64,000 nucleotides of DNA from Bryobacterales bacterium (GTDB taxonomy: Bacteria; Acidobacteriota; Terriglobia; Bryobacterales; Bryobacteraceae), in NCBI GenBank assembly GCA_003167255.1, contig PMTR01000140.1, positions 1 to 64,000 of the forward strand, in the 5' to 3' direction. Positions within the stretch are counted from its first letter, which is position 1. Each line of letters starts with the position of its first letter. A model generated the notes under the pieces. The model did not search any database. It was not told the origin of the DNA and was given only the letters and a program-made list of their open reading frames with translations. Of the stretch, positions 1 through 64,000 are shown one piece after another. A program made the position numbers and the translations under genes.

Positions 1-30
1 TGAGCCGTGGGTCCCCGTAGCCAATTGACC

Positions 31-91
31 AGCCCCGGAACGGGGCGAAAGAAGCGCCGCTGTAGAAACCCTTTCGCCCCGTTCCGGGGCT
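31..91. repeat. Perfect inverted repeat, 21-bp arms
   Basis: Arms at 31-51 and 71-91 are exact reverse complements, built around CCCCGGAACGGGGCGAAAG, with a 19-nt loop. No T-run follows, so it does not look like a classical terminator. It lies downstream of smpB (minus strand), with no gene between it and the window edge. Dispersed hairpins of this type are common between genes in GC-rich Acidobacteriota; calling it one of those is inference. Confidence 0.75.
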
Positions 92-111
92 CCCTGTGTC
101 TTTCACCTATT

Positions 112-131
112 CCCAGCGCTGACGCGCTGGG
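112..131. repeat. Short palindrome in the smpB downstream region
   Basis: CCCAGCGC (112-119) and GCGCTGGG (124-131) pair around TGAC. With the hairpin at 31-91 it fills most of the first 214 bases, which otherwise show no gene. It is probably a dispersed intergenic element. Confidence 0.5.
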
Positions 132-214
132 CTATTTTCTTTCGTCCTACGGACTCGGGCCCCGCCAAAATCGTCGCGGGCTGCGAAGAATTGGCAATGG
201 TGTAATACGGGCCA

Positions 215-682
215 TCACGCCCGTCTTCGCATCTCCGCCCTTGCCTCATCCTCCGCCGTGCGCTTCCGCTCGGCTTCCCGCTTATCGTGCAGCTTCTTGC
301 CCTTCGCCAGCGCCAGCTCGCACTTGATCCGCCCCTTCTTCAAATAAATCTTCGTCGGAATCAGCGACAGGCCCTTTTCACGCGTATAGCCCAACAGCTT
401 GTCGATCTCCCTCCGGTGCAGCAGCAACTTCCGGTTGCGTACCGGCGGGTGGTTTTCGCGGTTGCCGTGCGAGTACTGGCTGATGTGCGCATTCACCAGC
501 CATGCCTCGTTGCCGATCACCGCCCCGTAGGCGTCTTTGAGCTGAACCTTACTGTCCTTGGCGGCTTTGACCTCGGTGCCGGTCAGCACAAGCCCTGCCT
601 CGAACCGCTCCATCAGGAAGTAGTTGTGGCCGGCTTGCCGGTTATCGCTCAGTATCTTAAAGGGTGTATCTCGTTCCGCCAC
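215..682 (-). CDS. smpB: SsrA-binding protein SmpB
   Basis: SmpB binds tmRNA and brings it to stalled ribosomes for trans-translation in the cytoplasm. The 155-residue protein shows the family core: [19 protein letters not shown], then [13 protein letters not shown] near the N-terminus, [11 protein letters not shown] in the middle, and a basic C-terminal tail ([15 protein letters not shown]) of the kind that mimics the missing codon-anticodon helix. The frame is open to 913, but that would overlap the secretin gene. I chose the GTG at 682 because it gives the usual length of about 150-160 residues and starts just before the conserved region. An ATG at 770 is possible but would add non-conserved residues. 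I found no tmRNA gene beside it. Confidence 0.92.
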
Positions 683-818
683 GGTACCGTCCAGCGATTT
701 TCGCTTCCACGCCCGGAAGCCTAACGTCGTCAATGACTTTAGATGAGCCGCGAGGGCCCATTTCGTTCTCATTTTAGCATAGAGGCGCCGGGAGTCCGGA
801 GCGCGGGAAACCACTAAC

Positions 819-3353
819 ATGCTGTTTTTCAAACGTTTATCGGCTGTCTTGCTGTCTTGTGCGCTCGTCGGGTTGCCGCTCGACCTCCAGGCCAAGACCC
901 GCAAAGGCGACAAGTTCCTGGCCGATGGCCGCGCCCACGAGCAGAAAAAGGAATGGGACGCCGCCCTCGACTCCTATGAAAAAGCCCTCTCCGAGGACCC
1001 CAGCGAGCTGGTCTATCAGATTGCCGCTCAGAAAGCCCGCTTCGAGGCCTCCGCCACGCACGTCACCAACGCCACCAAAGTGCGCTCCCAGGGACAGTTG
1101 GGCGAGGCCTTGCTGGAATTCCAGAAAGCCTACGCGCTGAACCCCAGTTCCATGATTGCCGAGCAGGAAGTCCTGCGCACCCAGCAGATGATCCTGCGGG
1201 AGCGCAAGAGAGTGGAGTTCACCGGCAAGGAAGCGGCGCCCGAAGTGCGCGGGCTCACCCCCGGCGAGCAGTCCAAGAAAGAGAACGGTGAAAAAATCGA
1301 CCGCATGCTGGGTGTTCCCGAACTCAAGCCGCTCAAGCCCACACTGATCGGTTTCAAAATCAACAACCAGACCCCCAAGGTCCTGTTCGAAACGGTGGCC
1401 AAGTACGCCGGGTTGAACGTCCTATGGGATCCGGACTACGCCTCGCCGCTGCCCGCCGGGAAAGACCGGCTCAACGTCGATTTCGACAACACCACCATCG
1501 AACAGGCGCTGGATTACCTGGCGGTCATCACCAAGTCGTATTGGAAACCGCTTGCGCCCAACACCATCTTCATCACCATCGACACCCAGAACAAGCGCCG
1601 CGACTACGAAGAAGAAGTCACCAAGGTTTTCTACCTCACCAACGTCACCTCGCAACAGGACATGAACGATGTCCTGACCGCCGTCCGCACGGTGGCCGAT
1701 TGCACGCGCCTCTTTTCGTCCCAGTCGCAGAACGCCATCGTCGCCAAGTGCACCGGCGACAAGATGGCGCTGGCGGATAAGATCGTTCACGATCTGGACA
1801 AGCCCAGAGCCGAAGTCGTGGTGGATATCTTCGTAATCGAAGCCAGTTCCGTATTTACCCGGAGCCTGACCGCCGCGCTGGCCAGTACAGGCCTCAACGT
1901 GCCATTCAATTTCACCCCGCGCACCAGCATCCAGTTGCAAGGCGGCAACACCAGCTCGAGCACCAGCGGCACCACCACCGGCGCCACCACCACCGGCGTC
2001 ACCTCGACCACCAACGGAACAACCACCACCGGCTCCAGCAGCACCACCGGTGCGTCGATCCCCATTTCCAGCCTGGGCCACCTGGCCAGTGCGGATTTCT
2101 CCACCATTCTGCCCAGCGCGCTTTTGCAGGCCACTTTGAGCGACACCCGCACCAAGGTTCTGCAATCTCCGCAAATCCGTTCGGTGGATGGCCAGAAAGC
2201 CACCATGAAGATCGGCGAACGCGAGCCCACCGCCAGCGGCAGCTTCGGCTCCACGCAGGGCGTGGTGGGGGCCGGTTTCAGCCCGCTGGTCAACACCCAG
2301 TTCCAGTACATAGACGTGGGCGTGAACGTGGAAATCACGCCCCACGTGCACGACAACGGAGAGGTTTCCCTGCACGTCAGCCTGGACATCTCCAATGTCA
2401 CGGGCCAGGTGAATCTCGGGGGCATCAGCCAACCCATCATCGGCCAGCGCAAGATGGAGCACGACATCCGCCTGCGGGAAGGCGAGGTCAGCCTGCTGGG
2501 CGGCCTGCTCAACCAGTCGGACACCAAGACCAAGACGGGCATTCCCGGGCTGTCCAGCATTCCCCTGCTGGGTCGGCTGTTCAGCGGGAACAGCGTCGAC
2601 CGCGAACGCGACGAGTTGATGATCGCGCTGATCCCCCACGTGGTGCGCCGCCCCGAGATCACCGAAGAGAACCTGCGCAGCGTCGCATCGGGCAACCAGA
2701 CAACCATCCACGTTTCCTACGGACCCAAGCCGGTGGAAGAGACTACGGCCCCGAAGGAAGCGCCCGCGCCGGCCGCTCCCGCCGAAGCGCAGCCCGCCGC
2801 TGCCATGCCCATAGGCGCGCCGGGAACTCCGCCGCCTGCCGCCATCCCCTTACCGCCACTCGCCACTGCTCCCGGCGGATTCGGCCCACCCGCCACGGCT
2901 CCTCCGGAAGCCGGCTTCGGCGTTCCGCAGCCCGTAGCCGGCGCGGCTACGGTGCGGTTCGATGCCACCCAGCTCGAAAAAAGCTTGTCCGACAGCTTCA
3001 CCATATCGTTGCAGGTGGATGGCGCCAAGGATGTCATCGGCGCTCCCATCCAGATCCAGTTCGACCCCAAGGCGGTCAGCTTGACCGACGTCACCCGCGG
3101 CAGTTTCTGGGGAGGCGAAGGTGAGGAGCCCATGCTCACCAAGAACGTGCTCAACGATAGCGGCACAGCCGCCATCCGGGTGCTGCGCAAGGAAGGGGCC
3201 GCCGGCATTACCGGCAACGGACCGCTGATCAATTTGACTTTCAAAACCCTGTCGCGCGGCACAACCATCATCCGCGCCGGCAACGTGATCCTGCAAAGTG
3301 CCCAGGGCCAGCCGGCGCAAGGCAGCGCGCAGGTAACCCTCAACGTGAAGTAA
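819..3353 (+). CDS. Secretin (GspD/PilQ family) with N-terminal TPR-like and C-terminal cohesin-like domain
   Basis: This is an outer-membrane secretin, the channel of a type II secretion or type IV pilus-like machine. The 844 residues start with a signal peptide ([19 protein letters not shown]). A TPR-like helical region follows (about 30-130), then a short secretin N-domain (about 175-300) and a Ser/Thr/Gly-rich low-complexity insert (about 385-420). The secretin core runs to about residue 615, with [15 protein letters not shown] and IPLLGRLF. A Pro/Ala-rich linker leads to a C-terminal β-sandwich (about 710-844) resembling cohesin domains ([25 protein letters not shown]). Three pseudopilin genes follow immediately, so they probably form one operon. 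Secretin plus cohesin-like domain is an arrangement I associate with Acidobacteriota. Confidence 0.88.
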
Positions 3354-3360
3354 CGCGGGC

Positions 3361-3825
3361 ATGAAACGCAAGAACCAAAGGGGCTTGACGCTGGTGGAAC
3401 TGGTGGTCACGTTCACCATCATGCTGATTCTCTCGGTGATGGCTATTCCGGTGGCGCGCGGCAAAATCCGTACACAGCGCGAGATGAATCTGAAATTCGC
3501 CCTGCGGGAAATGTACACCGCCATCGACAAGTACAAAAACGCTTGCGACCAGGGAGTCTTTGGAGCCATCAAGCAAGGCACCTTCTGCTACCCGGAATCG
3601 CTTGAGATCCTGGTGGAAGGTGTCAAGACGCAAACCGCCGACGGGAAAAAAATGAAATTCCTGCGCAGCGTTCCACGCGATCCCTTCACCAACGGCACCG
3701 ACTGGGGCCTGCGCAGCATGCAGGACGACGCCAAGGCCGAAACCTGGGGCGGAGAAAACGTCTTCAACGTGTACTCCAAAACCCGCGATCGCGACAAGGA
3801 CGGAAAGCCGTATTCGGAATGGTAA
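3361..3825 (+). CDS. Type II secretion-like pseudopilin (GspG type), first copy
   Basis: This is a prepilin-type protein of 154 residues. The leader MKRKNQRG is followed by the class III prepilin motif G/LTLVEL, with the Glu at +5, and a single hydrophobic helix. Cleavage after the Gly by prepilin peptidase is expected. The soluble part contains FCYPESLEILVEG, VPRDPF and a C-terminal PYSEW, features of the GspG-like calcium-binding pseudopilins. It starts 7 nt after the secretin stop codon and closely resembles the next gene, so the two look like a tandem duplication. They probably assemble with the secretin; the transported substrate is unknown. Confidence 0.87.
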   Translation: MKRKNQRGLTLVELVVTFTIMLILSVMAIPVARGKIRTQREMNLKFALREMYTAIDKYKNACDQGVFGAIKQGTFCYPESLEILVEGVKTQTADGKKMKFLRSVPRDPFTNGTDWGLRSMQDDAKAETWGGENVFNVYSKTRDRDKDGKPYSEW

Positions 3826-3830
3826 AGCAG

Positions 3831-4298
3831 ATGAAGCGCCTCAACCAAAGAGGATTGTCGCTGGTGGAGATGATTGTGGCTGTCACCATCCTGGCGGTGC
3901 TCTCCATGTTGGCGCTGCCGCTCGCCAGCCTGAAGATCCGCACGGAGCGGCAGCGCGACCTGCGATACGCCCTCACGACCATGCGCACCGCCATCGACAA
4001 GTACAAGGACATCTGCGACCTCGGTTCCTTCGGCCCGTCCAAAATCGGTTCGTACTGCTACCCGGAATCGCTCGAAATCCTGGTGGAAGGCAAGGTCCTC
4101 GCGCAGGACCCCAACGGCACCAAGCTGAAATTCCTGCGCCGCATCCCCCGCGACCCTTTCACCAACAAGTTCGAATGGGGCATGCGCAGCACCCAGGACG
4201 ACCCCAAATCCAAGAGTTGGGGCGGCCAGTCGGTATTCGAAGTTTTCACCAAGAGCGAGGAGAAGGCACCCGATGGAACGCCCTATTCAGAGTGGTAG
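3831..4298 (+). CDS. Type II secretion-like pseudopilin (GspG type), second copy
   Basis: This 155-residue protein parallels its upstream neighbour: MKRLNQRGLSLVEM leader, one N-terminal hydrophobic helix, CYPESLEILVEG, IPRDPFTN and the same PYSEW ending. I chose the ATG at 3831 because it gives a leader matching the first copy (MKRKNQRG). An in-frame ATG at 3819 overlaps the previous stop codon and is the alternative. It was probably born by duplication and is translated with the secretin operon. Cysteines appear at matching places in both copies (around residues 60 and 70), which suggests a conserved disulfide. Confidence 0.86.
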   Translation: MKRLNQRGLSLVEMIVAVTILAVLSMLALPLASLKIRTERQRDLRYALTTMRTAIDKYKDICDLGSFGPSKIGSYCYPESLEILVEGKVLAQDPNGTKLKFLRRIPRDPFTNKFEWGMRSTQDDPKSKSWGGQSVFEVFTKSEEKAPDGTPYSEW

Positions 4299-4307
4299 CC
4301 CTCATGC

Positions 4308-4329
4308 GAGCCGCGACCGTGAGGGAGCG
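4308..4329 (+). repeat. Dispersed 22-bp element, copy 1
   Basis: These 22 bases (core CCGCGACCGTGAGGGAGC) occur again exactly at 17897-17918, and a related string lies near 54167-54186. The copy is readable in the frame of the downstream pseudopilin, where it would encode ASRDREGA. Such peptides are frequent in spurious or extended gene models of Acidobacteriota, which marks this as a mobile intergenic element rather than conserved coding sequence. Confidence 0.75.
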
Positions 4330-4344
4330 GTGCCCGTCACGCGA

Positions 4345-4755
4345 ATGTCTCCTTGCGGTCAGGCAACCACCCGCAAGCGCAGGGGCTTCACATTCGTCGA
4401 GATGATGGTGGTCATCACCATCATTGTCATCCTCATCTCGATGGCCATCCCCATCTACAACCGCGCCATCATCCGCTCCAAAGAGAGCGTGCTGCACAAC
4501 AACCTGTTCACCCTCCGCACGGTCATCGACAATTACTGCTACGACAAAGGCAAGTGCCCCCAGAGCCTGGCGGACCTGGTAAGCGAAGGTTACCTGCGCG
4601 CCGTCCCCGTCGATCCCATGACCAATTCCACCGACTGGAAGATCGAGATGGAGGACGCCACCCAAAGCGTGAACCAATCCGAGCCCGGCATCTGGGAAGT
4701 GCACAGCGGGTCCGACAAAACCGGCCTCGACGGCCGCCCCTACGCCGACTGGTAA
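4345..4755 (+). CDS. Type II secretion-like pseudopilin, third and divergent copy
   Basis: This 136-residue prepilin-type protein has leader RKRRG, cleavage motif FTFVEMMVV and a hydrophobic helix ending near IYNRAII. It continues with KCPQSLADLVSEGYL, VPVDPMTNSTDW and a C-terminal GRPYADW. It differs more from the first two copies than they do from each other. The frame is open from an ATG at 4273 that overlaps the previous gene, but residues 1-24 of that longer form cover the dispersed element at 4308-4329. I therefore prefer the ATG at 4345, which leaves a normal leader length. It is the last gene of the secretin-pilin cluster. Confidence 0.83.
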   Translation: MSPCGQATTRKRRGFTFVEMMVVITIIVILISMAIPIYNRAIIRSKESVLHNNLFTLRTVIDNYCYDKGKCPQSLADLVSEGYLRAVPVDPMTNSTDWKIEMEDATQSVNQSEPGIWEVHSGSDKTGLDGRPYADW

Positions 4756-4871
4756 GAGCCTGCTGAAAAAAGCCAAAGCATGGCTGGCCGCTCAATTGCC
4801 TCAATTGCCCTGCCTTCGATTATCCTGCCGCCAGGCCATCTTGATCGTCATCACAGCTTCTTATCGAAGAA

Positions 4872-6419
4872 TCACGTGAATCTCCTCTTCAAGTACTGGG
4901 GCAGGTTGTACGCATCCGCCGGATTCTTCATCAATCTCTTCAAGACTCCCCCCAACCGGGCGCGAGCCCTCAGCAGCAGCACCTTGCTGGAAATCGCGAT
5001 TCGGCAGATCGTGGTTCGCCGATCCATGAAATCGATCACTCCTGGACGCGTGAGAAACGGGATCATCCTTCGCGGCAACAGCCCCAAACGCCGCTTGGTG
5101 GCCTTGCCCTCGGTTAAGAACAGAAGCCCGTTCAGGTAAAGATTCCTCTGTTTCCAGGCATGCTCCCGGTATTTCAAACCAGCCCGGAAATGCAGCTCAA
5201 AGCCGCTGTCCCGCGTCCCGGCGATAATGCCGTCTCGCACCGCACGGTCAAATAACTCACTCCCCGGAAAAAAGACCAGGTTGTAGATATTTGTATAGTA
5301 AGGATAGTCCATCCGGGTCATCAGCCCGAGCGTATCCAAAAGATCTTGCCTGTCCTCGTACGGGTTTCCAATGATAAAGAAGTAACAGGGCGCCACGCTC
5401 GGATATCTTTTGATGGTGCGCGATGCCCGCAACACGGTCTCGTTCGGTATGGGGCGGTCGAATACCTCTTTCTTGGTCCGTTCACTGCCGCTCTCCACAC
5501 CCAGGCTGATGCGCCACAGCCCGGCCTCCGCCAGCAGGCGCATCTTCTCATCGGCCATCCGGGGCGGAGACACCATGCAGTCGAGCGGAAGCCCGACCTG
5601 CTTACGATACAACTCCGCGAATTCGCGGATTTCCTCCAGGCTTCGCAGGAAGAAGTCCTCGTCCAGCAGAAACACATCCGTGGCGTTGGGAAAATGTTGC
5701 CGATGGAGAGTTGCCAGTTGCTCCACGTATTTGGCGGGGCTCATTCTCCTCAGGTATTTGCCATTCCCGGAGTACAGCTCCTTCACCTTCCGGTTGCAGC
5801 AGTAGGTGCAGTGAAGAGCGCAACCGCGCGATCCGATGTACTGCATCCGGGGGCTGTGCGCCGACCTGGGGTCGGAAGGGGCCTTCGTCAAATGCCCGTG
5901 CGAAAGATGAAACTCATTGGCCCGTTCGAAATCGAACAGCGGCAGACTATCCAGACTGGCAATCGGCGGGCGAAGCGGGTTCAACACTACCGCTTCCCGC
6001 TTCCTGTACGCGAGATTGCGGATGTCTTCCCAGCCTCTGCCGTCTTCGAGCGATTCCACCAACTCGAGAATCGTCTCTTCGCCCTCTCCCCGGCAGACGA
6101 TACCCGCCGCCTCGGCGCACTCGCCCGGATTCAGCGAGGCGTGCAATCCTCCCCAGACCATTGCCTTGCCTGGCGCTCGCAGGCCGGCCGCGAACTGCCG
6201 TGCTTTCCGTGATCCCCTGGAGTAGCAACTGATGCCGACCAGGTCGGACTGTCGCACCAGCTCGCCAGCCTCCTCCAGTACCTCGGCCGAATACTCCGCC
6301 GAATCCGATGCCAGCAGGATCAGCCGCGTGGAATGACCCGCCCGCTTCAAAACAGACGAAATCAGCCTGGTGCCAAAGGCCCACAAGTCGCTATCGGTGC
6401 AGATCAGCGCGATATTCAC
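4872..6419 (-). CDS. B12-binding domain radical SAM protein
   Basis: This is a 515-residue radical SAM enzyme with an N-terminal cobalamin-binding Rossmann domain (about 1-140; note VWGGLHASLNPGECAE). The SAM core follows, with the iron-sulfur motif CALHCTYC (CxxxCxxC) near residue 200. The remainder includes SLGVESGSERTKKEVFDRP, a segment typical of Elp3/MiaB-like radical SAM barrels. Members of this class carry out methyl transfers or C-C chemistry on peptides, lipids or natural products; the substrate cannot be read from the sequence. It stands alone between the pilin cluster and nrdJ, on the opposite strand to both. B12 use is shared with nrdJ, but nothing shows a functional link. Confidence 0.87.
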   Translation of the reverse strand: MNIALICTDSDLWAFGTRLISSVLKRAGHSTRLILLASDSAEYSAEVLEEAGELVRQSDLVGISCYSRGSRKARQFAAGLRAPGKAMVWGGLHASLNPGECAEAAGIVCRGEGEETILELVESLEDGRGWEDIRNLAYRKREAVVLNPLRPPIASLDSLPLFDFERANEFHLSHGHLTKAPSDPRSAHSPRMQYIGSRGCALHCTYCCNRKVKELYSGNGKYLRRMSPAKYVEQLATLHRQHFPNATDVFLLDEDFFLRSLEEIREFAELYRKQVGLPLDCMVSPPRMADEKMRLLAEAGLWRISLGVESGSERTKKEVFDRPIPNETVLRASRTIKRYPSVAPCYFFIIGNPYEDRQDLLDTLGLMTRMDYPYYTNIYNLVFFPGSELFDRAVRDGIIAGTRDSGFELHFRAGLKYREHAWKQRNLYLNGLLFLTEGKATKRRLGLLPRRMIPFLTRPGVIDFMDRRTTICRIAISSKVLLLRARARLGGVLKRLMKNPADAYNLPQYLKRRFT

Positions 6420-6574
6420 GATTCGAGACTATCAAGCAATTATCGAGTTTACGAGTCCAATCACTCCTAGTACCGTTTGGATCGAACCCTTTGACTCAAG
6501 GGCTCCCCCCGGGGGAAATGTGACTCTAGCATTCACATGTCTCCACTAATTATTCCATTAGAATCAATGAGTTG

Positions 6575-6617
6575 CTCGGATCAGACGGCCTCCGGCCCCG
6601 TTTTCGGCTAATCCGAG
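6575..6617. promoter_or_regulatory. Stem-loop in the nrdJ upstream region
   Basis: CTCGGAT (6575-6581) pairs with ATCCGAG (6611-6617) around a GC-rich interior that includes GGCC/GGCC pairing potential. It lies within the 380-base gap between the radical SAM gene and nrdJ. I looked for the conserved B12-box of a cobalamin riboswitch here and did not find it, so the function is unknown. Confidence 0.35.
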
Positions 6618-6737
6618 AATAAGATCCCAACCTATTTACTGCGAAATATCCGCCACCACTTGACAGTGTGTTTGTACGTTTCCGAACCAGCAAACCGTAA
6701 CCCTAACACCCTTCATATAGATATAGTTCTTGACGCG

Positions 6738-6753
6738 CCACTATATGTTGGGG
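6738..6753 (+). promoter_or_regulatory. Possible NrdR-box-like site before nrdJ
   Basis: CCACTATATGTTGGGG shares 11 of 16 positions with the NrdR-box pattern ACACTATATATAGTGT as I recall it. NrdR represses ribonucleotide reductase genes in many bacteria, usually through two boxes about three helical turns apart. A clear second box is missing; only an AT-rich stretch (CATATAGATATAG, 6714-6726) lies upstream. The call is tentative. Confidence 0.3.
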
Positions 6754-6789
6754 CACTATTACGAGTGCGTTTCTTCCCGAGGGAATTCC

Positions 6790-6796
6790 AAGGAGG
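6790..6796 (+). promoter_or_regulatory. Shine-Dalgarno sequence of nrdJ
   Basis: AAGGAGG ends 6 nt before the ATG at 6803. It fixes the start against a later in-frame ATG at 6818. Confidence 0.8.
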
Positions 6797-6802
6797 CGTC
6801 AG

Positions 6803-9625
6803 ATGGGACATCCGGCAATGGCTATCAGTGCGAAAATAGAAGAGTTGAAGAACTCCACCAACAACAAAACCAAGACGGGAATCGCATTCCCGCGTTATTT
6901 TACGTCACGCCTGGAGGCCGGCAAGACCCCCTACGACGAAGTCCAATGGGAGACCCGCACCGCCTCTATCGGGAACGATAAAGGCAATATTATCTTCGAA
7001 CAGCGCGATGTCGAGGTTCCCGTGGACTGGTCCCAGACGGCCACCAACATCGTCGCCAGCAAGTACTTCTATGGCAAGATGGGCTCCCCGGAGCGCGAAA
7101 CCAGCGTCGCGCAGCTCGTCGAACGCGTCGTCAATACCATCACCGACTGGGGCCACCACGACGGCTACTTCAAGTCCGCCGAGGATGGCGAGAACTTCCG
7201 CTTCGAACTGGCCCACCTGATGCTCACGCAGAAGGCCTGCTTCAATTCCCCGGTCTGGTTCAATGTCGGCGTCAAGGAAACGCGCGGCTACGGCTGGATC
7301 TATGACGAACCGGCCGGCCGCGTCACCAAGCTCGAATCCGGCGTGATGCGCCCGCAGTGCTCCGCCTGCTTCATCGTCTCGGTGAAGGATTCGCTCGAAT
7401 CCATCCTCGATCTGGCCAAGACCGAAGGCATGCTCTTCAAGTGGGGCTCGGGCACCGGCTCCAACCTTTCCGCGTTGCGCGAAGAAGACGCCGTGCTCTC
7501 CGGCGGCGGCCGCGCGTCCGGTCCGCTTTCCTTCATGAAGGGCTTCGATGCCTTCGCCGGCGTCATCAAGTCGGGCGGCAAGACGCGCCGCGCCGCCAAG
7601 ATGGTGATCCTCAATGCGGATCACCCCGATGTCGAAAAGTTCATCTGGTCGAAAGCCAAGGAAGAGAAGAAGGCCTACACCCTGGTGGAAGCCGGCTACG
7701 ATGGGTCGATCGATGGCGACGCGTACAGCTCCATCTTTTTCCAGAACGCCAACAACTCCGTGCGCGCCACCGACGAATTCATGGAAGCCGCGGCGCGCGA
7801 CGGCGATTGGTGGACCAAGGGCGTTTTCACCGGCCAGCCCGTCAATCGCTACAAGGCCCGCGACCTGATGCGCCAGATCGCCGAAGCCACCCATCAGTGC
7901 GGCGACCCCGGCATGCAGTTCGATACAACCGTCAACCGGTGGCATCCCTGCAAGAACACGGCCCGCATCAATGCTTCCAATCCTTGCTCCGAATACATGT
8001 TCCTGGACGATTCGGCCTGCAACCTTTCGTCGCTGAACCTGCTGCGTTTTGTCGGCCCGGATGGACAGTTCGATGTGGACGCCTTCCGCCACGCGGTCGA
8101 TACCATGATCGTGGCGCAGGAAATCATCGTCGATAACGCCAGCTATCCCACCCAGCGCATCGGCGAGAACTCCCACGCGTTCCGCCCGCTGGGTCTCGGG
8201 TTCGCCAACCTGGGCGCGCTGCTGATGTCCATGGGCGTGCCCTACGATAGCGATCAGGGCCGCGATTGCGCCGCCTCCATCACCGCCGTGATGTGCGGGC
8301 AGGCCTATCTCACCAGTTCCCGCATCGCCGAATCAACCGGATCTTTCGAAGGCTACGCCGTCAATGAGCAGCCGTTCCTCGAAGTCATCCGCATGCATCG
8401 CGATTCGGTGAGCCGCATCAACCGCCACAACATCCCCACGGCGCTCCACCAGGGCGCCCAGCAGTCGTGGGATGACGCCTACGAATCCGGGCGCCGCTGC
8501 GGCTACCGCAACGCCCAGGTCACGGTGATCGCTCCCACCGGGACCATCGGGTTCATGATGGATTGCGATACCACCGGCATTGAGCCCGACCTGGCTTTGA
8601 TCAAGAACAAGAAGCTGGTGGGCGGCGGTGTCATCAAGATCGTCAACAATACCGTGCCGGCCGCTCTCATCAAGCTGGGTTACTCGCCCGAGCAGGTGGA
8701 GCAGATTGTCGCGCACATCGATTCCACCGGCACCATCGAAGGCGCTCCCAACCTGAAGCCCGAACACCTGGCGGTCTTCGATTGCAGCTTCCGTCCGCAG
8801 AACGGAGTGCGCTCCATCCACTATATGGGCCATGTCCGCATGATGGCCGCGGTGCAGCCGTTCATCTCCGGCGCCATTTCGAAGACCATCAACATGCCCG
8901 AGGAATGCACGGTGGAGGAGATCATGAGCGCCTACACCGAAAGCTGGAAGCTGGGGCTCAAGGCCGTCGCCATCTACCGCGACAATTCCAAGAGAGTGCA
9001 GCCGCTCAGCTCCAGTTCCGGCTCCGGGAAGGGCGAGAAGAAGTCCGCCGCCGCGGCAACTGCCGCTCCGGTGGAGAAGGTGGTCTACCGTCCGGTGCGC
9101 CGCAAGCTGCCCGACGAGCGCCGCGCCATCACCCACAAGTTCTCCATCGGCGGCCACGAAGGCTATATCACGGTGGGCATGTACGAAGACGGCGCGCCCG
9201 GCGAAATCTTCATCACCATGGCCAAGGAAGGCTCCACGATTTCCGGCCTGATGGACGCCTTCGCCACCGCCGTGAGCTTCAACCTGCAGTACGGCGTACC
9301 GCTGAAGTTCCTGGTGGATAAGTTCGCGCACGTGCGGTTCGAGCCCAGCGGATGGACTGGCAACCAGCAGATTCCTTACGCCAAATCCATCATGGATTAT
9401 ATTTTCCGCTGGCTCGGCGCCAGGTTTCTGAGCCCCGAGTACGCCAACTCGGAAGCCGGTGAAACCCTGACGCTGCGGCCCACCGAGGCCAATCCGCAGC
9501 AGGATCTGCCCTTTACGCCGGCGGTGGCCGATGCGCCGCTGTGCTCCGAGTGCGGCTCCATGATGACGCGCAACGGAAGCTGCTACAAGTGCGCCAATTG
9601 CGGCGGCACCAGCGGCTGCAGCTAG
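6803..9625 (+). CDS. nrdJ: Adenosylcobalamin-dependent (class II) ribonucleoside-diphosphate reductase
   Basis: The enzyme reduces ribonucleotides to deoxyribonucleotides in the cytoplasm, using adenosylcobalamin as radical source and needing no oxygen. The 940-residue protein has the redox cysteine in RPQCSACF (about 190) and the active-site loop NPCSEYMFLDDSACNLSS (N-x-C-x-E, about 395-415). APTGTIGFMMDCDTTGIEPD is the class II signature (about 575-595). The C-terminal tail has a zinc-ribbon-like cysteine set (CSECG ... CYKCANCG) that probably delivers reducing equivalents. Length and order match NrdJ. A strong Shine-Dalgarno precedes it and a terminator follows at 9665-9701, so it is a single-gene unit. 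Confidence 0.96.
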   Translation: MGHPAMAISAKIEELKNSTNNKTKTGIAFPRYFTSRLEAGKTPYDEVQWETRTASIGNDKGNIIFEQRDVEVPVDWSQTATNIVASKYFYGKMGSPERETSVAQLVERVVNTITDWGHHDGYFKSAEDGENFRFELAHLMLTQKACFNSPVWFNVGVKETRGYGWIYDEPAGRVTKLESGVMRPQCSACFIVSVKDSLESILDLAKTEGMLFKWGSGTGSNLSALREEDAVLSGGGRASGPLSFMKGFDAFAGVIKSGGKTRRAAKMVILNADHPDVEKFIWSKAKEEKKAYTLVEAGYDGSIDGDAYSSIFFQNANNSVRATDEFMEAAARDGDWWTKGVFTGQPVNRYKARDLMRQIAEATHQCGDPGMQFDTTVNRWHPCKNTARINASNPCSEYMFLDDSACNLSSLNLLRFVGPDGQFDVDAFRHAVDTMIVAQEIIVDNASYPTQRIGENSHAFRPLGLGFANLGALLMSMGVPYDSDQGRDCAASITAVMCGQAYLTSSRIAESTGSFEGYAVNEQPFLEVIRMHRDSVSRINRHNIPTALHQGAQQSWDDAYESGRRCGYRNAQVTVIAPTGTIGFMMDCDTTGIEPDLALIKNKKLVGGGVIKIVNNTVPAALIKLGYSPEQVEQIVAHIDSTGTIEGAPNLKPEHLAVFDCSFRPQNGVRSIHYMGHVRMMAAVQPFISGAISKTINMPEECTVEEIMSAYTESWKLGLKAVAIYRDNSKRVQPLSSSSGSGKGEKKSAAAATAAPVEKVVYRPVRRKLPDERRAITHKFSIGGHEGYITVGMYEDGAPGEIFITMAKEGSTISGLMDAFATAVSFNLQYGVPLKFLVDKFAHVRFEPSGWTGNQQIPYAKSIMDYIFRWLGARFLSPEYANSEAGETLTLRPTEANPQQDLPFTPAVADAPLCSECGSMMTRNGSCYKCANCGGTSGCS

Positions 9626-9664
9626 GTAGACTTCAGAACGCAAATTTCGTAGTGGGAGAATCGC

Positions 9665-9701
9665 AACTCCCGGTTCCCGTCGTGGATCCGGGAGTTTTTT
9701 T
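9665..9701 (+). terminator. Rho-independent terminator of nrdJ
   Basis: AACTCCCGG (9665-9673) pairs with CCGGGAGTT (9688-9696), followed by a run of Ts to 9701. It sits 40 bases after the nrdJ stop codon. Confidence 0.88.
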
Positions 9702-9797
9702 GTTGGACAGGCCTGGCCGGCACCTGCTCAGTAGTGGCGAGCTTACGGATCGGAGATGGGACGTCAACCCGTGGCTTTGGTTAGTTTGGGAACAACG

Positions 9798-10781
9798 CTA
9801 CCGGGAATCCGGTTTGACCGCGTAGTAGCCTTTGCGCGCCTGGGCTTTGAGATCCTTGTTGGCGAGCTTGATGTCGAGTTTGCGGTAGCCGCCGTCCTTG
9901 GCATCGTTGAGGGGAGTGTAGCCGATGGAGTACTGGCTGCGCATTTCCTCCTGCAACTCCTTGAAGACCACGTCCAGGGTGTTCCTGCGGTCCACCCTGT
10001 AGACGTGGCCGCCCGTGTCGTCGGACATTCGGTGGAGCGCGCCGGCGCCGGCATTGCCCATGCCCCAGCCGAACCCGCCATAGGCGCTGGGATCGGAGTA
10101 TTCGATGCTATAGATGACGGCGTCGGCCTTTTGGGCGGCCATGACGGCTTCTTCGATTTTGAGCCGGCTGCCTTCGTCGACGCCATCGGTGATGACGACA
10201 ATCACTTTGCGGCCCACCTGCTTCTGCAACTGATCGTGGGCGGCCAGATAGACGGCGTCATAGAGGACCGTGCCGCGGGGGCCGCCGGCGGTGGGAACCG
10301 GACCGGGTCCGAGACCGCCGACGCCCGAACTCACGCGCAGATCGTTCATGGCGTTGGTCAGCAGGCGCGCGGAGCCGGTGTAGTCCTGCAAGAGCTCGGC
10401 CTCTTCGCCGAAGCTGATGAGGAAGGCTTCGTCCTTTTTGCGTAGGACTTGGGCGAAGAACTGGGAGGCGGCGTTGCGCTCGATTTGGATCAAGTTGCGC
10501 TGGCTGCCGGAGACGTCGATCAGCAGGCCGATGGTGAGGGGAAGATCGGTTTCGCGCGTGAAATACTTGATGGGCTGCGCCTTGCCGTCCTCGAGGATGG
10601 TGAAATCCTCTTTGGCGAGGTTGGCGATGAGTGCTCCCTTCTTGTCGCGGACGGAGGCGAGGACGCTGACGACATCGACATCCACCTTGATGGTAGAAAG
10701 CTCGTCAACGGGCTTCGCCTGTTGGGGGGGCGTCTGCGCGAAGAGCGCGGAGGCGAGGGAGAAAACGCAGAGCAGTCGCAT
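9798..10781 (-). CDS. VWFA-related Acidobacterial-type exported protein (TIGR03436-like)
   Basis: This 327-residue exported protein has a signal peptide (MRLLCVFSLASALFA) cleaved near FAQ. A short β-domain (SVLASVRDKKGALIANL, DFTILEDGKAQPI) precedes a von Willebrand A domain with the metal-ion site LLIDVSGSQ (DxSxS) and a later VVITDGVDEGS. Family members are periplasmic or surface proteins of unknown role, strongly expanded in Acidobacteriota. I chose the ATG at 10781; the frame is open to 10880 but would place 33 residues before the signal peptide. It diverges from the AlkA-like gene over a 43-base gap. A second family member lies at 25756. Confidence 0.85.
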   Translation of the reverse strand: MRLLCVFSLASALFAQTPPQQAKPVDELSTIKVDVDVVSVLASVRDKKGALIANLAKEDFTILEDGKAQPIKYFTRETDLPLTIGLLIDVSGSQRNLIQIERNAASQFFAQVLRKKDEAFLISFGEEAELLQDYTGSARLLTNAMNDLRVSSGVGGLGPGPVPTAGGPRGTVLYDAVYLAAHDQLQKQVGRKVIVVITDGVDEGSRLKIEEAVMAAQKADAVIYSIEYSDPSAYGGFGWGMGNAGAGALHRMSDDTGGHVYRVDRRNTLDVVFKELQEEMRSQYSIGYTPLNDAKDGGYRKLDIKLANKDLKAQARKGYYAVKPDSR

Positions 10782-10824
10782 GCCGGTACAATAAGGACGT
10801 ATTGGGAGCGGATCCTGTTTCACT

Positions 10825-11427
10825 ATGAAAGAAGCCATACACCACCTTCGGCGCAACGATTCGGTCCTGGCGGAAATCATTCGCCGGGTGGGCGATTACC
10901 GCATCGAGTTCCGCGAGCCGGGCTTTGAAACGCTGGTGAAGTCGATTGTATACCAGCAGTTGAGCGGGCGGGTGGCGAGCATCATTTTCGAGCGGCTGGT
11001 CAAGGCGGCCGGCGGCGGGCTGACGCCGGCCAGCGTCCTGAAACTGCGGCCGCAGCGGATGCGCAAGCTGGGGCTTTCGAAGCAGAAAACCGAGTACATC
11101 CGCGACCTGGCCCGGCACACGCGCGACAAGCGCGTGGTGTTCGAGGAACTGGGGGGGCTGAGCGACGCCGAAGTCATCGAGCGGCTGACCGAGGTGAAGG
11201 GGATCGGGGTGTGGACGGTGCACATGTTCCTGATGTTCGCGCTGCGGCGGACGGACGTGCTGCCGGTGGGCGATTTAGGGATTCGCAATGCCATCAAGGC
11301 GGCGTACGGGCTGAAGGATTCGCCGACGCCGGCGGAAGTGGAAGCGATGGGCGCGCGGTGGCGGCCGTACTGCACGGTGGCGAGCTGGTATTTGTGGCGG
11401 AGCCTGGAGCCCAACGCGAATTTGTGA
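10825..11427 (+). CDS. DNA-3-methyladenine glycosylase II-like (HhH-GPD family)
   Basis: This base-excision repair glycosylase removes alkylated purines from DNA. The 200 residues contain the helix-hairpin-helix LTEVKGIGVWTVHMFLMF and, after it, the catalytic Asp in LPVGDLGIR. YQQLSGRVAS near residue 45 is typical of the AlkA core. It lacks the N-terminal β-domain of E. coli AlkA and resembles the compact MagI/AlkA-like forms. No iron-sulfur cysteines are seen, which argues against EndoIII/MutY. It is divergently transcribed from the VWFA gene. Confidence 0.88.
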   Translation: MKEAIHHLRRNDSVLAEIIRRVGDYRIEFREPGFETLVKSIVYQQLSGRVASIIFERLVKAAGGGLTPASVLKLRPQRMRKLGLSKQKTEYIRDLARHTRDKRVVFEELGGLSDAEVIERLTEVKGIGVWTVHMFLMFALRRTDVLPVGDLGIRNAIKAAYGLKDSPTPAEVEAMGARWRPYCTVASWYLWRSLEPNANL

Positions 11428-11482
11428 TCTTCAGCCATGTGGGGGAAAGCACGCTGATTACACATTTTTAATTCCAGGGCTG

Positions 11483-11510
11483 TTGAGATTTTCCGCATTG
11501 GAGTTATAAT
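11483..11510 (+). promoter_or_regulatory. Sigma-70-type promoter of the cytochrome gene
   Basis: TTGAGA (11483-11488) and TATAAT (11505-11510) are separated by 16 nt. The -10 is a perfect consensus. The start of transcription would fall near 11517, giving a leader of about 55 nt. Confidence 0.75.
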
Positions 11511-11528
11511 AGTTTCAGTAAATCAGAT

Positions 11529-11548
11529 CCTGAGGTATTAACCTCAGG
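11529..11548. promoter_or_regulatory. Inverted repeat in the cytochrome leader
   Basis: CCTGAGG and CCTCAGG flank TATTAA. It begins about 12 bases after the predicted transcription start, so it could be an operator or an mRNA-stabilising hairpin at the 5' end. Confidence 0.5.
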
Positions 11549-11573
11549 TAATACAGCTTAGGAGCAAAAATAA

Positions 11574-11825
11574 ATGCGCATGTTAAAACTGGCGATTCCG
11601 GCAGGGATTGTGGCGGCGGGCTTTTTGATCTGCACGACGGCGAGCTACGGCAAGATGGAGTACTTCAAGAAAGAGAACCTGAAGTCCTGCACCACCTGCC
11701 ATGTTAAGACGGGTGCCCCGGATGCCATGAAGAAGGATCCGAACCTGACCGAGATTGGCAAGTGTTACGCAGCGAACGATCATTCGCTGACGAAGTGCAA
11801 CGTTCCGGCCGACGCGAAGAAGTAG
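11574..11825 (+). CDS. Small exported one-heme c-type cytochrome-like protein
   Basis: The 83-residue protein has an N-terminal signal peptide (KLAIPAGIVAAGFLICTTAS) and one heme c motif, CTTCH, near residue 39. Cytochrome c maturation in the periplasm is expected. Two further cysteines (KCYAANDHSLTKC) near the C-terminus could form a disulfide. Beyond the heme motif I recognise no family, so electron transfer is inferred. An ATG 6 bases later (11580) is an alternative start. It has its own consensus promoter and terminator, so it is probably expressed strongly as a single gene. Confidence 0.75.
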   Translation: MRMLKLAIPAGIVAAGFLICTTASYGKMEYFKKENLKSCTTCHVKTGAPDAMKKDPNLTEIGKCYAANDHSLTKCNVPADAKK

Positions 11826-11918
11826 GGCCGCTCAGGTCCGGGCCGCGGGTTCGCACGATCCCGCAAGACGTGGTTCCGGTTGGGGACAGACCCGGAGTGC
11901 AAGAATTATTTCTGAAGA

Positions 11919-11951
11919 CGGAGGCCGGTGCGAACACGGGCCTCCGTTTTT
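11919..11951 (+). terminator. Rho-independent terminator after the cytochrome gene
   Basis: CGGAGGCC (11919-11926) pairs with GGCCTCCG (11939-11946), followed by TTTTT. It lies 94 bases after the stop codon. Confidence 0.85.
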
Positions 11952-11996
11952 GTTTTGGGCGCTGCGTGCGGCGCCTATGGGCCTGTCCCGCAGCGG

Positions 11997-12043
11997 AAGA
12001 GCGCGACCGGGGGGTCGCGCGCAGACGAGGGCGTCTGCCCCAC
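11997..12043 (-). repeat. Dispersed 47-bp double-hairpin element, copy 1
   Basis: The 47 bases match 59896-59942 in the opposite orientation with one mismatch. The element holds two adjacent hairpins, GCGCGACC/GGTCGCGC and GCAGACG/CGTCTGC, and ends in GCCCCAC. It sits just downstream of the sulfatase-like gene (minus strand) and after the cytochrome terminator. Confidence 0.8.
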
Positions 12044-12051
12044 TTTGCCGC

Positions 12052-13230
12052 TTAGCTGGAGTACTTCAGCTTCCAGGAGGAGATGGCGTCCGCTAATTCC
12101 TGGTGGATCGTGAGGTAGTGCTCGTCAGGGAAGCGGTCGACGGTCTCGCGGGGATCGATGGAGAGGTCGTAGAGTTCGTTGGGCCCATTGGCGTTGTCGC
12201 GCAGGACCAGCTTGTAACGCTCTTCGCGGCCCATGTCGGTGTTGCCTTGGCTGGCACAGAGGATCAGGCGCCAGGGCTGCTTCTTGGGCAACGGTTTGCC
12301 GGTGACAAGGGCGGCGTAGCTGCGGCCGCAGAGGTTGCGCTGGGCCACCGGGATGGAGAGCAGGTCGCAGATGGTGGGGATGAAATCGTAGGCGCTGATG
12401 AGATCGGGGCGGACGGCCAGCGCGGGGACGTGGCCGAGCCAACTCCAGAAGATGGGGGTGGAGACGGCTTCGTCGAACATGTTGGGCGGGTCGGAGGCGC
12501 CGGCGGCGTCCCAGAGGCCGTGGCGGCCGAGCAGGGCGCCACAGGCGGCGGTGAAGACGACCAGGGTATTGCCGAGCAACTGGCGGTCGCGAAGCTTGGC
12601 GAGGATGACGCCGATCTCGTCATCCATAGCGGTGACGGCGGCTGCGGCTTTGCGCACGTTGGGGAGGATGGCGGAGAGGTATTCCTTGCCGAGCGCGGCA
12701 TTGGGAGCGGGGTGTTCGGGGGCGTAGCCATCGAAGGGTTCGGCCGCATAGCGGTCGAGGTACTTCTTGGCTGGGTCGTAAGGCGGACGCACACCCTGAA
12801 AATTGACCTGAAGGAAGAACGGCTTGGCGGCCGACTGCCGGTCGAGGAAAGCCAGGGCGTCAGCGCCGGTGGCTTCCTGGCAGGTGTAGCCGTTCGAGGA
12901 GAGCAGCTTGTCGAGCGTGATGTCGCTGGCGGAAACGGTGCCGCCGGGGCCGATCTGCATGGGGGTGCGGCCGGTGAGCAAGGTGGCGCGGCCGGGCGCG
13001 GGAGCGGGCGCGCAGGAGAAATGGTTAAAGAAGCGGATGCCCGTCTGAGCGAGGCGGTTGAGGTTGGGAGTATAGACCTGCTTGTTGCCGGAGGCGCCAA
13101 GCATGAAGGCGGGGAGTTGATCGGCCAGCAGGAGCAGGATGCCGGGGCGGAGAGCCTCGGGGGTTTTCTTGGCGGCCAGGGCGGGCAGGGCCAGACTGCC
13201 GAAAAAGAAGTAGCGTCGCGAGACCAGCAT
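12052..13230 (-). CDS. Sulfatase-fold protein with Tat signal, catalytic residues apparently lost
   Basis: This 392-residue protein of the alkaline phosphatase/sulfatase superfamily has a twin-arginine signal (VSRRYFFFGSLALPA), so it is exported folded. The fold is clear: LLLLADQLPAF at the first strand, TPNLNRLAQTG, GRATLLTGRTP, and AYDFIPTICDLL near the end. Where sulfatases have C/S-x-P-x-R, this protein reads PAPGR (77-81). The usual metal-binding D-H-G is replaced in VVFTAACGALLGRHG. Hydrolase activity is therefore doubtful. I chose the ATG at 13230 because it gives an intact Tat signal; the frame is open to 13305. Confidence 0.8.
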   Translation of the reverse strand: MLVSRRYFFFGSLALPALAAKKTPEALRPGILLLLADQLPAFMLGASGNKQVYTPNLNRLAQTGIRFFNHFSCAPAPAPGRATLLTGRTPMQIGPGGTVSASDITLDKLLSSNGYTCQEATGADALAFLDRQSAAKPFFLQVNFQGVRPPYDPAKKYLDRYAAEPFDGYAPEHPAPNAALGKEYLSAILPNVRKAAAAVTAMDDEIGVILAKLRDRQLLGNTLVVFTAACGALLGRHGLWDAAGASDPPNMFDEAVSTPIFWSWLGHVPALAVRPDLISAYDFIPTICDLLSIPVAQRNLCGRSYAALVTGKPLPKKQPWRLILCASQGNTDMGREERYKLVLRDNANGPNELYDLSIDPRETVDRFPDEHYLTIHQELADAISSWKLKYSS

Positions 13231-13324
13231 GGTGAAAATACAAGTATACGCGCTGGAGCAGGCGTTGCGAGTGGAGTGACCTAGCGCCAGGGGGGCGACT
13301 CGCATTATAGTTTATGTTGGGCGA

Positions 13325-14011
13325 ATGAACGTTCCGAACGCGCTGACGATTCTCCGGATTTTCTTCGTGCCGCTGCTGGTGGCGGCGCTGGTGCAGGAGA
13401 ACGGGTCCGTCTCCATCGGGTCAATGCAGGTGTCCAACGAGTGGCTGGCGTTGGGAGTTTTTCTGATCGCCGCGGGAACGGACCTGCTGGACGGCTACCT
13501 GGCGCGGCGCTGGAAACAGGTCACCACCATTGGCACGTTGCTCGACCCGATCGCCGACAAGCTCCTGATCTCGGCGGCGCTGGTGTCGCTGGTGCAGGTG
13601 CGGGTGCTGCCGGGGTGGATGGCGGTGCTGATCATCGGGCGGGAATTCGCGGTATCGGGGCTGCGGCAAATCGCAGCGGCGGAACGATACACCATCAAAG
13701 CTAGCGATCTGGGGAAGACCAAGATGTTTGCGCAGGTGGTGGCGATATCGTGCATGCTGCTGGCGGTGCGGCACCCGGCGCTGCTGATGCCGGGCATGGT
13801 GTTGATGTGGATTGTGATCGTGTTTGCGATTGTTTCGGCCGTCAGTTACTTCCGCAAGTTCTGGCGCAAAGTGGACGCACGCATCAAGAACCGGCGGCGG
13901 CGGGAACTGCTGATCATGGAACGTAAGCGGCAGCGGGCGGCGATGCGTCAGCGGTCGCGCGGATCGGGCGGTTTGGAAGGAACAATCTGGAAGCCGCCGG
14001 AAGTCAACTGA
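13325..14011 (+). CDS. pgsA: CDP-diacylglycerol--glycerol-3-phosphate 3-phosphatidyltransferase
   Basis: PgsA makes phosphatidylglycerolphosphate in the inner membrane, the committed step to phosphatidylglycerol and cardiolipin. The 228 residues begin MNVPNALTILRIFFVPLL and contain the CDP-alcohol phosphatidyltransferase motif as DGYLARRW followed by GTLLDPIADK. Several membrane helices follow. The C-terminal basic tail (KNRRRRELLIMERKRQRA) is longer than usual, and its end overlaps the convergent RodZ-like gene by 64 bases. Confidence 0.92.
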   Translation: MNVPNALTILRIFFVPLLVAALVQENGSVSIGSMQVSNEWLALGVFLIAAGTDLLDGYLARRWKQVTTIGTLLDPIADKLLISAALVSLVQVRVLPGWMAVLIIGREFAVSGLRQIAAAERYTIKASDLGKTKMFAQVVAISCMLLAVRHPALLMPGMVLMWIVIVFAIVSAVSYFRKFWRKVDARIKNRRRRELLIMERKRQRAAMRQRSRGSGGLEGTIWKPPEVN

Positions 14012-14907
14012 ACCACCCGCACCTGGCCTTTGGGCCCGATAGTTCCAGAGGGAAAACCAACGAGCGAGAGGGGCTTGCCGTTGAGCGCGATGGATGCGCC
14101 GCCGGCGTTGCCGACCAGCAATTCCACGGCGCCATCGGTATCGACGTTGCGGGTCTGACGCGGCTGTAGCGTGGCGGAGAACAGATACTTGCCGTCAACG
14201 CGGGCACGGACCCAGACGGCTTCGATGGCAGTGATCTCAACCCGCACGGCCGCATTCGGATTGGACTCTGCGGCGGGCGGGGCGGGAGTGGCGACGACGG
14301 GCGGCGCCGTAATTGGTGCGGCGGACTGCTGGGAAACTGGAGTTTGCAAAGCGGTCTCGCTCCGCGGCGCGGAACTGGAAGGAAGAGCGGATTCGGCGGG
14401 TACCGCGGCAGCGGGCTGCGATGCTGGAGGCTCAGCGACCTTGGGAGCGGGAGGCTCGACGACGTGCGCCACTGGCTGCTGGTGTGGCCGTTCCCACCAC
14501 CAATAGGCGGCGGAGCAGACCAGCATAGCCGCCACGAACAGGGCGGCGGCGGTGATCCACGACGAGCCGGAACTGCGATCCCCGCCGGAGGCATCCCAAG
14601 GTTTCACGTTATCCAGGGGGATCTCGGGAATATCCGGTTTGGAAGCTGGGGGGAACTCGGGCGGGGCGGTGCGAGCTTCCAGTATCCGCTGAGCCTGGAG
14701 GGCAAGCTCCTCGCCATCGAGTTCGAGGAGAAGCGCGTACTGGCGGACAAAGTTTTTGGCAAAGACGGTGGCGGGAAGTTGATCGAACCTTTCCTCTTCG
14801 ATGGCCTGCAGGAAGCGGGAGGAGATCTTGAGCTCCTGGGCGATTTGCGGCAACTCGAGATTGCGCCGGAGGCGTTCGCGGCGGAGGGTGTCGCCGATGG
14901 GGCACAT
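13948..14907 (-). CDS. RodZ-like HTH membrane protein
   Basis: This 319-residue protein has an N-terminal Cro/C1-type HTH (about 5-75: LRRERLRRNLELPQIAQELK, FLQAIEEERFDQLP). One transmembrane helix lies near 130-150 (WITAAALFVAAMLVCSAAYW), then a Pro/Ala-rich linker and a C-terminal β-rich domain like DUF4115 (VRVEITAIEAVWVRARVDGK). This matches RodZ, which links MreB to the membrane for rod shape. No mre genes are nearby, so the cell-shape role is by family only. Its 3' end runs 64 bases into pgsA on the other strand. Confidence 0.82.
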   Translation of the reverse strand: MCPIGDTLRRERLRRNLELPQIAQELKISSRFLQAIEEERFDQLPATVFAKNFVRQYALLLELDGEELALQAQRILEARTAPPEFPPASKPDIPEIPLDNVKPWDASGGDRSSGSSWITAAALFVAAMLVCSAAYWWWERPHQQPVAHVVEPPAPKVAEPPASQPAAAVPAESALPSSSAPRSETALQTPVSQQSAAPITAPPVVATPAPPAAESNPNAAVRVEITAIEAVWVRARVDGKYLFSATLQPRQTRNVDTDGAVELLVGNAGGASIALNGKPLSLVGFPSGTIGPKGQVRVVQLTSGGFQIVPSKPPDPRDR

Positions 14908-15002
14908 AGGGAAACGATTCGGGTTTCTAAGTCAATCATACTACGGGGAATACTGAGGCCGAGAGTTATTCCGGATTGCGTGGGGCATGCTGTAGAGGTT
15001 GA

Positions 15003-15106
15003 TGAAAAAGACCTAGCCGCCGATGAACGCCGATGAACGCGGATTGAAAACAAAAAACTTAGCCGCGTTCATCGGCGTTCATCGGCGGCTGAAATTGGTT
15101 TTTTCA
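15003..15106. repeat. Long inverted repeat with GATGAACGC units
   Basis: Two exact 28-bp arms (15015-15042 and 15063-15090) surround a 20-nt A-rich loop. Each arm holds two CCGATGAACG units, and the outer TGAAAAA / TTTTTCA extend the stem. Strings of the kind GATGAACGC recur between genes in many bacterial genomes. It fills most of the 281-base gap between the RodZ-like gene and the glycosyltransferase; the rest shows no gene. Confidence 0.85.
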
Positions 15107-15188
15107 GCATCCTCCTTAGCTTGCCCAAACTACAAGCAGGTGCGCGGCTGGGTTCACGGAGTTCTCGCGGCCCTGCTAGCATAAGCGG

Positions 15189-16187
15189 TTGATCTCTGTC
15201 GTGATTGTCAATTGGAACCATAAGGAGCTGCTGCGGGCATGCCTCGAGTCGGTGGGGCGGCAGGCAGGGGTGGAGTTCGAGACCATCGTGGTGGACAACG
15301 GCTCGCGCGACGGTTCGGCGGAAATGGCGGAGAAGGAGTTCGGCGCGCGGGTGATCCGGAACGTGGAGAACCGGGGATTCTGCGCGGCCAATAACCAGGG
15401 GATTGCGGCGGCGCGAGGCGAATTCGTGGCGCTGCTCAACAACGATGCGGAGGCGGAAGCGGGGTGGCTGGCGGCGCTCGGGCGGGCGGCCACGCGCGCC
15501 GCGGACGTGGGAATGGCCGCCAGCAAGGTGCTGGTTTGGGAAGAGCCGCAGCGCATCGACAAAGTGGGACATCTGATTTATCCGGACGGGCAGAACCGCG
15601 GGCGCGGAAGTGGGGCGAACGACACCGGGCAGTTCGACCGCGAGGAGGAAGTGCTGTGGCCGGACGGATGCGCGGCGATGTATCGCAAGAAGATGCTGGA
15701 TGAGATCGGCGGCTTCGACGAAGATTTTTTCGCGTATGGCGACGATGCCGAGCTGGGGCTGCGGGCGCGCATCGCGGGATGGAAGTGCATCTACACGCCG
15801 GAGGCAGTGGTGCGGCACCATCGCGGCTCGACGCTGGGGAAGGATTCGGCCTGGCGGCTGGAACTGATCGAACGCAACCGGGTCCTGCTGGCGGTGAAAC
15901 TGTTTCCGTGGAGCCTGCTGTGGCTGAACCCGTATTATTTCGCGGTGCGGGCGATGGCGGGGTACGGCGCGGCGCGGCGCGGCGAGGGCGACACGGCTTA
16001 TTTCCCCGGCCTGCGCGGCAAGCTGCGGATGGCGGCGGCGATGCTGCGCGGCGGTCTGGCCGCCCTGCGGATGACGCCGCGGATGCTGCGCAAGCGCAGG
16101 GAATTGGGACGCATCCGGAAAATGAGTCCGGGGGATGTGCGGCGGATGATTCTGGCGCACCGGCTGCCATTGAAAGAGACCGTATGA
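15189..16187 (+). CDS. Family 2 glycosyltransferase
   Basis: This 332-residue GT-A fold glycosyltransferase probably builds a surface polysaccharide or glycolipid. Visible features are the N-terminal SVVIVNWNHKELLRACLESV, the nucleotide-binding VVDNGSRDGS, the NNDAE metal site, and GGFDEDFFAYGDDAELGLRA with the acceptor-side acidic residues. The C-terminal region is hydrophobic and basic, suggesting membrane association. The start is a TTG at 15189; the conserved first strand begins at once, so no earlier start is likely. Its stop overlaps the ATG of the next gene (ATGA), indicating translational coupling. It resembles rhamnosyltransferase-like GT2 enzymes, but the sugar is not known. Confidence 0.85.
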   Translation: MISVVIVNWNHKELLRACLESVGRQAGVEFETIVVDNGSRDGSAEMAEKEFGARVIRNVENRGFCAANNQGIAAARGEFVALLNNDAEAEAGWLAALGRAATRAADVGMAASKVLVWEEPQRIDKVGHLIYPDGQNRGRGSGANDTGQFDREEEVLWPDGCAAMYRKKMLDEIGGFDEDFFAYGDDAELGLRARIAGWKCIYTPEAVVRHHRGSTLGKDSAWRLELIERNRVLLAVKLFPWSLLWLNPYYFAVRAMAGYGAARRGEGDTAYFPGLRGKLRMAAAMLRGGLAALRMTPRMLRKRRELGRIRKMSPGDVRRMILAHRLPLKETV

Positions 16188-17128
16188 GCGCGTGCCTGGT
16201 GTGCGGCTCGGAAGAATCCACGGCTTTGTTCCGCGGGCCGGACCGGCTCTACCGCACGACGGCCAAGGAGTTCGTGGTGGTGCGCTGCACGGACTGCGGA
16301 CTGGCGCGCCTGGACCCACAGCCGAGCCTGGAAGAAGTGCGGCGGTCGTATCCCGACAAGTACTGGTTTGCGCCGGATGGCGGCGCGGCGGGGCGGTTGG
16401 AGGAAGTGTACCGGCGGTTGGTGCTGCGCGACCATGTCGGTTTCGTGGCGCGGGCGATGCGCGGTTCGAAGGCGCGTGGTCCGCTGCTGGACGTCGGCTG
16501 CGGCGGCGGGCTGTTCCTGGGGATGATGCGGGAGCGGGGCTTCAGGGTGGTGGGCCTCGATTTTTCGCGCGAGGCCGCGGCAACGGCGTGGCGCCGGCAA
16601 CAGGCGCCGGCGGTGTGCGGAGACCTGACGCGGGCGCCATTCGGGGCAGGGAGCTGCGCGGGGATCACGATGTTCCACGTGTTGGAGCACCTGTCCGATC
16701 CGCGGGGGTACCTGACGGCGGCGCGGGAGTTGCTGGCGGCGGACGGGCGGCTGGTGGTGCAGGTGCCGAATGCCGGCTGTTGGCAGTTCCGGCTGCTGGG
16801 ACGGCGGTGGAACGGCCTGGACGTTCCGCGCCACCTCTTCGACTACCGCGACCGGCACGTGGAGCGACTGCTGGAGGAGTGCGGATTCGAAGTGCTGCGG
16901 CGCAAGTATTTTTCATTGCGGGATAACCCGGCGGGTCTGGCGACCAGCGTGGCGCCCGGCCTCGACCCGATGGCGCGGCGGGTGCGGGGAGTGACGGAGA
17001 GCGGCGGCGCGCGGCTGGCGAAGGACATGATCTACCTGGCGCTGGTGGCGGCAGCGCTCGGGCCGACGCTGGTGGAAGCGGCCTTCGGGGCAGGCTCCAC
17101 AGTGATGATCGAGGCGCGCGGGCGATGA
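16184..17128 (+). CDS. SAM-dependent methyltransferase with N-terminal zinc-finger-like cysteines
   Basis: This 314-residue class I methyltransferase has two cysteine pairs at the N-terminus (CLVCG ... CTDCG), as in C-methyltransferases acting on sugars or lipids. The SAM-binding motif I is LLDVGCGGGLFLGMM, followed by VVGLDFS and MFHVLEHLSDP. The substrate is unknown, but the operon suggests a glycan or glycolipid. It starts within the previous gene's stop codon (ATGA) and ends the same way with the next gene. I chose the ATG at 16184 rather than earlier frames because it matches the domain start. Confidence 0.83.
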   Translation: MSACLVCGSEESTALFRGPDRLYRTTAKEFVVVRCTDCGLARLDPQPSLEEVRRSYPDKYWFAPDGGAAGRLEEVYRRLVLRDHVGFVARAMRGSKARGPLLDVGCGGGLFLGMMRERGFRVVGLDFSREAAATAWRRQQAPAVCGDLTRAPFGAGSCAGITMFHVLEHLSDPRGYLTAARELLAADGRLVVQVPNAGCWQFRLLGRRWNGLDVPRHLFDYRDRHVERLLEECGFEVLRRKYFSLRDNPAGLATSVAPGLDPMARRVRGVTESGGARLAKDMIYLALVAAALGPTLVEAAFGAGSTVMIEARGR

Positions 17129-17829
17129 GATACACGGAGCCGGTATACCGTTTGCCGAAGCCGTTGCGGCGGCACATCCTGCACTTCGAAGTCGAGATCG
17201 AAGACGCGGTGGCGGCGTTCGCCGGGGAACTGGCGGGGGGCGCGCGGGTGCTGGACGCTGGCGCGGGAGAAGGGCAGTATGCCGGACATTTCGCGCGGCA
17301 GAAATACTGCGGCGTGGACCTGGCGGTGGGAGACGCAGGCTGGGATTACAGCAAGCTCGATGCGGTGGCGGACCTGGGGGCGCTGCCATTCGGCGACGGG
17401 GTTTTCGACGCGGCGCTGCACATTGTGACCATCGAGCACTTGCGGGAACCCGGGCGGGCGCTGGCGGAGATGGCGCGCACGCTGAAGCCGGGTGGGCGGC
17501 TGCTGGTGGCCGCGCCGCACGAATGGGAAGTCCACCAGGCGCCGCACGATTACTTTCGCTTCACGCGCTACGGCCTCGAGTACCTGCTGGACGGCGCGGG
17601 CCTCGAAGTGATCGAGATCCGGGCGGCGGGCGGCTATTTCCGTCTGCTCGCGCGGCGGCTGCTGAACGGTCTACAATTTTTTACAGGGGGCATGCGCTGG
17701 CTGGGTTTCTTGCCGGCGGCGATCCTGCTGGTGCCGCCCGCGGTGATCCTGCCCTTGCTGGACGGACTCGACCGGGAAAAGAATTTCACAGTTGGATACC
17801 TATGTTGGGCGAAGAAGGCCGCGCGCTGA
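17125..17829 (+). CDS. SAM-dependent methyltransferase
   Basis: This 234-residue class I methyltransferase has motif I VLDAGAGEGQYAGHF, then FDAALHIVTIEHLREPGRAL and LKPGGRLLVAAPHE. The C-terminus carries a hydrophobic stretch (FLPAAILLVPPAVILPLL) that may anchor it to the membrane. It is coupled by an ATGA overlap to the preceding methyltransferase and with it and the GT2 gene forms a three-gene unit, probably decorating a glycan or lipid-linked intermediate. The substrate is not known. Confidence 0.82.
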   Translation: MRYTEPVYRLPKPLRRHILHFEVEIEDAVAAFAGELAGGARVLDAGAGEGQYAGHFARQKYCGVDLAVGDAGWDYSKLDAVADLGALPFGDGVFDAALHIVTIEHLREPGRALAEMARTLKPGGRLLVAAPHEWEVHQAPHDYFRFTRYGLEYLLDGAGLEVIEIRAAGGYFRLLARRLLNGLQFFTGGMRWLGFLPAAILLVPPAVILPLLDGLDREKNFTVGYLCWAKKAAR

Positions 17830-17882
17830 CGAAGTGCGTGGTTTGGAATTTCTGTTCCCTTGCCAGATCGCTTGCTTACGCG

Positions 17883-17918
17883 CGCGGCTCCGATCGGAGC
17901 CGCGACCGTGAGGGAGCG
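17883..17918. repeat. Perfect palindrome plus dispersed 22-bp element, copy 2
   Basis: Bases 17883-17904 are fully self-complementary around CGATCG, and 17897-17918 are identical to 4308-4329. This lies in the 124-base gap before truB and would form a hairpin in the RNA. Translated, it gives the GSDRSRDREGA string often seen in spurious acidobacterial gene models. Confidence 0.8.
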
Positions 17919-17953
17919 ATCTTCGCGGAATATGAGAGTGTATTGACGAGACA

Positions 17954-18862
17954 GTGTACGAAGCGAGTCTTGAGGCCATATTGAACGGAGTCATCGTAGT
18001 CGATAAACCGGAGGGGTGGACGTCGCACGATGTGGTGGGCAAGGTCCGCCGCATCGCCAGGACGAAAAAGGTGGGGCACCTGGGAACGCTGGACCCGATT
18101 GCCACGGGTGTGCTGCCGCTGGTGCTCGAGCGGGCCACGCGGCTGGCGCAGTTTTACACGCGCAGCGACAAGATTTATGAAGGCGTGGTGCGGTTCGGCT
18201 GGTCGACCGATTCCTACGACCGGGCCGGCGCGGCGACCAGCCCGCAAAGGGAAGTGCGGGTGGACGCCGGCGAACTGGAAGAACTGCTGGAGCGGTTTCG
18301 GGGCGAGTTTATGCAGACGCCGCCGCCGGTATCGGCCAAGAAGGTCGACGGCCAACGGGCCTACGAGTTGGCGCGAAAATCCATTGCGGTGGAGCTGGAG
18401 CCGGTGAAGGTGCACGTCTACGAGCTGACGCTGCTGGGGCTCGACGGGGCGGACGCGCGGTTGCGGGCGCACTGCTCTGGGGGAACATACATGCGAGGGA
18501 TTGCGCACGATCTGGGCCAGGCGATGGGATGCGGCGCGCACCTGCGGGATCTGCGACGCTTGGCCAGCGGTGAATTCGAGATCGGCCAGGCGCGCACCAT
18601 CGCGCAACTGGAATCGCTGGCGGCGGACCAGCGGCTGGTGGACGCGCTGGTGCCGGCGGGGAAGATGCTGCCGGGCTTTCCGGAAGTGTACGTGGACGAT
18701 GTGGTGGCGGCGCAGATCCGGCACGGGCGGAACTTTCCGGCGTCGCCATTTCGCTCGCAGCAGGCGGCGCGGTACGTGAAGGCGGTGACGCGAGAGGGCG
18801 GACTGGTGGCCATCGGGGAAGCCGTGCTGCCCAACCTGTATCATCCATTGGTGGTGCTGTAG
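17954..18862 (+). CDS. truB: tRNA pseudouridine(55) synthase
   Basis: TruB converts U55 to pseudouridine in the T-loop of tRNAs. The 302 residues contain NGVIVVDKPEGWTSHDVV near the N-terminus, the catalytic Asp in GHLGTLDPIATGVLP, TPPPVSAKKVDGQRAYE, and CSGGTYMRGIAHDLG. Length is normal. The start is either GTG 17954 or TTG 17981; the latter begins right at the conserved NGV. It follows the palindromic element and is probably transcribed apart from the methyltransferases. Confidence 0.93.
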   Translation: MYEASLEAILNGVIVVDKPEGWTSHDVVGKVRRIARTKKVGHLGTLDPIATGVLPLVLERATRLAQFYTRSDKIYEGVVRFGWSTDSYDRAGAATSPQREVRVDAGELEELLERFRGEFMQTPPPVSAKKVDGQRAYELARKSIAVELEPVKVHVYELTLLGLDGADARLRAHCSGGTYMRGIAHDLGQAMGCGAHLRDLRRLASGEFEIGQARTIAQLESLAADQRLVDALVPAGKMLPGFPEVYVDDVVAAQIRHGRNFPASPFRSQQAARYVKAVTREGGLVAIGEAVLPNLYHPLVVL

Positions 18863-18905
18863 CGGGCGGGCGCAGCCCTCCGCCTGATAGAATGGCATTT
18901 GTAGG

Positions 18906-19253
18906 ATGAAGAAGTACATTTTTTGGGAATATGCGCGCGGGAGCTGGCAGTACGACGTGATCGTCGGGGTCATACTGGCCTTTTTGTTCCTGACGCCACG
19001 CGACTGGTTTCGGGATCAGCCGCGCATCCCCCAGGCCAGCGACATTTCCGCGTTACCTTCGGAACGCGGCACGCATCAGTATTTTGTCGACAGGGAAGCG
19101 CTGGCCGGCGTTCCGGATGACCAACACGTGGCGACGCTGACGCGGTTGCTGCAAGTCCGCGCCGGCAATCCGCGCCTGATGCTGACGCGCACGGAGCCGG
19201 TGGTGGATTCGGAAGGGGAATTGCACGGTTATATCGTCTCCACGCGACCGTGA
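18906..19253 (+). CDS. Small membrane-anchored protein of unknown function
   Basis: This 115-residue protein has one N-terminal membrane helix (YDVIVGVILAFLFLTPRDWF) and a soluble part probably in the periplasm. I do not recognise the family. Its stop overlaps a GTG that could start the LolA-like gene (GTGA), so the two are probably co-translated and may act together in envelope lipid or lipoprotein handling; that is inference from position. Confidence 0.6.
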   Translation: MKKYIFWEYARGSWQYDVIVGVILAFLFLTPRDWFRDQPRIPQASDISALPSERGTHQYFVDREALAGVPDDQHVATLTRLLQVRAGNPRLMLTRTEPVVDSEGELHGYIVSTRP

Positions 19254-19972
19254 CCGGGCCACTATACCAGATGCGCCGCTATCGATTCTTCTTCGTGCTG
19301 CTTGGCACTCTGCTGGCAACTGGCGCGCGCGCGCCGGGGCAGGATCCGCTGGCGGCGGTGTTTGCGCGGATCGATGCCGCGGCGGCGCGGTTCAAAGGAC
19401 TGACGGCGAACATCCGGAGAGTGGATCACATGGACGCGATTCACGAGGATGATGTAGATACCGGCACGATCAAAGTGAAACGGCAAAAGCCGAAGGAAAT
19501 ATCAGTGAGGCTGGACATCCAGGGAACGAACCCGCAACAGGCGGTGGTAAACGGGAGCACGGCGCGGGTGTTTTACCCGAATAACCCCGGCGAGATCCAG
19601 GAGTACCAACTGGGTAAACGGAAATCGCTTATGGATCAGTACATGGCGCTGGGCTTCGGCGGAACATCCAGCGAACTGCGGGCGGCCTATGTTGTCAAGC
19701 TAGGCGGTGAGGAGACGGTCGCGGGTGAAGCCACGACGCGGCTGGAACTGACTCCCAGATCGCCCGAGCTGCTGGACGCGTGGGGCAGGATCGATCTCTG
19801 GATATCCGACAAGAGTGGCTACGCGGTGCAGCAGAAGCTCTACGAGAAGGCCAAGAATTACCTTCTGATCACGTACACCAACATTGAGCCGAATCCCACG
19901 ATTCCCGATTCGGTTTTCCATCTGGACGTGCCCAAAGGAACGAAGAAGGATATTGTGATCAGGAAGAAGTAG
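19250..19972 (+). CDS. LolA-like outer-membrane lipoprotein carrier family protein
   Basis: The 240-residue exported protein resembles LolA/DUF2092-type lipoprotein carriers. It has a signal peptide (RRYRFFFVLLGTLLATGARA), a region FKGLTANIRRVDHM, and β-strands such as GTIKVKRQKPKEISVRLDI, ARVFYPNNPGEIQEY and LELTPRSPEL. LolA escorts lipoproteins across the periplasm from LolCDE to LolB. The start is GTG 19250, overlapping the previous stop, or ATG 19271 just before the signal peptide. The match is by pattern only, so a different lipid-binding function is possible. Confidence 0.72.
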   Translation: MTGPLYQMRRYRFFFVLLGTLLATGARAPGQDPLAAVFARIDAAAARFKGLTANIRRVDHMDAIHEDDVDTGTIKVKRQKPKEISVRLDIQGTNPQQAVVNGSTARVFYPNNPGEIQEYQLGKRKSLMDQYMALGFGGTSSELRAAYVVKLGGEETVAGEATTRLELTPRSPELLDAWGRIDLWISDKSGYAVQQKLYEKAKNYLLITYTNIEPNPTIPDSVFHLDVPKGTKKDIVIRKK

Positions 19973-19991
19973 TTCCTGACGCGGTCTCGCC

Positions 19992-21083
19992 ATGAATACA
20001 ACGTCCAGCTCTTCCCGGCTCCAATACCTTGACTGGGTGCGGGGCCTGGGGGCCGTAATCATGCTGCACGGTCACGTGTGGGATTCCTTTCTGCGGGACG
20101 ATCTGCGGAGCGGCGGCCCCTACATCCTTTCGCAATTCCTGGGAGGGATGCCGCCGGCGATTTTCCTGTTCCTTACGGGCGTGACGCTGGCGTTTCTGAT
20201 GGACAGCTCGGAGCGCAAGGGGATGGCGCCGGCGGCGCGGGTCTGGACGGCTTACCGGCGCTCGGGCTACCTGTTTTTCCTGGCCTTCGCGTTCCGGTTG
20301 CAGCTCTGGATCTTCGGCATCCCGGCGCCGTGGCAGGACCTGTTCCGCGTGGACATCCTGAACTGCATGGGGTTTGCGATCGCGCTGCTCTCGGCGATGG
20401 CGCTCTTCCGGACGGCGGAACGGGTGCGGCTGTGCGCGGTGTTGGGCCTCGCGATCGCGTTTGCGTCCCCCCTGGTATCGCAATTGAATTGGGCCGGCGT
20501 GCCGTGGATGGTGCGGGGCTACATCGTGCCCGATCAAAAACTGTTCGGCTTCTTCCCGTGGGGCGCCTACCTGGCGTTCGGAATGGCGGCGGGCAGCGCC
20601 ATACGCGTGATTCCGGAGGAAGGCATGGAGCGGGCCATGCAGTGGGGGGCGATTGTGGGCGGCGCGACGATCATGGCATGCCAGTATTTCGCCAGCCTGC
20701 CGTATTCCATCTATGCGAAGTCGGAATTCTGGCTAAACAGTCCGGCGCAAGTGCTGACCAAGCAGGGAGTGACGATGGTGCTGGTGTCGCTGGCCTTCCT
20801 GTGGACGCGCTACGGCGCCAGAGACGGCTGGAGCTGGGTGCGGCAGTTCGGCACGACGTCGTTGCTGGTCTATTGGGTACACGTCGAAATGGTCTACGGC
20901 CGGGGCCTGTTCTTCCTGAAGGACCGGCTGACGGAATGGCAGACGGCGGTGGCGGCGGTGGTGGTGATCCTGCTGATGCTCGCGATCTCGGTGATCAAGA
21001 CGCGCTGGGCCGAGGTGCGCGCGGCGCTGCAGGATCTGGGCTGGTGGTCCAGAGCGAAATCGGACAGCGCGGCGGGGGACTGA
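19992..21083 (+). CDS. DUF1624 / heparan-α-glucosaminide acetyltransferase-like membrane protein
   Basis: This 363-residue integral membrane protein begins with RLQYLDWVRGLGAVIMLHGH, the hallmark R-x(4)-D-x-x-R-G...H start of DUF1624/HGSNAT-type acyltransferases. About nine to ten hydrophobic helices follow, for example AIFLFLTGVTLAFLM and LFGFFPWGAYLAFGMAAG. The family transfers acyl groups across the membrane to sugars. It lies 19 nt after the LolA-like gene on the same strand, so it is probably in that operon. The acceptor is unknown. Confidence 0.78.
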   Translation: MNTTSSSSRLQYLDWVRGLGAVIMLHGHVWDSFLRDDLRSGGPYILSQFLGGMPPAIFLFLTGVTLAFLMDSSERKGMAPAARVWTAYRRSGYLFFLAFAFRLQLWIFGIPAPWQDLFRVDILNCMGFAIALLSAMALFRTAERVRLCAVLGLAIAFASPLVSQLNWAGVPWMVRGYIVPDQKLFGFFPWGAYLAFGMAAGSAIRVIPEEGMERAMQWGAIVGGATIMACQYFASLPYSIYAKSEFWLNSPAQVLTKQGVTMVLVSLAFLWTRYGARDGWSWVRQFGTTSLLVYWVHVEMVYGRGLFFLKDRLTEWQTAVAAVVVILLMLAISVIKTRWAEVRAALQDLGWWSRAKSDSAAGD

Positions 21084-21192
21084 GCGGCTCTTCCCACAGC
21101 CGTCCGGAAGTGATGAGGTGGCGCACGCACGCGTCGGCACTCCCAGATTTCGGCCACTCAGCTAAACTGGAAAAGGAGCCAGCCAAAGCCCC

Positions 21193-21459
21193 ATGGAAGA
21201 CGACCACGCCAACAAACCCGCAATCGATCGGCGCCTGGACCGGCTAACCGAACGCCATGAGGCGCTTACCCAATCCATAGAATTCATGCACCGCGGCTGG
21301 GAGGAGCGCTGGACCGCCTCGGCCGACGCCCTCAAACAGGACGGCGAGAACATCCGCACACTCGCTCGCAACTCCAAGATCCTCCACGAATCCATCCAGA
21401 GCCTCGAAGCCATTGCGACCGCCCACCAGCAACGCATCGAACACCTCGAAGGCCAGTAA
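21193..21459 (+). CDS. Short coiled-coil protein of unknown function
   Basis: This 88-residue, strongly charged, helical protein has heptad-like Leu/Ile spacing (LTERHEALTQSIEF, IRTLARNSKILHESIQSLEA). It has no signal peptide and no recognised family. Codon use looks normal and a hairpin follows, which supports a real gene. An AAGGAG lies about 14 bases before the ATG, somewhat far. Function cannot be inferred. Confidence 0.55.
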   Translation: MEDDHANKPAIDRRLDRLTERHEALTQSIEFMHRGWEERWTASADALKQDGENIRTLARNSKILHESIQSLEAIATAHQQRIEHLEGQ

Positions 21460-21491
21460 CCGCCCCACCTAGCAATTCGGAACGAAGAACC

Positions 21492-21514
21492 CCGCCAGCA
21501 AGATCGGCGGTTTT
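21492..21514 (+). terminator. Possible terminator after the coiled-coil gene
   Basis: CCGCC (21492-21496) pairs with GGCGG (21506-21510), followed by TTTT. The stem is short, so this is a moderate call. Confidence 0.45.
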
Positions 21515-21565
21515 GCTCCGGCACAGGGCTAAGCTAAGCGCCTGGTGGGACATCGGTTTGTGTCG

Positions 21566-22567
21566 TCAGTTTCCGCCGGCAGCGGCGCCTTGGGCTTTGC
21601 GGAAGGCGTCGAGGTTGGTCTGGTCGATCAGGGTGGCGCCGGTGTCGATGAAAGCCGGGAACGGAGAGTGGGTGTCCTGCGCCCAGTTGGCGTCGAGACT
21701 GGGGAGCTTGTAGTGATGTAGCGCGTCGAGCATCACAAGGCCGTATTGGCCCATGGTGTAAGGCTTCTGCGAGATGGTGGCGGCGATGCGGCCCTTCTTG
21801 ATCCAGTCGAGGGTGCTGGACGGGGTATCCATGGCGACGATGACCTTGTTCTGAATGTTGTTGCGATCGAGGATGTCGGCGACTTCGGGGCAAGCGATCG
21901 CGACGAGGCAGATGAAGCCATCGGGGATGGGCTTCCCTTTGGCGATCTCGACGGTGGAATCGAAGGCGATGCGGGGGTCGCCCTTGACGTCGACGGTGCG
22001 GACGATTTTGATTTGGGGGTGGCCGTCGAGAACGGACTTGTAGCCGCGCAGGCGCTCGTCGGCATTTTCCTGGCCGGCAATGGTGTAGACGACGATGTCG
22101 CCCTTGCCGTGAAGGCGCTCCACCAGGACACGGCCGCCCATGACGCCTGCCTGGTAATTATTCGTGCCGATGAAGGTGAGGCGTTTGCTGTCAGGGACAT
22201 CGGAATCGACGGTGATGACGGGGATGCCCTGAGCGATGGCGGCGTCGATGGGGCCCTTCATGGCGGCGGCATCGCCGGCCGAGACCAGGATGCCGGCGGG
22301 CTTGAGCGACATCACATCGCGGAATGCCTGGGCTTCGGCCTGGGGATCGAAAATATCGGGACCGGCGAGACTGGCCTGGACGCCGGTGCCCATACCGAAG
22401 GCGGCGTGATTGAATCCGGCCCAGCCTTCCTGCCAGTAAGCGGCCTTCACGTTAGGGGTGACGAGGTAGTATTTTTCCAGCGGATCGTGATGAGAGTTGC
22501 TGCAGGCGGTAAGCGCGAGGGTGATGAAGGCGGCGGCGGCTCGGGCGAGCGTGGTGCGGGTTTTCAC
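21566..22567 (-). CDS. Sugar-type periplasmic binding lipoprotein (ABC transporter substrate-binding)
   Basis: This 333-residue substrate-binding protein is of the ribose/LacI-like periplasmic fold (Peripla_BP_4). The N-terminal signal ends in a lipobox, LTAC, so the mature protein is lipid-anchored. Fold markers are GILVSAGDAAAMKGPIDAAI, GIPVITVDSDVP, IGTNNYQAGVMGG and a late TISQKPYTMGQYG. Start is the GTG at 22567, with AGGAGG at 22575-22580 upstream. No permease or ATPase gene lies beside it, so it is either an orphan that serves a transporter elsewhere or a sensor-type binding protein. Confidence 0.85.
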   Translation of the reverse strand: MKTRTTLARAAAAFITLALTACSNSHHDPLEKYYLVTPNVKAAYWQEGWAGFNHAAFGMGTGVQASLAGPDIFDPQAEAQAFRDVMSLKPAGILVSAGDAAAMKGPIDAAIAQGIPVITVDSDVPDSKRLTFIGTNNYQAGVMGGRVLVERLHGKGDIVVYTIAGQENADERLRGYKSVLDGHPQIKIVRTVDVKGDPRIAFDSTVEIAKGKPIPDGFICLVAIACPEVADILDRNNIQNKVIVAMDTPSSTLDWIKKGRIAATISQKPYTMGQYGLVMLDALHHYKLPSLDANWAQDTHSPFPAFIDTGATLIDQTNLDAFRKAQGAAAGGN

Positions 22568-22623
22568 TGATGAACCTCCTATTCTGGGATCAGTATATAC
22601 CGGCGCTTTCGCGCGGGGCCAGC

Positions 22624-22647
22624 GGCTTCGTGAGTGGCTTCGTGAGT
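22624..22647. repeat. Tandem duplication of 12 bp
   Basis: GGCTTCGTGAGT occurs twice in direct succession between the binding-protein gene and the GlnD-like gene. It is probably a replication slippage product. The rest of this 197-base gap shows no gene. Confidence 0.6.
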
Positions 22648-22764
22648 GCGGTCTTCAGGAGCGCCTCGAAGTTGTGTGATAGATAATTTCAATCTGCCCC
22701 ATTCAGAGAATCCGCTTGCAGGGGTGCAAAGCGGCTGCGTGATACTAGAGACGTGGAGGAGTGA

Positions 22765-25251
22765 TTGAGTCCAAGGGAGGGCGCTACGGCCAGGGGTCCG
22801 AAGAATCTGCAAGCCACCGGCGCGTGGCGCGCTATCGAAGCGGAATTCCAGGCGACAGGCCAATCGTCCGCAGTGCAGAACGCCCTGACGCTGGCTAGGG
22901 ATGAGGCGGTCGTCGAGGCGTACCGGGCGGCGATCGAACCGTCCTTCCCACGGTCCGTGGCGATGCTGGCCGGCGGCGCTTACGGGCGGGGCCAAACGTT
23001 TCCCTACTCCGAGTTGGACATCGTGCTCCTTGTCGAAACGGGAAGGCAGCCGGACGCACTCAAGGAACTGCTGCCCGAGTTCGTCCGCCTGCTTTGGAAC
23101 GCGGGTTTGCGGCCGAACTCCGCGGTGCTCACGGTGGCTGAGTGCCTGGAAGCCGTGGAGCGGGGAAGCGTGTCCGGATTCATCCTGTTGGACCGGCGGC
23201 TTCTGGCGGGAGACCGCGTGGTGCATGAGAACCTCGAAAGCAAACTGCCGGCCGCGCTGGCGCTGCACGGCCAGAAGATGAGCCAGCACCTTTGTCAATT
23301 GGCGCACGCGCGTCATGCCCGGTACCAGAATACGCCCCAACACGCGGAGCCGGATGTGAAAGAGGGCCCTGGTGGTTTCGAGGACGTGCGCCTCATGGAT
23401 TGGCTCGCAATCCTCAAAACGGAGCACGAAGCGCCAGGCGGCGAACTGAGCAACGCGGCGGCGTTGGTTTCGTCGGCACGCTGCTTTTTGCATTACCGTG
23501 CCGGATGCGACCACAACATTCTGGATTCTGAAGCGCAGCAGAGCTTGCCGCGGCAGGCCTTCACGCGCGGCAAGTCTTCATCCGACTGGATGCGCGAGTA
23601 TTTCCAATCCGCGCGCTCGATTTTCAACGAGGCGCGCCGGGCGATCGAGGGAGCCGAGAGGAGCCAGAGTTCGCTGCTGGAGAACTTCCGCGAGTACCGC
23701 TCCCGGCTTTCGAACCAGGAGTTCACGGTTTCGCGCGAGCGGCTGCTTTTGCGCAACCCGACGCAACTCGCAAGCGATCCGGCGCTGGCATTCCGGATGC
23801 TCGAGTTCATCGGCCGCCACGGTGTTGCGCCGGCTCCGGAAACGGAGCGGAGGCTGGAAGCGTCGCGTGAGGCTTTAATGGCCTGCTGGGCCCAACCGCA
23901 ACCGCTCTGGGGCGCGCTCAGGACCGTCCTGGGGTGCCCGCAGGCAGCCATGGCGCTACGCACGCTGGAGACCACCGGTCTGATGCGGGGGCTGTTTCCC
24001 GAGTGGGGCGCCATCGAACATCTGGTAGCGGCCGACTCGGAGTACCGCTATACCGTAGGCGAGCATGCGCTGCGGACCGTCGAATGCGTGATCGAATTGG
24101 GCTCGTCCGGCAACCCGGAGCGGCAGCGATTCGCGGGGTTGCTCTCCGAGGTCGATGACGTGACGCTCCTTCTATTCGCGCTGCTCTTTCACGAGATGGG
24201 GCGGGGCGGCGCCGATCCATGGGGGCTCGCGGCGGAGCGGGCGCGCCAAGCCATGGAGCGTATTCAGATGCCGGATGACGCGCGGAGCACCGTGCAATTT
24301 CTGATCCGCCATCAGTCCGATCTTTCCGGCGCGGTGAGCGGACGCGACATGGACGACCCGGCGACGGTACGCCTGCTGGCGGAGCGCGTGGGCACCATCG
24401 AGCGGCTGAAGGTTCTGCTGGTCATGACTTTCGCCAGGATCGCGGCCCTCGGCCCGGAGGACAAGATTCCGTGGCGTTTGGAGCAATTGTGGCGCGCGTA
24501 TAGCGCCGCCCGGCATGAACTGATGCGCGAACTGGAGACCGATCGCATCCGGCAGGTGCCCGAGGACCTTCCCGGCAACGCGGAGTTCATCAAGGGATTT
24601 CCATTGCGATACCTGCGGGCACACTCTTCGGCGGAGATTGCCGGACATCTCCAACTCTTCGAGCTTAGCCGGCCGGCCGGGGTGGCCGTAAGGCTGGACC
24701 CGCTGGAAGGGGCATACCGGCTTACGATTGTGGCGCGGGATAAGCCGTTTCTGTTTGCATCGTTTGCCGGGGCGATTTCCAGTTTCGGCATGGACATTCT
24801 GAAAGCCGAAGCCTTCTCGAATGCAGCCGGGGTGGTCCTGGATATGTTCGTTTTCGCCGATCCGAAGCGCATGCTCCAGCAAAACCCGGGCGAAGCGGAT
24901 CGGCTGAGCGACCTGATCCAGCGCATCGCGCTCGGCAAGACGGACGCGCAGAGGTTAATGCGAGGCCGCGGGCTGCCGGACGCGGGCAAGCGGGCTACCC
25001 CTCCGCAAGTGCAGTTCGATTCCGAAGCGTGCCCGACGGCGACACTCGTGGAGATCGAAACGGAAGATCGGCCTGGACTGCTGTATAGCCTGGCAACCGT
25101 GTTCTCGTCGAACGCGTGCAATATCGACGTGGTGCTGGTCGACACCAAGGGCCACCGCGCCATCGATGTGTTCTATGTGGCGCACGAGGGGCGGAAGCTG
25201 TCGCCGGACGCGCAAGAGAGTCTGAAGGAAAAGATTCTGGCGGCGTGCTGA
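22765..25251 (+). CDS. GlnD-like protein (PII uridylyltransferase family) with altered active sites
   Basis: This 828-residue protein has the GlnD domain order: nucleotidyltransferase (about 60-180), a GlnD-specific helical domain, an HD domain (about 425-530) and two ACT domains (about 650-828). GlnD senses glutamine and modifies PII proteins. The NT motif reads GGAYGRGQTFPYSELDIVLL, with Glu where the first metal Asp (S-D-x-D) is expected. The HD motif reads LLFHEMGRGGADPW, with Glu for Asp and no later His. Both activities may be changed or lost, while the ACT domains look intact. Start is TTG 22765 after GGAGGA. No glnB/glnK is adjacent, though an ammonium transporter and glutamine synthetase lie about 20 kb away. 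Confidence 0.8.
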   Translation: MSPREGATARGPKNLQATGAWRAIEAEFQATGQSSAVQNALTLARDEAVVEAYRAAIEPSFPRSVAMLAGGAYGRGQTFPYSELDIVLLVETGRQPDALKELLPEFVRLLWNAGLRPNSAVLTVAECLEAVERGSVSGFILLDRRLLAGDRVVHENLESKLPAALALHGQKMSQHLCQLAHARHARYQNTPQHAEPDVKEGPGGFEDVRLMDWLAILKTEHEAPGGELSNAAALVSSARCFLHYRAGCDHNILDSEAQQSLPRQAFTRGKSSSDWMREYFQSARSIFNEARRAIEGAERSQSSLLENFREYRSRLSNQEFTVSRERLLLRNPTQLASDPALAFRMLEFIGRHGVAPAPETERRLEASREALMACWAQPQPLWGALRTVLGCPQAAMALRTLETTGLMRGLFPEWGAIEHLVAADSEYRYTVGEHALRTVECVIELGSSGNPERQRFAGLLSEVDDVTLLLFALLFHEMGRGGADPWGLAAERARQAMERIQMPDDARSTVQFLIRHQSDLSGAVSGRDMDDPATVRLLAERVGTIERLKVLLVMTFARIAALGPEDKIPWRLEQLWRAYSAARHELMRELETDRIRQVPEDLPGNAEFIKGFPLRYLRAHSSAEIAGHLQLFELSRPAGVAVRLDPLEGAYRLTIVARDKPFLFASFAGAISSFGMDILKAEAFSNAAGVVLDMFVFADPKRMLQQNPGEADRLSDLIQRIALGKTDAQRLMRGRGLPDAGKRATPPQVQFDSEACPTATLVEIETEDRPGLLYSLATVFSSNACNIDVVLVDTKGHRAIDVFYVAHEGRKLSPDAQESLKEKILAAC

Positions 25252-25271
25252 GAGTACCGGGGACGGCCAGT

Positions 25272-25619
25272 TCAGGCGGCCGCGGCATCCTCACTCTGTG
25301 CGGCCATCAAGCTCTCGGCGGGAATCTCCTGCAGGTAGCCGTGTGCCGTGGCGTACTCCACCCACCCGCGCAGTAACTGCCGTACCCGCCGGGGGGTTAT
25401 ACCGTATCGGTCCGCAAGTTGCTCACACGTCCATCCTTGCACAAAATACAGGGTCACCACCCGCCATTGAATTTTCACGCTGTACTGCCGCGGGAAGCTT
25501 GGAACTTGCGCGGGGAAACTGACCTCGCGGTTCCGGATGGCCTGTCGCAGCCGCGCGAGCCTTTCCTGCGCCATGGAGCCGCCGGCGCAAACCAATGCGG
25601 CGTGAACTTCAATTCTCAT
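25272..25619 (-). CDS. Small helix-turn-helix protein
   Basis: The 115-residue protein contains a helix-turn-helix, GWTCEQLADRYGITPRRVRQ, resembling the recognition helices of sigma factors or recombinases. I do not recognise a named family. The ATG at 25619 would be almost at the transcription start if the -10 at 25627-25632 is used, giving a leaderless mRNA. The ATG at 25574 (MAQERLARLRQAI) is the alternative. It is divergent from the VWA-kinase-regulator genes across a shared, symmetrically arranged promoter region, so it may be part of that circuit. Confidence 0.65.
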   Translation of the reverse strand: MRIEVHAALVCAGGSMAQERLARLRQAIRNREVSFPAQVPSFPRQYSVKIQWRVVTLYFVQGWTCEQLADRYGITPRRVRQLLRGWVEYATAHGYLQEIPAESLMAAQSEDAAAA

Positions 25620-25626
25620 ATGGCAG

Positions 25627-25659
25627 AGTCTAGCGGGAAAGTCGTGAAAAAGTCATGAA
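25627..25659 (-). promoter_or_regulatory. Predicted PhoB/OmpR-type operator-promoter, site 1
   Basis: On the minus strand, TTCATG (25659-25654) and TTCACG (25648-25643) are 11 bp apart, each followed by ACTTT. Ten bases later comes TAGACT (25632-25627), a -10-like hexamer. It faces the HTH gene. This repeat-plus-spacing pattern recurs at four other sites in the window. Confidence 0.7.
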
Positions 25660-25686
25660 CGCCGGAACAACGTGCGCTCGATTTCT

Positions 25687-25719
25687 TTCATGCCTTTTTC
25701 ACGGCGGATCGGGTAATGT
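25687..25719 (+). promoter_or_regulatory. Predicted PhoB/OmpR-type operator-promoter, site 2
   Basis: TTCATG (25687-25692), CCTTT, TTCACG (25698-25703), then 10 bases to TAATGT (25714-25719). It points at the VWA-kinase-regulator genes. Back to back with site 1, with 27 bases between them, it forms a divergent control region. The predicted start near 25726 supports the ATG at 25756 for the downstream gene. Confidence 0.7.
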
Positions 25720-25755
25720 AAGGATGACTTGGTTCGCTTTCGAAGAGACACTAAG

Positions 25756-26709
25756 ATGTCACACTGGATTCACAAGACAGTGCGCCTGGAACGGCCGGCG
25801 GCGGTGCTGTCCGCTGTTGCGGCCTTTTCGGCCTGCCTGCTGCCAGCCAGCGCACAGGCTTTGCAGGTTCTTGCCCAACCGCAATTCCGCGCGGACACGA
25901 ATCTCATCCTGGTTCCCGTTACAGTGACGGATGGCCGGGGATCCAACATTAAAGGACTGGATGCGGAGAGTTTCACCGTGCTGGATGACCGCCGGCCGCA
26001 ACCCATCGTGGCACTCTACTCGGAGGACGCGCCGTCTTCCATTGGAATCGTCCTGGATGTCAGTGGAAGCACCAGGGCCATATTGGACCAGGAGAAGGCC
26101 GCGGTGCGCGCCTTCCTGCAGTTCTCCAATCCGGAGGACGACTTCTTCCTGGCCACCGTTTCCTCGAATCCCCAAGTGCTTGCCGATCGTGTGAACGATC
26201 CGGGCGAGATCGAGGACCTCCTGCAATGGGAAAGAGCGGGAGGGGGAACAGCCCTCTGCGACACCGTCTACTTCGCCTTGCATCAGGCGCGGTTACGCCC
26301 CCACTCTCGCCGCGCGTTGCTGGTCATCTCGGACGGCATGGACAATTACAGCCGTTATACGAGGCAGGAGCTGATGCGCGAGGTGGTGGAGAGCGACACC
26401 CAGATCTATACCATCGCTCTCAATAATCCCCCCGTCGGGACGAAAGGAGCGGCAATGACCGAGATCCAGCGCGGGCTGGCGTTTATGGACGACCTCGCCG
26501 AAAAGAGCGGCGGTGTGAGCGTCCGCCTGAGAAGCCATGAAGATCCTTCCGCCGCAGCCTCCAGAATATCCGCCGCTATTCGAAATCAGTATGTCATCGG
26601 GTACCAAAGCCCAGACGGCGGTCGGCGAGAACAGTGGCACAGAATTCAAATCAAGGTCAATCTGCAGAAAGCCAATGTATACGCGCGCAGTGGATACCAG
26701 TTGCCATAG
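25756..26709 (+). CDS. VWFA-related Acidobacterial-type exported protein
   Basis: This 317-residue exported VWA protein has a signal sequence ending near LLPASAQA. An N-terminal β-domain contains LILVPVTVTDGRG and FTVLDDRRPQPIVALYS. The VWA domain has the metal site GIVLDVSGSTRAIL (DxSxS) and VISDGMDNYSRYT, and the C-terminus has IRNQYVIGYQSPDGG. It belongs to the same family as the protein at 9798-10781. It lies first in a probable operon with the sensor kinase and response regulator, so it may be a periplasmic partner of the kinase; that is inference. A TTG at 25729 is an alternative start. Confidence 0.85.
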   Translation: MSHWIHKTVRLERPAAVLSAVAAFSACLLPASAQALQVLAQPQFRADTNLILVPVTVTDGRGSNIKGLDAESFTVLDDRRPQPIVALYSEDAPSSIGIVLDVSGSTRAILDQEKAAVRAFLQFSNPEDDFFLATVSSNPQVLADRVNDPGEIEDLLQWERAGGGTALCDTVYFALHQARLRPHSRRALLVISDGMDNYSRYTRQELMREVVESDTQIYTIALNNPPVGTKGAAMTEIQRGLAFMDDLAEKSGGVSVRLRSHEDPSAAASRISAAIRNQYVIGYQSPDGGRREQWHRIQIKVNLQKANVYARSGYQLP

Positions 26710-26786
26710 GGCGGCCTCCACCCGGGCCCCCGCGCATTACGTGGGGCCGCATTTGCTCTTCGGCCACAGCGTCTACAATAAAGCTA

Positions 26787-28280
26787 GTGTTGTCCCGGCG
26801 TTGGACTTCGCAGAGCCGCTTCCGGCGCTCCGCTTGGCTTTTGTTCCGCGGCGCCCTGTTGACCGGCGCAGTCACGGCGATCGGCTACCGGTTTGGTTTC
26901 AACTCGGCATCGGCGGCGTTGCTGTACCTGGTTGCGGTGGTACTCCAGTCGCTGGACTGCGGCTTTCTGGAAGCGGCTATCATCTCGCTGCTGGCTACCT
27001 CCGCCCTGGATTACTTCTTCATCGAACCGCGCTTCACCTTCAACGTGACGGATCCCCTGGATGCCGTCACTTTGGCGGGCCTGCTGGTGGTCTCGCTGGT
27101 CATCACGAGGATCCAGGTCAGGAGCCGCGCTCAAGCCGGTGAGTCGCGCCTGCAGCGCAATAGTATGGAATCGCTTTATAGGGTCGGTCAGGAACTGCTC
27201 GCGCTGGCGCCGGCGGCCGTCGCCGGGCCCGCGCTGCTGGACCCGTTCGTCTCGGTATTTGAGCTTTCCGCGGTCTGCCTGTTTGACGCCACCACTCTGG
27301 AATGCCATATCTCGGGCCGCTCGCAAGGGGACCTGGAGGCCAAAACACGCAACGCGTTCGTCTTGGGCCAGGACGCGGTCTATCCGGAAGTCAAGATTGT
27401 AGTCCGCTGCCTTCGGGCAAGCAACGCGGTTTCCGGCGCCATCGGCTTCGAGGGTCTTCGCGACCCGGAGCTTACGGCGCCCGCCCTGGCGGCGCTGGCA
27501 GCCGCGGCACTTCAAAGGGCTCGGGCTTTCCGGACGGCTACAGCGGCCGCCGCGCACGCCCAGGCTGAAATGCTTCGCTCGGCCATACTCGACGGGCTGG
27601 CCCATGAATTCAAGACTCCGCTCGCCACGATTCTCACGGCGGCGGGCGGCCTGCGCGCTGCCGGCTCGATGCAGCCGCAACAGGCCGAACTGGCTGAGAT
27701 GATCGAAGTCGAAGCGTCCCGCCTCGGCGATCTGACCTCCCGCTTACTTCGCCTCGCACGCCTGGACCGCGAGGAGGTAAAGCCGCGCCTGGAGAAGACC
27801 GACGCGGTTGAACTTGCCGAGATGTCGGCCAAACGGTATTCGAAGATCTGGCCGAACCGGCGAATCCGCTTCCGCACGCGGGGAGGCAACTCCGAAGTCC
27901 GCGTCGATCCGGAACTGATCGGCCTGGCCCTCAGCCAGTTGCTGGAGAACGCCTGCCGGTATTCGGAGGCGGACTCGCTGGTGCTGATCGAGTTCGCGGA
28001 GGAGGATCACATGGCGGCCGTTACCGTCTGGAACGATGGCCCCCCCATTCCCGCGAATGAGCGCGATCGCATTTTCGACCGGTTTTACCGTGGCGCCGCC
28101 GCGCGGACGGCTGCGCCCGGCTCGGGCCTCGGCCTTTTCGTCGCACGCAAGATTGTGCTGGCCCACGGGGGGAATCTGAGCCTGGTTGACCCTGGCGCAA
28201 ACGGGACGAGTGGAGTCGGCTTCCGGTTGACGGTCCCGATTTCGATCAATGAGGACCCCCATGGCTTCCGGGAAGGCTAA
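26787..28280 (+). CDS. Sensor histidine kinase with DUF4118 (KdpD-like) membrane domain
   Basis: This membrane sensor kinase of about 497 residues autophosphorylates and feeds the response regulator that overlaps its 3' end. N-terminal helices (ALLYLVAVVLQSLDCGF, AVTLAGLLVVSLVITRI) form a DUF4118 domain as in KdpD. A GAF-like region follows (about 125-250), then the phosphoacceptor box LAHEFKTPLATIL, and an ATPase domain with LLENACRYSE, FDRFYRG and GSGLGLFVARKI. The KdpD N-terminal sensor and Usp domains are absent, and no kdpFABC is nearby, so the signal is probably not potassium. The start is uncertain: I use GTG 26787, with TTG 26790 close by. Confidence 0.85.
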   Translation: MLSRRWTSQSRFRRSAWLLFRGALLTGAVTAIGYRFGFNSASAALLYLVAVVLQSLDCGFLEAAIISLLATSALDYFFIEPRFTFNVTDPLDAVTLAGLLVVSLVITRIQVRSRAQAGESRLQRNSMESLYRVGQELLALAPAAVAGPALLDPFVSVFELSAVCLFDATTLECHISGRSQGDLEAKTRNAFVLGQDAVYPEVKIVVRCLRASNAVSGAIGFEGLRDPELTAPALAALAAAALQRARAFRTATAAAAHAQAEMLRSAILDGLAHEFKTPLATILTAAGGLRAAGSMQPQQAELAEMIEVEASRLGDLTSRLLRLARLDREEVKPRLEKTDAVELAEMSAKRYSKIWPNRRIRFRTRGGNSEVRVDPELIGLALSQLLENACRYSEADSLVLIEFAEEDHMAAVTVWNDGPPIPANERDRIFDRFYRGAAARTAAPGSGLGLFVARKIVLAHGGNLSLVDPGANGTSGVGFRLTVPISINEDPHGFREG

Positions 28281-28992
28281 GGTCCTGATCGTCGACGACG
28301 AGCCCGCGTTGCGAAAGGCGCTGCACACGTCGCTCTCGGCCAGCGGATTCGACGTCTCGGAAGCCCGCAATGGCGGCGAAGCGCTCGCCACCCTGCCTCG
28401 CGCACCCGTGGATATCGTCCTGTTGGATATAAACATGCCCGGCATGAGCGGCATCGAAGTGTGTCGCAAGATCCGCGAGCTTTCCATCCACATGGGCATC
28501 ATGATGGTCACAGTCCGCGATTCCGAAGACGACAAGGTGCGGGCGCTCGAAGCCGGCGCCGACGACTTCATCACCAAACCGTACCGGCTTCGCGAGATGA
28601 TTGCGCGACTGCACGCCATGCTGCGCCGCATGAGCGCGCAGCAAGACAACCCCGACGCCGTTCTCACCGCCGGAGCCCTGGAGTTGGATCCGAAGCGCCG
28701 GCTGGTGACCAAGAATGGCGTCGAGATTCACCTCTCCCCCAAGGAGTTCGAGCTGTTGGCCTATCTGTTCCAGCACCAGGGCGCGCCCGTAATGCACGCC
28801 AGATTGCTGCAAGCCGTGTGGGGACCCGAGTTCGGCGGCGAGCTCGAATACCTCCGCTCTTACGTCAGGATGCTCCGGAAGAAGATCGAAACCGACCCCG
28901 CGCGGCCGGAGTACCTGCTCACAGAACCGTGGGTGGGCTACCGCTTCCGCAACCCCTCCGATCCCGAGTCCTCGGCTGCCGGCGACGAGTAA
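28261..28992 (+). CDS. OmpR/PhoB-family response regulator (KdpE-like)
   Basis: The 243-residue regulator has a receiver domain (acidic pocket VLIVDDEP, phosphoacceptor Asp in IVLLDINMPGMSG, Lys in FITKPYRL) and a C-terminal winged helix (LSPKEFELLAYLFQHQG, SYVRMLRKKIE). The ATG at 28261 has GAGGA 5 nt upstream and lies inside the kinase gene, overlapping it by 20 bases, so the two are co-translated. Proteins of this class bind head-to-tail repeats about 11 bp apart, exactly the pattern found at five sites here, including the one ahead of its own operon. I infer autoregulation. Confidence 0.9.
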   Translation: MASGKAKVLIVDDEPALRKALHTSLSASGFDVSEARNGGEALATLPRAPVDIVLLDINMPGMSGIEVCRKIRELSIHMGIMMVTVRDSEDDKVRALEAGADDFITKPYRLREMIARLHAMLRRMSAQQDNPDAVLTAGALELDPKRRLVTKNGVEIHLSPKEFELLAYLFQHQGAPVMHARLLQAVWGPEFGGELEYLRSYVRMLRKKIETDPARPEYLLTEPWVGYRFRNPSDPESSAAGDE

Positions 28993-29076
28993 CGTGCCGG
29001 CGTGGTTGTAAGCGCCAACATCTGCTGGAGTAGCTGACGAGCCTGCAACGGATGGTCATGGACCAATAATGAAATC

Positions 29077-29120
29077 CTTATGCTTTACTTACGGCTTCCT
29101 TAGTCCTCTCACTTTACACT
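29077..29120 (+). promoter_or_regulatory. Predicted PhoB/OmpR-type operator-promoter, site 4 (distal)
   Basis: CTTATG (29077), CTTACG (29088) and CTTAGT (29099-29104) are spaced by 11 bp. After 10 bases comes TACACT (29115-29120). It lies in the 334-base gap between the regulator and the porin, which otherwise shows no convincing gene. It would be an upstream second promoter for the porin/efflux operon. Confidence 0.6.
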
Positions 29121-29216
29121 GACAGTTGCATGGTGAGCACCGGGACGTTTTGTGGCCGATCGTTCGACCACGGCATACCCAGAGTTATGGTCTGCATAGA
29201 AAGTATCGATCAACCG

Positions 29217-29249
29217 TTCATGGCTTTTTCATGGGTAGCACCTCACAAT
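29217..29249 (+). promoter_or_regulatory. Predicted PhoB/OmpR-type operator-promoter, site 3 (proximal)
   Basis: TTCATG (29217-29222), GCTTT, TTCATG (29228-29233), then 10 bases to CACAAT (29244-29249). The start of transcription would be near 29256, giving a leader of about 70 nt before the porin ATG at 29327. Confidence 0.68.
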
Positions 29250-29326
29250 CGAACGAAGCTCGCGCATCGGTCGCGGCGGTCGGACTCGACCCGGTTCTTA
29301 TTCGCTTCTGAGAAAGGAAGACAGGA

Positions 29327-31264
29327 ATGATAAACATCTACCGACACACCGGGTGCCTCTTGATTCTAAGCGTAGCGCTGGCACTTGTACCGTCATCGGC
29401 CCGCGCTGGCGAGGCGGCTGGTCCGGGGTTCGGCGCCCTTCGCGGAGTCACGCTTGACGCTGGCGGACAGCCCTTGGCGATGGTACGGGTCGCAATACAC
29501 AGCACGGATGGCAGCACCGACCACCAGGTGTTCAGCGATGCCGATGGAGTGTTCGCCGCCGATCATCTGACACCTGGGTCCTATCTGATCACCGCGACCA
29601 AGGAGGGGCTGATCAGTCCGCCCGCCACGGCGGTGGAGGTCGCGCAAAACCAAACGGCTCGTCCCAGCCTGGTGCTTGCCACAGTTGAGCCCGCACCCGC
29701 AGCAACACTTGCGCCCGCCGCGCTTGAAAAGGAACTTGAGGCCATGAAAGAGCGCATTGCGGTGCTGGAGGCGGCGCTGAAGGCTCGCACAGCCGCGGAA
29801 CCGCCATCCGCAACGGCGGCGCCCTCCGCAAAAGCAGCCGAAACGGCGCCGGCGGCCCCACCCGCCCCGCCACAACCCGCACCCGCTCCTCAGGCCGCGC
29901 CGGCCATACCGGAAGCGCTGCAGGCCCCGGACTCCACTCCCGGCGTGGACAATTTCACGCCGTTTGCGTACGGGGACTTTACCTGGCTCAATGGGACTCC
30001 CCGCAATAAGGACACCGTGCTGGATACGAAGTTCTTCACCCCGGAGATCCGGTTCGATACCCACTTTATGGAGGATTTCAACCAACCCAAAGACCACTCC
30101 ATGGGCGGCTCCACCGAATCGTTCCGCTCCGGCGAATTCCAGTTGGAGCAGGTCAGCGTGGGCGGCGACTTCCACTGGCAAAACGTGCGCGGCAGAATCC
30201 TGACCATGTTTGGGATGTTTGCCACCACGACGCCGCGGAACGATGCCAGCGCGGGTGTGGGCCAATGGGACCTCCGCGACGCCTATCGCTACATATCGGA
30301 AGCCTGGGGCGGCTATCACTTCAATGTGAACCACGGGCTGAACGTGGACGCTGGAATCTTCGTGTCGTACATCGGCCTGTTCAGCTACTACAATTATGAT
30401 AACTGGACTTATCAACCGTCGTTCGTGTCTTCTAATACGCCATGGTTCTTCAACGGCTTGCGGATCCAGTGGTTTCCCACGAATAAGTTGAAGATCGAAC
30501 CCTGGATCATCAACGGCTGGCAGTCTTACGCCAAATTCAATGGACACCGCGGTTTGGGAGGGCAGATTCTATACCGTCCGCATGAGTGGCTGTCACTGGT
30601 CTTCAATAACTACGGCAACGGCACCGATACCTTGGGTAACCCGGGCCGCTCGCGCATCCATACAGACGACAGCGTCGAGGTCAGGTACTTCAATAAGCCG
30701 GACAATGGCAGCGGCATCTCCAAAATGGCGTTTTCCTTTACGGCCGATGCAGGATGCGAATATGGCGGCGGGGTGACCTGCCATGGCGGTAAGGCCGGAC
30801 CTAAGCAGGCTTTCCTCGGTTGGATGGTCTACAACCGGATTTGGTGGAACAAGGACAAATATGCGATCACGCTCGGCGGCGGCATGATGACCAATCCGGG
30901 CCGGTATCTGACCCTGCTCCCGCCAATCAATGGAGCGGATGCGGTCTCCGGTTCTCCGTACTTCACGGCGAACCCGGGCGACAAGGCCCACATGTGGGAC
31001 ACCACCGCGACTTTCCATTGGATGCCCAAGCAGTATATTACTTGGTGGTTCGAGGGCGGCTATCGCCATTCGGATGTGCCGTATTGGTCGGGGCGAGGTG
31101 GGATAACGCCTCCCGGCGGAAACAACGGCTTCCCCAGTCAATTCGTCTGCAATGATGGCTCGCCGTCCCTGACCTCCACCGGTTGCGGCTCGGTCGGTCT
31201 CTGGACTCCGGATCTGCGCCACGGCCAGGCGGTGATCGCCGCGGGCGTCATGGTGAAATTCTAA
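29327..31264 (+). CDS. Outer-membrane porin of the bbp2/OmpL-like type with carboxypeptidase-regulatory-like domain
   Basis: The 645-residue outer-membrane protein has a signal peptide ending near SSARA. A carboxypeptidase-regulatory-like β-sandwich follows (about 35-115: GQPLAMVRVAIHSTDG, LTPGSYLITATKEG). A coiled coil (about 140-165) and a Pro/Ala-rich linker lead to a β-barrel (about 215-645) ending in MVKF, a classic C-terminal Phe signal for BAM insertion. Barrel strands such as FTPEIRFDTHFMEDFNQP fit the OmpL-like porin-2 family. AAAGGAAG-type sequence precedes the ATG. Two predicted operator-promoters lie upstream, and the RND efflux genes follow, so it may form an outer-membrane pore co-expressed with efflux. 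Confidence 0.78.
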   Translation: MINIYRHTGCLLILSVALALVPSSARAGEAAGPGFGALRGVTLDAGGQPLAMVRVAIHSTDGSTDHQVFSDADGVFAADHLTPGSYLITATKEGLISPPATAVEVAQNQTARPSLVLATVEPAPAATLAPAALEKELEAMKERIAVLEAALKARTAAEPPSATAAPSAKAAETAPAAPPAPPQPAPAPQAAPAIPEALQAPDSTPGVDNFTPFAYGDFTWLNGTPRNKDTVLDTKFFTPEIRFDTHFMEDFNQPKDHSMGGSTESFRSGEFQLEQVSVGGDFHWQNVRGRILTMFGMFATTTPRNDASAGVGQWDLRDAYRYISEAWGGYHFNVNHGLNVDAGIFVSYIGLFSYYNYDNWTYQPSFVSSNTPWFFNGLRIQWFPTNKLKIEPWIINGWQSYAKFNGHRGLGGQILYRPHEWLSLVFNNYGNGTDTLGNPGRSRIHTDDSVEVRYFNKPDNGSGISKMAFSFTADAGCEYGGGVTCHGGKAGPKQAFLGWMVYNRIWWNKDKYAITLGGGMMTNPGRYLTLLPPINGADAVSGSPYFTANPGDKAHMWDTTATFHWMPKQYITWWFEGGYRHSDVPYWSGRGGITPPGGNNGFPSQFVCNDGSPSLTSTGCGSVGLWTPDLRHGQAVIAAGVMVKF

Positions 31265-31273
31265 GACTTATTT

Positions 31274-31330
31274 ACCGCAGAGGCGCGGAGACGCGGAGGA
31301 AGGTATTGAAATTCTCTGCGTCTCTGCGGT
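31274..31330. repeat. Inverted repeat of the ACCGCAGAG type
   Basis: 18-base arms (31274-31291, 31313-31330) pair with two G-T pairs around a 21-nt loop; the right arm reads TCTCTGCGTCTCTGCGGT. Strings like this recur between genes in many bacterial phyla. It sits between the porin and the RND adaptor gene and may attenuate transcription between them. Confidence 0.8.
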
Positions 31331-31365
31331 GAACTTCCTGTTGACTTACCCGGACCAAGGTACTT

Positions 31366-32502
31366 ATGAAAGGCAACTGTTTTGCGCTGGTTCTGCTTTC
31401 CGCTTCACTCGCGGCGCTTTGCGGCTGTAGCCGGGTGCGCGCGGACCAGGCGGCGGAGGATCCACCGCCCGCTAAGGTCTCTCAGGCTGTGGACATCAGC
31501 CTCTTCGCGGTGGATCACCCGGAGCAGTTTCCGCTGGCCACGGCGACCGAGCATGCGACGACTTCCGAGTTGGTCGTCACGGGGGTACTCACTCCCGACG
31601 TCTCGCGCAACGTCCCCGTGGTTTCGCTGGCCTCCGGGCGCGTCATGGCCATTCACTCGCGACTCGGCGACACGGTGCAAAAAGGCCAGTTGCTGCTGAC
31701 CATTCGAAGCGACGACGTCTCGGGCGGCTATTCCAACTACCGAAAGGCCCTCGCGGATGAGGCTCTTATCCGGACTCAATTGGAGCGCTCCAAGGATTTG
31801 TACGCCCATGGCGCTATTGCCCTGAACGATCTCCAAGTTGCGCAAGACACTGAGGACAAGGCCAGGGTGGACGTGGAAACCATGTCCGAGCATCTCCGGT
31901 TGCTGGGCAACGACCCCGATAAGCCGACTGGCATGGTGGATATCTTCGCGCCAGTCTCGGGAGTGATCACCGACCAGCAAGTGACCAACGCATCGGCCGT
32001 GCAAGCGTTTAACACCCCGAGCCCGTTCACGATTTCCGATCTCTCGTCCGTCTGGGTTGTCTGCGACGTGTACGAAAATGACCTGGCCAACGTCCGGCTG
32101 GGCGATACCGCAGAGATCCGCCTGAATGCCTATCCCGACCGCATGTTCAAGGGAAGGGTGAGCAACATTGGCGCGACACTCGATCCGAACATCCGCACGG
32201 CCAAGGTTCGGATGGAAGTTCAGAATCCGGGAATCATGCGGCTGGGCATGTTCGTGAAGGCCACCTTCCACGGTCAAACCAAGGAGATGCACACCATTGT
32301 CCCGGCAACCGCCGTGCTGCACATGCACGACCGCGACTTTGTCTTCGTTCCCGCACCCGACAAGAAGTTTCGCCGCGTGGAAGTCGTCAGTGGAGATCTC
32401 TTGCCGGACGACCTGAACCTGCAAGAGATCAGGTCGGGGCTGAAACCAGGCCAACAAGTGGTTACCAACGCGCTGGTCTTAGACCACGTGCTCACTCAGT
32501 GA
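31366..32502 (+). CDS. RND efflux periplasmic adaptor (CusB/CzcB family lipoprotein)
   Basis: The 378-residue membrane-fusion protein links the inner-membrane RND pump to the outer-membrane channel. The N-terminal signal ends in a lipobox, LCGC. A barrel-sandwich hybrid shows NVPVVSLASGRVMAIHSRLG and VDIFAPVSGVITDQQV, flanking a helical hairpin (about 110-175). A β-barrel and membrane-proximal domain follow (LSSVWVVCDVYENDLANV, LGMFVKATFHG). This arrangement is typical of the heavy-metal-efflux subclass. No Met- or His-rich metal-binding tail is seen. It is the first gene of the pump operon. Confidence 0.9.
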   Translation: MKGNCFALVLLSASLAALCGCSRVRADQAAEDPPPAKVSQAVDISLFAVDHPEQFPLATATEHATTSELVVTGVLTPDVSRNVPVVSLASGRVMAIHSRLGDTVQKGQLLLTIRSDDVSGGYSNYRKALADEALIRTQLERSKDLYAHGAIALNDLQVAQDTEDKARVDVETMSEHLRLLGNDPDKPTGMVDIFAPVSGVITDQQVTNASAVQAFNTPSPFTISDLSSVWVVCDVYENDLANVRLGDTAEIRLNAYPDRMFKGRVSNIGATLDPNIRTAKVRMEVQNPGIMRLGMFVKATFHGQTKEMHTIVPATAVLHMHDRDFVFVPAPDKKFRRVEVVSGDLLPDDLNLQEIRSGLKPGQQVVTNALVLDHVLTQ

Positions 32503-32544
32503 TGGTAGTCCGGACGTTTAGGGCGACAAAACGGGAAACAGGAA

Positions 32545-35500
32545 ATGATCCGCGCTCTTGTAGACTTTTCGCTTAACAACAGGTTTGTGGTGTTGGCCAT
32601 CGCCGTCTTGTTGCTCGGTTGGGGGGCTGTCTCGTTTCATAACCTGCCGGTGGAGGCGTATCCCGATATCGCCGACAATTACGTGACCGTCATTACCCAA
32701 TGGCCGGGACGTTCCGCCGAAGAAGTGGAACAGCAGGTTACGATTCCGGTCGAAATTCAAATGAACGGAATTCCGCATCTTACCTATCTGCGGTCCGAGT
32801 CCATTTTCGGCCTGTCCTTCGTGATCATGATTTTCGACGACAGTTCGGTGAACGACTGGAACCGGCAGAAGGTGCTCGAACGGCTAACGCAGGTCTCTCT
32901 GCCTACAGGCCTCCAGCCTCAAATCGGCACGGATTGGAGCACGGTGGGCCAGATCTATTGGTACACGGTAAGAAGCACAAATCCCCAGTACGACCTGATG
33001 GAACTGCGCTCCATCGAAGACTGGACGCTCCTCAAGGAGTTCAAGTCGGTTCCCAACGTGGTGGATGTTTCCGATTTCGGCGGCACGGTGCGAGAGTACC
33101 AGGTGCGCGTGGATCCGAACAAGCTGGTGTCGTATGGATTAAGCATCGGTCAAGTGGAGCAGCAGCTTTCCAATAACAACATCAATGCCGGCGGCAGCTT
33201 CGTCGAGATCGGCATGCAGCAGATGAACGTTCGCACGCTGGGACTCTTTGGCAACGTGCGTGACATCGAAGATACCGTCCTGAAAACCCAGACCGGGACC
33301 GCCCTTCGGGTAAAGGACATAGCGGAAGTGACTCAGGGCCCGAAGATCCGCCTGGGCCATATGGCCCGAGCCAACCACATGGAGGATGGGCGCATCGTCG
33401 ACGAACCCGACGTGATCCAGGGCATCGTGCTGATGCGCAAGGGTGCGGAAGAGGAACCGACGCTCGCGGCAATTCACAAGAAGGTGGAGCAGCTCAACAA
33501 CGGCATCCTGCCCCCGGGAGTGAAGGTCGTACCCATGTTGGACCGCAGCGATCTGCTGCATTTCACCTTGCACACGGTGATGCACAACCTGGTCGAAGGC
33601 ATGATCCTGGTCAGCGTCATCCTTTTCCTGTTTCTTCTGAACGCCCGTGCGGCTCTCATTGTAGCGCTCACGATTCCGTTCTCTCTGCTCTTCGCATCGA
33701 TCTTTCTTGATTTGAGCCACATTCCGGCTAATCTTCTCTCCCTGGGCGCGCTGGATTTCGGAATGGTGGTGGATGGCGCGGTGGTCATGCTGGAAAACAT
33801 CATGCGCCACTTGAGCCACCGCGGCGGGCGTAATTCCGCTGGCCCCGCAAAAACCACCGGGGAAATCATCCGCCAGGCGTGCCACGAAGTGCAACGGCCG
33901 GTTTTTTACGCTATTGCCATCATCATCACGGCGTACATGCCTATCTTCACGCTGCAACGTGTGGAGGGGCGGTTGTTTCGGCCCATGGCCTGGACAGTAG
34001 CCTTTGCCCTTCTCGGCGCGATGACTTTTTCCATTCTCATCGCACCTGTGCTGGCAGCCACATTCTTCCCCAGGGGAGTTCGGGAGCGGCGGAACCGGGT
34101 GATGGATTATCTGACGGAGCGCTATCGGCGGCGGTTACGCTGGGCCGTTCATCATCGTTGGGTGGTCGCCGGCGTTGCGCTCATTTCCCTGGCGGGGACG
34201 ATCTATCTGGGCTTTGGCGGCGTGATTGGCGCGGAATTCCTGCCGCACCTGGACGAAGGCGCGATCTGGGCGCGTGGCACTTTGGCAAACAGCACAAGTC
34301 TTTCGGAGGGGGAAAAATTCACCACCAACGAGCGCTATGTCTTTACGTCTTTCCCGGAAGTGAGTAAGGTCGTATCGGAAGTCGGCCGGCCCGACGATGG
34401 AACCGACACCGGAGGATTCGGCAACACGGAGTATTTCGTCGACTTGAAGCCGAAGGAGGAGTGGAGGCCGGTCTTTCATCGAAACAAGGAAGAACTGATC
34501 GCGGCCATGAATCGTGCGGTGGGGAAGTATCCGGGAGCGATCTGGAACTTCTCACAGCCAATCGAGGACAACGTCGGAGAGACGCTTACCGGCACGAAGG
34601 GCCAACTCGCGCTCAAGGTGTTCGGCAGTGATCTGAAGACTCTGGAGCAGAAGGGCGAAGAAGTGAGTACGGTCATGGCGGCCGTACCCGGCCTGCGTGA
34701 CGTCAAGCTATTGCGCGATTTCGGCCAGCCGAATCTCGATTTGACGGTGGACCGCCGCCAAGCTGCCCGTTTTGGAATCAACGTGGCAGACATACAAGAC
34801 GCAATCCAGACGGCGGTGGGCGGCAACGCGGTGAGTCAAGTGCTGATCGGCGAGCAGCGGTATGACGTGGCGGTGCGCTATCAGGCGCCCTATCGCAATA
34901 CCGCCAGGGCCATCGAAAGCGTTCGCCTGGTTTCTCCTACGGGAGAGAGGGTGTCTCTAGCACAGTTGACCAAGGTCGCAGTCAAGGATGGCGCATACGA
35001 CATTTACCGGGAAGGCAACACCCGCTACGTGGCGGTCACTTTCAGCGTTAGGGGCCGGGACCTGGGGACCACGGTCGAAGACGCCATCAAGCGAATTAAT
35101 CAAAGGGTCAAGTTGCCACCGGGCTATCGCGTCGAGTGGTCGGGCGAATACGAGAGTCAAAAGCGGGCTGAAGCGCGGCTGGCTGTGGTGGTCCCGTTGA
35201 CCATCCTGGTCATCTTCATCATTCTTTACACCATGTTTCGCTCCTACAAATGGGCGCTGCTGATCCTGTTGAACGTCGGGTTGGCGCGCATCGGAGGCCT
35301 GCTGGCCCTTTTGGTTACGGGAACCTACCTGAGCGTTTCCTCGGGCGTCGGTATGTTAGCGCTATTTGGCGTCTCGGTGCAGACCGGTGTCATCATGGTC
35401 GAGTACATTAACCAGCTCAGGGCGAGGGGCCACTCGGTCGTCGATTCCGCCGTCGAAGGCGCGGTCCTTAGACTTCGTCCGATCATGATGACCATGCTCG

Positions 35501-35700
35501 TGGCAACTCTTGGACTGCTGCCGGCGGCGCTCTCGCACGAGATCGGCTCCGATTCGCAGCGGCCTTTCGCAATTGTTATCGTAGGCGGCCTGATTTCCGA
35601 TCTGCTGCTGAGCATTGTTCTGTTGCCCACTTTTTATGCCTGGATCGCGCGGGACGGCGATCAACTTCCCGCCCCGGAGGGTTCTTTCGAGGGTTTATGA
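32545..35700 (+). CDS. HME-type RND efflux transporter (CzcA/CusA family)
   Basis: The 1051-residue proton-driven inner-membrane pump belongs to the heavy-metal-efflux RND subclass. N-terminal MIRALVDFSLNNRFVVLAI and the periplasmic WPGRSAEEVEQQVTIPVE are typical. The proton relay of CzcA-type pumps is present in TM4 as LDFGMVVDGAVVMLEN, with both Asp and the Glu conserved. Around residue 575 the text reads GAIWARGTLANS instead of the Met-bearing segment of CusA, so copper/silver transport is less likely than divalent cations or another substrate. It ends in an ATGA overlap with the TolC-like gene. Confidence 0.92.
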   Translation: MIRALVDFSLNNRFVVLAIAVLLLGWGAVSFHNLPVEAYPDIADNYVTVITQWPGRSAEEVEQQVTIPVEIQMNGIPHLTYLRSESIFGLSFVIMIFDDSSVNDWNRQKVLERLTQVSLPTGLQPQIGTDWSTVGQIYWYTVRSTNPQYDLMELRSIEDWTLLKEFKSVPNVVDVSDFGGTVREYQVRVDPNKLVSYGLSIGQVEQQLSNNNINAGGSFVEIGMQQMNVRTLGLFGNVRDIEDTVLKTQTGTALRVKDIAEVTQGPKIRLGHMARANHMEDGRIVDEPDVIQGIVLMRKGAEEEPTLAAIHKKVEQLNNGILPPGVKVVPMLDRSDLLHFTLHTVMHNLVEGMILVSVILFLFLLNARAALIVALTIPFSLLFASIFLDLSHIPANLLSLGALDFGMVVDGAVVMLENIMRHLSHRGGRNSAGPAKTTGEIIRQACHEVQRPVFYAIAIIITAYMPIFTLQRVEGRLFRPMAWTVAFALLGAMTFSILIAPVLAATFFPRGVRERRNRVMDYLTERYRRRLRWAVHHRWVVAGVALISLAGTIYLGFGGVIGAEFLPHLDEGAIWARGTLANSTSLSEGEKFTTNERYVFTSFPEVSKVVSEVGRPDDGTDTGGFGNTEYFVDLKPKEEWRPVFHRNKEELIAAMNRAVGKYPGAIWNFSQPIEDNVGETLTGTKGQLALKVFGSDLKTLEQKGEEVSTVMAAVPGLRDVKLLRDFGQPNLDLTVDRRQAARFGINVADIQDAIQTAVGGNAVSQVLIGEQRYDVAVRYQAPYRNTARAIESVRLVSPTGERVSLAQLTKVAVKDGAYDIYREGNTRYVAVTFSVRGRDLGTTVEDAIKRINQRVKLPPGYRVEWSGEYESQKRAEARLAVVVPLTILVIFIILYTMFRSYKWALLILLNVGLARIGGLLALLVTGTYLSVSSGVGMLALFGVSVQTGVIMVEYINQLRARGHSVVDSAVEGAVLRLRPIMMTMLVATLGLLPAALSHEIGSDSQRPFAIVIVGGLISDLLLSIVLLPTFYAWIARDGDQLPAPEGSFEGL

Positions 35701-36977
35701 GAAACACCCGGATTATTTTGATGGCCGCCAGCGTGTGCGGCAGCCTGGTGTTGGTGGATTCGGCGTGCGCGCAGCAGGGACCTGTCACGGTCACGCTCGA
35801 TCAAGCCATCCAAATGGCGCTCCAGCACAACCACACCTTGCAAGCCGCCCGGACCGCCATCCAACAGGACCAGGCCGCGGAAATTACCGCCAATCTGCGC
35901 CCGAATCCGACATTCTTCACCGACTGGGAATACCTGCCGGTTTTCACGCGCCAGCAAGGCACGTCCACGGCCGACTACCTCCAGAACTCGACCGAGGGCG
36001 ACATGGGGTTGAGTTACCTGATTGAACGCGGCAACAAGCGGGCGCGCCGCTTAGAAGCCGCGAAGAGCGCAACCGCCGTGACGCGCTCGCAGGTGGCCGA
36101 TAACGAGCGCGGTACTACGTTTCAGGTTGGCTCTCTATTCATCAATGCCCAGCTTGCGGAGTCGACCCTCGATCTCGCGCAACGGGACCTGAAAAGCTTT
36201 CAGGAAACGGTCGACATCGGCGAAATTCGATTCAAGGATGGCGGCATGAGCGAGAACGACTACCTGAAGATCAAGCTCCAGTTGCTGCAATTTCAAACCG
36301 ACGTCCAACAAGCGTTGCTCAACAGGACCCAGGCGCTGTCTGACCTCCGTCAACAATTGGGTTACGAGTCGGTGCCCGCCGGGTACGACGTCGTGGGCGA
36401 ATTCGAATACAAGCCGCTCGTGGTCACGCTCGACGAATTGCAGGTGAAGGCCGTTCAGAATCGTCCGGATCTGCGCGCGGCGGTGCTGGGGGTTACCGCC
36501 GCCAATAATCAATATGCGCTCGCTAAGGCCAATGGGAAGCGGGATCCCACCATCTCGGCCAATTACTCGCACGTCAACGGTATCAGTACCGCCACCTGGG
36601 CGTTCAGTATTCCGCTGGCGATTTTCGACCGGAACCAGGGCAACATCGCGCAGACACGCATTGCCATCCGGCAAGCGGAGGAGCAGCAGAAAGCAGCCAA
36701 CGGGCAAGTACTGACGGACGTGAAAGACGCGTACGAGGGCCTGCAGGAAAGCGCGCAAGTAGCCCAGCTCCTGAAATCCACCTATCTCGATGTGGCCCAA
36801 AGGAGCCGCGACATCAGCGAATACGCCTACCGGCGTGGCGCCCTGGCGCTCCTCGATTTCCTGGACGCCGAGCGGACGTATCGCGCGACGCAACTCGCCT
36901 ACCGCCAGGCGGTGGCGGCTTACTTAACTACATTGGAGCAACTTCGCCAGGCGGTGGGAACGAGGGACCTGCTTTGA
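35697..36977 (+). CDS. TolC-family outer-membrane efflux protein
   Basis: The 426-residue outer-membrane factor completes the tripartite pump. After the signal peptide (ending near DSACAQ) the sequence has two long-helix repeats typical of TolC/CzcC: VTLDQAIQMALQHNHTLQAA at the first and VTLDELQVKAVQNRPDLRAA at the second, with ALLDFLDAERTYRATQLAYR near the C-terminus. It begins inside the stop of the RND gene (ATGA), so translation is coupled. Overall gene order adaptor-pump-channel is complete. Confidence 0.9.
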   Translation: MRNTRIILMAASVCGSLVLVDSACAQQGPVTVTLDQAIQMALQHNHTLQAARTAIQQDQAAEITANLRPNPTFFTDWEYLPVFTRQQGTSTADYLQNSTEGDMGLSYLIERGNKRARRLEAAKSATAVTRSQVADNERGTTFQVGSLFINAQLAESTLDLAQRDLKSFQETVDIGEIRFKDGGMSENDYLKIKLQLLQFQTDVQQALLNRTQALSDLRQQLGYESVPAGYDVVGEFEYKPLVVTLDELQVKAVQNRPDLRAAVLGVTAANNQYALAKANGKRDPTISANYSHVNGISTATWAFSIPLAIFDRNQGNIAQTRIAIRQAEEQQKAANGQVLTDVKDAYEGLQESAQVAQLLKSTYLDVAQRSRDISEYAYRRGALALLDFLDAERTYRATQLAYRQAVAAYLTTLEQLRQAVGTRDLL

Positions 36978-37025
36978 TCCCGGTCCTGGCGCCCGTTTGC
37001 CACACCGTTGTCCCAGGATGATCTT

Positions 37026-37691
37026 ATGACAAGAGAAGAGATTCGCGCGCGCATTATAGAGATCGGAATCATCCCGGCGATACGCGTGTCTACCGCCGAG
37101 GACGCCCTGTTTGCCGCGGAAGCGGTCTGCGAGGGCGGCATCCCCATTGTCGAAGTGACCATGAGCGTCCCGGGGGCCATCGACGTCATTCGGGAACTGA
37201 CGCGTCAGAATACCGGGATTGTAGTGGGCGCCGGCACGTTATTTCACGTGGAAACGGCACGCCGCTGCCTGGATGCCGGCGCGGCCTTCCTGACCACGCC
37301 GGGACTCGATCTTGAGATCGTCAATTTTGCGCTGGGGCGCGGGGTGGTGGTCTTTCCGGGTGCCTTGACGCCCACCGAGGTTGCGGCCGCCTGGAAGGCT
37401 GGTTCCGACTTCGTGAAGGTCTTCCCGTGCTTTGCGAACGGCGGCCCCGCCTACATCCAGGCTCTCAAGGGGCCCTTCTCGGAAGTCCCCCTGATTGCTA
37501 CCGGTGGTGTGAATCAAATGAACGCCATGGATTTCATTCGGGCGGGGGCCGTGGCGCTGGGCATCGGGCGGGACTTGATTCACCAGGATGCGATCAAGCG
37601 CCGCGAGCGGGGCTGGATCACCGAACTGGCGCGGAGGTACACGAAGATAGTGGCCGACGCGCGCAGAATACAAAAGGAGGCGGGCGTATGA
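37026..37691 (+). CDS. KDPG/KHG aldolase family protein
   Basis: The 221-residue class I aldolase is of the 2-dehydro-3-deoxy-phosphogluconate type, which splits KDPG to pyruvate and glyceraldehyde-3-phosphate. Visible residues are the Glu in IPIVEVTMSVPGA, the Schiff-base Lys in DFVKVFPCF, and the phosphate loop PLIATGGVNQMNAMDFI. I chose ATG 37026 (AGGA 7 nt upstream) over a TTG at 37008. It lies 48 nt after the TolC gene and its stop overlaps the next start, so it seems to be in the efflux operon, an odd place for a sugar-acid enzyme. The true substrate may differ. Confidence 0.88.
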   Translation: MTREEIRARIIEIGIIPAIRVSTAEDALFAAEAVCEGGIPIVEVTMSVPGAIDVIRELTRQNTGIVVGAGTLFHVETARRCLDAGAAFLTTPGLDLEIVNFALGRGVVVFPGALTPTEVAAAWKAGSDFVKVFPCFANGGPAYIQALKGPFSEVPLIATGGVNQMNAMDFIRAGAVALGIGRDLIHQDAIKRRERGWITELARRYTKIVADARRIQKEAGV

Positions 37692-38464
37692 CACGCACAC
37701 TGGCCGCGGTCTTATTCGGGTTAGGCGTGATGGCTGCGTCGCTCCCACTGTTAGCGGCGGATGGACTCCAGGAGAAAGCGCCCAACCAGTCATTTGCGGT
37801 AACCAGCACGGAGCGGGTGAACTTCCCGCCAGGCGGCACTATTCGTCTGGAGAATTCGTATGGCTATTTGACGGTGGAAGGTTGGGACGAACCGGAAGTG
37901 GAAATCACCGTCACCAAGTCGACGGATCGTTTCTACGAACCCGGGCGGAAGGAGCAGGCCGGGAAAGCTCTCGAACAGATCCGTGTGGTCACCGAACGGC
38001 GCTCCGATAAGGAACTGGCGATTTCGACGACGCTCCCCGACCGCCATGGCTTCCCCAGTTCCATTCTTCCTTCGGGCCGCATCATCGTCACCATGCCGAA
38101 GAAGAACAGACTCGGCGTCACGATTGATTACACGGTCCATGTGCCGCGCGACTCTCACCTGGTGGTTCATCACGACAACGGCTATGTATGGGTAAGCGAC
38201 GTGACCGGCGACATCGAAGTGAATAGCCACACTGGCGACATGATCGTGATGCTGCCGGATCCGGGTCCATTCTCGATCGACGCAAGAACCCGAATGGGCA
38301 GCGTCTCTTCCGATTTCGCGGGCAACGGGCACAAGCAATTCCTGGTTGGTACTCAATTCGTACACGCGAGTCAGGCTCCGTCACGGCGGATCCATTTGCG
38401 CATGGGTCGCGGAAGCATCACGATCAAGAACGGCCCGCCATCCGGTTCTTTCCGGAAAAACTGA
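37688..38464 (+). CDS. Exported DUF4097-like β-helical protein
   Basis: The 258-residue exported protein has a signal peptide (MTRTLAAVLFGLGVMAASL). The body resembles DUF4097/putative adhesin domains: FPPGGTIRLENSYGYLTVEG, IIVTMPKKNRLGVTIDYTVH, and repeated short strands (HHDNGYVWVSDVTGDIEVNS, HTGDMIVM). It has no enzyme motif. It starts in the aldolase stop codon (ATGA). As last gene of the unit controlled by sites 3/4, it may be a periplasmic or surface partner in envelope stress; function is not known. Confidence 0.75.
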   Translation: MTRTLAAVLFGLGVMAASLPLLAADGLQEKAPNQSFAVTSTERVNFPPGGTIRLENSYGYLTVEGWDEPEVEITVTKSTDRFYEPGRKEQAGKALEQIRVVTERRSDKELAISTTLPDRHGFPSSILPSGRIIVTMPKKNRLGVTIDYTVHVPRDSHLVVHHDNGYVWVSDVTGDIEVNSHTGDMIVMLPDPGPFSIDARTRMGSVSSDFAGNGHKQFLVGTQFVHASQAPSRRIHLRMGRGSITIKNGPPSGSFRKN

Positions 38465-38507
38465 GGGGCCGTTTGAGGTCACAGTGGCGCGTTTTGCGGC
38501 TTACGCA

Positions 38508-39305
38508 CTATGCCAGCTTGTATGGCCGCCCGCGGTACATTCCGACGCGCTCGACGCTCTTGATTCGGATCAATTGGACGCTTACGTTATCGCTGCCGTC
38601 GCGTTCGTTCGCGGCGTCAATCAGTTCGCGGGCCGCGGCGTTCAGGTCGGTGTTGCGAGTCACGATGTCCGCCATATCGGCGGCGGGGATTGCGCCATGA
38701 AGCCCGTCGGAGCACAAGAGGAGCACATCGCCGCTTAAGATGAGGTGGTCGCTGGTGTCGACGCCGACGAACATGGCGTTGCCGAGCGAGCGGGTGAGGA
38801 TGTGCCGCGTCTCGGCTTCGGCCGCCTCGCGGGCGGAGATCAAACCCAAGCGCGCCTGCTCGCCGACCACGGTATGGTCGCGCGTGAGCGCGGTGGCTTG
38901 GCCGTGTCTAATGGAGTAGCAGCGCGAATCGCCCACGTGCGAAACCACCACGCGGTCGAACCGCAGAGCGCATGCCACCAGGGTAGTGGCCATGGCCGCG
39001 CCGCGGGTTGTACTGGCCAGCCCGGTTTCAAAGACCTTCTCATTGGCGGCCTGAACCAGGCGCGGCAGTAACGACCTGAGTTGCTCGCCGCGGGCGGCCC
39101 GCCGGAAACCGGCGAGCAGCGCTTCCACCGCCGTGCGGGAAGCCACCTCGCCCTTCTCCTGGCCACCCACGCCATCGGCCAGCGCAAACAGCCAGCCATG
39201 GGCGCGCTCCTCCGGAACTTCGGGGAGCACGCAACCAAGGTAGTCTTCGTTGCGGCCGCGCACCCGCCCGCAGTCGGAAGCTTGAGCAAATTCCAGATCA
39301 AGCAT
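38508..39305 (-). CDS. PP2C-family Ser/Thr protein phosphatase
   Basis: The 265-residue metal-dependent phosphatase removes phosphate from Ser/Thr in proteins, opposing Hanks-type kinases. All usual motifs are seen: GRVRGRNEDYLG, FALADGVGGQEKG, VVVSHVGDSRCYSI, LLLCSDGLHGAI and the C-terminal ERDGSDNVSVQLI. The metal-binding Asp residues are intact. It lies just downstream of the amino acid permease on the same strand (9-base gap) and may be co-transcribed. A Ser/Thr kinase gene is at 46088-47122; pairing of the two is inference. Confidence 0.92.
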   Translation of the reverse strand: MLDLEFAQASDCGRVRGRNEDYLGCVLPEVPEERAHGWLFALADGVGGQEKGEVASRTAVEALLAGFRRAARGEQLRSLLPRLVQAANEKVFETGLASTTRGAAMATTLVACALRFDRVVVSHVGDSRCYSIRHGQATALTRDHTVVGEQARLGLISAREAAEAETRHILTRSLGNAMFVGVDTSDHLILSGDVLLLCSDGLHGAIPAADMADIVTRNTDLNAAARELIDAANERDGSDNVSVQLIRIKSVERVGMYRGRPYKLA

Positions 39306-39314
39306 GGTTACATC

Positions 39315-41126
39315 TTACGATGCGGCACTCACACTCGAACGGCCGGCCACCAGAGTGGTGCGTCCACTGGCTTTGTTGGAACGGATGAAGTAGATCCCGC
39401 CGTAAATCGCCCATACCGCGGCGAACCCGAGAGCCAGCAGCGGTTCCATTTTGGTGCCATACCCCATGAACGGTCCAATCACATAGAAGGACATGCACGC
39501 CAGGTTGGCCACCAGCCCGAATAGGGGAATCAAAAGGTGGCGCAATGGACTGTACTTCGGATGGTTATGGAACGCGACCATGCATGTCACGCAGCTCAGC
39601 GCGTACAAAACGAACGTGCCGAAATTGGAAGCCAGGGTGACCGTAAGAAGCGAGTTGGGCAGAGCTGCCATAGCGTTGTGGGAGAGGTATCCGAAACTCG
39701 ACCAGAAGCCCTGCGGGAGAGCTTTGACCGTGGCGTCGGTCAGTGCGCCGCTGTCGCCGAAAAGATTGCTGACGGTAAGGCATCCGACCACGGCCGAAAT
39801 CGCCGCCAGCGTCCAGATGGCCCTATGGGGTGTGAGGTTGCGCGCGTGCAGCGCTCCCATGGAATCCGGCAGCTCCGCGTCCTTGCCCATGGCATAGGTC
39901 ACGCGGGCGCCCGTGTTCATGCAAGAGAGCGTGGTACCGATGATCGCCAGGAATACGGTGAAAGCCTCGAACTCCATGAAGATCCGCCCATTGCCCGGGC
40001 CGAGTATGGCGTTGCCCACCACCACCATCATGTCGCCGATGGGCGCTGCCGATCCGGTGGCGCTTTGCATGGTGTAGCCACTATTGAGAAAGTAGTTGGC
40101 CGCGAAGTACTCGAAGAGATAACAGAACGCGCCCTGCACCAGCAGCGAAGTAATCACCGCAATGGGGATGTGGCGCTTGGCATTTTTGGCCTCCGCGCCC
40201 ATGGCCGTCACCGATTCGAATCCGACCAGGATCAGGATGGCGATGGTGGCCTGCACGAACATCCAGCCGAAGTTGTGCATGCCAACCACCGAGCCCGCGG
40301 TGGGGTGTGAGAGGAAGTTGCCCTTTTCGTCCTTCTCGGGATAGGCGATCTGGAACGGCACGGGCTTGCCGGCGGTGTCGAGCAGGGGCTTGGGGACGCC
40401 GTTGCTGTCGCGGAGGATCACATCCGCGGGTTTTCCGTCGACGGTCTGTTTCTCGGTCGAAAACTGATACGTGTATGCGTCGCCCGAATTGGAATCGAAC
40501 TGATACGCCTCGCTGCCCGGAGCGTGATTCATGCGGTAACCGAGAGCCATCACGGAGAAGACCACAAGGGCGCTGATCTGGATGACGTTGATGGCCACGT
40601 TGACCGACGTCGAGCCGTTGACGCCGCGATGGGCGATGTAGGCGATACCGAACGAGAACAGGACGGCGATGGCCATCATGAACATGGGTCCGGGGTTGGA
40701 GGCGCTCATGAACGAAGGCCAGATGGTTCCGGCAAGGTAGCCCACAAGGATTCCCATGACGCCAACCATCACGCCCGGATAGAGCCAATAGTACAGGTGC
40801 GAGCCCCAGCCGACAATGAACTTGGCAAGGCGCGCATACGGCCAGGCCGCCTCGTGGTTGAGAAACGACTGCTCGGCAAAGTAATACGAGCTGCCCGTCC
40901 CGGGATAGAGCTTGGCCATCTCGGCATAACAGACCGCCGTAGCCAGGCAGAGCAGCAGCGCCAGCATGATGCCCGCCCACATTGACGGCGCAGTCGCGCC
41001 GGCGGTGCCTTGGGCGACGAAGGTCAGCCACAGGAAGGCGCCGGGCGCGATGAGCGCCATGGCGTTCATCGTCAGGCCGGTCAGGCCTAAAGTCGGTTTC
41101 ATTGTTACTTCGGCGTTGTCTGCCAT
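39315..41126 (-). CDS. APC-superfamily amino acid permease with periplasmic insert
   Basis: This 603-residue inner-membrane transporter begins with the APC motif LGLTGLTMNAMALIAPGAFL and has about 12 hydrophobic helices (for example TIAILILVGFESVTAMGAEA, typical of TM6-7). Substrate is probably an amino acid or amine. Between the fifth and sixth helices lies a soluble insert of about 75 residues (about 210-285, charged and Gly/Asp-rich), longer than usual. AGGAGA precedes the start at short distance. With the PP2C gene downstream and a porin gene upstream on the same strand it may form a transport unit. Confidence 0.85.
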   Translation of the reverse strand: MADNAEVTMKPTLGLTGLTMNAMALIAPGAFLWLTFVAQGTAGATAPSMWAGIMLALLLCLATAVCYAEMAKLYPGTGSSYYFAEQSFLNHEAAWPYARLAKFIVGWGSHLYYWLYPGVMVGVMGILVGYLAGTIWPSFMSASNPGPMFMMAIAVLFSFGIAYIAHRGVNGSTSVNVAINVIQISALVVFSVMALGYRMNHAPGSEAYQFDSNSGDAYTYQFSTEKQTVDGKPADVILRDSNGVPKPLLDTAGKPVPFQIAYPEKDEKGNFLSHPTAGSVVGMHNFGWMFVQATIAILILVGFESVTAMGAEAKNAKRHIPIAVITSLLVQGAFCYLFEYFAANYFLNSGYTMQSATGSAAPIGDMMVVVGNAILGPGNGRIFMEFEAFTVFLAIIGTTLSCMNTGARVTYAMGKDAELPDSMGALHARNLTPHRAIWTLAAISAVVGCLTVSNLFGDSGALTDATVKALPQGFWSSFGYLSHNAMAALPNSLLTVTLASNFGTFVLYALSCVTCMVAFHNHPKYSPLRHLLIPLFGLVANLACMSFYVIGPFMGYGTKMEPLLALGFAAVWAIYGGIYFIRSNKASGRTTLVAGRSSVSAAS

Positions 41127-41211
41127 CGATTGTCTCCTAAGAATCTCCCCAAGTATCCCCGAGCCGGAATCTCTCAGTGAGAGTTCGCGACTCCCAACCT
41201 ATCGCTCAACG

Positions 41212-42387
41212 TTATTTTTTCGGCGCTACGTACGCGATCAACCCCAGCAGCAGCGTCGGCTGCGTCTTTGTGCCAGAGCCGTTATTCTCAAAGAAGGGTT
41301 TATCCGACCAGTCGGTGCGGAACTCGCCGCGTGTCATCAACCAGCCCGTGATCTTATATTCACCGGTCAGAGTGAATTCCTTGACGGTCTGCGCGGTTCC
41401 CGTGGAGAACCCGTTCTTATCGTCGAAAAACTCCAGGCGCCCGGCCACGGCATACTTCTTGCCGATGGCGTAGCGCGCCGCGCCGGCCACGCCGACCCAG
41501 GTGCTGGCGCCGGGGCCGACGTTCTTGTCCCGCCCGTAATCGAAATTAACGTAAGAAGTGAGATTGTCGGTTAAGTTGACTGCCACGCTGGTGTCGTAGA
41601 GATTGCGCCATCCCTTGGTGGTGTGAGCGTGCTCGGGGCCGACATAGTAGTTATGGTTCCAGGTGACCTTTTTCCAGGCGTACGCGCCGGTGAAACCATA
41701 GGTCTTCCCACTGTTGATGGGTTCCACGTTGTTCCAGCCATTGACCACCTGAAAGCTCCCGGTGAAATGAGAGCCGAGCGCGTATTGCACGCGGACTCCC
41801 GTGTGGGAGTAGGGAATGGCCCAGGCGAAGAGCAACGAGCGCGAATAGTTATAGTTCTGGTTGGTCTCGATGACTTCCGCTCCGGCGGACGTCACAAACT
41901 CTCCGAAATCGATTTCGATGCTGTGCCACGATTTCGGCTTGAGACTGACATAAGCCTGCTTGAAGTAATTCCAGGCGCCGGGATCGCGGTTGCCGGAGTG
42001 AATGATGTCGAAGGTCTCGCCGAAGCCAACGTCAAGATGGAAGCCGACGGGAGCCGGCGCATGGTCGATCGTGATCATCCCCATGTTGACGTGCGGCATG
42101 TCGGACCGCACGTCGAAGTTGCGCAGCCCGTTGAAGCCGGAAGGGGGATTGTTAAAGTTGGTGTCGACGTACCCGTCGAACATGAAGCTGAAGTCCGTAC
42201 CCCACTGATGGAGGGGCCCGGGTTCTGGCGGAGCCGGCGCAGCCGCGGCTGGCGCCGGCGTGGCCGCCGGTGTTTGTCCCGCCGGCGCCTGTCCCGCCGG
42301 TGGATCGCCGGGCGTCTGCGCCTGCACGATGGCCGCACATCCCAAAAGAAGCTCAGTGACTAGAAGAGCGCGATACTTTCCACGCAT
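41212..42387 (-). CDS. Outer-membrane porin, bbp2/OmpL-like
   Basis: The 391-residue β-barrel protein has a signal peptide ending VQAQ, then an Ala/Pro-rich stretch, then a barrel of short amphipathic strands. FMFDGYVDTNFNNP, VGFHLDVGFGETFDI and FGEFVTSAGAEVIETNQNYN match the porin-2 (OmpL-like) family. The end, ending VAPKK, lacks a terminal Phe, unlike the porin at 29327. It is divergent from the ammonium transporter over a 229-base gap. It probably admits small nutrients; the neighbouring permease suggests amino acids. Confidence 0.82.
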   Translation of the reverse strand: MRGKYRALLVTELLLGCAAIVQAQTPGDPPAGQAPAGQTPAATPAPAAAAPAPPEPGPLHQWGTDFSFMFDGYVDTNFNNPPSGFNGLRNFDVRSDMPHVNMGMITIDHAPAPVGFHLDVGFGETFDIIHSGNRDPGAWNYFKQAYVSLKPKSWHSIEIDFGEFVTSAGAEVIETNQNYNYSRSLLFAWAIPYSHTGVRVQYALGSHFTGSFQVVNGWNNVEPINSGKTYGFTGAYAWKKVTWNHNYYVGPEHAHTTKGWRNLYDTSVAVNLTDNLTSYVNFDYGRDKNVGPGASTWVGVAGAARYAIGKKYAVAGRLEFFDDKNGFSTGTAQTVKEFTLTGEYKITGWLMTRGEFRTDWSDKPFFENNGSGTKTQPTLLLGLIAYVAPKK

Positions 42388-42542
42388 GGTAATCCCCCCA
42401 AAAATGTGAAGTGGATACTAGGCACGGAGGTACGTTGCGCGCCGTAGAGGGCGGGGCCGACAAGGTCCGCCGCAATGACCGTTTAATTACGGTTGAGTTT
42501 ATGCTTCGTTGTTCGGGAAGGGAAATAGATAATTTTTATAGG

Positions 42543-42560
42543 GGCAATCTGAAAATTGCC
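42543..42560. promoter_or_regulatory. Inverted repeat in the porin-amt intergenic region
   Basis: GGCAAT (42543-42548) and ATTGCC (42555-42560) flank CTGAAA, 57 bases before the amt start and just after a TATAGG. It may be an operator for amt. The remainder of the 229-base gap (42388-42616) has no gene and no clear σ54 promoter. Confidence 0.4.
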
Positions 42561-42616
42561 GTTCGAGCCCTGGCATCGCGCGCCCGCGGATCGGGTATCC
42601 TCAAGTCTTACAGGAC

Positions 42617-43951
42617 ATGACCCAGGCGCCGGCACCCGTGTTGTCTGAAATTACGCAAGCGCTCTGTACCGCGCTGATCCTTATGGTTCCCCTGGCGGGC
42701 GCGGGACTGGCTCTGATTCACGCTGGGCTGGGCCGCTCGCGCAGCGCCGCTCACGCGATGCTGGGCGCGGTCTGTGTGATAGCGGTGGCGGTGCTGGCGT
42801 ACTTCGTTTGCGGGTGGTCGTGGCAAGGGTTTTCCGGGGGCCCGGCGCATGTGTTCACGGCCTCCGGCAAAGCGTGGAACTGGATTGGAGCAGAGCCGTT
42901 CTTTCTTCGCGGCCTGCCGCTCGATGGATCGCGAGCGGCACTCACAGCATGGCTGCAGATGTTCAGCGTGGGCATTGCCGCGCTGATTCCGCTGGGCGCC
43001 GGAAGCGACCGGTGGCGATTGGGTGCCAGTTGCGCATCTACGGCTCTTTTGGCCGGCTGGACGTATCCGTTATTTGCGCACTGGGTTTGGGGTGGGGGAT
43101 GGCTGGCTCAACTTGGCGTCAATCAAGGCTGGGGTTATGGCGTTCTGGATGCCGGCGGCGCCGGCGTCATTCAGACGGTGGGCGGCCTTACCGCTCTTTC
43201 GATTGCCTGGATCCTGGGTCCGCGCCGTGGGAAGTACACCGCGGACGGCACGCCCGCAGCCATCCCAGGTCACAATGCGGTGCTGGTCCTCTTTGCCTGT
43301 TTTCTAACCTGGTTGGGATGGATTGGCCTGAATGGCAGCGGGAGTCTGCTCTTGATCGGGGGCTCTGCCGCTAGCGTGACGCTGGTGGCCGTCAATACCA
43401 CGCTTTGCGCCGCGGCCGCTGCGCTGGCCGCCGCCGGCATCACGCGCGTCCGTTTTGGCAGGCCCGATGCTTCGCTCTGCGCCAACGGGTGGACCGGCGG
43501 TCTGGTGGCCAGCAGCGCCGCCTGTGCATTCGTCAATCCGGCCTCCGCGGCAATCATGGGAGCGATTGCCGGCGTGCTGGTCACGTTCTCGGTGGAGTGG
43601 CTCGACGCGCGGCGGCGAGTGGATGACCCGGCGGGCTCGATTTCGGTACATGCCGTGGGTGGTCTCTGGGGCTTGCTGGCGTTGGGAATCTTCGCGCGAA
43701 TTCCGCGAGACTGGGTGCTGAATGGAATGAACGCGGGTAATTCGAGCCAGTGGTTGGCGCAACTGGCCGGTGTGGCGACTTTGGCCGGATTCGTATTGCC
43801 GATGACGTATTCGTTGAACTGGCTTCTGAACCGATTCTACCCGCAACGTGTTTCCGCCGAGGGTGAGTCACACGGTTTGGACTTATACGAGCTGGGCGCC
43901 GGCGCCTATCCGGAATTTGTGATCCATCGCGAAGACTTCAGACCAAGATAG
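42617..43951 (+). CDS. Ammonium transporter family protein (Amt) with a Gln in place of the first pore His
   Basis: The 444-residue, 11-helix Amt/Mep/Rh-type protein moves ammonium across the inner membrane. Family features are PLFAHWVWGGGWLAQLG, the Asp in VLDAGGAG, and the second pore His in SVHAVGGLWGLLALGIF. The segment after the Asp normally carries the first twin His (as VVHIxAG); here it reads VIQTVGG, with Gln. Conductance or sensing may therefore be altered. Glutamine synthetase lies 500 bases downstream, which supports a role in nitrogen supply. No glnK gene is present. Confidence 0.85.
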   Translation: MTQAPAPVLSEITQALCTALILMVPLAGAGLALIHAGLGRSRSAAHAMLGAVCVIAVAVLAYFVCGWSWQGFSGGPAHVFTASGKAWNWIGAEPFFLRGLPLDGSRAALTAWLQMFSVGIAALIPLGAGSDRWRLGASCASTALLAGWTYPLFAHWVWGGGWLAQLGVNQGWGYGVLDAGGAGVIQTVGGLTALSIAWILGPRRGKYTADGTPAAIPGHNAVLVLFACFLTWLGWIGLNGSGSLLLIGGSAASVTLVAVNTTLCAAAAALAAAGITRVRFGRPDASLCANGWTGGLVASSAACAFVNPASAAIMGAIAGVLVTFSVEWLDARRRVDDPAGSISVHAVGGLWGLLALGIFARIPRDWVLNGMNAGNSSQWLAQLAGVATLAGFVLPMTYSLNWLLNRFYPQRVSAEGESHGLDLYELGAGAYPEFVIHREDFRPR

Positions 43952-43965
43952 ATCGGCCGGTTCTT

Positions 43966-44298
43966 ATGACTACCCATAAAGCATTGGCGGTATTGTTTAC
44001 GGCTGCGCTGCTGGAAGCGGGCGGCGACGCCCTGGTTCGGAAGGGCATGCACGCGTCCGCTACTTTGCGCGCCGGGTTCCTATTGGCCGGAGCGGTGGTG
44101 CTGTTCGCATATGGGTATACCGTGAACACGCCTCCGTGGGATTTCGGGCGTTTGCTGGGAGTCTACGTAGTGTTCTTCTTTGTGCTTGCCCAGATCGTCG
44201 GTTGGCTCGCATTCGGGCAGGCGCCGACCGCACGAGTGCTTCTGGGCGGCGCGTGTATCGTCATCGGCGGGCTGATCGTTTCCGGGCCGGTGCCGTGA
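43966..44298 (+). CDS. Small multidrug-resistance/EamA-like membrane protein
   Basis: This 110-residue protein has four predicted membrane helices (for example AGFLLAGAVVLFAYGYTV and VLLGGACIVIGGLIVSGPV), the size and spacing of SMR-type dimeric transporters. The short TPPWDFGRLLGVYVVFF is the most distinctive segment. The conserved Glu of SMR drug pumps may be the one in ALLEAGGDALVRKG. It starts 14 bases after the ammonium transporter stop and precedes glnA, so it may belong to the same unit. Substrate unknown. Confidence 0.65.
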   Translation: MTTHKALAVLFTAALLEAGGDALVRKGMHASATLRAGFLLAGAVVLFAYGYTVNTPPWDFGRLLGVYVVFFFVLAQIVGWLAFGQAPTARVLLGGACIVIGGLIVSGPVP

Positions 44299-44372
44299 GG
44301 GTGCACGGGCGGCCGTGGTCGGTGCTCCGCGATCCGAACGGAGACCTCAATTCGGCCCATCAATAATTTCGA

Positions 44373-44402
44373 TTGGAAGTCTGACGGCCGCGTCTTTAGA
44401 AT
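44373..44402 (+). promoter_or_regulatory. Possible sigma-70 promoter of glnA
   Basis: TTGGAA (44373-44378) and TAGAAT (44397-44402) are 18 bases apart. The start would be near 44409, about 40 nt before the glnA start codon. Confidence 0.45.
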
Positions 44403-44435
44403 TGGGGATGGCCGAGACGCGAACCCAAGATAGCG

Positions 44436-44443
44436 AAAGGAGG
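44436..44443 (+). promoter_or_regulatory. Shine-Dalgarno sequence of glnA
   Basis: AAAGGAGG lies 5 nt before the GTG at 44449 and decides for this non-ATG start. Confidence 0.8.
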
Positions 44444-44448
44444 CACCA

Positions 44449-45858
44449 GTGAGTCCCAAGGAAGTCCTGGAATTTGCCGCTAAGAACGATGCCAAGCAAC
44501 TCGATCTGAGGTTTACCGATATCCCGAGCCTGCAGCACCATGTTTCCTACCCGATCGGCGAGTTGGAAGTGGGCAGCTTCGAAGAAGGCTTCGGTATGGA
44601 TGGATCGAGTATCCGCGGTTGGGCGGCGATCCACGAAAGCGACATGCTCCTGATCCCCGATCCCAACACCGCCTTTATGGATCCGTTCGCCGAAACGCCC
44701 ACGCTGGTGATGTACGGCGACGTCAAAGACCCGATCACCAAACAGCGATACGAGCGCGACCCCCGGTGGATCGCCCGGAAGGCGGAGTTGTACCTGAAGA
44801 ATACCGCCATCGCCGATACCGCCTTTTTCGGCGCCGAAGCCGAGTTCTTCATCTTCGACAACATCAGCTTCGACCAGAACCAGCATTCCGGCTTCTATTT
44901 CATCGACGCCGAGGAAGGCCGCTGGAACTCGGGCCGCCGCGAGAACAACCTGGGCTATCGGCCGCGCTACAAGGAAGGCTACTTCCCGGTGCCGCCGACG
45001 GACCATTATCAGGATCTGCGCAGCGAAATGGTGCAGACCATGATCAAGTGCGGCCTGAACATCGAGTGCCACCATCACGAGGTCGCCACCGGCGGGCAGT
45101 GCGAAATCGACCAGCGGTTCGACGAGCTGGTGAAGTCCGCGGACAACATGATGCTGTACAAGTACGTCATCCGCAACGTGGCTAACCGGCACGGCAAGAC
45201 GGTGACGTTCATGCCCAAACCGCTGTTCCAGGATAACGGCAGCGGCATGCATTGCCACCAGAGCCTGTGGAAGGACGGCAAGCCACTCTTCGCGGGCGAC
45301 GGGTATGCCGGCCTGAGCCAGTTGGCGCTGCACTATATCGGCGGATTGCTGAAGCACGCGCGCGCGCTCTCGGCCATCATTGCCCCCACCACCAACAGCT
45401 ACAAACGCCTGGTGCCGGGTTACGAGGCGCCGGTGAACCTGGCGTATTCGCGGCGCAACCGCTCGGCGGCCTGCCGCATCCCGATGTATTCGGCCAGCCC
45501 CAAGGCCAAGCGCGTGGAGTTCCGACCGCCCGATCCGGCCGCCAATCCATACCTGGCGTTCGCCGCCATGCTGATGGCGGGGATGGACGGAGTGATCAAC
45601 AAGATCCACCCCGGCGAACCTCTGGACAAGGATATCTACGACCTCTCGCCGGAGGAAATGAAGAGCGTGCCGTCGATGCCGGGTTCGCTCGACGAAGCGC
45701 TGCATTGTCTCGAGGAAGATCACGGGTTCCTGATGCGGGGCGACGTGTTTACCGAAGAGCTGATCGAAACCTACATCGAATACAAGCGCAAGAACGAGGC
45801 GGAGGCGGTGAGATTGCGTCCGCATCCCTACGAATTTGCGCTGTATTACGACGTTTAG
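44449..45858 (+). CDS. glnA: Glutamine synthetase, type I
   Basis: Glutamine synthetase makes glutamine from glutamate, ammonium and ATP as a cytoplasmic dodecamer. The 469 residues contain [12 protein letters not shown], the metal-ligand region [46 protein letters not shown] and [10 protein letters not shown]. The adenylylation Tyr of type I-β enzymes is present in [13 protein letters not shown], so control by an adenylyltransferase is possible. It starts at GTG 44449 after AAAGGAGG. Its neighbours amt and a GlnD-like gene 20 kb upstream fit nitrogen assimilation. Confidence 0.96.
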
Positions 45859-45951
45859 ACGCGGCGGCGTTACCGCCCACTCCCGGCCTGAGAAGCGGAG
45901 TCTGGAGCCGCGGGCGATCGGGGGAATGGCGCTTGCTTCCAAGATGAAATT

Positions 45952-45995
45952 CTGACGGTTTCTTTACGCCTTCTTTATGCTTTGACCCCTAAAAT
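45952..45995 (+). promoter_or_regulatory. Predicted PhoB/OmpR-type operator-promoter, site 5
   Basis: CTGACG (45952), TTTACG (45963) and TTTATG (45974-45979) are spaced by 11 bp. After 10 bases comes TAAAAT (45990-45995). It lies in the 229-base gap between glnA and the Ser/Thr kinase; the first 90 bases of that gap show nothing. Transcription would start near 46001, giving a leader of about 87 nt. Confidence 0.65.
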
Positions 45996-46087
45996 GTTGT
46001 GAGTGAAAAGCGTTCGGGGGGACCTCGGTGATACCATAGGCGTTCGGCTGATCGGCGTTCGGAACGCGAGAACCGGCAGGAGGGATC

Positions 46088-47122
<1,035 letters not shown>

Positions 47123-47194
47123 GACTGCCCATCCGCGCCATCGCGCGGTCTGCCGGCATCAACGCGCGCAGGCGGCGGATGGTATCCTGAAAAC

Positions 47195-48886
47195 TTGATC
47201 CCCTCACTGTTTGCTCGTCTGTGTCTATTGTGCTCCGCGGCGGCCTTGGCGGCGGCTCAACCGAATGTCCTGTTAGACGCCATGTCGCAGGAGCTGACCC
47301 GGAACTTCACTGTTTTGAAGCAAAAGGCCGATCCGGCGCCGTACTTCCTCAGTTACGAGATTACCGAGACGGAGAGTCATTCCCTCACCGGGACGCTGGG
47401 CACGGTGGACGTCAACAACGGCGGAAAGAACCGCACGCTGGACGTCTCCATGCGAGTGGGAACGCCGGATCTCGACAATTATCACCGCACCGGCGGGAAC
47501 GCGGGACAATTCACGTCGGGTTCGACCATGACCTACGAAGACAACGTGGATTCGATCAAGCGGCGGCTATGGCTGGACACGGATCGGGCGTACCGGGCGG
47601 CGGCGGAGCGGCTCATCCGCATCAAGACCAATACGCAGGTGCGGGTGGCGGCGACCGATGCGTCGGGCGATTTTTCGAGCGATCCGCCCTCGGTCGAGGT
47701 GGAAAAGCTGCCCAAACTGAAGTTCGATACGGAAGGCTGGACTGAGCGGGCGCGCAAGCTTTCGGCGCGGTTCGGGAACTACCCGAGCGTGCTGACGTCG
47801 CATGTTTCGGTCTCGGCGATGACGGACACGCGTTACTTCGTGAACACGGAAGGTGCGCGGATCGCGCACGGACGCGGGTTTGCGCGGGTGGTGATTTCGG
47901 CATCCGGGAAGGCCACCGACGGGACCGACGTGTCCTCCTACCAGACGTTTGAGGCGGTGGACCCGGATGGATTGCCGGACGACAAGACGCTGATCGCGGC
48001 CATCGACCGGGTGTCGAACGACGTGGTGGCGCTACTGCACGCGCCGGAAACCGAGCCATTCGTGGGCCCGGCGATTTTTTCGGGGCAGGCGGCCGGCGTG
48101 TTCTTCCACGAGATCTTCGGGCACCGCGTGGAAGGCCACCGGCAGAAGGACGAAAGCGAAGGGCAGACGTTTACCAAGAGCGTGGGGACGAAAGTGCTGC
48201 CGGACTTCCTCTCGGTGGTTTTCGATCCGACCGAGCGCAAGGCCGCGGGCGTCGATCTGAACGGGTGGTACGACTACGACGACGAAGGCGTGAAGGCGCG
48301 GCCGGTGCTGGCGGTGGATAAGGGCGTGCTGAAGACGTTTCTGATGTCGCGCTCGCCCATCCAGGGGTTCGACCATTCGAACGGGCACGGGCGGCGGCAG
48401 CCGGGGCTGGAAGTGGTTTCGCGGCAGTCGAACCTGATTGTGCATTCGTCGAATGCGGTTTCGGATGCGCGGCTGCGGCAGATGCTGATTGAAGAGGCGA
48501 AGAGGCAGAACAAGCCGTATGGGCTGTATTTCCGCGACATCACGGGCGGGTTTACCACCACGGCGCGCGCGGGCTTGCAGGCCTTCAAAGTGATTCCGGT
48601 GATTGTGTACCGGGTGTACACGGACGGGCGTCCGGACGAATTAGTGCGGGGCGCGGACATCGTGGGCACGCCTCTGGCGAGCTTCGCGAAGATTCTGGCG
48701 ACCTCGGACAAGCCGGAAGTCTTCAACGGATACTGCGGCGCGGAATCGGGCAGCGTGCCGGTGTCGGCAGTGTCGCCGGCGATTCTGGTGTCGGAGATTG
48801 AGATCGAGAAGAAGGCCAAGTCGAACGACCGGCCGCCGCTGCTTCCCCAACCGACGGACATGGAACCGAAGGGAGTGGGGAAATGA
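47195..48886 (+). CDS. Exported TldD-like metallopeptidase
   Basis: The 563-residue protein of the TldD/PmbA family carries the HExxxH zinc site as FFHEIFGHRVEGHR, about residue 305. Typical sequence includes SVVFDPTERKAAGVDLNGWY and LKTFLMSRSPIQGF. TldD proteases are normally cytoplasmic, but this one has an N-terminal signal peptide (ARLCLLCSAAALAAAQ), so it is probably periplasmic. The start is TTG 47195. Its last bases overlap the next gene (ATGA), encoding a homologue without the zinc motif, as in a TldD/TldE heterodimer. Confidence 0.85.
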   Translation: MIPSLFARLCLLCSAAALAAAQPNVLLDAMSQELTRNFTVLKQKADPAPYFLSYEITETESHSLTGTLGTVDVNNGGKNRTLDVSMRVGTPDLDNYHRTGGNAGQFTSGSTMTYEDNVDSIKRRLWLDTDRAYRAAAERLIRIKTNTQVRVAATDASGDFSSDPPSVEVEKLPKLKFDTEGWTERARKLSARFGNYPSVLTSHVSVSAMTDTRYFVNTEGARIAHGRGFARVVISASGKATDGTDVSSYQTFEAVDPDGLPDDKTLIAAIDRVSNDVVALLHAPETEPFVGPAIFSGQAAGVFFHEIFGHRVEGHRQKDESEGQTFTKSVGTKVLPDFLSVVFDPTERKAAGVDLNGWYDYDDEGVKARPVLAVDKGVLKTFLMSRSPIQGFDHSNGHGRRQPGLEVVSRQSNLIVHSSNAVSDARLRQMLIEEAKRQNKPYGLYFRDITGGFTTTARAGLQAFKVIPVIVYRVYTDGRPDELVRGADIVGTPLASFAKILATSDKPEVFNGYCGAESGSVPVSAVSPAILVSEIEIEKKAKSNDRPPLLPQPTDMEPKGVGK

Positions 48887-50619
48887 GGATCCTGCTGGCG
48901 GCGGGAGCGGTGGCTCTGACGGCGGTGGCGATGGCGCAGGCGCCGGTGGCGGACCCCATGATTGCGGCCATGCGGGACGAGGCGGCGCGATCGAGCAAGC
49001 TGAACCTGCCCAACCTGGAACCGCCGTACTTCGTCGAGTACGTGCTGGACGAAGCCGACTCATTTGCGGTGTCGGCGAACCTGGGCGGCCTGGTTTCGCG
49101 GCGGCGGGATGTGTTCCGCGAGCCGGAAGTGCACGTGCGGGTGGGCGACTACAAGTTCGACAATACGAACTTCGCGGGCGGCGGATTCGGCGGGTCGCGC
49201 TACGACCTGGAGGCTTTCCCGGTGGAGAACGCGTATCCGGTGCTGCGGCGGTATCTGTGGCTGGAAACGGATTCGGCCTATAAGGGGGCGCTCGAAGCGC
49301 TGTCGCGCAAGCGCGCGGCCATGCGCAACATTCAGCAGGGCGAGCAGCTCAACGATTTCGCGCACGCCGAGCCGGTGCGCTACGTGAAACCGTTCGGACG
49401 CCTGGCGATCGACGAAGACGAATGGGCCAGCCGGGTGCGGATGCTGTCGGGAATCTTCGCGAAGTTTCCGGAAGTGAAGAACTCGGGAGTGGAACTGCAA
49501 TCGGCCGAGGGCGGCTACTACGTGGTGAACTCCGAGGGCACGGAAGTGAAGGCGGTGGAGAACGTCACGTACGTGCGGGCCCGGGCGCAGGCGCAGGCGC
49601 CGGACGGGATGACGGTGCGGGACGCGGTGGCTTTCCACTCGCTGGACCTGGCGCACATGGCTTCGGAAACCGAAATGGTGCGCGGCGTGACGGCCATGGC
49701 GGAGAACGTGGTGGCGCTGGCCAAGGCGGCGAAAGGCGAAGACTACAGCGGGCCGGTGCTGTTCGAAGGCATGGCGGGCGCGCAGGTGTTCGGGGAAGTG
49801 CTGGGCAAGAACCTGGCGCCGTTGCGGCGGCCGGCGGGCGGCCGCGGCGGCTCCGCTCCGGCAGGCGATCTGGAAGGGCGCATGGGAGCGCGCGTGCTGC
49901 CGGATACGTTCGACGTAGTGGACGACCCGACGCAGAAAGAATGGCGCGGCCGGCCGCTGTTCGGTTCCTATGAAGTGGACCGCGAAGGCGTCATTCCCAA
50001 ACCGCTGCGGATGGTGGAGAAGGGCGTGCTGAAAGCCTTTCTGCTGACGCGGCAGCCGGTGAAGGGCTTTGAAGGCTCGAACGGGCGGGCGCGGCTGCCG
50101 GGGGCGGGCGCGGCGAACTACGCGGACATCAGCAACCTGTTTGTGAGCTCCAGCGAGACGGTGCCGGCGGCGGACCTGAAGAAGAAACTGATCGAGCTGA
50201 TCCAGGCGCGCAACAAGCCGTACGGGATGATTGTGCGCAAGATGGATTTTCCCTCTTCGGCGGCGCTGGACGAAGTGCGGTCGCTGCTGCAGGCCTCGCA
50301 AGGCGCGGCGCACCCGGTGAGCACGCCGCTGCTGGTTTACAAAGTCTTCCCGGACGGGCGCGAGGAACTGGTGCGGGGGCTGCGATTCCGGGGATTCACG
50401 GCGCGGTCGTTGAAAGACATCCTGGCGGCGGGGGACGACCAGACGGTGTTCGAGTTCCTGGACAACGAGGCGCCGTTCGCGCTGATCGGGGGCTCGTCGT
50501 TTACCGCGGAAACCTGCGTGGTGGCGCCTTCCATCCTGATCGACGATCTGGAGCTGCATCCGGCCGAAGAGGAGCAGCCCAAGCTGCCCGTGGTGCCGGC
50601 GCCGGACATAAAGCGGTAA
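48883..50619 (+). CDS. Exported TldE/PmbA-like partner without zinc motif
   Basis: This 578-residue homologue of the preceding protein shares architecture (LPDTFDVVDDPTQKEW, LKAFLLTRQPVKGFEG). It has a signal sequence (MRILLAAGAVALTAVAMAQ). At the place of HExxxH it reads AGAQVFGEVLGKNL, so it cannot bind zinc in the normal way. Known TldD-TldE complexes use one active and one inactive subunit, and the ATGA overlap suggests equimolar synthesis. It starts at ATG 48883. The target peptide is unknown. Confidence 0.82.
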   Translation: MRILLAAGAVALTAVAMAQAPVADPMIAAMRDEAARSSKLNLPNLEPPYFVEYVLDEADSFAVSANLGGLVSRRRDVFREPEVHVRVGDYKFDNTNFAGGGFGGSRYDLEAFPVENAYPVLRRYLWLETDSAYKGALEALSRKRAAMRNIQQGEQLNDFAHAEPVRYVKPFGRLAIDEDEWASRVRMLSGIFAKFPEVKNSGVELQSAEGGYYVVNSEGTEVKAVENVTYVRARAQAQAPDGMTVRDAVAFHSLDLAHMASETEMVRGVTAMAENVVALAKAAKGEDYSGPVLFEGMAGAQVFGEVLGKNLAPLRRPAGGRGGSAPAGDLEGRMGARVLPDTFDVVDDPTQKEWRGRPLFGSYEVDREGVIPKPLRMVEKGVLKAFLLTRQPVKGFEGSNGRARLPGAGAANYADISNLFVSSSETVPAADLKKKLIELIQARNKPYGMIVRKMDFPSSAALDEVRSLLQASQGAAHPVSTPLLVYKVFPDGREELVRGLRFRGFTARSLKDILAAGDDQTVFEFLDNEAPFALIGGSSFTAETCVVAPSILIDDLELHPAEEEQPKLPVVPAPDIKR

Positions 50620-50626
50620 CACGGCT

Positions 50627-52951
50627 GTGCGTCTCCTTGGCCGATACGTATTCCGGGAAATCCTGACGAGCTCGGTGCTGGGCACTCTGCTGGCCACGTT
50701 TGTCATGTTCCTGCACAGCGCGGACACGCTGTTCAAGCTGCTGGTGGGGAGCAGCCCGGGACCGCGAACGGTATTGACCCTGCTGGCGCTGGTGCTGCCG
50801 CCGGTGCTGCCGTTCACAATTCCGTTCGGAGTGCTGATCGGGATTCTGGTGGGGCTGGGGCGGATGGCGTCGGACGGCGAGATCGTGGCCATGCGCGCGG
50901 CCGGCGTATCGAGCCGCAAGGTGATTGCGCCGGTGCTGTTGTTCGCGGCCATCGGGATGGGGATGGCGGCATGGGCGTCGCTGCGGCTGACGCCCTACTC
51001 GCTTAACGAGAGCACGCGCATCATCAATGAGCTCGCAGCCAACCGGCTCACGGCGGAGATTCCGCCGCGGTTTTTCGACGAAGATTTCCCAAATACCATT
51101 CTGTACGTGGACGAAGTGGGACAGACGCCGCCGGGAGCGCCGACTCCCTGGCGCGGGGTGTTCATCGCGGACAACACGCCGCCCGAGCAGCGGAAAAAGG
51201 GGATCGGCGAAAAAGCCGACGGGCCGCTGGTCACGGTGGCGCGGGAAGCCGTCGCGGTGTCCGAGCCGAAGGACAACCGGATCGAGCTGGAACTGCACAA
51301 CTTCGCACGGCACGAGATGGGCAAGGACCTGATCTCGCACGACTACGCATCGCCACTGGCCATCGAGGAGCTGCAGGGGAAGCCGCCGGAGCAGGCGGCG
51401 CAGAAACCGCGGGCCATGAGCACCCGGCAGTTGAGGCGCTACCAGGGGCCAGACCGGATTGAGGCGGCCATCGAGCTGCAGCAGCGATTTGCGCTGCCGG
51501 TGGCCAGCATGATGCTGGCGTTGGTGGGGATCCCGTTGGGGATCGCAACTCGCAAAGGTGGCAAATCGGCATCGTACGTGATCGGCGTGTTCCTGGGCTT
51601 CTTCTGCTACTACCTGGCCTACATGGCGTTGGTGAACGTGGCCAAACAAAAGGCCCTGCCCGTGCCGGTAGCAAGCTGGTTGCCGGACATCGCATTTGGT
51701 TTAGCCGGAGTGATCTTTCTGGTCCGCATGGAGCAGCCGGGAGACCGCGATCTGCTGGCAAGCGTGGCGGCGGGAATGACGCGGCTGTTCGGGTGGATGA
51801 AGCCGCGGCCGGCCAAGGGCGTGGAGCGGACACGGTACTGGAGGATTCCGCTGCTGCCGCAGATCGTGGACACCTATGTTCTGACGAATTTCCTGTTTTA
51901 CCTGGGGATCGTGCTGGCGGCGTTCGTCTCGATGTTCCTGGTGTTCAACTTTTTCGAGCTGACCGGGGACATGATCCGGCACAGCATCTCGCTCAAAACG
52001 ATGTTGCTGTACCTGTTCTTCCTCTCACCCATGCTGATCTATGAGTTAACGCCGATCTGCGTGCTGGTGGCGGTGCTGGTGAACCTGGCCGTGCTGAGCA
52101 AGCAGAACGAGGTGACGGCGTTCAAGGCGTGCGGCGTGAGCCTGTACCGGATGGCCATGCCCATTCTGATTGCGAGCACGCTGCTGAGCGGCGGGTTATT
52201 CGCGTTCGATCACTACTACGTGCCGGAGGCGAACCGCAAGCAGGACAGATTGCGGGACGAAATCAAAGGACGGCCGGTGCAGACGTATTACCGGCCGGAC
52301 CGCAAGTGGACCATGGGGAAGGGCTTTCACATTTACTACTACCGCCTGTTCGATGCGACGGAAAAAGTGATGGTGGACGTGAACGTCTACGAATTGCAGC
52401 CGTCGACGTTCCAGTTGGTGCGGCAGATCAAGGCGGAGCGGGCGCGCTGGAACGCCGGCGCGGGAACCTGGATCTTCGAGAACGGTTGGAGATGCGACTT
52501 CCAGAACGACACGAACTGTACCCGCACGGGTTTTCAGGCGACCACGTTTCCGGAGCTGACCGAGAAGCCGGACTACTTTCTGAAGGAGTACCTGCAAGAC
52601 TCGCAGATGAACTTCATGCAGCTCGATCAGTACATCCGCGACCTGCGGGATAGCGGCTACGGCAACGACACGGTGGGTCTGGAGGTGCAACTGTACCGTA
52701 AGTTTTCGATGCCGCTGTTTGCGCTGATCATGGCGATGATCGCAATTCCTTTCGGATTTCTGGTGGGGAACCGGGGAGCAATGACGGGGATCGGGGTGAG
52801 CATCGCGATTGCGCTCTCGTACGTGGGGATTTCAACACTGTTCGAGAAGATTGGGGAAGTAGGCCAGTTGCCGCCGGTGATGGCGGCGTGGGCGCCGGAC
52901 GTGATGTTTGGGCTGGCGGGGCTATATTTGCTGCTCAGGATGAAGAGTTAG
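50627..52951 (+). CDS. Fused LptF-LptG-type permease (YjgP/YjgQ family)
   Basis: The 774-residue inner-membrane protein consists of two complete YjgP/YjgQ units in one chain. The first (about 1-375) starts LLGRYVFREILTSSVLGTLL and ends FLVRMEQP. The second (about 405-774) starts LPQIVDTYVLTNFLFYLGIV and ends LAGLYLLLRM. Each has helices, a periplasmic β-jellyroll, and more helices. LptF and LptG normally are separate halves of the LPS exporter that works with LptB. GTG 50627 starts 7 bases after the TldE-like gene, so it is probably co-transcribed with the peptidase pair. Confidence 0.88.
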   Translation: MRLLGRYVFREILTSSVLGTLLATFVMFLHSADTLFKLLVGSSPGPRTVLTLLALVLPPVLPFTIPFGVLIGILVGLGRMASDGEIVAMRAAGVSSRKVIAPVLLFAAIGMGMAAWASLRLTPYSLNESTRIINELAANRLTAEIPPRFFDEDFPNTILYVDEVGQTPPGAPTPWRGVFIADNTPPEQRKKGIGEKADGPLVTVAREAVAVSEPKDNRIELELHNFARHEMGKDLISHDYASPLAIEELQGKPPEQAAQKPRAMSTRQLRRYQGPDRIEAAIELQQRFALPVASMMLALVGIPLGIATRKGGKSASYVIGVFLGFFCYYLAYMALVNVAKQKALPVPVASWLPDIAFGLAGVIFLVRMEQPGDRDLLASVAAGMTRLFGWMKPRPAKGVERTRYWRIPLLPQIVDTYVLTNFLFYLGIVLAAFVSMFLVFNFFELTGDMIRHSISLKTMLLYLFFLSPMLIYELTPICVLVAVLVNLAVLSKQNEVTAFKACGVSLYRMAMPILIASTLLSGGLFAFDHYYVPEANRKQDRLRDEIKGRPVQTYYRPDRKWTMGKGFHIYYYRLFDATEKVMVDVNVYELQPSTFQLVRQIKAERARWNAGAGTWIFENGWRCDFQNDTNCTRTGFQATTFPELTEKPDYFLKEYLQDSQMNFMQLDQYIRDLRDSGYGNDTVGLEVQLYRKFSMPLFALIMAMIAIPFGFLVGNRGAMTGIGVSIAIALSYVGISTLFEKIGEVGQLPPVMAAWAPDVMFGLAGLYLLLRMKS

Positions 52952-53197
52952 CAGAGGGGACAGACAGGACGCGATCATTTCGTCCAGGTCTTTCGCGGCT
53001 GCGCGGATGGCTTCCGACTCGGCCTTCCGGCTTCGCTTTTGTGCAGGGATATCACTCTTGTTCAAAACAGTTTTGAGTCTGGTGGCCTGAGAGGCTGAGC
53101 CGATTTGCTTATTTCGGATAGTGGATGTATTGTGCGGAAATGTGGAGCAATTTGTGATAAGGTGGCTCGTTCGGCTCGCCCTAGGAGGGCGATGAAG
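52952..53197. other. Intergenic stretch without a convincing gene
   Basis: A minus-strand open frame (52922-53218, 98 codons) runs through it and into the LptFG 3' end. Its part within 52952-53060 (KAESEAIRAAAKDLDEM) has protein-like composition, so a decayed gene end is possible, but I cannot support a call. The final part contains the AGGAGGG for the next gene. Confidence 0.4.
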
Positions 53198-53932
53198 ATG
53201 CCCGCGAATCCGCTCCAAGCTCCGCTTAACATTGAAATCACTACTGACTCTGGCAGGGTCGACTACTGCGAAGAAACAGCGAGTGCCACGCTGAATGCGC
53301 TCCGGAAAGACATATTAGAAGGCAAACTGCATCGCGATGCGGCGACTGTGATCGACACCAGATCCGGCGGCAAATTACAATCCTCGAAGGAGGGGACGCT
53401 CCTCAAGTGCACGTTGGCATATCCAGAGCTAGCGAACCTCTATGCGCCTGTGCGCCATCACGCAGCCGTTGGGATGAGATACGGTATCCTCGCTGGCATC
53501 CTTCTCCATCTTGCGTCTCTGGCTTTCGTTCTGGTTCGCAGAGGATCAGAGTTTGGGGGCATGCTAATCGCAATACCCAGTTTCTATGCGGCTGCGCTCT
53601 TTCTCGTGACGCGCAAGGCCAGTATACTTAGGGTGCTCGGCGGTATACTCATGCTGCCTCCTCTGTTAATGATATTCTCCCTCTCTTCCAACGCTGGCAT
53701 GCTTGGGGCATTGATCGGTGCCGTTGTTGCTGGTGGGCTCCTGTATTGTATGCCTGGGATGGCTATCGGTGCTGTCGTCGGCGTGATCCGCCGACGAGGC
53801 CTACCACGAGCAAGCGACGCACCCCAGGAGAGCGTGACACTGCGCGTAGCCATCCCGCTACTGATCGGGGCGGCTCTCTGGACGGCATATCTGTTGTGGG
53901 CGAGGGGTTATCTGATGCCCGCATCACGATAG
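53198..53932 (+). CDS. Multi-pass membrane protein of unknown function
   Basis: The 244-residue protein has a soluble N-terminal part (about 1-85; VDYCEETASATLNALRKDIL) and about five to six membrane helices (for example GILAGILLHLASLAFVLV and LGALIGAVVAGGLLYCMPGM). I do not recognise a family. I chose ATG 53198 because AGGAGGG lies 8 nt upstream; ATG 53192 is too close to it. The region is visibly richer in A/T than its neighbours and has no operon partners, which suggests recent acquisition. Function unknown. Confidence 0.6.
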   Translation: MPANPLQAPLNIEITTDSGRVDYCEETASATLNALRKDILEGKLHRDAATVIDTRSGGKLQSSKEGTLLKCTLAYPELANLYAPVRHHAAVGMRYGILAGILLHLASLAFVLVRRGSEFGGMLIAIPSFYAAALFLVTRKASILRVLGGILMLPPLLMIFSLSSNAGMLGALIGAVVAGGLLYCMPGMAIGAVVGVIRRRGLPRASDAPQESVTLRVAIPLLIGAALWTAYLLWARGYLMPASR

Positions 53933-54058
53933 CGGCCGACCCGCCGGCGGGTTGTTGGCCAGCAACCTGCACAGAAACATTCGCACAGGGATATAGAACC
54001 CCAGCGTCTCGCTGTGCCGCATGATCGCCAGCGGCGTACCAGCTTCATAGAATCAGTT

Positions 54059-54132
54059 GGCAGGCGAAAGCGCCTGCCCCACAATGACGCGAGCCGTTGC
54101 GTACCAAAGTGGGACAGACGCTTTCGTCTGTC
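54059..54132. repeat. Two palindromes of the GCCCCAC / CAGACG family
   Basis: GGCAGGCG-AAAG-CGCCTGCC (54059-54078) and GACAGACG-CTTT-CGTCTGTC (54113-54132) are both perfect hairpins with 4-base loops. Their flanks CCCCAC and GTGGGAC resemble those of the elements at 11997 and 59896. They occupy the gap between the orphan membrane protein and the PBP gene. On the minus strand, 53935-54050 translates as a short protein-like fragment ending in a stop, possibly decayed coding sequence; the rest shows nothing. Confidence 0.7.
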
Positions 54133-54284
54133 AACCCGGCGATCTCAGCGTTTTTTTACGGCTTCTCGCGGTCGCGGCTCGCATCGGGTTGACGGGCTGT
54201 TGAGGATTGCGGCATAATCTGGCGTCGGACGTACGGAAAGACACATGACCGGCTATACTGGTTGTGTCTCATTATGAAGCCACG

Positions 54285-55424
54285 ATGAAAAAAACCTTGC
54301 TGCCAGCGCTAGTCGCGGGCCTGTTGGTGAGCGGCCAGTTCGCCGCCGGCCAGTCGACCAGGAGCAGTGCCTCCGGGAGCGGGAGAACCGCGACCACCAC
54401 CACCAGGAAGAAGGCCGTCAAGAAGGCCGTCAAAAAGCCGCCGCCGGTGGATCCGACCGATGGGGACAACGTGGACGGCGACGACCTGACGGTGCGGCGC
54501 GCGGCGGTGAATGCGTTGGGGACTACCAACGGCAGCGTGTTGGTGTTGGACCCGAACAGCGGCCGGGTTCTGACCATGGTCAACCAGAAGCTGGGATTGA
54601 AGGCGGGTTTCACGCCGTGTTCCACCATCAAGCTGGTGACGGCTCTGGCGGCGCTGAGCGAGCACGTGGTGGAGCGCGACACGGTGATCCGGCTGAGCCG
54701 GGTGGTGAGCTTCACTCTGACTACGGCGCTGGCGCATTCCAACAATCCGTATTTCGCGACGCTGGGCAACCGTCTGGGCTACGAGCGAGTGGCGCACTAC
54801 GCACAGATGCTGGGCCTGGGAGAAAAGGCTGGCTTGGATATCCCAGGCGAGCAGCCCGGGACGATTGTGCCGGAAGCTCCGAAGTTCGGCGGCGTGGGGA
54901 TGATGACGAGTTTCGGAGAAGGCTTCCTGGTGACGCCGCTGGAACTCGGAGCGATGCTCTCGGCCATCGCCAACGGCGGGACGCTCTACTATCTGCAATA
55001 CCCGCGAAGATCGGAAGACATCGATAACTTCACGCCGAAGGTGAAGCGGCCGCTGGAACTGGCGCCCAACGGCATCGCCGACGTGAAAGTAGGGATGCGG
55101 GGCGCGGTGGATTTCGGCACGGCGCGGCGCGCGGGATACGACTCGAACGAACCGATTTTGGGGAAGACCGGGACGTGCACGGATTTCAGCTCGTCGAGCC
55201 ACATGGGATGGTTCGGGTCGTTCAACGACGTGGGCAGGCATCAACTGGTGGTGGTAGTGATGCTGGCGGCCATCAACAAGTCGGTGAGCGGGCCAGTGGC
55301 GGCGGGAGTGGCGGGAGCGATCTATCGCAGCCTTTCCGGACAACACTACTTCACGACGGACGTTGGCGAAGTGAAACCGATCCTGCCGCAGATCATCACT
55401 ACGAAGCCGTGCTGCGACCGGTAG
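54285..55424 (+). CDS. Exported penicillin-binding transpeptidase-domain protein
   Basis: The 379-residue protein has a signal peptide (MKKTLLPALVAGLLVSGQF), a Lys/Pro/Asp-rich linker, and a transpeptidase domain (about 75-350). The three active-site motifs are seen: SxxK in TPCSTIKLV, SxN in AHSNNPYF, and KTG in ILGKTGTC. It acts in the periplasm on peptidoglycan or as a β-lactam target. It lacks the N-terminal dimerisation domain of class B PBPs and is close to a bare transpeptidase. ATG 54285 was chosen over GTG 54264 because it begins the signal peptide. Confidence 0.83.
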   Translation: MKKTLLPALVAGLLVSGQFAAGQSTRSSASGSGRTATTTTRKKAVKKAVKKPPPVDPTDGDNVDGDDLTVRRAAVNALGTTNGSVLVLDPNSGRVLTMVNQKLGLKAGFTPCSTIKLVTALAALSEHVVERDTVIRLSRVVSFTLTTALAHSNNPYFATLGNRLGYERVAHYAQMLGLGEKAGLDIPGEQPGTIVPEAPKFGGVGMMTSFGEGFLVTPLELGAMLSAIANGGTLYYLQYPRRSEDIDNFTPKVKRPLELAPNGIADVKVGMRGAVDFGTARRAGYDSNEPILGKTGTCTDFSSSSHMGWFGSFNDVGRHQLVVVVMLAAINKSVSGPVAAGVAGAIYRSLSGQHYFTTDVGEVKPILPQIITTKPCCDR

Positions 55425-55507
55425 GACAGACCATCGCCGTTCGTGGTCTGTCCCCTCCTCGCTAAACCCCGCCTGCTGGACAGACGACATAAACCGATCG
55501 TCTGTCC
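55424..55507. repeat. Paired palindromes between convergent genes
   Basis: GGACAGACCA/TGGTCTGTCC (55424-55433, 55444-55453) and GGACAGACGA/TCGTCTGTCC (55478-55487, 55498-55507) are exact 10-bp inverted repeats. The outermost parts also pair with each other. The set fits precisely between the stops of the PBP gene and the convergent YHS gene, where it could end transcription from both sides. Confidence 0.75.
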
Positions 55508-55779
55508 TACGCGCTGAACTTCTCCGCGCATTCGGGCGAGCAGAAATAGACCAGGTCGCCATCCACAGTGCGGGTGACGGCGGTATTGGTGGAGACGTAG
55601 GTGCCACACACCGGGTCCTTCTTGAGAACACCGCCGGATTGCGCGGGCTGCTGCAGCGGGTGCGCGGCGGCGGGCCTGGAAGCGGGACGCAGGGCCGCAA
55701 AGAGACTGCGCAGGAGGGAGCGCAGGAGTAGAAAGACCAGCAGGGGGAGCAGGAACTCGCGAAGGATGGCTGAGAACAT
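55507..55779 (-). CDS. Membrane-anchored YHS/TRASH-like metal-binding protein
   Basis: The 90-residue protein has an N-terminal hydrophobic helix (MFSAILREFLLPLLVFLLL) and a C-terminal YHS-like module with KDPVCGTYVS and YFCSPECAEKF. The three cysteines are arranged as in metal-binding YHS/TRASH domains, often linked to copper or heavy-metal handling. It lies convergent to the PBP gene and 45 bases from the TPR gene on the same strand. The metal is unknown. Confidence 0.75.
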   Translation of the reverse strand: MFSAILREFLLPLLVFLLLRSLLRSLFAALRPASRPAAAHPLQQPAQSGGVLKKDPVCGTYVSTNTAVTRTVDGDLVYFCSPECAEKFSA

Positions 55780-55824
55780 TCAATCAGGGCGGGAATGCGC
55801 GACTCCCGCCCCGGGAAACTCCGG

Positions 55825-56985
55825 CTATTTCTTCTTCTTGTTGGAGTTGGGGTTCTTGAAGGTGGTATCGATGGTGCCGCCCAACTGGGTCAACATGTCC
55901 TTAGACGATTGCGCGCTCTTGCCGTCGGGAGCGAGCTGGAGATACTTCTGGAAGGCCTCGACGGTGCCGGGAGGCGCGGTGATTTTGCCATCGGCGGAAA
56001 CCGAGGCCTGGGCGGCGAGCGACAGACCGTACTGATAATACGATTCGCAGTTCTTGGGGTTATCGGGAGCGGAATCGATAGCCATCTTGAACGCGGTGGA
56101 GGCCGCTTCGGCCTGTCCGGCGTTGGTCATGAGGGCTCCCAGGTTGAAGAACTTGACGTAAGCGGTGGTGGGATCGAGATCGGCGGCCTTCTGCAATTCG
56201 GCTTTCATCTCGGGGAACTTCTTGGCCTTGGCGAGCGCCAGCGCGTAGTTGTTGTGCACCGAGGCATCGTCCGGTTTGATCTCGATGGACTTGGCGTAGG
56301 CGTCGATGCCTTTCTGCGCCAGGGCGTCGAAATCGGCGCCGGTCTTGGATTGCGCCTGACCGATATAGGCATCGCCGAGATTGGCCCAGACCGCGGGTTG
56401 GGTCGGACCGATCTCGGCGGCCTTTTCGAGATTGGTGACGGCCACATCCCACTGCTTGTCCTGGAGGGCATTGAAGCCCGCGTTGAAGGCTTCGTTCAAG
56501 TCTTTGTTCTTTTTGATCTCGCCGGCTTTCTCGTTAATCTGCTTTTCCATGGCGGCTTTTTGCTCAGGCGTCATTTGGCGTTTGAGATCTTCCGACATCT
56601 GGCCGGTTTCAAAAGCCTTTTGAATCTCGGCCTGGCGGGCGGCGGTGGCCTGTGCGCCGTTCTTCCTCAAGTCAAAATCGATGGGAGGATGTTCGCCCAG
56701 GGTGGTTCTTACGCCCGACACTTTGTCGACGATCTTGCCATCTACCTCGCACGAGATCTCGTACGTGCCAAGCGGCACGCCAGCATGGATGTAATGGCCC
56801 TTCTTGTCGGTCTTCGTTTTGGAATCCCACTTGATATCCGTGCGGTGAAGATAGATGATGGCGCCAACCACGCCTTTGCCGTCTGCGCCCTTGACATCAC
56901 CTTCGACGGTCGCGACCTGGGCGTAGCAAGCCAACGCCAGGAATACGAGCCCAACGGCGGCAAACGCCGCATTGCGCGAGTTCAT
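55825..56985 (-). CDS. Exported TPR protein with N-terminal carboxypeptidase-regulatory-like domain
   Basis: The 386-residue protein has a signal peptide (AFAAVGLVFLALACYAQ) and a β-sandwich (about 25-95: VEGDVKGADGKGVVGAIIYL). A charged helical linker follows, then several TPR repeats (about 150-340; AVTNLEKAAEIGPTQPAVWA, AYAKSIEIKPDDASVHNNYA). The C-terminus is Lys-rich (NPNSNKKKK). GGAGG precedes the ATG. It probably acts as a periplasmic scaffold. No enzyme motif is seen. Confidence 0.8.
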   Translation of the reverse strand: MNSRNAAFAAVGLVFLALACYAQVATVEGDVKGADGKGVVGAIIYLHRTDIKWDSKTKTDKKGHYIHAGVPLGTYEISCEVDGKIVDKVSGVRTTLGEHPPIDFDLRKNGAQATAARQAEIQKAFETGQMSEDLKRQMTPEQKAAMEKQINEKAGEIKKNKDLNEAFNAGFNALQDKQWDVAVTNLEKAAEIGPTQPAVWANLGDAYIGQAQSKTGADFDALAQKGIDAYAKSIEIKPDDASVHNNYALALAKAKKFPEMKAELQKAADLDPTTAYVKFFNLGALMTNAGQAEAASTAFKMAIDSAPDNPKNCESYYQYGLSLAAQASVSADGKITAPPGTVEAFQKYLQLAPDGKSAQSSKDMLTQLGGTIDTTFKNPNSNKKKK

Positions 56986-57046
56986 AGAACCTCCAACTGA
57001 GACTAGTGTGTATTAAATTCCAGTATACCGTAATCGGGTTTTTGCG

Positions 57047-57550
57047 CTATTCCTCGAAGAGGCGGATCTGGTCTTGCGAGACGGGAGCCGGCTTGCGCTT
57101 GCGGAGGGGGCTGCCCACCACGCCCAGAACTTCCACCGCCAGGACTGCCTGGCGGGGGACGAAAATGCGCTGCTGGTTGCCGTTGGGGTCGGGCGGAATC
57201 ACCACAAATCCGTGGTGGTCAATTTGAAGGAGATTGTTGGGGAGGATGCCTTGGAGGACTTCGCCGTCGCGGAACCGGAAGCTGACCCAGAGGCCCGCCA
57301 TTTTCGGGCGGGTAAGAAAAGTGAGGCGTTCCGGGGAGGCCGGCGGCTCAAAATCGCGAACAAAAGCGACGGTCTTGATCTCATCGTAGGGAATGGTGGC
57401 GACATTGCCCTCTTCGGAGAGCAGTTCAACACCCGCAGGTTGTAGATAAGAAAATGGGTTAACATAGCCCACCAGGGTCTCGCGCTGGTAGCGGCGGAGG
57501 AGCGCCTTCTTGGTGGTGGAAGCGGGCAAAAGTTTCCTCGATACCAACAA
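57047..57550 (-). CDS. Conserved protein of unknown function, DUF6982-like
   Basis: This 167-residue soluble protein consists mainly of β-strands. Segments such as YQRETLVGYVNPFSYLQPAG and GLWVSFRFRDGEVLQGILPN suggest two Sm- or PilZ-like barrel repeats. I think it resembles DUF6982 proteins, but am not certain. It is divergent from xerD over a 42-base gap. A role in nucleotide or RNA binding is possible but not shown. Confidence 0.6.
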   Translation of the reverse strand: MLVSRKLLPASTTKKALLRRYQRETLVGYVNPFSYLQPAGVELLSEEGNVATIPYDEIKTVAFVRDFEPPASPERLTFLTRPKMAGLWVSFRFRDGEVLQGILPNNLLQIDHHGFVVIPPDPNGNQQRIFVPRQAVLAVEVLGVVGSPLRKRKPAPVSQDQIRLFEE

Positions 57551-57592
57551 CTATGTTTCAATCACTTAGCGGCTTATTGTATCATTGGCACG

Positions 57593-58498
57593 ATGTCCGG
57601 AGTGCAGACGGCAAATTCGGCTGGATGGCAGAGGCAGATGGCGGCCTATCTGGACTTCTGCCGAATGGAGAAAGGCCTCGCGGCGAACTCGCTGGAGTCG
57701 TATACACTTGATTTATCGAAATTTAGCGCATTTGTGGGCACCGCGGAACTGACCGGGGCCGAAGATCTGGGGCGGTACCTCGACCAATTAAACGAAGCGG
57801 GATTGAGTACGCGGTCGATCGCGCGGCATCTGGCCACGCTGCGGGGCCTGTATGGGTACCTGTTGCGAGAGGGAGCCATTGCAACCGATCCGACGGAGTT
57901 CCTGCGGACGCCCAAGCAATGGCATAACATACCTAAATTCTTAAATTTACAAGAGATAGAAAAAATCATCCAAGTTGCCGATCCGGCGCGGCCCACGGGA
58001 TTGCGGGACCGCGCCATGGTGGAAATGTTATATGCCGCAGGGCTGCGGGTATCGGAACTCTGCCGTTTGGGGATTAGCGATCTGAACGCGGACCTGGGAG
58101 TGGTACGGACCACCGGGAAGGGCAACAAGCAGCGGCTGGTACCGGTGGGCAGGGAAGCGATTGAGGCGGTGGGCGCCTACCTGCGGGACGGGCGCGGGGT
58201 GTTGCTCAAGGGGCGGGCGAGCCGGTACTTATTCGTGACGGCGCGGGGGACTTGTCTGACGCGGCAGGCTTTTTGGAAGCTGCTGGCGGGCTACGGGCGG
58301 AAAGCCGGGATCTTCCGCGGCCTGACGCCGCACGTGCTGCGGCACAGTTTTGCAACGCACTTGCTGGAGGGTGGGGCGGACCTGCGCAGCGTGCAGGTAA
58401 TGCTGGGACACTCCGATATCTCGACGACCCAGATTTATACGCACGTGATGCGGTCGAGACTTCGGCAAACCATAGAAGAACACCATCCCAGGAGCTAA
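57593..58498 (+). CDS. xerD: Site-specific tyrosine recombinase XerD-like
   Basis: The 301-residue recombinase resolves chromosome dimers at dif with its XerC partner. The SAM-like N-domain covers about 15-95. The catalytic domain shows the first Arg in AAGLRVSELCRLG, Lys in TTGKGNKQRLVPV, HVLRHSFATHLLEGG (H-x-x-R), and the final His and Tyr in LGHSDISTTQIYTHV. Length is typical of XerC/D. No mobile element or att-like repeat lies beside it, which favours the housekeeping role over an integrase; XerC cannot be excluded. Confidence 0.88.
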   Translation: MSGVQTANSAGWQRQMAAYLDFCRMEKGLAANSLESYTLDLSKFSAFVGTAELTGAEDLGRYLDQLNEAGLSTRSIARHLATLRGLYGYLLREGAIATDPTEFLRTPKQWHNIPKFLNLQEIEKIIQVADPARPTGLRDRAMVEMLYAAGLRVSELCRLGISDLNADLGVVRTTGKGNKQRLVPVGREAIEAVGAYLRDGRGVLLKGRASRYLFVTARGTCLTRQAFWKLLAGYGRKAGIFRGLTPHVLRHSFATHLLEGGADLRSVQVMLGHSDISTTQIYTHVMRSRLRQTIEEHHPRS

Positions 58499-58546
58499 TC
58501 GGACGCAAGCGGGCCGGAAGAACCTGGCAAATCGAGAACGCATGCA

Positions 58547-59890
58547 ATGAGCGACTACATCTACATGCTGGAAAGCCACCTGAATCCGGACCAGAACCGG
58601 GTGGTGGAAGAAGTCCAAGAGGCGGCGGGTCAGGCCAATGTGAATCTGTTCCTGACGGGCGGCGCGATGCGCGACATGCTGGCGGGCTTCCGAATCCGCG
58701 ACCTGGATTTCGCGGTGGAAGGCAATGCGCTGAAGGTGGTGAAGACGCTTTGCGAACGGGCCGGGGCGAAGGTGGTTTCGTCCGATGAAGTACGCAAGAG
58801 CGCGGAGCTGGTGTTTCCCAGCGGGGCAACGGCGCAAATCGGAATGTCGCGGCAGGAGAAGTACGCGCGGATCGGGGCGAAGCCGCAAGTGACGCCGGCA
58901 ACCATCCAGGAAGATCTGCGGGGGCGGGATTTCACGTGCAACGCCATCGCGCTGTCGCTGAACCGGACGTCGCGGGGATTGCTGCTGGACCCGATGAATG
59001 GCCTCGCGGACATCGAACGCAAGGAGCTGCGGGCCATCAGCACCTACGGGTTCTATGACGATCCCTCGCGGCTGCTGCGGCTGGTGCGGTTCCGGGTGCG
59101 GCTGAGCTTCACGGTGGAAGAACGCACCCAGATGCAGGTCTCGAACGCGCGCGAAGCGGAGGTGGAGAAGCTGATCCCGGCGCGGACGCTGGGGGAAGAG
59201 TTGAAGCGCATCGGCGCGGAGGACAGCCCGTCGGAGGTTTTGAAGGGGCTGGAAGAGGCGGGTTTGCTGGTGCTATTTTCGCCGGCGCTGGCGGGCCCGA
59301 AGCTGAACCTGCCGGGGATCGTGAAGTTCGAGAAAAACTGCCGGATGTTGCCGGACGACACGGCCACGCGGGCGGCGCGGCTGGGGCCGTTCCTGTATGC
59401 GTTGACGGAGAAGCTGACGGCCAAGGAAAAGCAGGCGCTGATCAAGGCGACGGAGATGCGGAAGGCGGAGCTGGACCCGTGGCAAAAGCTGGAAGCGCGG
59501 TCGAAGAAGCTGGAGTCGTCTCTGCGCGCGGCGCGGATTAAGAAGGCCTCGCAGGTGTACGCGATCATGTCTACGGCGGCGCCGGACGAGATCCTGTTCC
59601 AGTTGTACCACTCGCAGTGGAAGCCGGTGCAGGAGCGGATGCGGAACTACTACCTGAAGTCCCTGCCTCTGCTGCAAGAGATCACCCCGGAGGAATGGGC
59701 CACGGTGGAAGCGAAGCCGGGGACGCCGAAATACAAAAAGGCGCGGGAGGAATTCATTGCCTACCGGCTGGACCGCAAGGTGAAAAAGCCGCCGGAGCCG
59801 GAAGTGCCGCCGGTTCCGCCGCCCGGACCCGCGCCGAGCTCCTGGACGACGCCGGAGACGGCCATGGCGCGCCGCGGCCGGCAGGGGTAG
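58547..59890 (+). CDS. Class II CCA-adding / poly(A) polymerase family nucleotidyltransferase
   Basis: The 447-residue protein builds or repairs the 3' CCA of tRNA, or adds A tails. The class II head shows FLTGGAMRDMLAGFRIRDLD (GGxxRD and DxD), RGRDFTCNAIALSL (the RRD-like flexible loop region) and DDPSRLLRLVRF. The C-terminal half is helical and ends in a Pro-rich tail (PPVPPPGPAPS). No HD domain is present. Full CCA enzymes and A-adding ones cannot be told apart from the head alone. It starts 48 bases after xerD and may share its transcript. Confidence 0.85.
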   Translation: MSDYIYMLESHLNPDQNRVVEEVQEAAGQANVNLFLTGGAMRDMLAGFRIRDLDFAVEGNALKVVKTLCERAGAKVVSSDEVRKSAELVFPSGATAQIGMSRQEKYARIGAKPQVTPATIQEDLRGRDFTCNAIALSLNRTSRGLLLDPMNGLADIERKELRAISTYGFYDDPSRLLRLVRFRVRLSFTVEERTQMQVSNAREAEVEKLIPARTLGEELKRIGAEDSPSEVLKGLEEAGLLVLFSPALAGPKLNLPGIVKFEKNCRMLPDDTATRAARLGPFLYALTEKLTAKEKQALIKATEMRKAELDPWQKLEARSKKLESSLRAARIKKASQVYAIMSTAAPDEILFQLYHSQWKPVQERMRNYYLKSLPLLQEITPEEWATVEAKPGTPKYKKAREEFIAYRLDRKVKKPPEPEVPPVPPPGPAPSSWTTPETAMARRGRQG

Positions 59891-59895
59891 GCACG

Positions 59896-59942
59896 GTGGG
59901 GCAGACGCCCTCGTCTGCGCGCGACCCCCTGGTCGCGCTCTT
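59896..59942 (+). repeat. Dispersed 47-bp double-hairpin element, copy 2
   Basis: These 47 bases match 11997-12043 in inverse orientation except at one position. They begin 5 bases after the stop of the nucleotidyltransferase gene and form two hairpins, which may stabilise or end the transcript. Confidence 0.8.
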
Positions 59943-60016
59943 CGGCAGATTTGTTCATGGTGCCGCCGGGATACACGGTGACGGAACGGAAGTAGAAATT
60001 GGACCATTACTTTTGA

Positions 60017-60039
60017 GGGCAAGCTAAAGCATGCCCCAC
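60017..60039 (+). repeat. Dispersed 23-bp element, copy 1
   Basis: The 23 bases around AAGCTAAAGCATGCCCC are the exact reverse complement of 62680-62702. The element abuts the stop codon of the VWA protein gene, so that gene is flanked by the two copies in inverted orientation. A partial copy lies near 14978-14992. Confidence 0.8.
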
Positions 60040-62553
60040 CTACGCCGTCGCTGCCAGCGGCCGCAGGTGCAACGCTTCCAGTACGCCTTTCCACTTGCGC
60101 AAAATCAGCTCGGCCAAGTTCAGCAGAATTGCCAGCGCCAACAGCACCGGCCACAGATCCATGCTGGAGCGCACCGAGCGGTTGCCGGCGTCGAAGAGCT
60201 GGCGTGGAGTGGGATTGAAACGGCCGCCGGTGGAAGCGGCCACCTGGCGGAGAAGGTCGAGGTTGTTGCCGTACTCCATCATTTCCTCTTCCTGACGGTA
60301 GAAGCCGACTTCGGGGAAGGCGCGCGAATCGGCCACGGGACGGATGCGGAACAGGCCCTGGTTGGCGCCGATGGCGAGACGGCCGCGGTAGTGGCCGGCA
60401 GCAACTTTCGCGACCTTGAGCGGCGCCTGGAAACCGGCGGGGCCCAGGGCGTAGATATCAGGGATGGCGGCGGGCTCCGGCAGGTTGTGGGAGAGACGGT
60501 AATCGATGACGAGCTCGTTCGAGGCGCGGTCGAAATCGGCGGTGGTCTCGGTTTGCGGCGCGTGCGGGAGCAGGTCACGGAAGATGTTGGCCCACAGGCG
60601 GTCGAAGCCGGGCCAGGCGAGCCAGTTGGCGGCCCAGCGGTCTTTGGCGTCGGAAGCGAAGACCACGGCACGGCCGAGGCCATATTGCCATCGGACCAGC
60701 AGCGGGTCTTCTTTATCGGCGGTGAGAATGACGTCGGAAGTGGGGCGTGGCTGGAAGCGGACGTAGCCACGAAGCGTTGGAACGGATTCCATGCCAACGC
60801 CGTCCAGGATTTCGGCCGGCTTGAGAACGACAGGGGTGATCGGCTTTTCGACGGCTGTCGAGCCGGTGTGCTCCTCGACGTCGCGGAGCAGGATCTGCTC
60901 GAGGCCGGAGGGATCGTTCAGAAAATAGGATTTGCCGCCGGCGGCATCGGCCAGTTTTTCCAGGAAGGCGCGGTTGACGTCCTGCCCCAGGCCCACCGTG
61001 GAGATGGTGACGTGGTTGGTGTTGGCTTCCCTGGTGAGGCTGAAAGTGTCGCCTTCCTCGGAGATGCCGTCGGTGAGCAGCACGATGTGTTTGTAAGCGG
61101 CGCTCTGGGGGAGGATCCGCAGGTAGGCTTCGGTGAGAGCGGGAGCGATTTGCGTGCCGCCATCGGGGGTGATGCCGGCGATCTGGCGTTTGATGGCGGG
61201 CTTGTCTTCGGCGCGGCGCAGGTTGACGGCCCACTGGAAGGAGTTGTCGAAGATCAGGACGCCGACGAAATCGATGGGGCGGAGGTTCTCGACGACGCCG
61301 ATGGCGGCCAGGCGGGCGAGCTCGATCTTGCGGCCTTCCATGGAGGAAGACTTGTCGATGATGAGGACCACGGCGGTGCCCTCGGGGGAACGGGGCGGAG
61401 CGATTTTCGCAGGCAGGGTGCGTTCCAGCGGATCGTCGGGAGCGCCTTTCTTATCGACGTAGATGTTGCGCTCGCCGGCGATCCAGGCGAGGCCGCCGCC
61501 GGCTTTGACGTAGTCTTCGAGAGCGATTTTCCGGGCGGCGGGGATGGATTCCATGTCCCAGTTGTTGATGACGATCAACTGGTAATCGTCGATTTTGTCG
61601 GGGATGCCGGCGGGCGCGCGATCCACATGGAACTGGTTGGCTTCCAGCGTGCGGACGATATGCTGTTCGCTTTCGGCGGGGTCGCGGGAGACCAGCAGGG
61701 CGCGTGGGCGGCGAAGAGTGACGGCGTCTTCGAAACGGGTTTCGCCGAGCGAAGGAGCGGAGATTCTGGCGGCGAAACCGATGGCGCCGCTGGAGTTCAC
61801 GCTGGCCTGGAGGCGGAGGTGGTTCGTGCCCGCATTGAGCTGGACCTGCGCGGCGCCGATGGGTTTACCCTCAGCCGACATTTCAACCGAAGCCGGAGTA
61901 GCGCTGGGGGATTCGAGGGTGACGTCGACCGGGAAGCGCTCGCCGCTGAAGACCTGGCCGGGGAAGCCGACGGATTCGAGCAGGAGGCCGGGTTTGGCGT
62001 GACCGGCGAGGGGGACGGTGTCGATGGGGATGCCCAACTGCTGGGCCTGCCAGATGGCGCGATTGACGGAGCCGAGATTCTGATTGCCGTCGGAAACCAG
62101 CAACAGGCGGGGCACCATACCGGCGGGCAGGGCGGCGGCGCCATCGCGGATGGCGGCTTCAATGTTGGTGCCGCGGCCGGGTGAGGCGGCGGTGTGGCGA
62201 AGCTGCCAGTTTTGTTTGACCCGCTCATCGGCGGAGGCCCAGCGGGTGACGCGGGCGAAGGGGATGACGCGCAGCCAATGGCGGCCGCGGGCGTCTTCGA
62301 GTTTATCGGCGAGCGCGGATTCGGTCTTGAGGTCCTGGGTGGTGACGGAGGCCGAAGTATCGGCGAGAAAAGCCACCGCGACCTTGGACTGGTAAACGGT
62401 GAGGCGGGGCTCGGAGAGGGCAAGCAGAATGCATGCTAACGCGCCGGCTTTGAGCAGCAGGGCGCTGCGCCGGGCGGAGAGACGCCATTCCCAGGCGGCC
62501 CAGGCAATGGGGAGCAAGCCGAGCAGGAGGGCCCAGGGGCGATCGAACGTCAT
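60040..62553 (-). CDS. BatA-like membrane protein with two VWA domains and a glutamine amidotransferase-like domain
   Basis: The 837-residue protein has two N-terminal membrane helices (PWALLLGLLPIAWAAW, LLLKAGALACILLAL) and a first VWA-like domain (VAVAFLADTSASV, RLLLVSDGNQNLG). A class I glutamine amidotransferase-like segment (YQLIVINNWDMESI) leads to a second VWA (VVLIIDKSSSMEGR, IVLLTDGISEEG), and a C-terminal helix follows. Both VWAs keep the DxSxS site. Function is unknown, though BatA-type proteins often work with MoxR ATPases. I chose ATG 62553 before the first helix. The upstream partial gene is similar. Confidence 0.83.
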   Translation of the reverse strand: MTFDRPWALLLGLLPIAWAAWEWRLSARRSALLLKAGALACILLALSEPRLTVYQSKVAVAFLADTSASVTTQDLKTESALADKLEDARGRHWLRVIPFARVTRWASADERVKQNWQLRHTAASPGRGTNIEAAIRDGAAALPAGMVPRLLLVSDGNQNLGSVNRAIWQAQQLGIPIDTVPLAGHAKPGLLLESVGFPGQVFSGERFPVDVTLESPSATPASVEMSAEGKPIGAAQVQLNAGTNHLRLQASVNSSGAIGFAARISAPSLGETRFEDAVTLRRPRALLVSRDPAESEQHIVRTLEANQFHVDRAPAGIPDKIDDYQLIVINNWDMESIPAARKIALEDYVKAGGGLAWIAGERNIYVDKKGAPDDPLERTLPAKIAPPRSPEGTAVVLIIDKSSSMEGRKIELARLAAIGVVENLRPIDFVGVLIFDNSFQWAVNLRRAEDKPAIKRQIAGITPDGGTQIAPALTEAYLRILPQSAAYKHIVLLTDGISEEGDTFSLTREANTNHVTISTVGLGQDVNRAFLEKLADAAGGKSYFLNDPSGLEQILLRDVEEHTGSTAVEKPITPVVLKPAEILDGVGMESVPTLRGYVRFQPRPTSDVILTADKEDPLLVRWQYGLGRAVVFASDAKDRWAANWLAWPGFDRLWANIFRDLLPHAPQTETTADFDRASNELVIDYRLSHNLPEPAAIPDIYALGPAGFQAPLKVAKVAAGHYRGRLAIGANQGLFRIRPVADSRAFPEVGFYRQEEEMMEYGNNLDLLRQVAASTGGRFNPTPRQLFDAGNRSVRSSMDLWPVLLALAILLNLAELILRKWKGVLEALHLRPLAATA

Positions 62554-62679
62554 GGCAGTGTCCCGCCGCAAAACCGGGACTGCAACCAATTCCCGCCTTT
62601 GGAATTGGTAGCTGTCCCGGCTTTGCCCCCCGTGGAGCAGGCTTTCCAGCCTGCAACGCCGACATTCTTGCCGGCGCGG

Positions 62680-62702
62680 GTGGGGCATGCTTTAGCTTGC
62701 CC
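62680..62702 (-). repeat. Dispersed 23-bp element, copy 2
   Basis: This is the reverse complement of 60017-60039. The 166-base gap between the two BatA-like genes also holds a GCAGGCT/AGCCTGC hairpin and no gene. Confidence 0.8.
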
Positions 62703-62719
62703 AGCTCTGCAGTGATCGC

Positions 62720-64000
62720 TCATCGGGAAACCTCCGCGGGAGCGGGCTCTTTACGCACCACGGCCGGGCGCGCGGTGAAGCGCGCCAGGCGAAACCGGCC
62801 GAAGAAAAACCACTCGGCCAGCAGACCGGCGGCGCCGAGCAGGGCGAGCCAGGGCCAGAGATCGAAGGAGCGATCCAGCACGGGAAGGAAGCGGGGAATG
62901 CCGCGATGGGCATCGGCGGGCGGCGACCAGCGGGTATCGCCGAGTTGCGGGAGCGTGAGCGAATAGATGTATTCGGAATCGCCGGCCAGGACGCGGGCGG
63001 AGCCGGGAGCGCCGGAGAAGAATTCGAGGGTGCGGTCGTGGAGGGTAAAGGGCAGCGGGGAAGTGTCTTCGGCGGTGACCTTCACGGCAGAAGACGCGAG
63101 GTCCTGATCGAGAGGGAGTTTGACCGTGCCGGCGGTGGCGGCGGCCACTTCGGAGCGGCGGAAGACATCGGGAGACAGCCAGCGCAGGAGGTTGGCGAAC
63201 AGCAGCGGGGTGGCCAGTTCGTAGCGCATGGCGGAGAGCGCGGGATGGAAACCGAGGACGACGATCTTGGGATGGCCGTTGCGGGCGACGATGACGGGGC
63301 CGGCCTGGACCTCGCCGATTTTGATGTCATCGGGAGCGGTTTCGAAGACCGAAGCGGTTTCGAGTTTGAAGTCGCGCGTGCGGAGGCCGGCGGCGGCCGG
63401 ATGAGAAGTATCCCAGCGGGCGAAAGGAACCTGTTGGACGGTTTCCCGCACGGGGATGGGCGATCCGTTCGCGGGGGGATCGATCCAGATGGAATCGGCG
63501 GCGGGGCGCTGGGGCGGGATGAAGCGGTCGAGGATGACGAGGCCTGAATCGTTGGGGCGGTACTCGGCGGGGGAGCGATAGACGGCCACTACGCGGGCGG
63601 CCGATGAAAGCGCTGGACGGAGCAGATCGGGCTGGGAGGAGTAGACCGTGACGGAGAGCATGGGGAGTGCGGGGAGTTCGAGATCGGCCTGATCGTCGGC
63701 GGGGAAGGCGTCATGGGGAGTGAGTGTGACGCCCAGGATGCCGGCACCGGCGGTGCGGTATTGGAAGGCGGCTTCGGCATCGGCGCCGGGGAGCAACAGG
63801 AGTTGGGAGGATCCGGCGGCGGTGCGGGTGGCGACATTGGGCGGCCCGTAATTGAGCGTCAGGGTAACGTTGCGGGGGCGCGTGCCGTAGTTGTGGGCGG
63901 AGACGTAGATTTCCCAGATGTCGGGATCGGTGGCGGAGCGGCGCATGCCGATCTTGCGCAGGCCGCAATTCTCAATGGCGTCGGGGACGAGAAGCAGGCG
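62720..64000 (-). CDS. BatA-like membrane protein, 5' end beyond the window
   Basis: The frame is open to the window edge, so only the C-terminal 426 residues are seen. They start in the middle of a domain (LLLVPDAIENCGLRKIG) that in relatives follows a VWA domain. A long β-rich region is followed by a C-terminal membrane helix (LWPWLALLGAAGLLAEWFFF) and a basic tail. No MIDAS motif lies in the visible part. It is the upstream neighbour of the VWA gene at 60040-62553 on the same strand, so the two probably form an operon. An ATG at 63946 is internal to the conserved frame. Confidence 0.78.
   Translation of the reverse strand, partial: RLLLVPDAIENCGLRKIGMRRSATDPDIWEIYVSAHNYGTRPRNVTLTLNYGPPNVATRTAAGSSQLLLLPGADAEAAFQYRTAGAGILGVTLTPHDAFPADDQADLELPALPMLSVTVYSSQPDLLRPALSSAARVVAVYRSPAEYRPNDSGLVILDRFIPPQRPAADSIWIDPPANGSPIPVRETVQQVPFARWDTSHPAAAGLRTRDFKLETASVFETAPDDIKIGEVQAGPVIVARNGHPKIVVLGFHPALSAMRYELATPLLFANLLRWLSPDVFRRSEVAAATAGTVKLPLDQDLASSAVKVTAEDTSPLPFTLHDRTLEFFSGAPGSARVLAGDSEYIYSLTLPQLGDTRWSPPADAHRGIPRFLPVLDRSFDLWPWLALLGAAGLLAEWFFFGRFRLARFTARPAVVRKEPAPAEVSR

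Follow-up and report, generated by a model that had tools for sequence, protein, structure and literature searches.

Within the window, i.e., the whole stretch of 64,000 nucleotides analysed from a Bryobacterales bacterium, ten neighbouring genes raise the question of whether a two-component system, a VWA protein and an efflux pump belong to one regulatory module and, if so, where this module comes from and what it answers to. The original prediction held that strand, coupling and a shared operator pattern tie the ten genes together; all ten were found where it had placed them (25272-38464; Table 1), and the operator, named there but given no sequence, was found at three sites, which bears the prediction out. 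The module is probably a Kdp-type two-component circuit, duplicated and re-aimed via its own operator at three promoters, as far as can be judged from sequence.

Table 1. Genes and promoter elements of the module (positions are those of the window).
Feature	Position	Strand	Basis
Small HTH protein, 115 aa, sigma-70 region 4-like	25272..25619	-	Pfam Sigma70_r4
Predicted -10 hexamer TAGACT, HTH promoter	25627..25632	-	10 nt from operator, 7 nt from ATG
Operator TTCATGACTTTTTCACG of HTH gene	25643..25659	-	Pattern search of window and genome
Operator TTCATGCCTTTTTCACG of VWA-kinase-regulator unit	25687..25703	+	Pattern search of window and genome
Predicted -10 hexamer TAATGT, VWA-kinase-regulator unit	25714..25719	+	10 nt past operator
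Exported VWA protein, acidobact_VWFA (TIGR03436)	25756..26709	+	171.7 bits, cut-off 81.25
Sensor histidine kinase DUF4118-HisKA-HATPase	26787..28280	+	Domain profiles, orthologue alignment, tree
OmpR/PhoB-type response regulator, KdpE-like	28249..28992	+	Profile matches, sequence comparison
Operator TTCATGGCTTTTTCATG of porin-pump operon	29217..29233	+	Pattern search of window and genome
Predicted -10 hexamer CACAAT, porin-pump operon	29244..29249	+	10 nt past operator
Outer-membrane BBP2 porin	29327..31264	+	Pfam BBP2 118.7 bits; CarboxypepD_reg 47 bits
RND periplasmic adaptor (MFP), CusB/CzcB-like	31366..32502	+	Profile matches
HME-RND pump, CusA/CzcA family	32545..35700	+	TIGR00914 936.3 bits, cut-off 701.45
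Outer-membrane efflux channel (OMF), OEP/TolC type	35697..36977	+	Domain profile
KDPG/KHG aldolase	37008..37691	+	TIGR01182 186.9 bits, cut-off 156.05
DUF4097-like protein, GTG start, operon end	37688..38464	+	Homology to L027:18206-18889

The HTH gene is transcribed divergently from the remaining nine genes, namely (i) the consecutive VWA, kinase and regulator genes, where the kinase and regulator reading frames overlap, and (ii) the consecutive porin, MFP, RND, OMF, aldolase and DUF4097-like genes, where RND runs into OMF (35697-35700) and the aldolase gene into the DUF4097-like one (37688-37691). The kinase likely starts at GTG 26787, as judged by inspection and alignment, the mechanical ORF (26634-28280) beginning earlier. 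The predicted gene list is complete, except that the label DUF4097 of the last gene goes back to homology with a gene itself scoring 17.4 bits against a cut-off of 22.9; the window gene, scanned inside a longer ORF, gave no Pfam match. The VWA protein has a signal-peptide-like N-terminus (by inspection), its VWA fold is borne out, and its MIDAS motif is intact, D101, S103, S105, T165, and D193 being invariant in 16 orthologues. The HTH protein matches Sigma70_r4 with 32 bits (cut-off 24.1) and its AF2 model is helical with moderate confidence (pLDDT 72), a PDB fold search with this model returning nothing significant (best match E 0.13); its gene is kept beside module genes in relatives, with 33-48% identity over the alignment.

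A 17-bp direct repeat, TTCAYG-N5-TTCAYG, forms the operator; one copy precedes the HTH gene, another the VWA-kinase-regulator unit and a third the porin-pump operon. These three, all at the module, are the only perfect copies in 7.35 Mb of genome, and with at most one mismatch five are found genome-wide, against none for the reversed control pattern. In shuffled windows with up to two mismatches allowed, the mean was 0.35 matches and three were never reached in 100 shuffles. With the same tolerance, 45 operator-like sites occur in 335 kb of module loci, picked partly by their neighbouring genes, vs. one in 400 kb of control loci. In its own genome, the operator appears to serve only three promoters, those of the regulator's own unit, the HTH gene and the porin-pump operon. 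Among relatives, 131 non-redundant sites were collected, 98 of which stand ahead of module-type genes; a class-wide search without mismatches returned, outside the genome itself, nothing but single sites, and the six of them examined (L038-L043) lack porin, pump, VWA, and HTH genes.

At PhoB-type activated promoters, the -10 element lies at a fixed distance past the operator repeat. The same layout is seen here, i.e., the -35 region is taken up by a direct repeat whose half-sites recur every 11 bp, at a fixed distance from the -10, and the hexamer [TC]ANNNT is present at exactly +10 in 63 of the 98 assigned sites, any other offset accounting for six at most. By comparison with E. coli promoters, the porin hexamer is weak, CA-type hexamers being common in the operator motif set, and the transcript from the HTH promoter is possibly leaderless.

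KdpD/KdpE is a K+ limitation system controlling kdpFABC. The module kinase shares the DUF4118, HisKA and HATPase_c domains of KdpD, and scores 147 bits with the curated KdpD equivalog, below the cut-off of 1123. The KdpD N-terminal (PF02702) and Usp domains, which the original prediction had found lacking in a combination it regarded as unfamiliar, were indeed not found in the kinase gene or its neighbours here; their absence is nonetheless not peculiar, because the kdpABC-linked kinase of the same genome likewise lacks them, PF02702 being carried by two separate genes. A loss unique to the module kinase is thereby ruled out, and the missing sensor domains are normal for a lineage in which KdpD is split. 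The module contains no kdpABC, and the kdp locus of the same genome lies on C23; among relatives, one exception (G415, L044) has kdpABC adjoining the module. In the kinase tree, the module clade (47 rows, SH-aLRT 99) is related to, yet distinct from, the clade in which the kdpABC-linked kinases fall (52 rows, 97); the direction of duplication is read from this tree, whose E. coli row is long-branched.

The kinship extends to DNA recognition. The OmpR/PhoB-type regulator retains the KdpE DNA-contact residues R193, R200, and T215, and both systems have operators built from 6-bp direct repeats that are 5 bp apart, the E. coli KdpE half-sites TTTATA-N5-TTTACA having the same geometry (PMC3264566). 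The pattern TTTATGmCTTCyTTATG (up to two mismatches) was found in 16 of 28 canonical kdpA upstream regions, most of which also have a -10-like hexamer at +10, and in none with the reversed control; the genome's own kdp promoter (TTTACGACTTCTTTATG) is among those with both. The module differs in its half-site, TTCAYG instead of TTTAYG/TTTATA, and in its recognition helix, YLRSYVRMLRKKIE in the module regulator vs. YLRVFVNQLRKKIE in the Kdp regulator of the same genome, a difference that is consistent between module and Kdp regulators; it differs also in its predicted target, a porin-RND operon instead of kdpFABC. Because the clade is separate but related, the operator a sister version likewise set 10 nt from the -10, and the helix altered, the sequences point to a duplicated and rewired Kdp-type two-component system. 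Regarding the layout, the module resembles the metal-responsive CusSR and CzcSR, where a two-component system likewise adjoins an HME-RND tripartite pump, which it here apparently controls; the module kinase is, however, of Kdp type with a DUF4118 membrane domain, and a heavy-metal sensor of CusS type was ruled out, the score of 130.8 bits falling far below the cut-off of 292.55.

Conservation of gene order in relatives had been set beforehand as a check on the prediction, and it came out in its favour, since the association is kept in many genera. The module parts recur, reshuffled, across the same Bryobacterales-type family, and G415 carries nearly the same gene set in another order, the three promoters that bear the operator being the same as here. 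In the cultured Edaphobacter modestus DSM 18101, L118 is a related locus of kinase, regulator and porin genes whose sites are Kdp-like. At the 23 kinase-seeded loci, set against 50 comparison loci, the operator was found (14 vs. 4), as were BBP2 (13 vs. 2), VWA (8 vs. 1), and HTH genes (8 vs. 0). With a presence near 8 of 23 kinases, the VWA protein is not an obligatory partner. Lower-scoring VWA matches (about 205 bits and below) mostly lie outside any such module (L064, L066-L074). An RND pump is near just 6 of the 23 and porin-pump genes stand without a recognised operator in several genomes (L027, L076, L078); pump and switch are therefore separable. In a genome of the same genus (G299, 82% complete), the porin-pump-aldolase operon is kept and a kinase of the module clade was not found.

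From these elements, we infer a self-contained circuit born from a duplicated KdpD/KdpE-type system. The DUF4118 membrane kinase would be triggered by a change in the membrane, in ions or in osmotic conditions and would phosphorylate the regulator, which would bind the two TTCAYG half-sites, 11 bp apart, in replacement of a -35 element 10 nt upstream of the -10, and would activate rather than repress three promoters, its own and those of the small HTH gene and of the porin-HME-RND-aldolase operon. Its action on the VWA-kinase-regulator unit would constitute a positive feedback. Given the Kdp ancestry, an ionic or osmotic signal is at least as likely as metal or envelope stress. The exported VWA protein, a putative output, may in turn act back on the kinase, much as CpxP inhibits CpxA by binding it. 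CpxP is an exported periplasmic accessory protein, itself a target of the regulator in the Cpx system (PMC4755656); the possible analogy lies in a small exported protein, putatively under the regulator, and differs in that the module protein is of VWA/MIDAS type, the likeness being drawn from sequence.

Whether the VWA protein is rather the input of the circuit, as the original prediction proposed, bears directly on this scheme. As primary periplasmic sensor, its MIDAS would bind either a divalent metal or a ligand from the envelope, and switch the kinase in a metal-sensing efflux response, which would agree with its gene lying directly ahead of the kinase in one unit, the invariant MIDAS residues, a kinase devoid of any evident large periplasmic domain and a pump that has the zinc pump ZneA as its nearest solved relative. 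A VWA gene is missing, however, from most loci with such kinases, and about 16 loci have an operator ahead of their VWA gene, two of them (L062, L063) with no module-type kinase seen nearby. Since it has its own operator even there, the protein appears to be first of all an output that the circuit controls, which makes the sensor role unlikely. A composite in which a Kdp-type kinase recruited the self-controlled VWA/MIDAS protein as periplasmic cation sensor and the sigma-4-like HTH protein as co-activator, with the operator as -35, is quite improbable; if true, it would amount to a circuit dedicated to coupling ions to efflux, and no description of such a kind was found. In the part of the literature searched, neither DUF4118 together with Acidobacteria nor the full name of the VWA family was encountered.

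A closer competitor, with somewhat less than an even chance, is a second Kdp system still sensing K+ or turgor, the porin-pump operon being one ionic-stress output and the system no pump regulator proper; it overlaps with the rewired circuit, which is compatible with more than one signal. Kinase and operator are both of Kdp type, divergent KdpA'/KdpC' genes with module-like operators adjoin module kinases (L098, L106/L222), KdpD-N genes do so in L100 and L163, and in both G299 and G478 the porin operon has Kdp-type sites. On the other hand, the window module has no K+ transporter gene, canonical kdpB is found at none of the 23 kinase-seeded loci, and the module has moved away from Kdp in both operator and recognition helix. 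Chance adjacency in a VWA- and efflux-rich genome, with a coincidental repeat, would find some ground in the frequency of VWA proteins of this type, a match being present in nearly all genomes of the family. Its probability is nonetheless negligible, given the uniqueness of the operator in the genome, the control loci, the kept -10 spacing, the recurrence in many genera and the contrast with Kdp-type kinase loci.

If the rewired circuit holds, it would provide a natural case, in soil Acidobacteriota, of a two-component system duplicated and split from its parent by changes both in its recognition helix and in its operator, from TTTAYG to TTCAYG; both versions being in one genome, the steps of specificity divergence are directly testable. 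It would also place VWA proteins whose family bears the Acidobacteria name within a signalling circuit, and the short operator offers a handle for finding circuit targets in uncultured soil bacteria.

As for the putative output, ZneA is the nearest solved relative of the pump (4k0e, 799.6 bits; CusA, 576 bits), a DFG-x3-VDG stretch followed by EN being common to both in the alignment. The module operon differs in also encoding a BBP2 porin and an aldolase. The porin has a carboxypeptidase-regulatory-like domain at its N-terminus and, by inspection, a coiled-coil-like stretch, and the aldolase gene is found beside an OMF gene also in L044, L075, L077, L080, L085, L105, and L109.

As judged from its sequence, the module is a real, conserved and self-contained circuit, new as a variant of the Kdp-type two-component systems, such systems being already known. 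In the window (G000:C47:1-64000, from a genome of 7.35 Mb in 200 contigs), all ten genes are present as named in the original prediction, the weak point being the DUF4097 name of the last one, weakly founded on homology to proteins of which one matches DUF4097 below the cut-off. The operator pattern then proposed as shared was borne out as well, each of the three promoters carrying a pair of TTCAYG half-sites (period 11 bp). Just upstream of the module, a large ORF (22765-25251, plus strand) appears by inspection of its translation to be GlnD-type uridylyltransferase-like; nothing indicates that it is part of the module.

Genes of the module and operators of its promoters in the window
Feature	Sequence	Position	Strand and order
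HTH protein, 115 aa			minus
exported VWA protein (TIGR03436)			plus
DUF4118-HisKA-HATPase kinase			plus, after VWA gene
OmpR-type regulator			plus, after kinase
BBP2 porin			plus, after regulator
RND adaptor			plus, after porin
HME-RND pump (TIGR00914)			plus, after adaptor
outer-membrane channel			plus, after pump
KDPG aldolase			plus, after channel
DUF4097-like protein			plus, last of ten
operator, HTH gene promoter	TTCATGACTTTTTCACG	25643-25659	minus
operator, VWA unit promoter	TTCATGCCTTTTTCACG	25687-25703	plus
operator, porin operon promoter	TTCATGGCTTTTTCATG	29217-29233	plus

Allowing up to two mismatches, shuffled windows gave a mean of 0.35 operator matches and never reached three (100 shuffles), while a whole-genome search with the reversed pattern as control gave 0 matches. 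Since the genome holds no perfect match besides the three module promoters, the circuit looks private to them. In 3/3 cases, a -10-like hexamer (TAGACT, TAATGT, CACAAT) starts exactly 10 nt past the operator. Among relatives, 131 non-redundant operator-like sites were retrieved with TTYATGNCTTTTTCAYG, a pattern picked after inspecting part of the same loci; 98 lie upstream of module-type genes. Of these, [TC]ANNNT stands at +10 in 63, and no other offset between 0 and 34 has it in more than 6, a spacing independent of the choice of pattern as the -10 is not part of it. This geometry fits that of a PhoB-type activator, the box of which covers the -35 region (PMC3348028), and we infer that the regulator would activate the module promoters. 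Past the -10, a moderate enrichment of start codons is seen at 4-8 nt, so that some messages may be leaderless, including that of the HTH gene in the window, where the start codon lies 7 nt past it.

Most relatives found by the kinase search are MAGs, several of the relatives coming from bog, fen and palsa; the names they carry are Bryobacterales, Bryobacteraceae, Terriglobia or Acidobacteria. A simple script called their genes as the longest open frames, with weighting by codon-position G+C, and names were given from BLAST matches to the window proteins, so that start sites and some small genes are approximate. In the VWA search, the best matches scored at least ~216 bits and a large common group at most ~195 bits, with a few between. 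At most loci of the top group, genes for the kinase, regulator, HTH protein, porin or pump lie close by, in variable order, and none of these was found near the VWA gene in L050, L054, L057, L060, L062 and L063. In genome G415 (L044, a stretch stopping after the aldolase), one strand bears regulator-kinase-VWA and the opposite one HTH-porin-MFP-RND-OMF-aldolase, and the operators, each with 0 or 1 mismatch, stand before the same three units as in the window. The aldolase gene comes immediately after that of the OMF in L044, L075, L077, L080, L085, L105 and L109. When kinase-seeded loci were divided at an identity gap (≥42% vs. ≤35%) into 23 module-type and 50 others, the former more often had near the kinase a BBP2 porin (13/23 vs. 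2/50), an operator (14/23 vs. 4/50), an HTH gene (8/23 vs. 0/50), a VWA gene (8/23 vs. 1/50) or an RND gene (6/23 vs. 2/50) (Fisher p from 1e-6 to 0.01), whereas canonical kdpB occurred at 0/23 vs. 18/50.

Some further arrangements were observed among relatives. One contig (L024/L025, G320:C55) bears three module-like kinase-regulator pairs in ~11 kb, two in tandem. Near module genes, L045:6067-6771 (-), with a perfect operator upstream, and L025:1364-2044 (-) encode response-regulator-like proteins with a detected DNA-binding domain, the receiver domain being undetected. A family of ~242 aa without Pfam match (L024:14394-15131 (-) and homologues), absent from the ten window genes, often lies beside the BBP2 porin. 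In Edaphobacter modestus DSM 18101 (L118:9891-13916), a related kinase, a regulator and a BBP2-type porin occur, with Kdp-like sites upstream of the kinase; this named strain could serve as a laboratory model.

Regarding the individual proteins, the VWA protein has a VWA fold with an invariant MIDAS and, by inspection, a signal-peptide-like N-terminus. Because its gene has its own operator in ~16 loci, among them L062 and L063 with no module kinase near, it is probably under the regulator's control; by analogy with CpxP, which interacts with CpxA (PMC4755656), it may also interact with the kinase. The HTH protein is conserved within the module; a search with its fold gave no significant match. 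Among solved structures, the pump best matches ZneA (799.6 bits vs. 576 for CusA), and in the alignment a DFG-x3-VDG stretch is common to the pump and ZneA but not shared by CusA; a divalent-metal substrate is plausible.

The lack of KdpD sensor domains, noted in the original prediction as part of an unfamiliar gene combination, is not peculiar to the module kinase, since the kinase of the genome's own canonical Kdp locus (L036 on contig C23: kdpABC, DUF4118 kinase, regulator and two separate PF02702 genes) likewise has no KdpD/Usp domains. Overall, the original prediction is partly supported. In a kinase tree of 101 rows, obtained by a quick method and midpoint-rooted for drawing only, and in which the branch of E. 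coli KdpD is long, the module kinases group together (47 rows, SH-aLRT 99), as do the kdpABC-linked kinases in a group of their own (52 rows, SH-aLRT 97), with few exceptions, e.g., L053_6 and L130_8. At canonical kdp promoters, TTTATGmCTTCyTTATG was found with at most two mismatches in 16/28, most of these sites being followed by a -10-like hexamer at +10, and its reversed control in 0 of the 28; the own kdp promoter reads TTTACGACTTCTTTATG, 10 nt, then TACTGT. The same half-site geometry is seen in E. coli KdpE sites (PMC3264566). The KdpE contacts R193, R200 and T215 are kept in the regulators here. The recognition helix is mostly YLR[ST]Y in the core module group vs. mostly YLR[VA]F in Kdp, and mostly YLRTF in a second module group. 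We read the module as a putative duplicated KdpDE in which half-site base 3 and the recognition helix changed together, and infer that both changes would be causally linked.

Apparent traces of a Kdp link occur in relatives: kdpABC adjoins the module in G415, module kinases in L098 and L106/L222 have divergent KdpC'/KdpA' genes close by that bear module-like operators, and a module-type site (≤1 mismatch) is present in the canonical kdp upstream region of L134, L161, L201 and L208. These KdpC'-KdpA' genes (L106:987-3333 and L222:12767-15113, on the same contig; L098:187-1165) have no neighbouring KdpB'. In the same-genus G299 (82% complete), no kinase of the module clade was found; porin-MFP-RND-OMF-aldolase are kept (L075, contig C46; pump 92% identical) with no regulatory genes nearby, and the porin promoter of the operon carries a Kdp-type site, spotted after the fact (TTTACGAGTTCCTAATG, 10 nt, then TACACT), chance expectation for such sites with at most two mismatches and a -10 at +10 being ~0.006 per 450 bases. 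G478 (L083) offers a comparable case, and even taken together the two are only suggestive of a link. Near a module kinase and VWA gene, L100:5372-7471 (-) encodes a 700-aa protein in which a KdpD sensor domain (PF02702) is combined with CBS and MgtE divalent-cation transporter domains. L163:10368-12470 is a gene of the same length with KdpD-N similarity.
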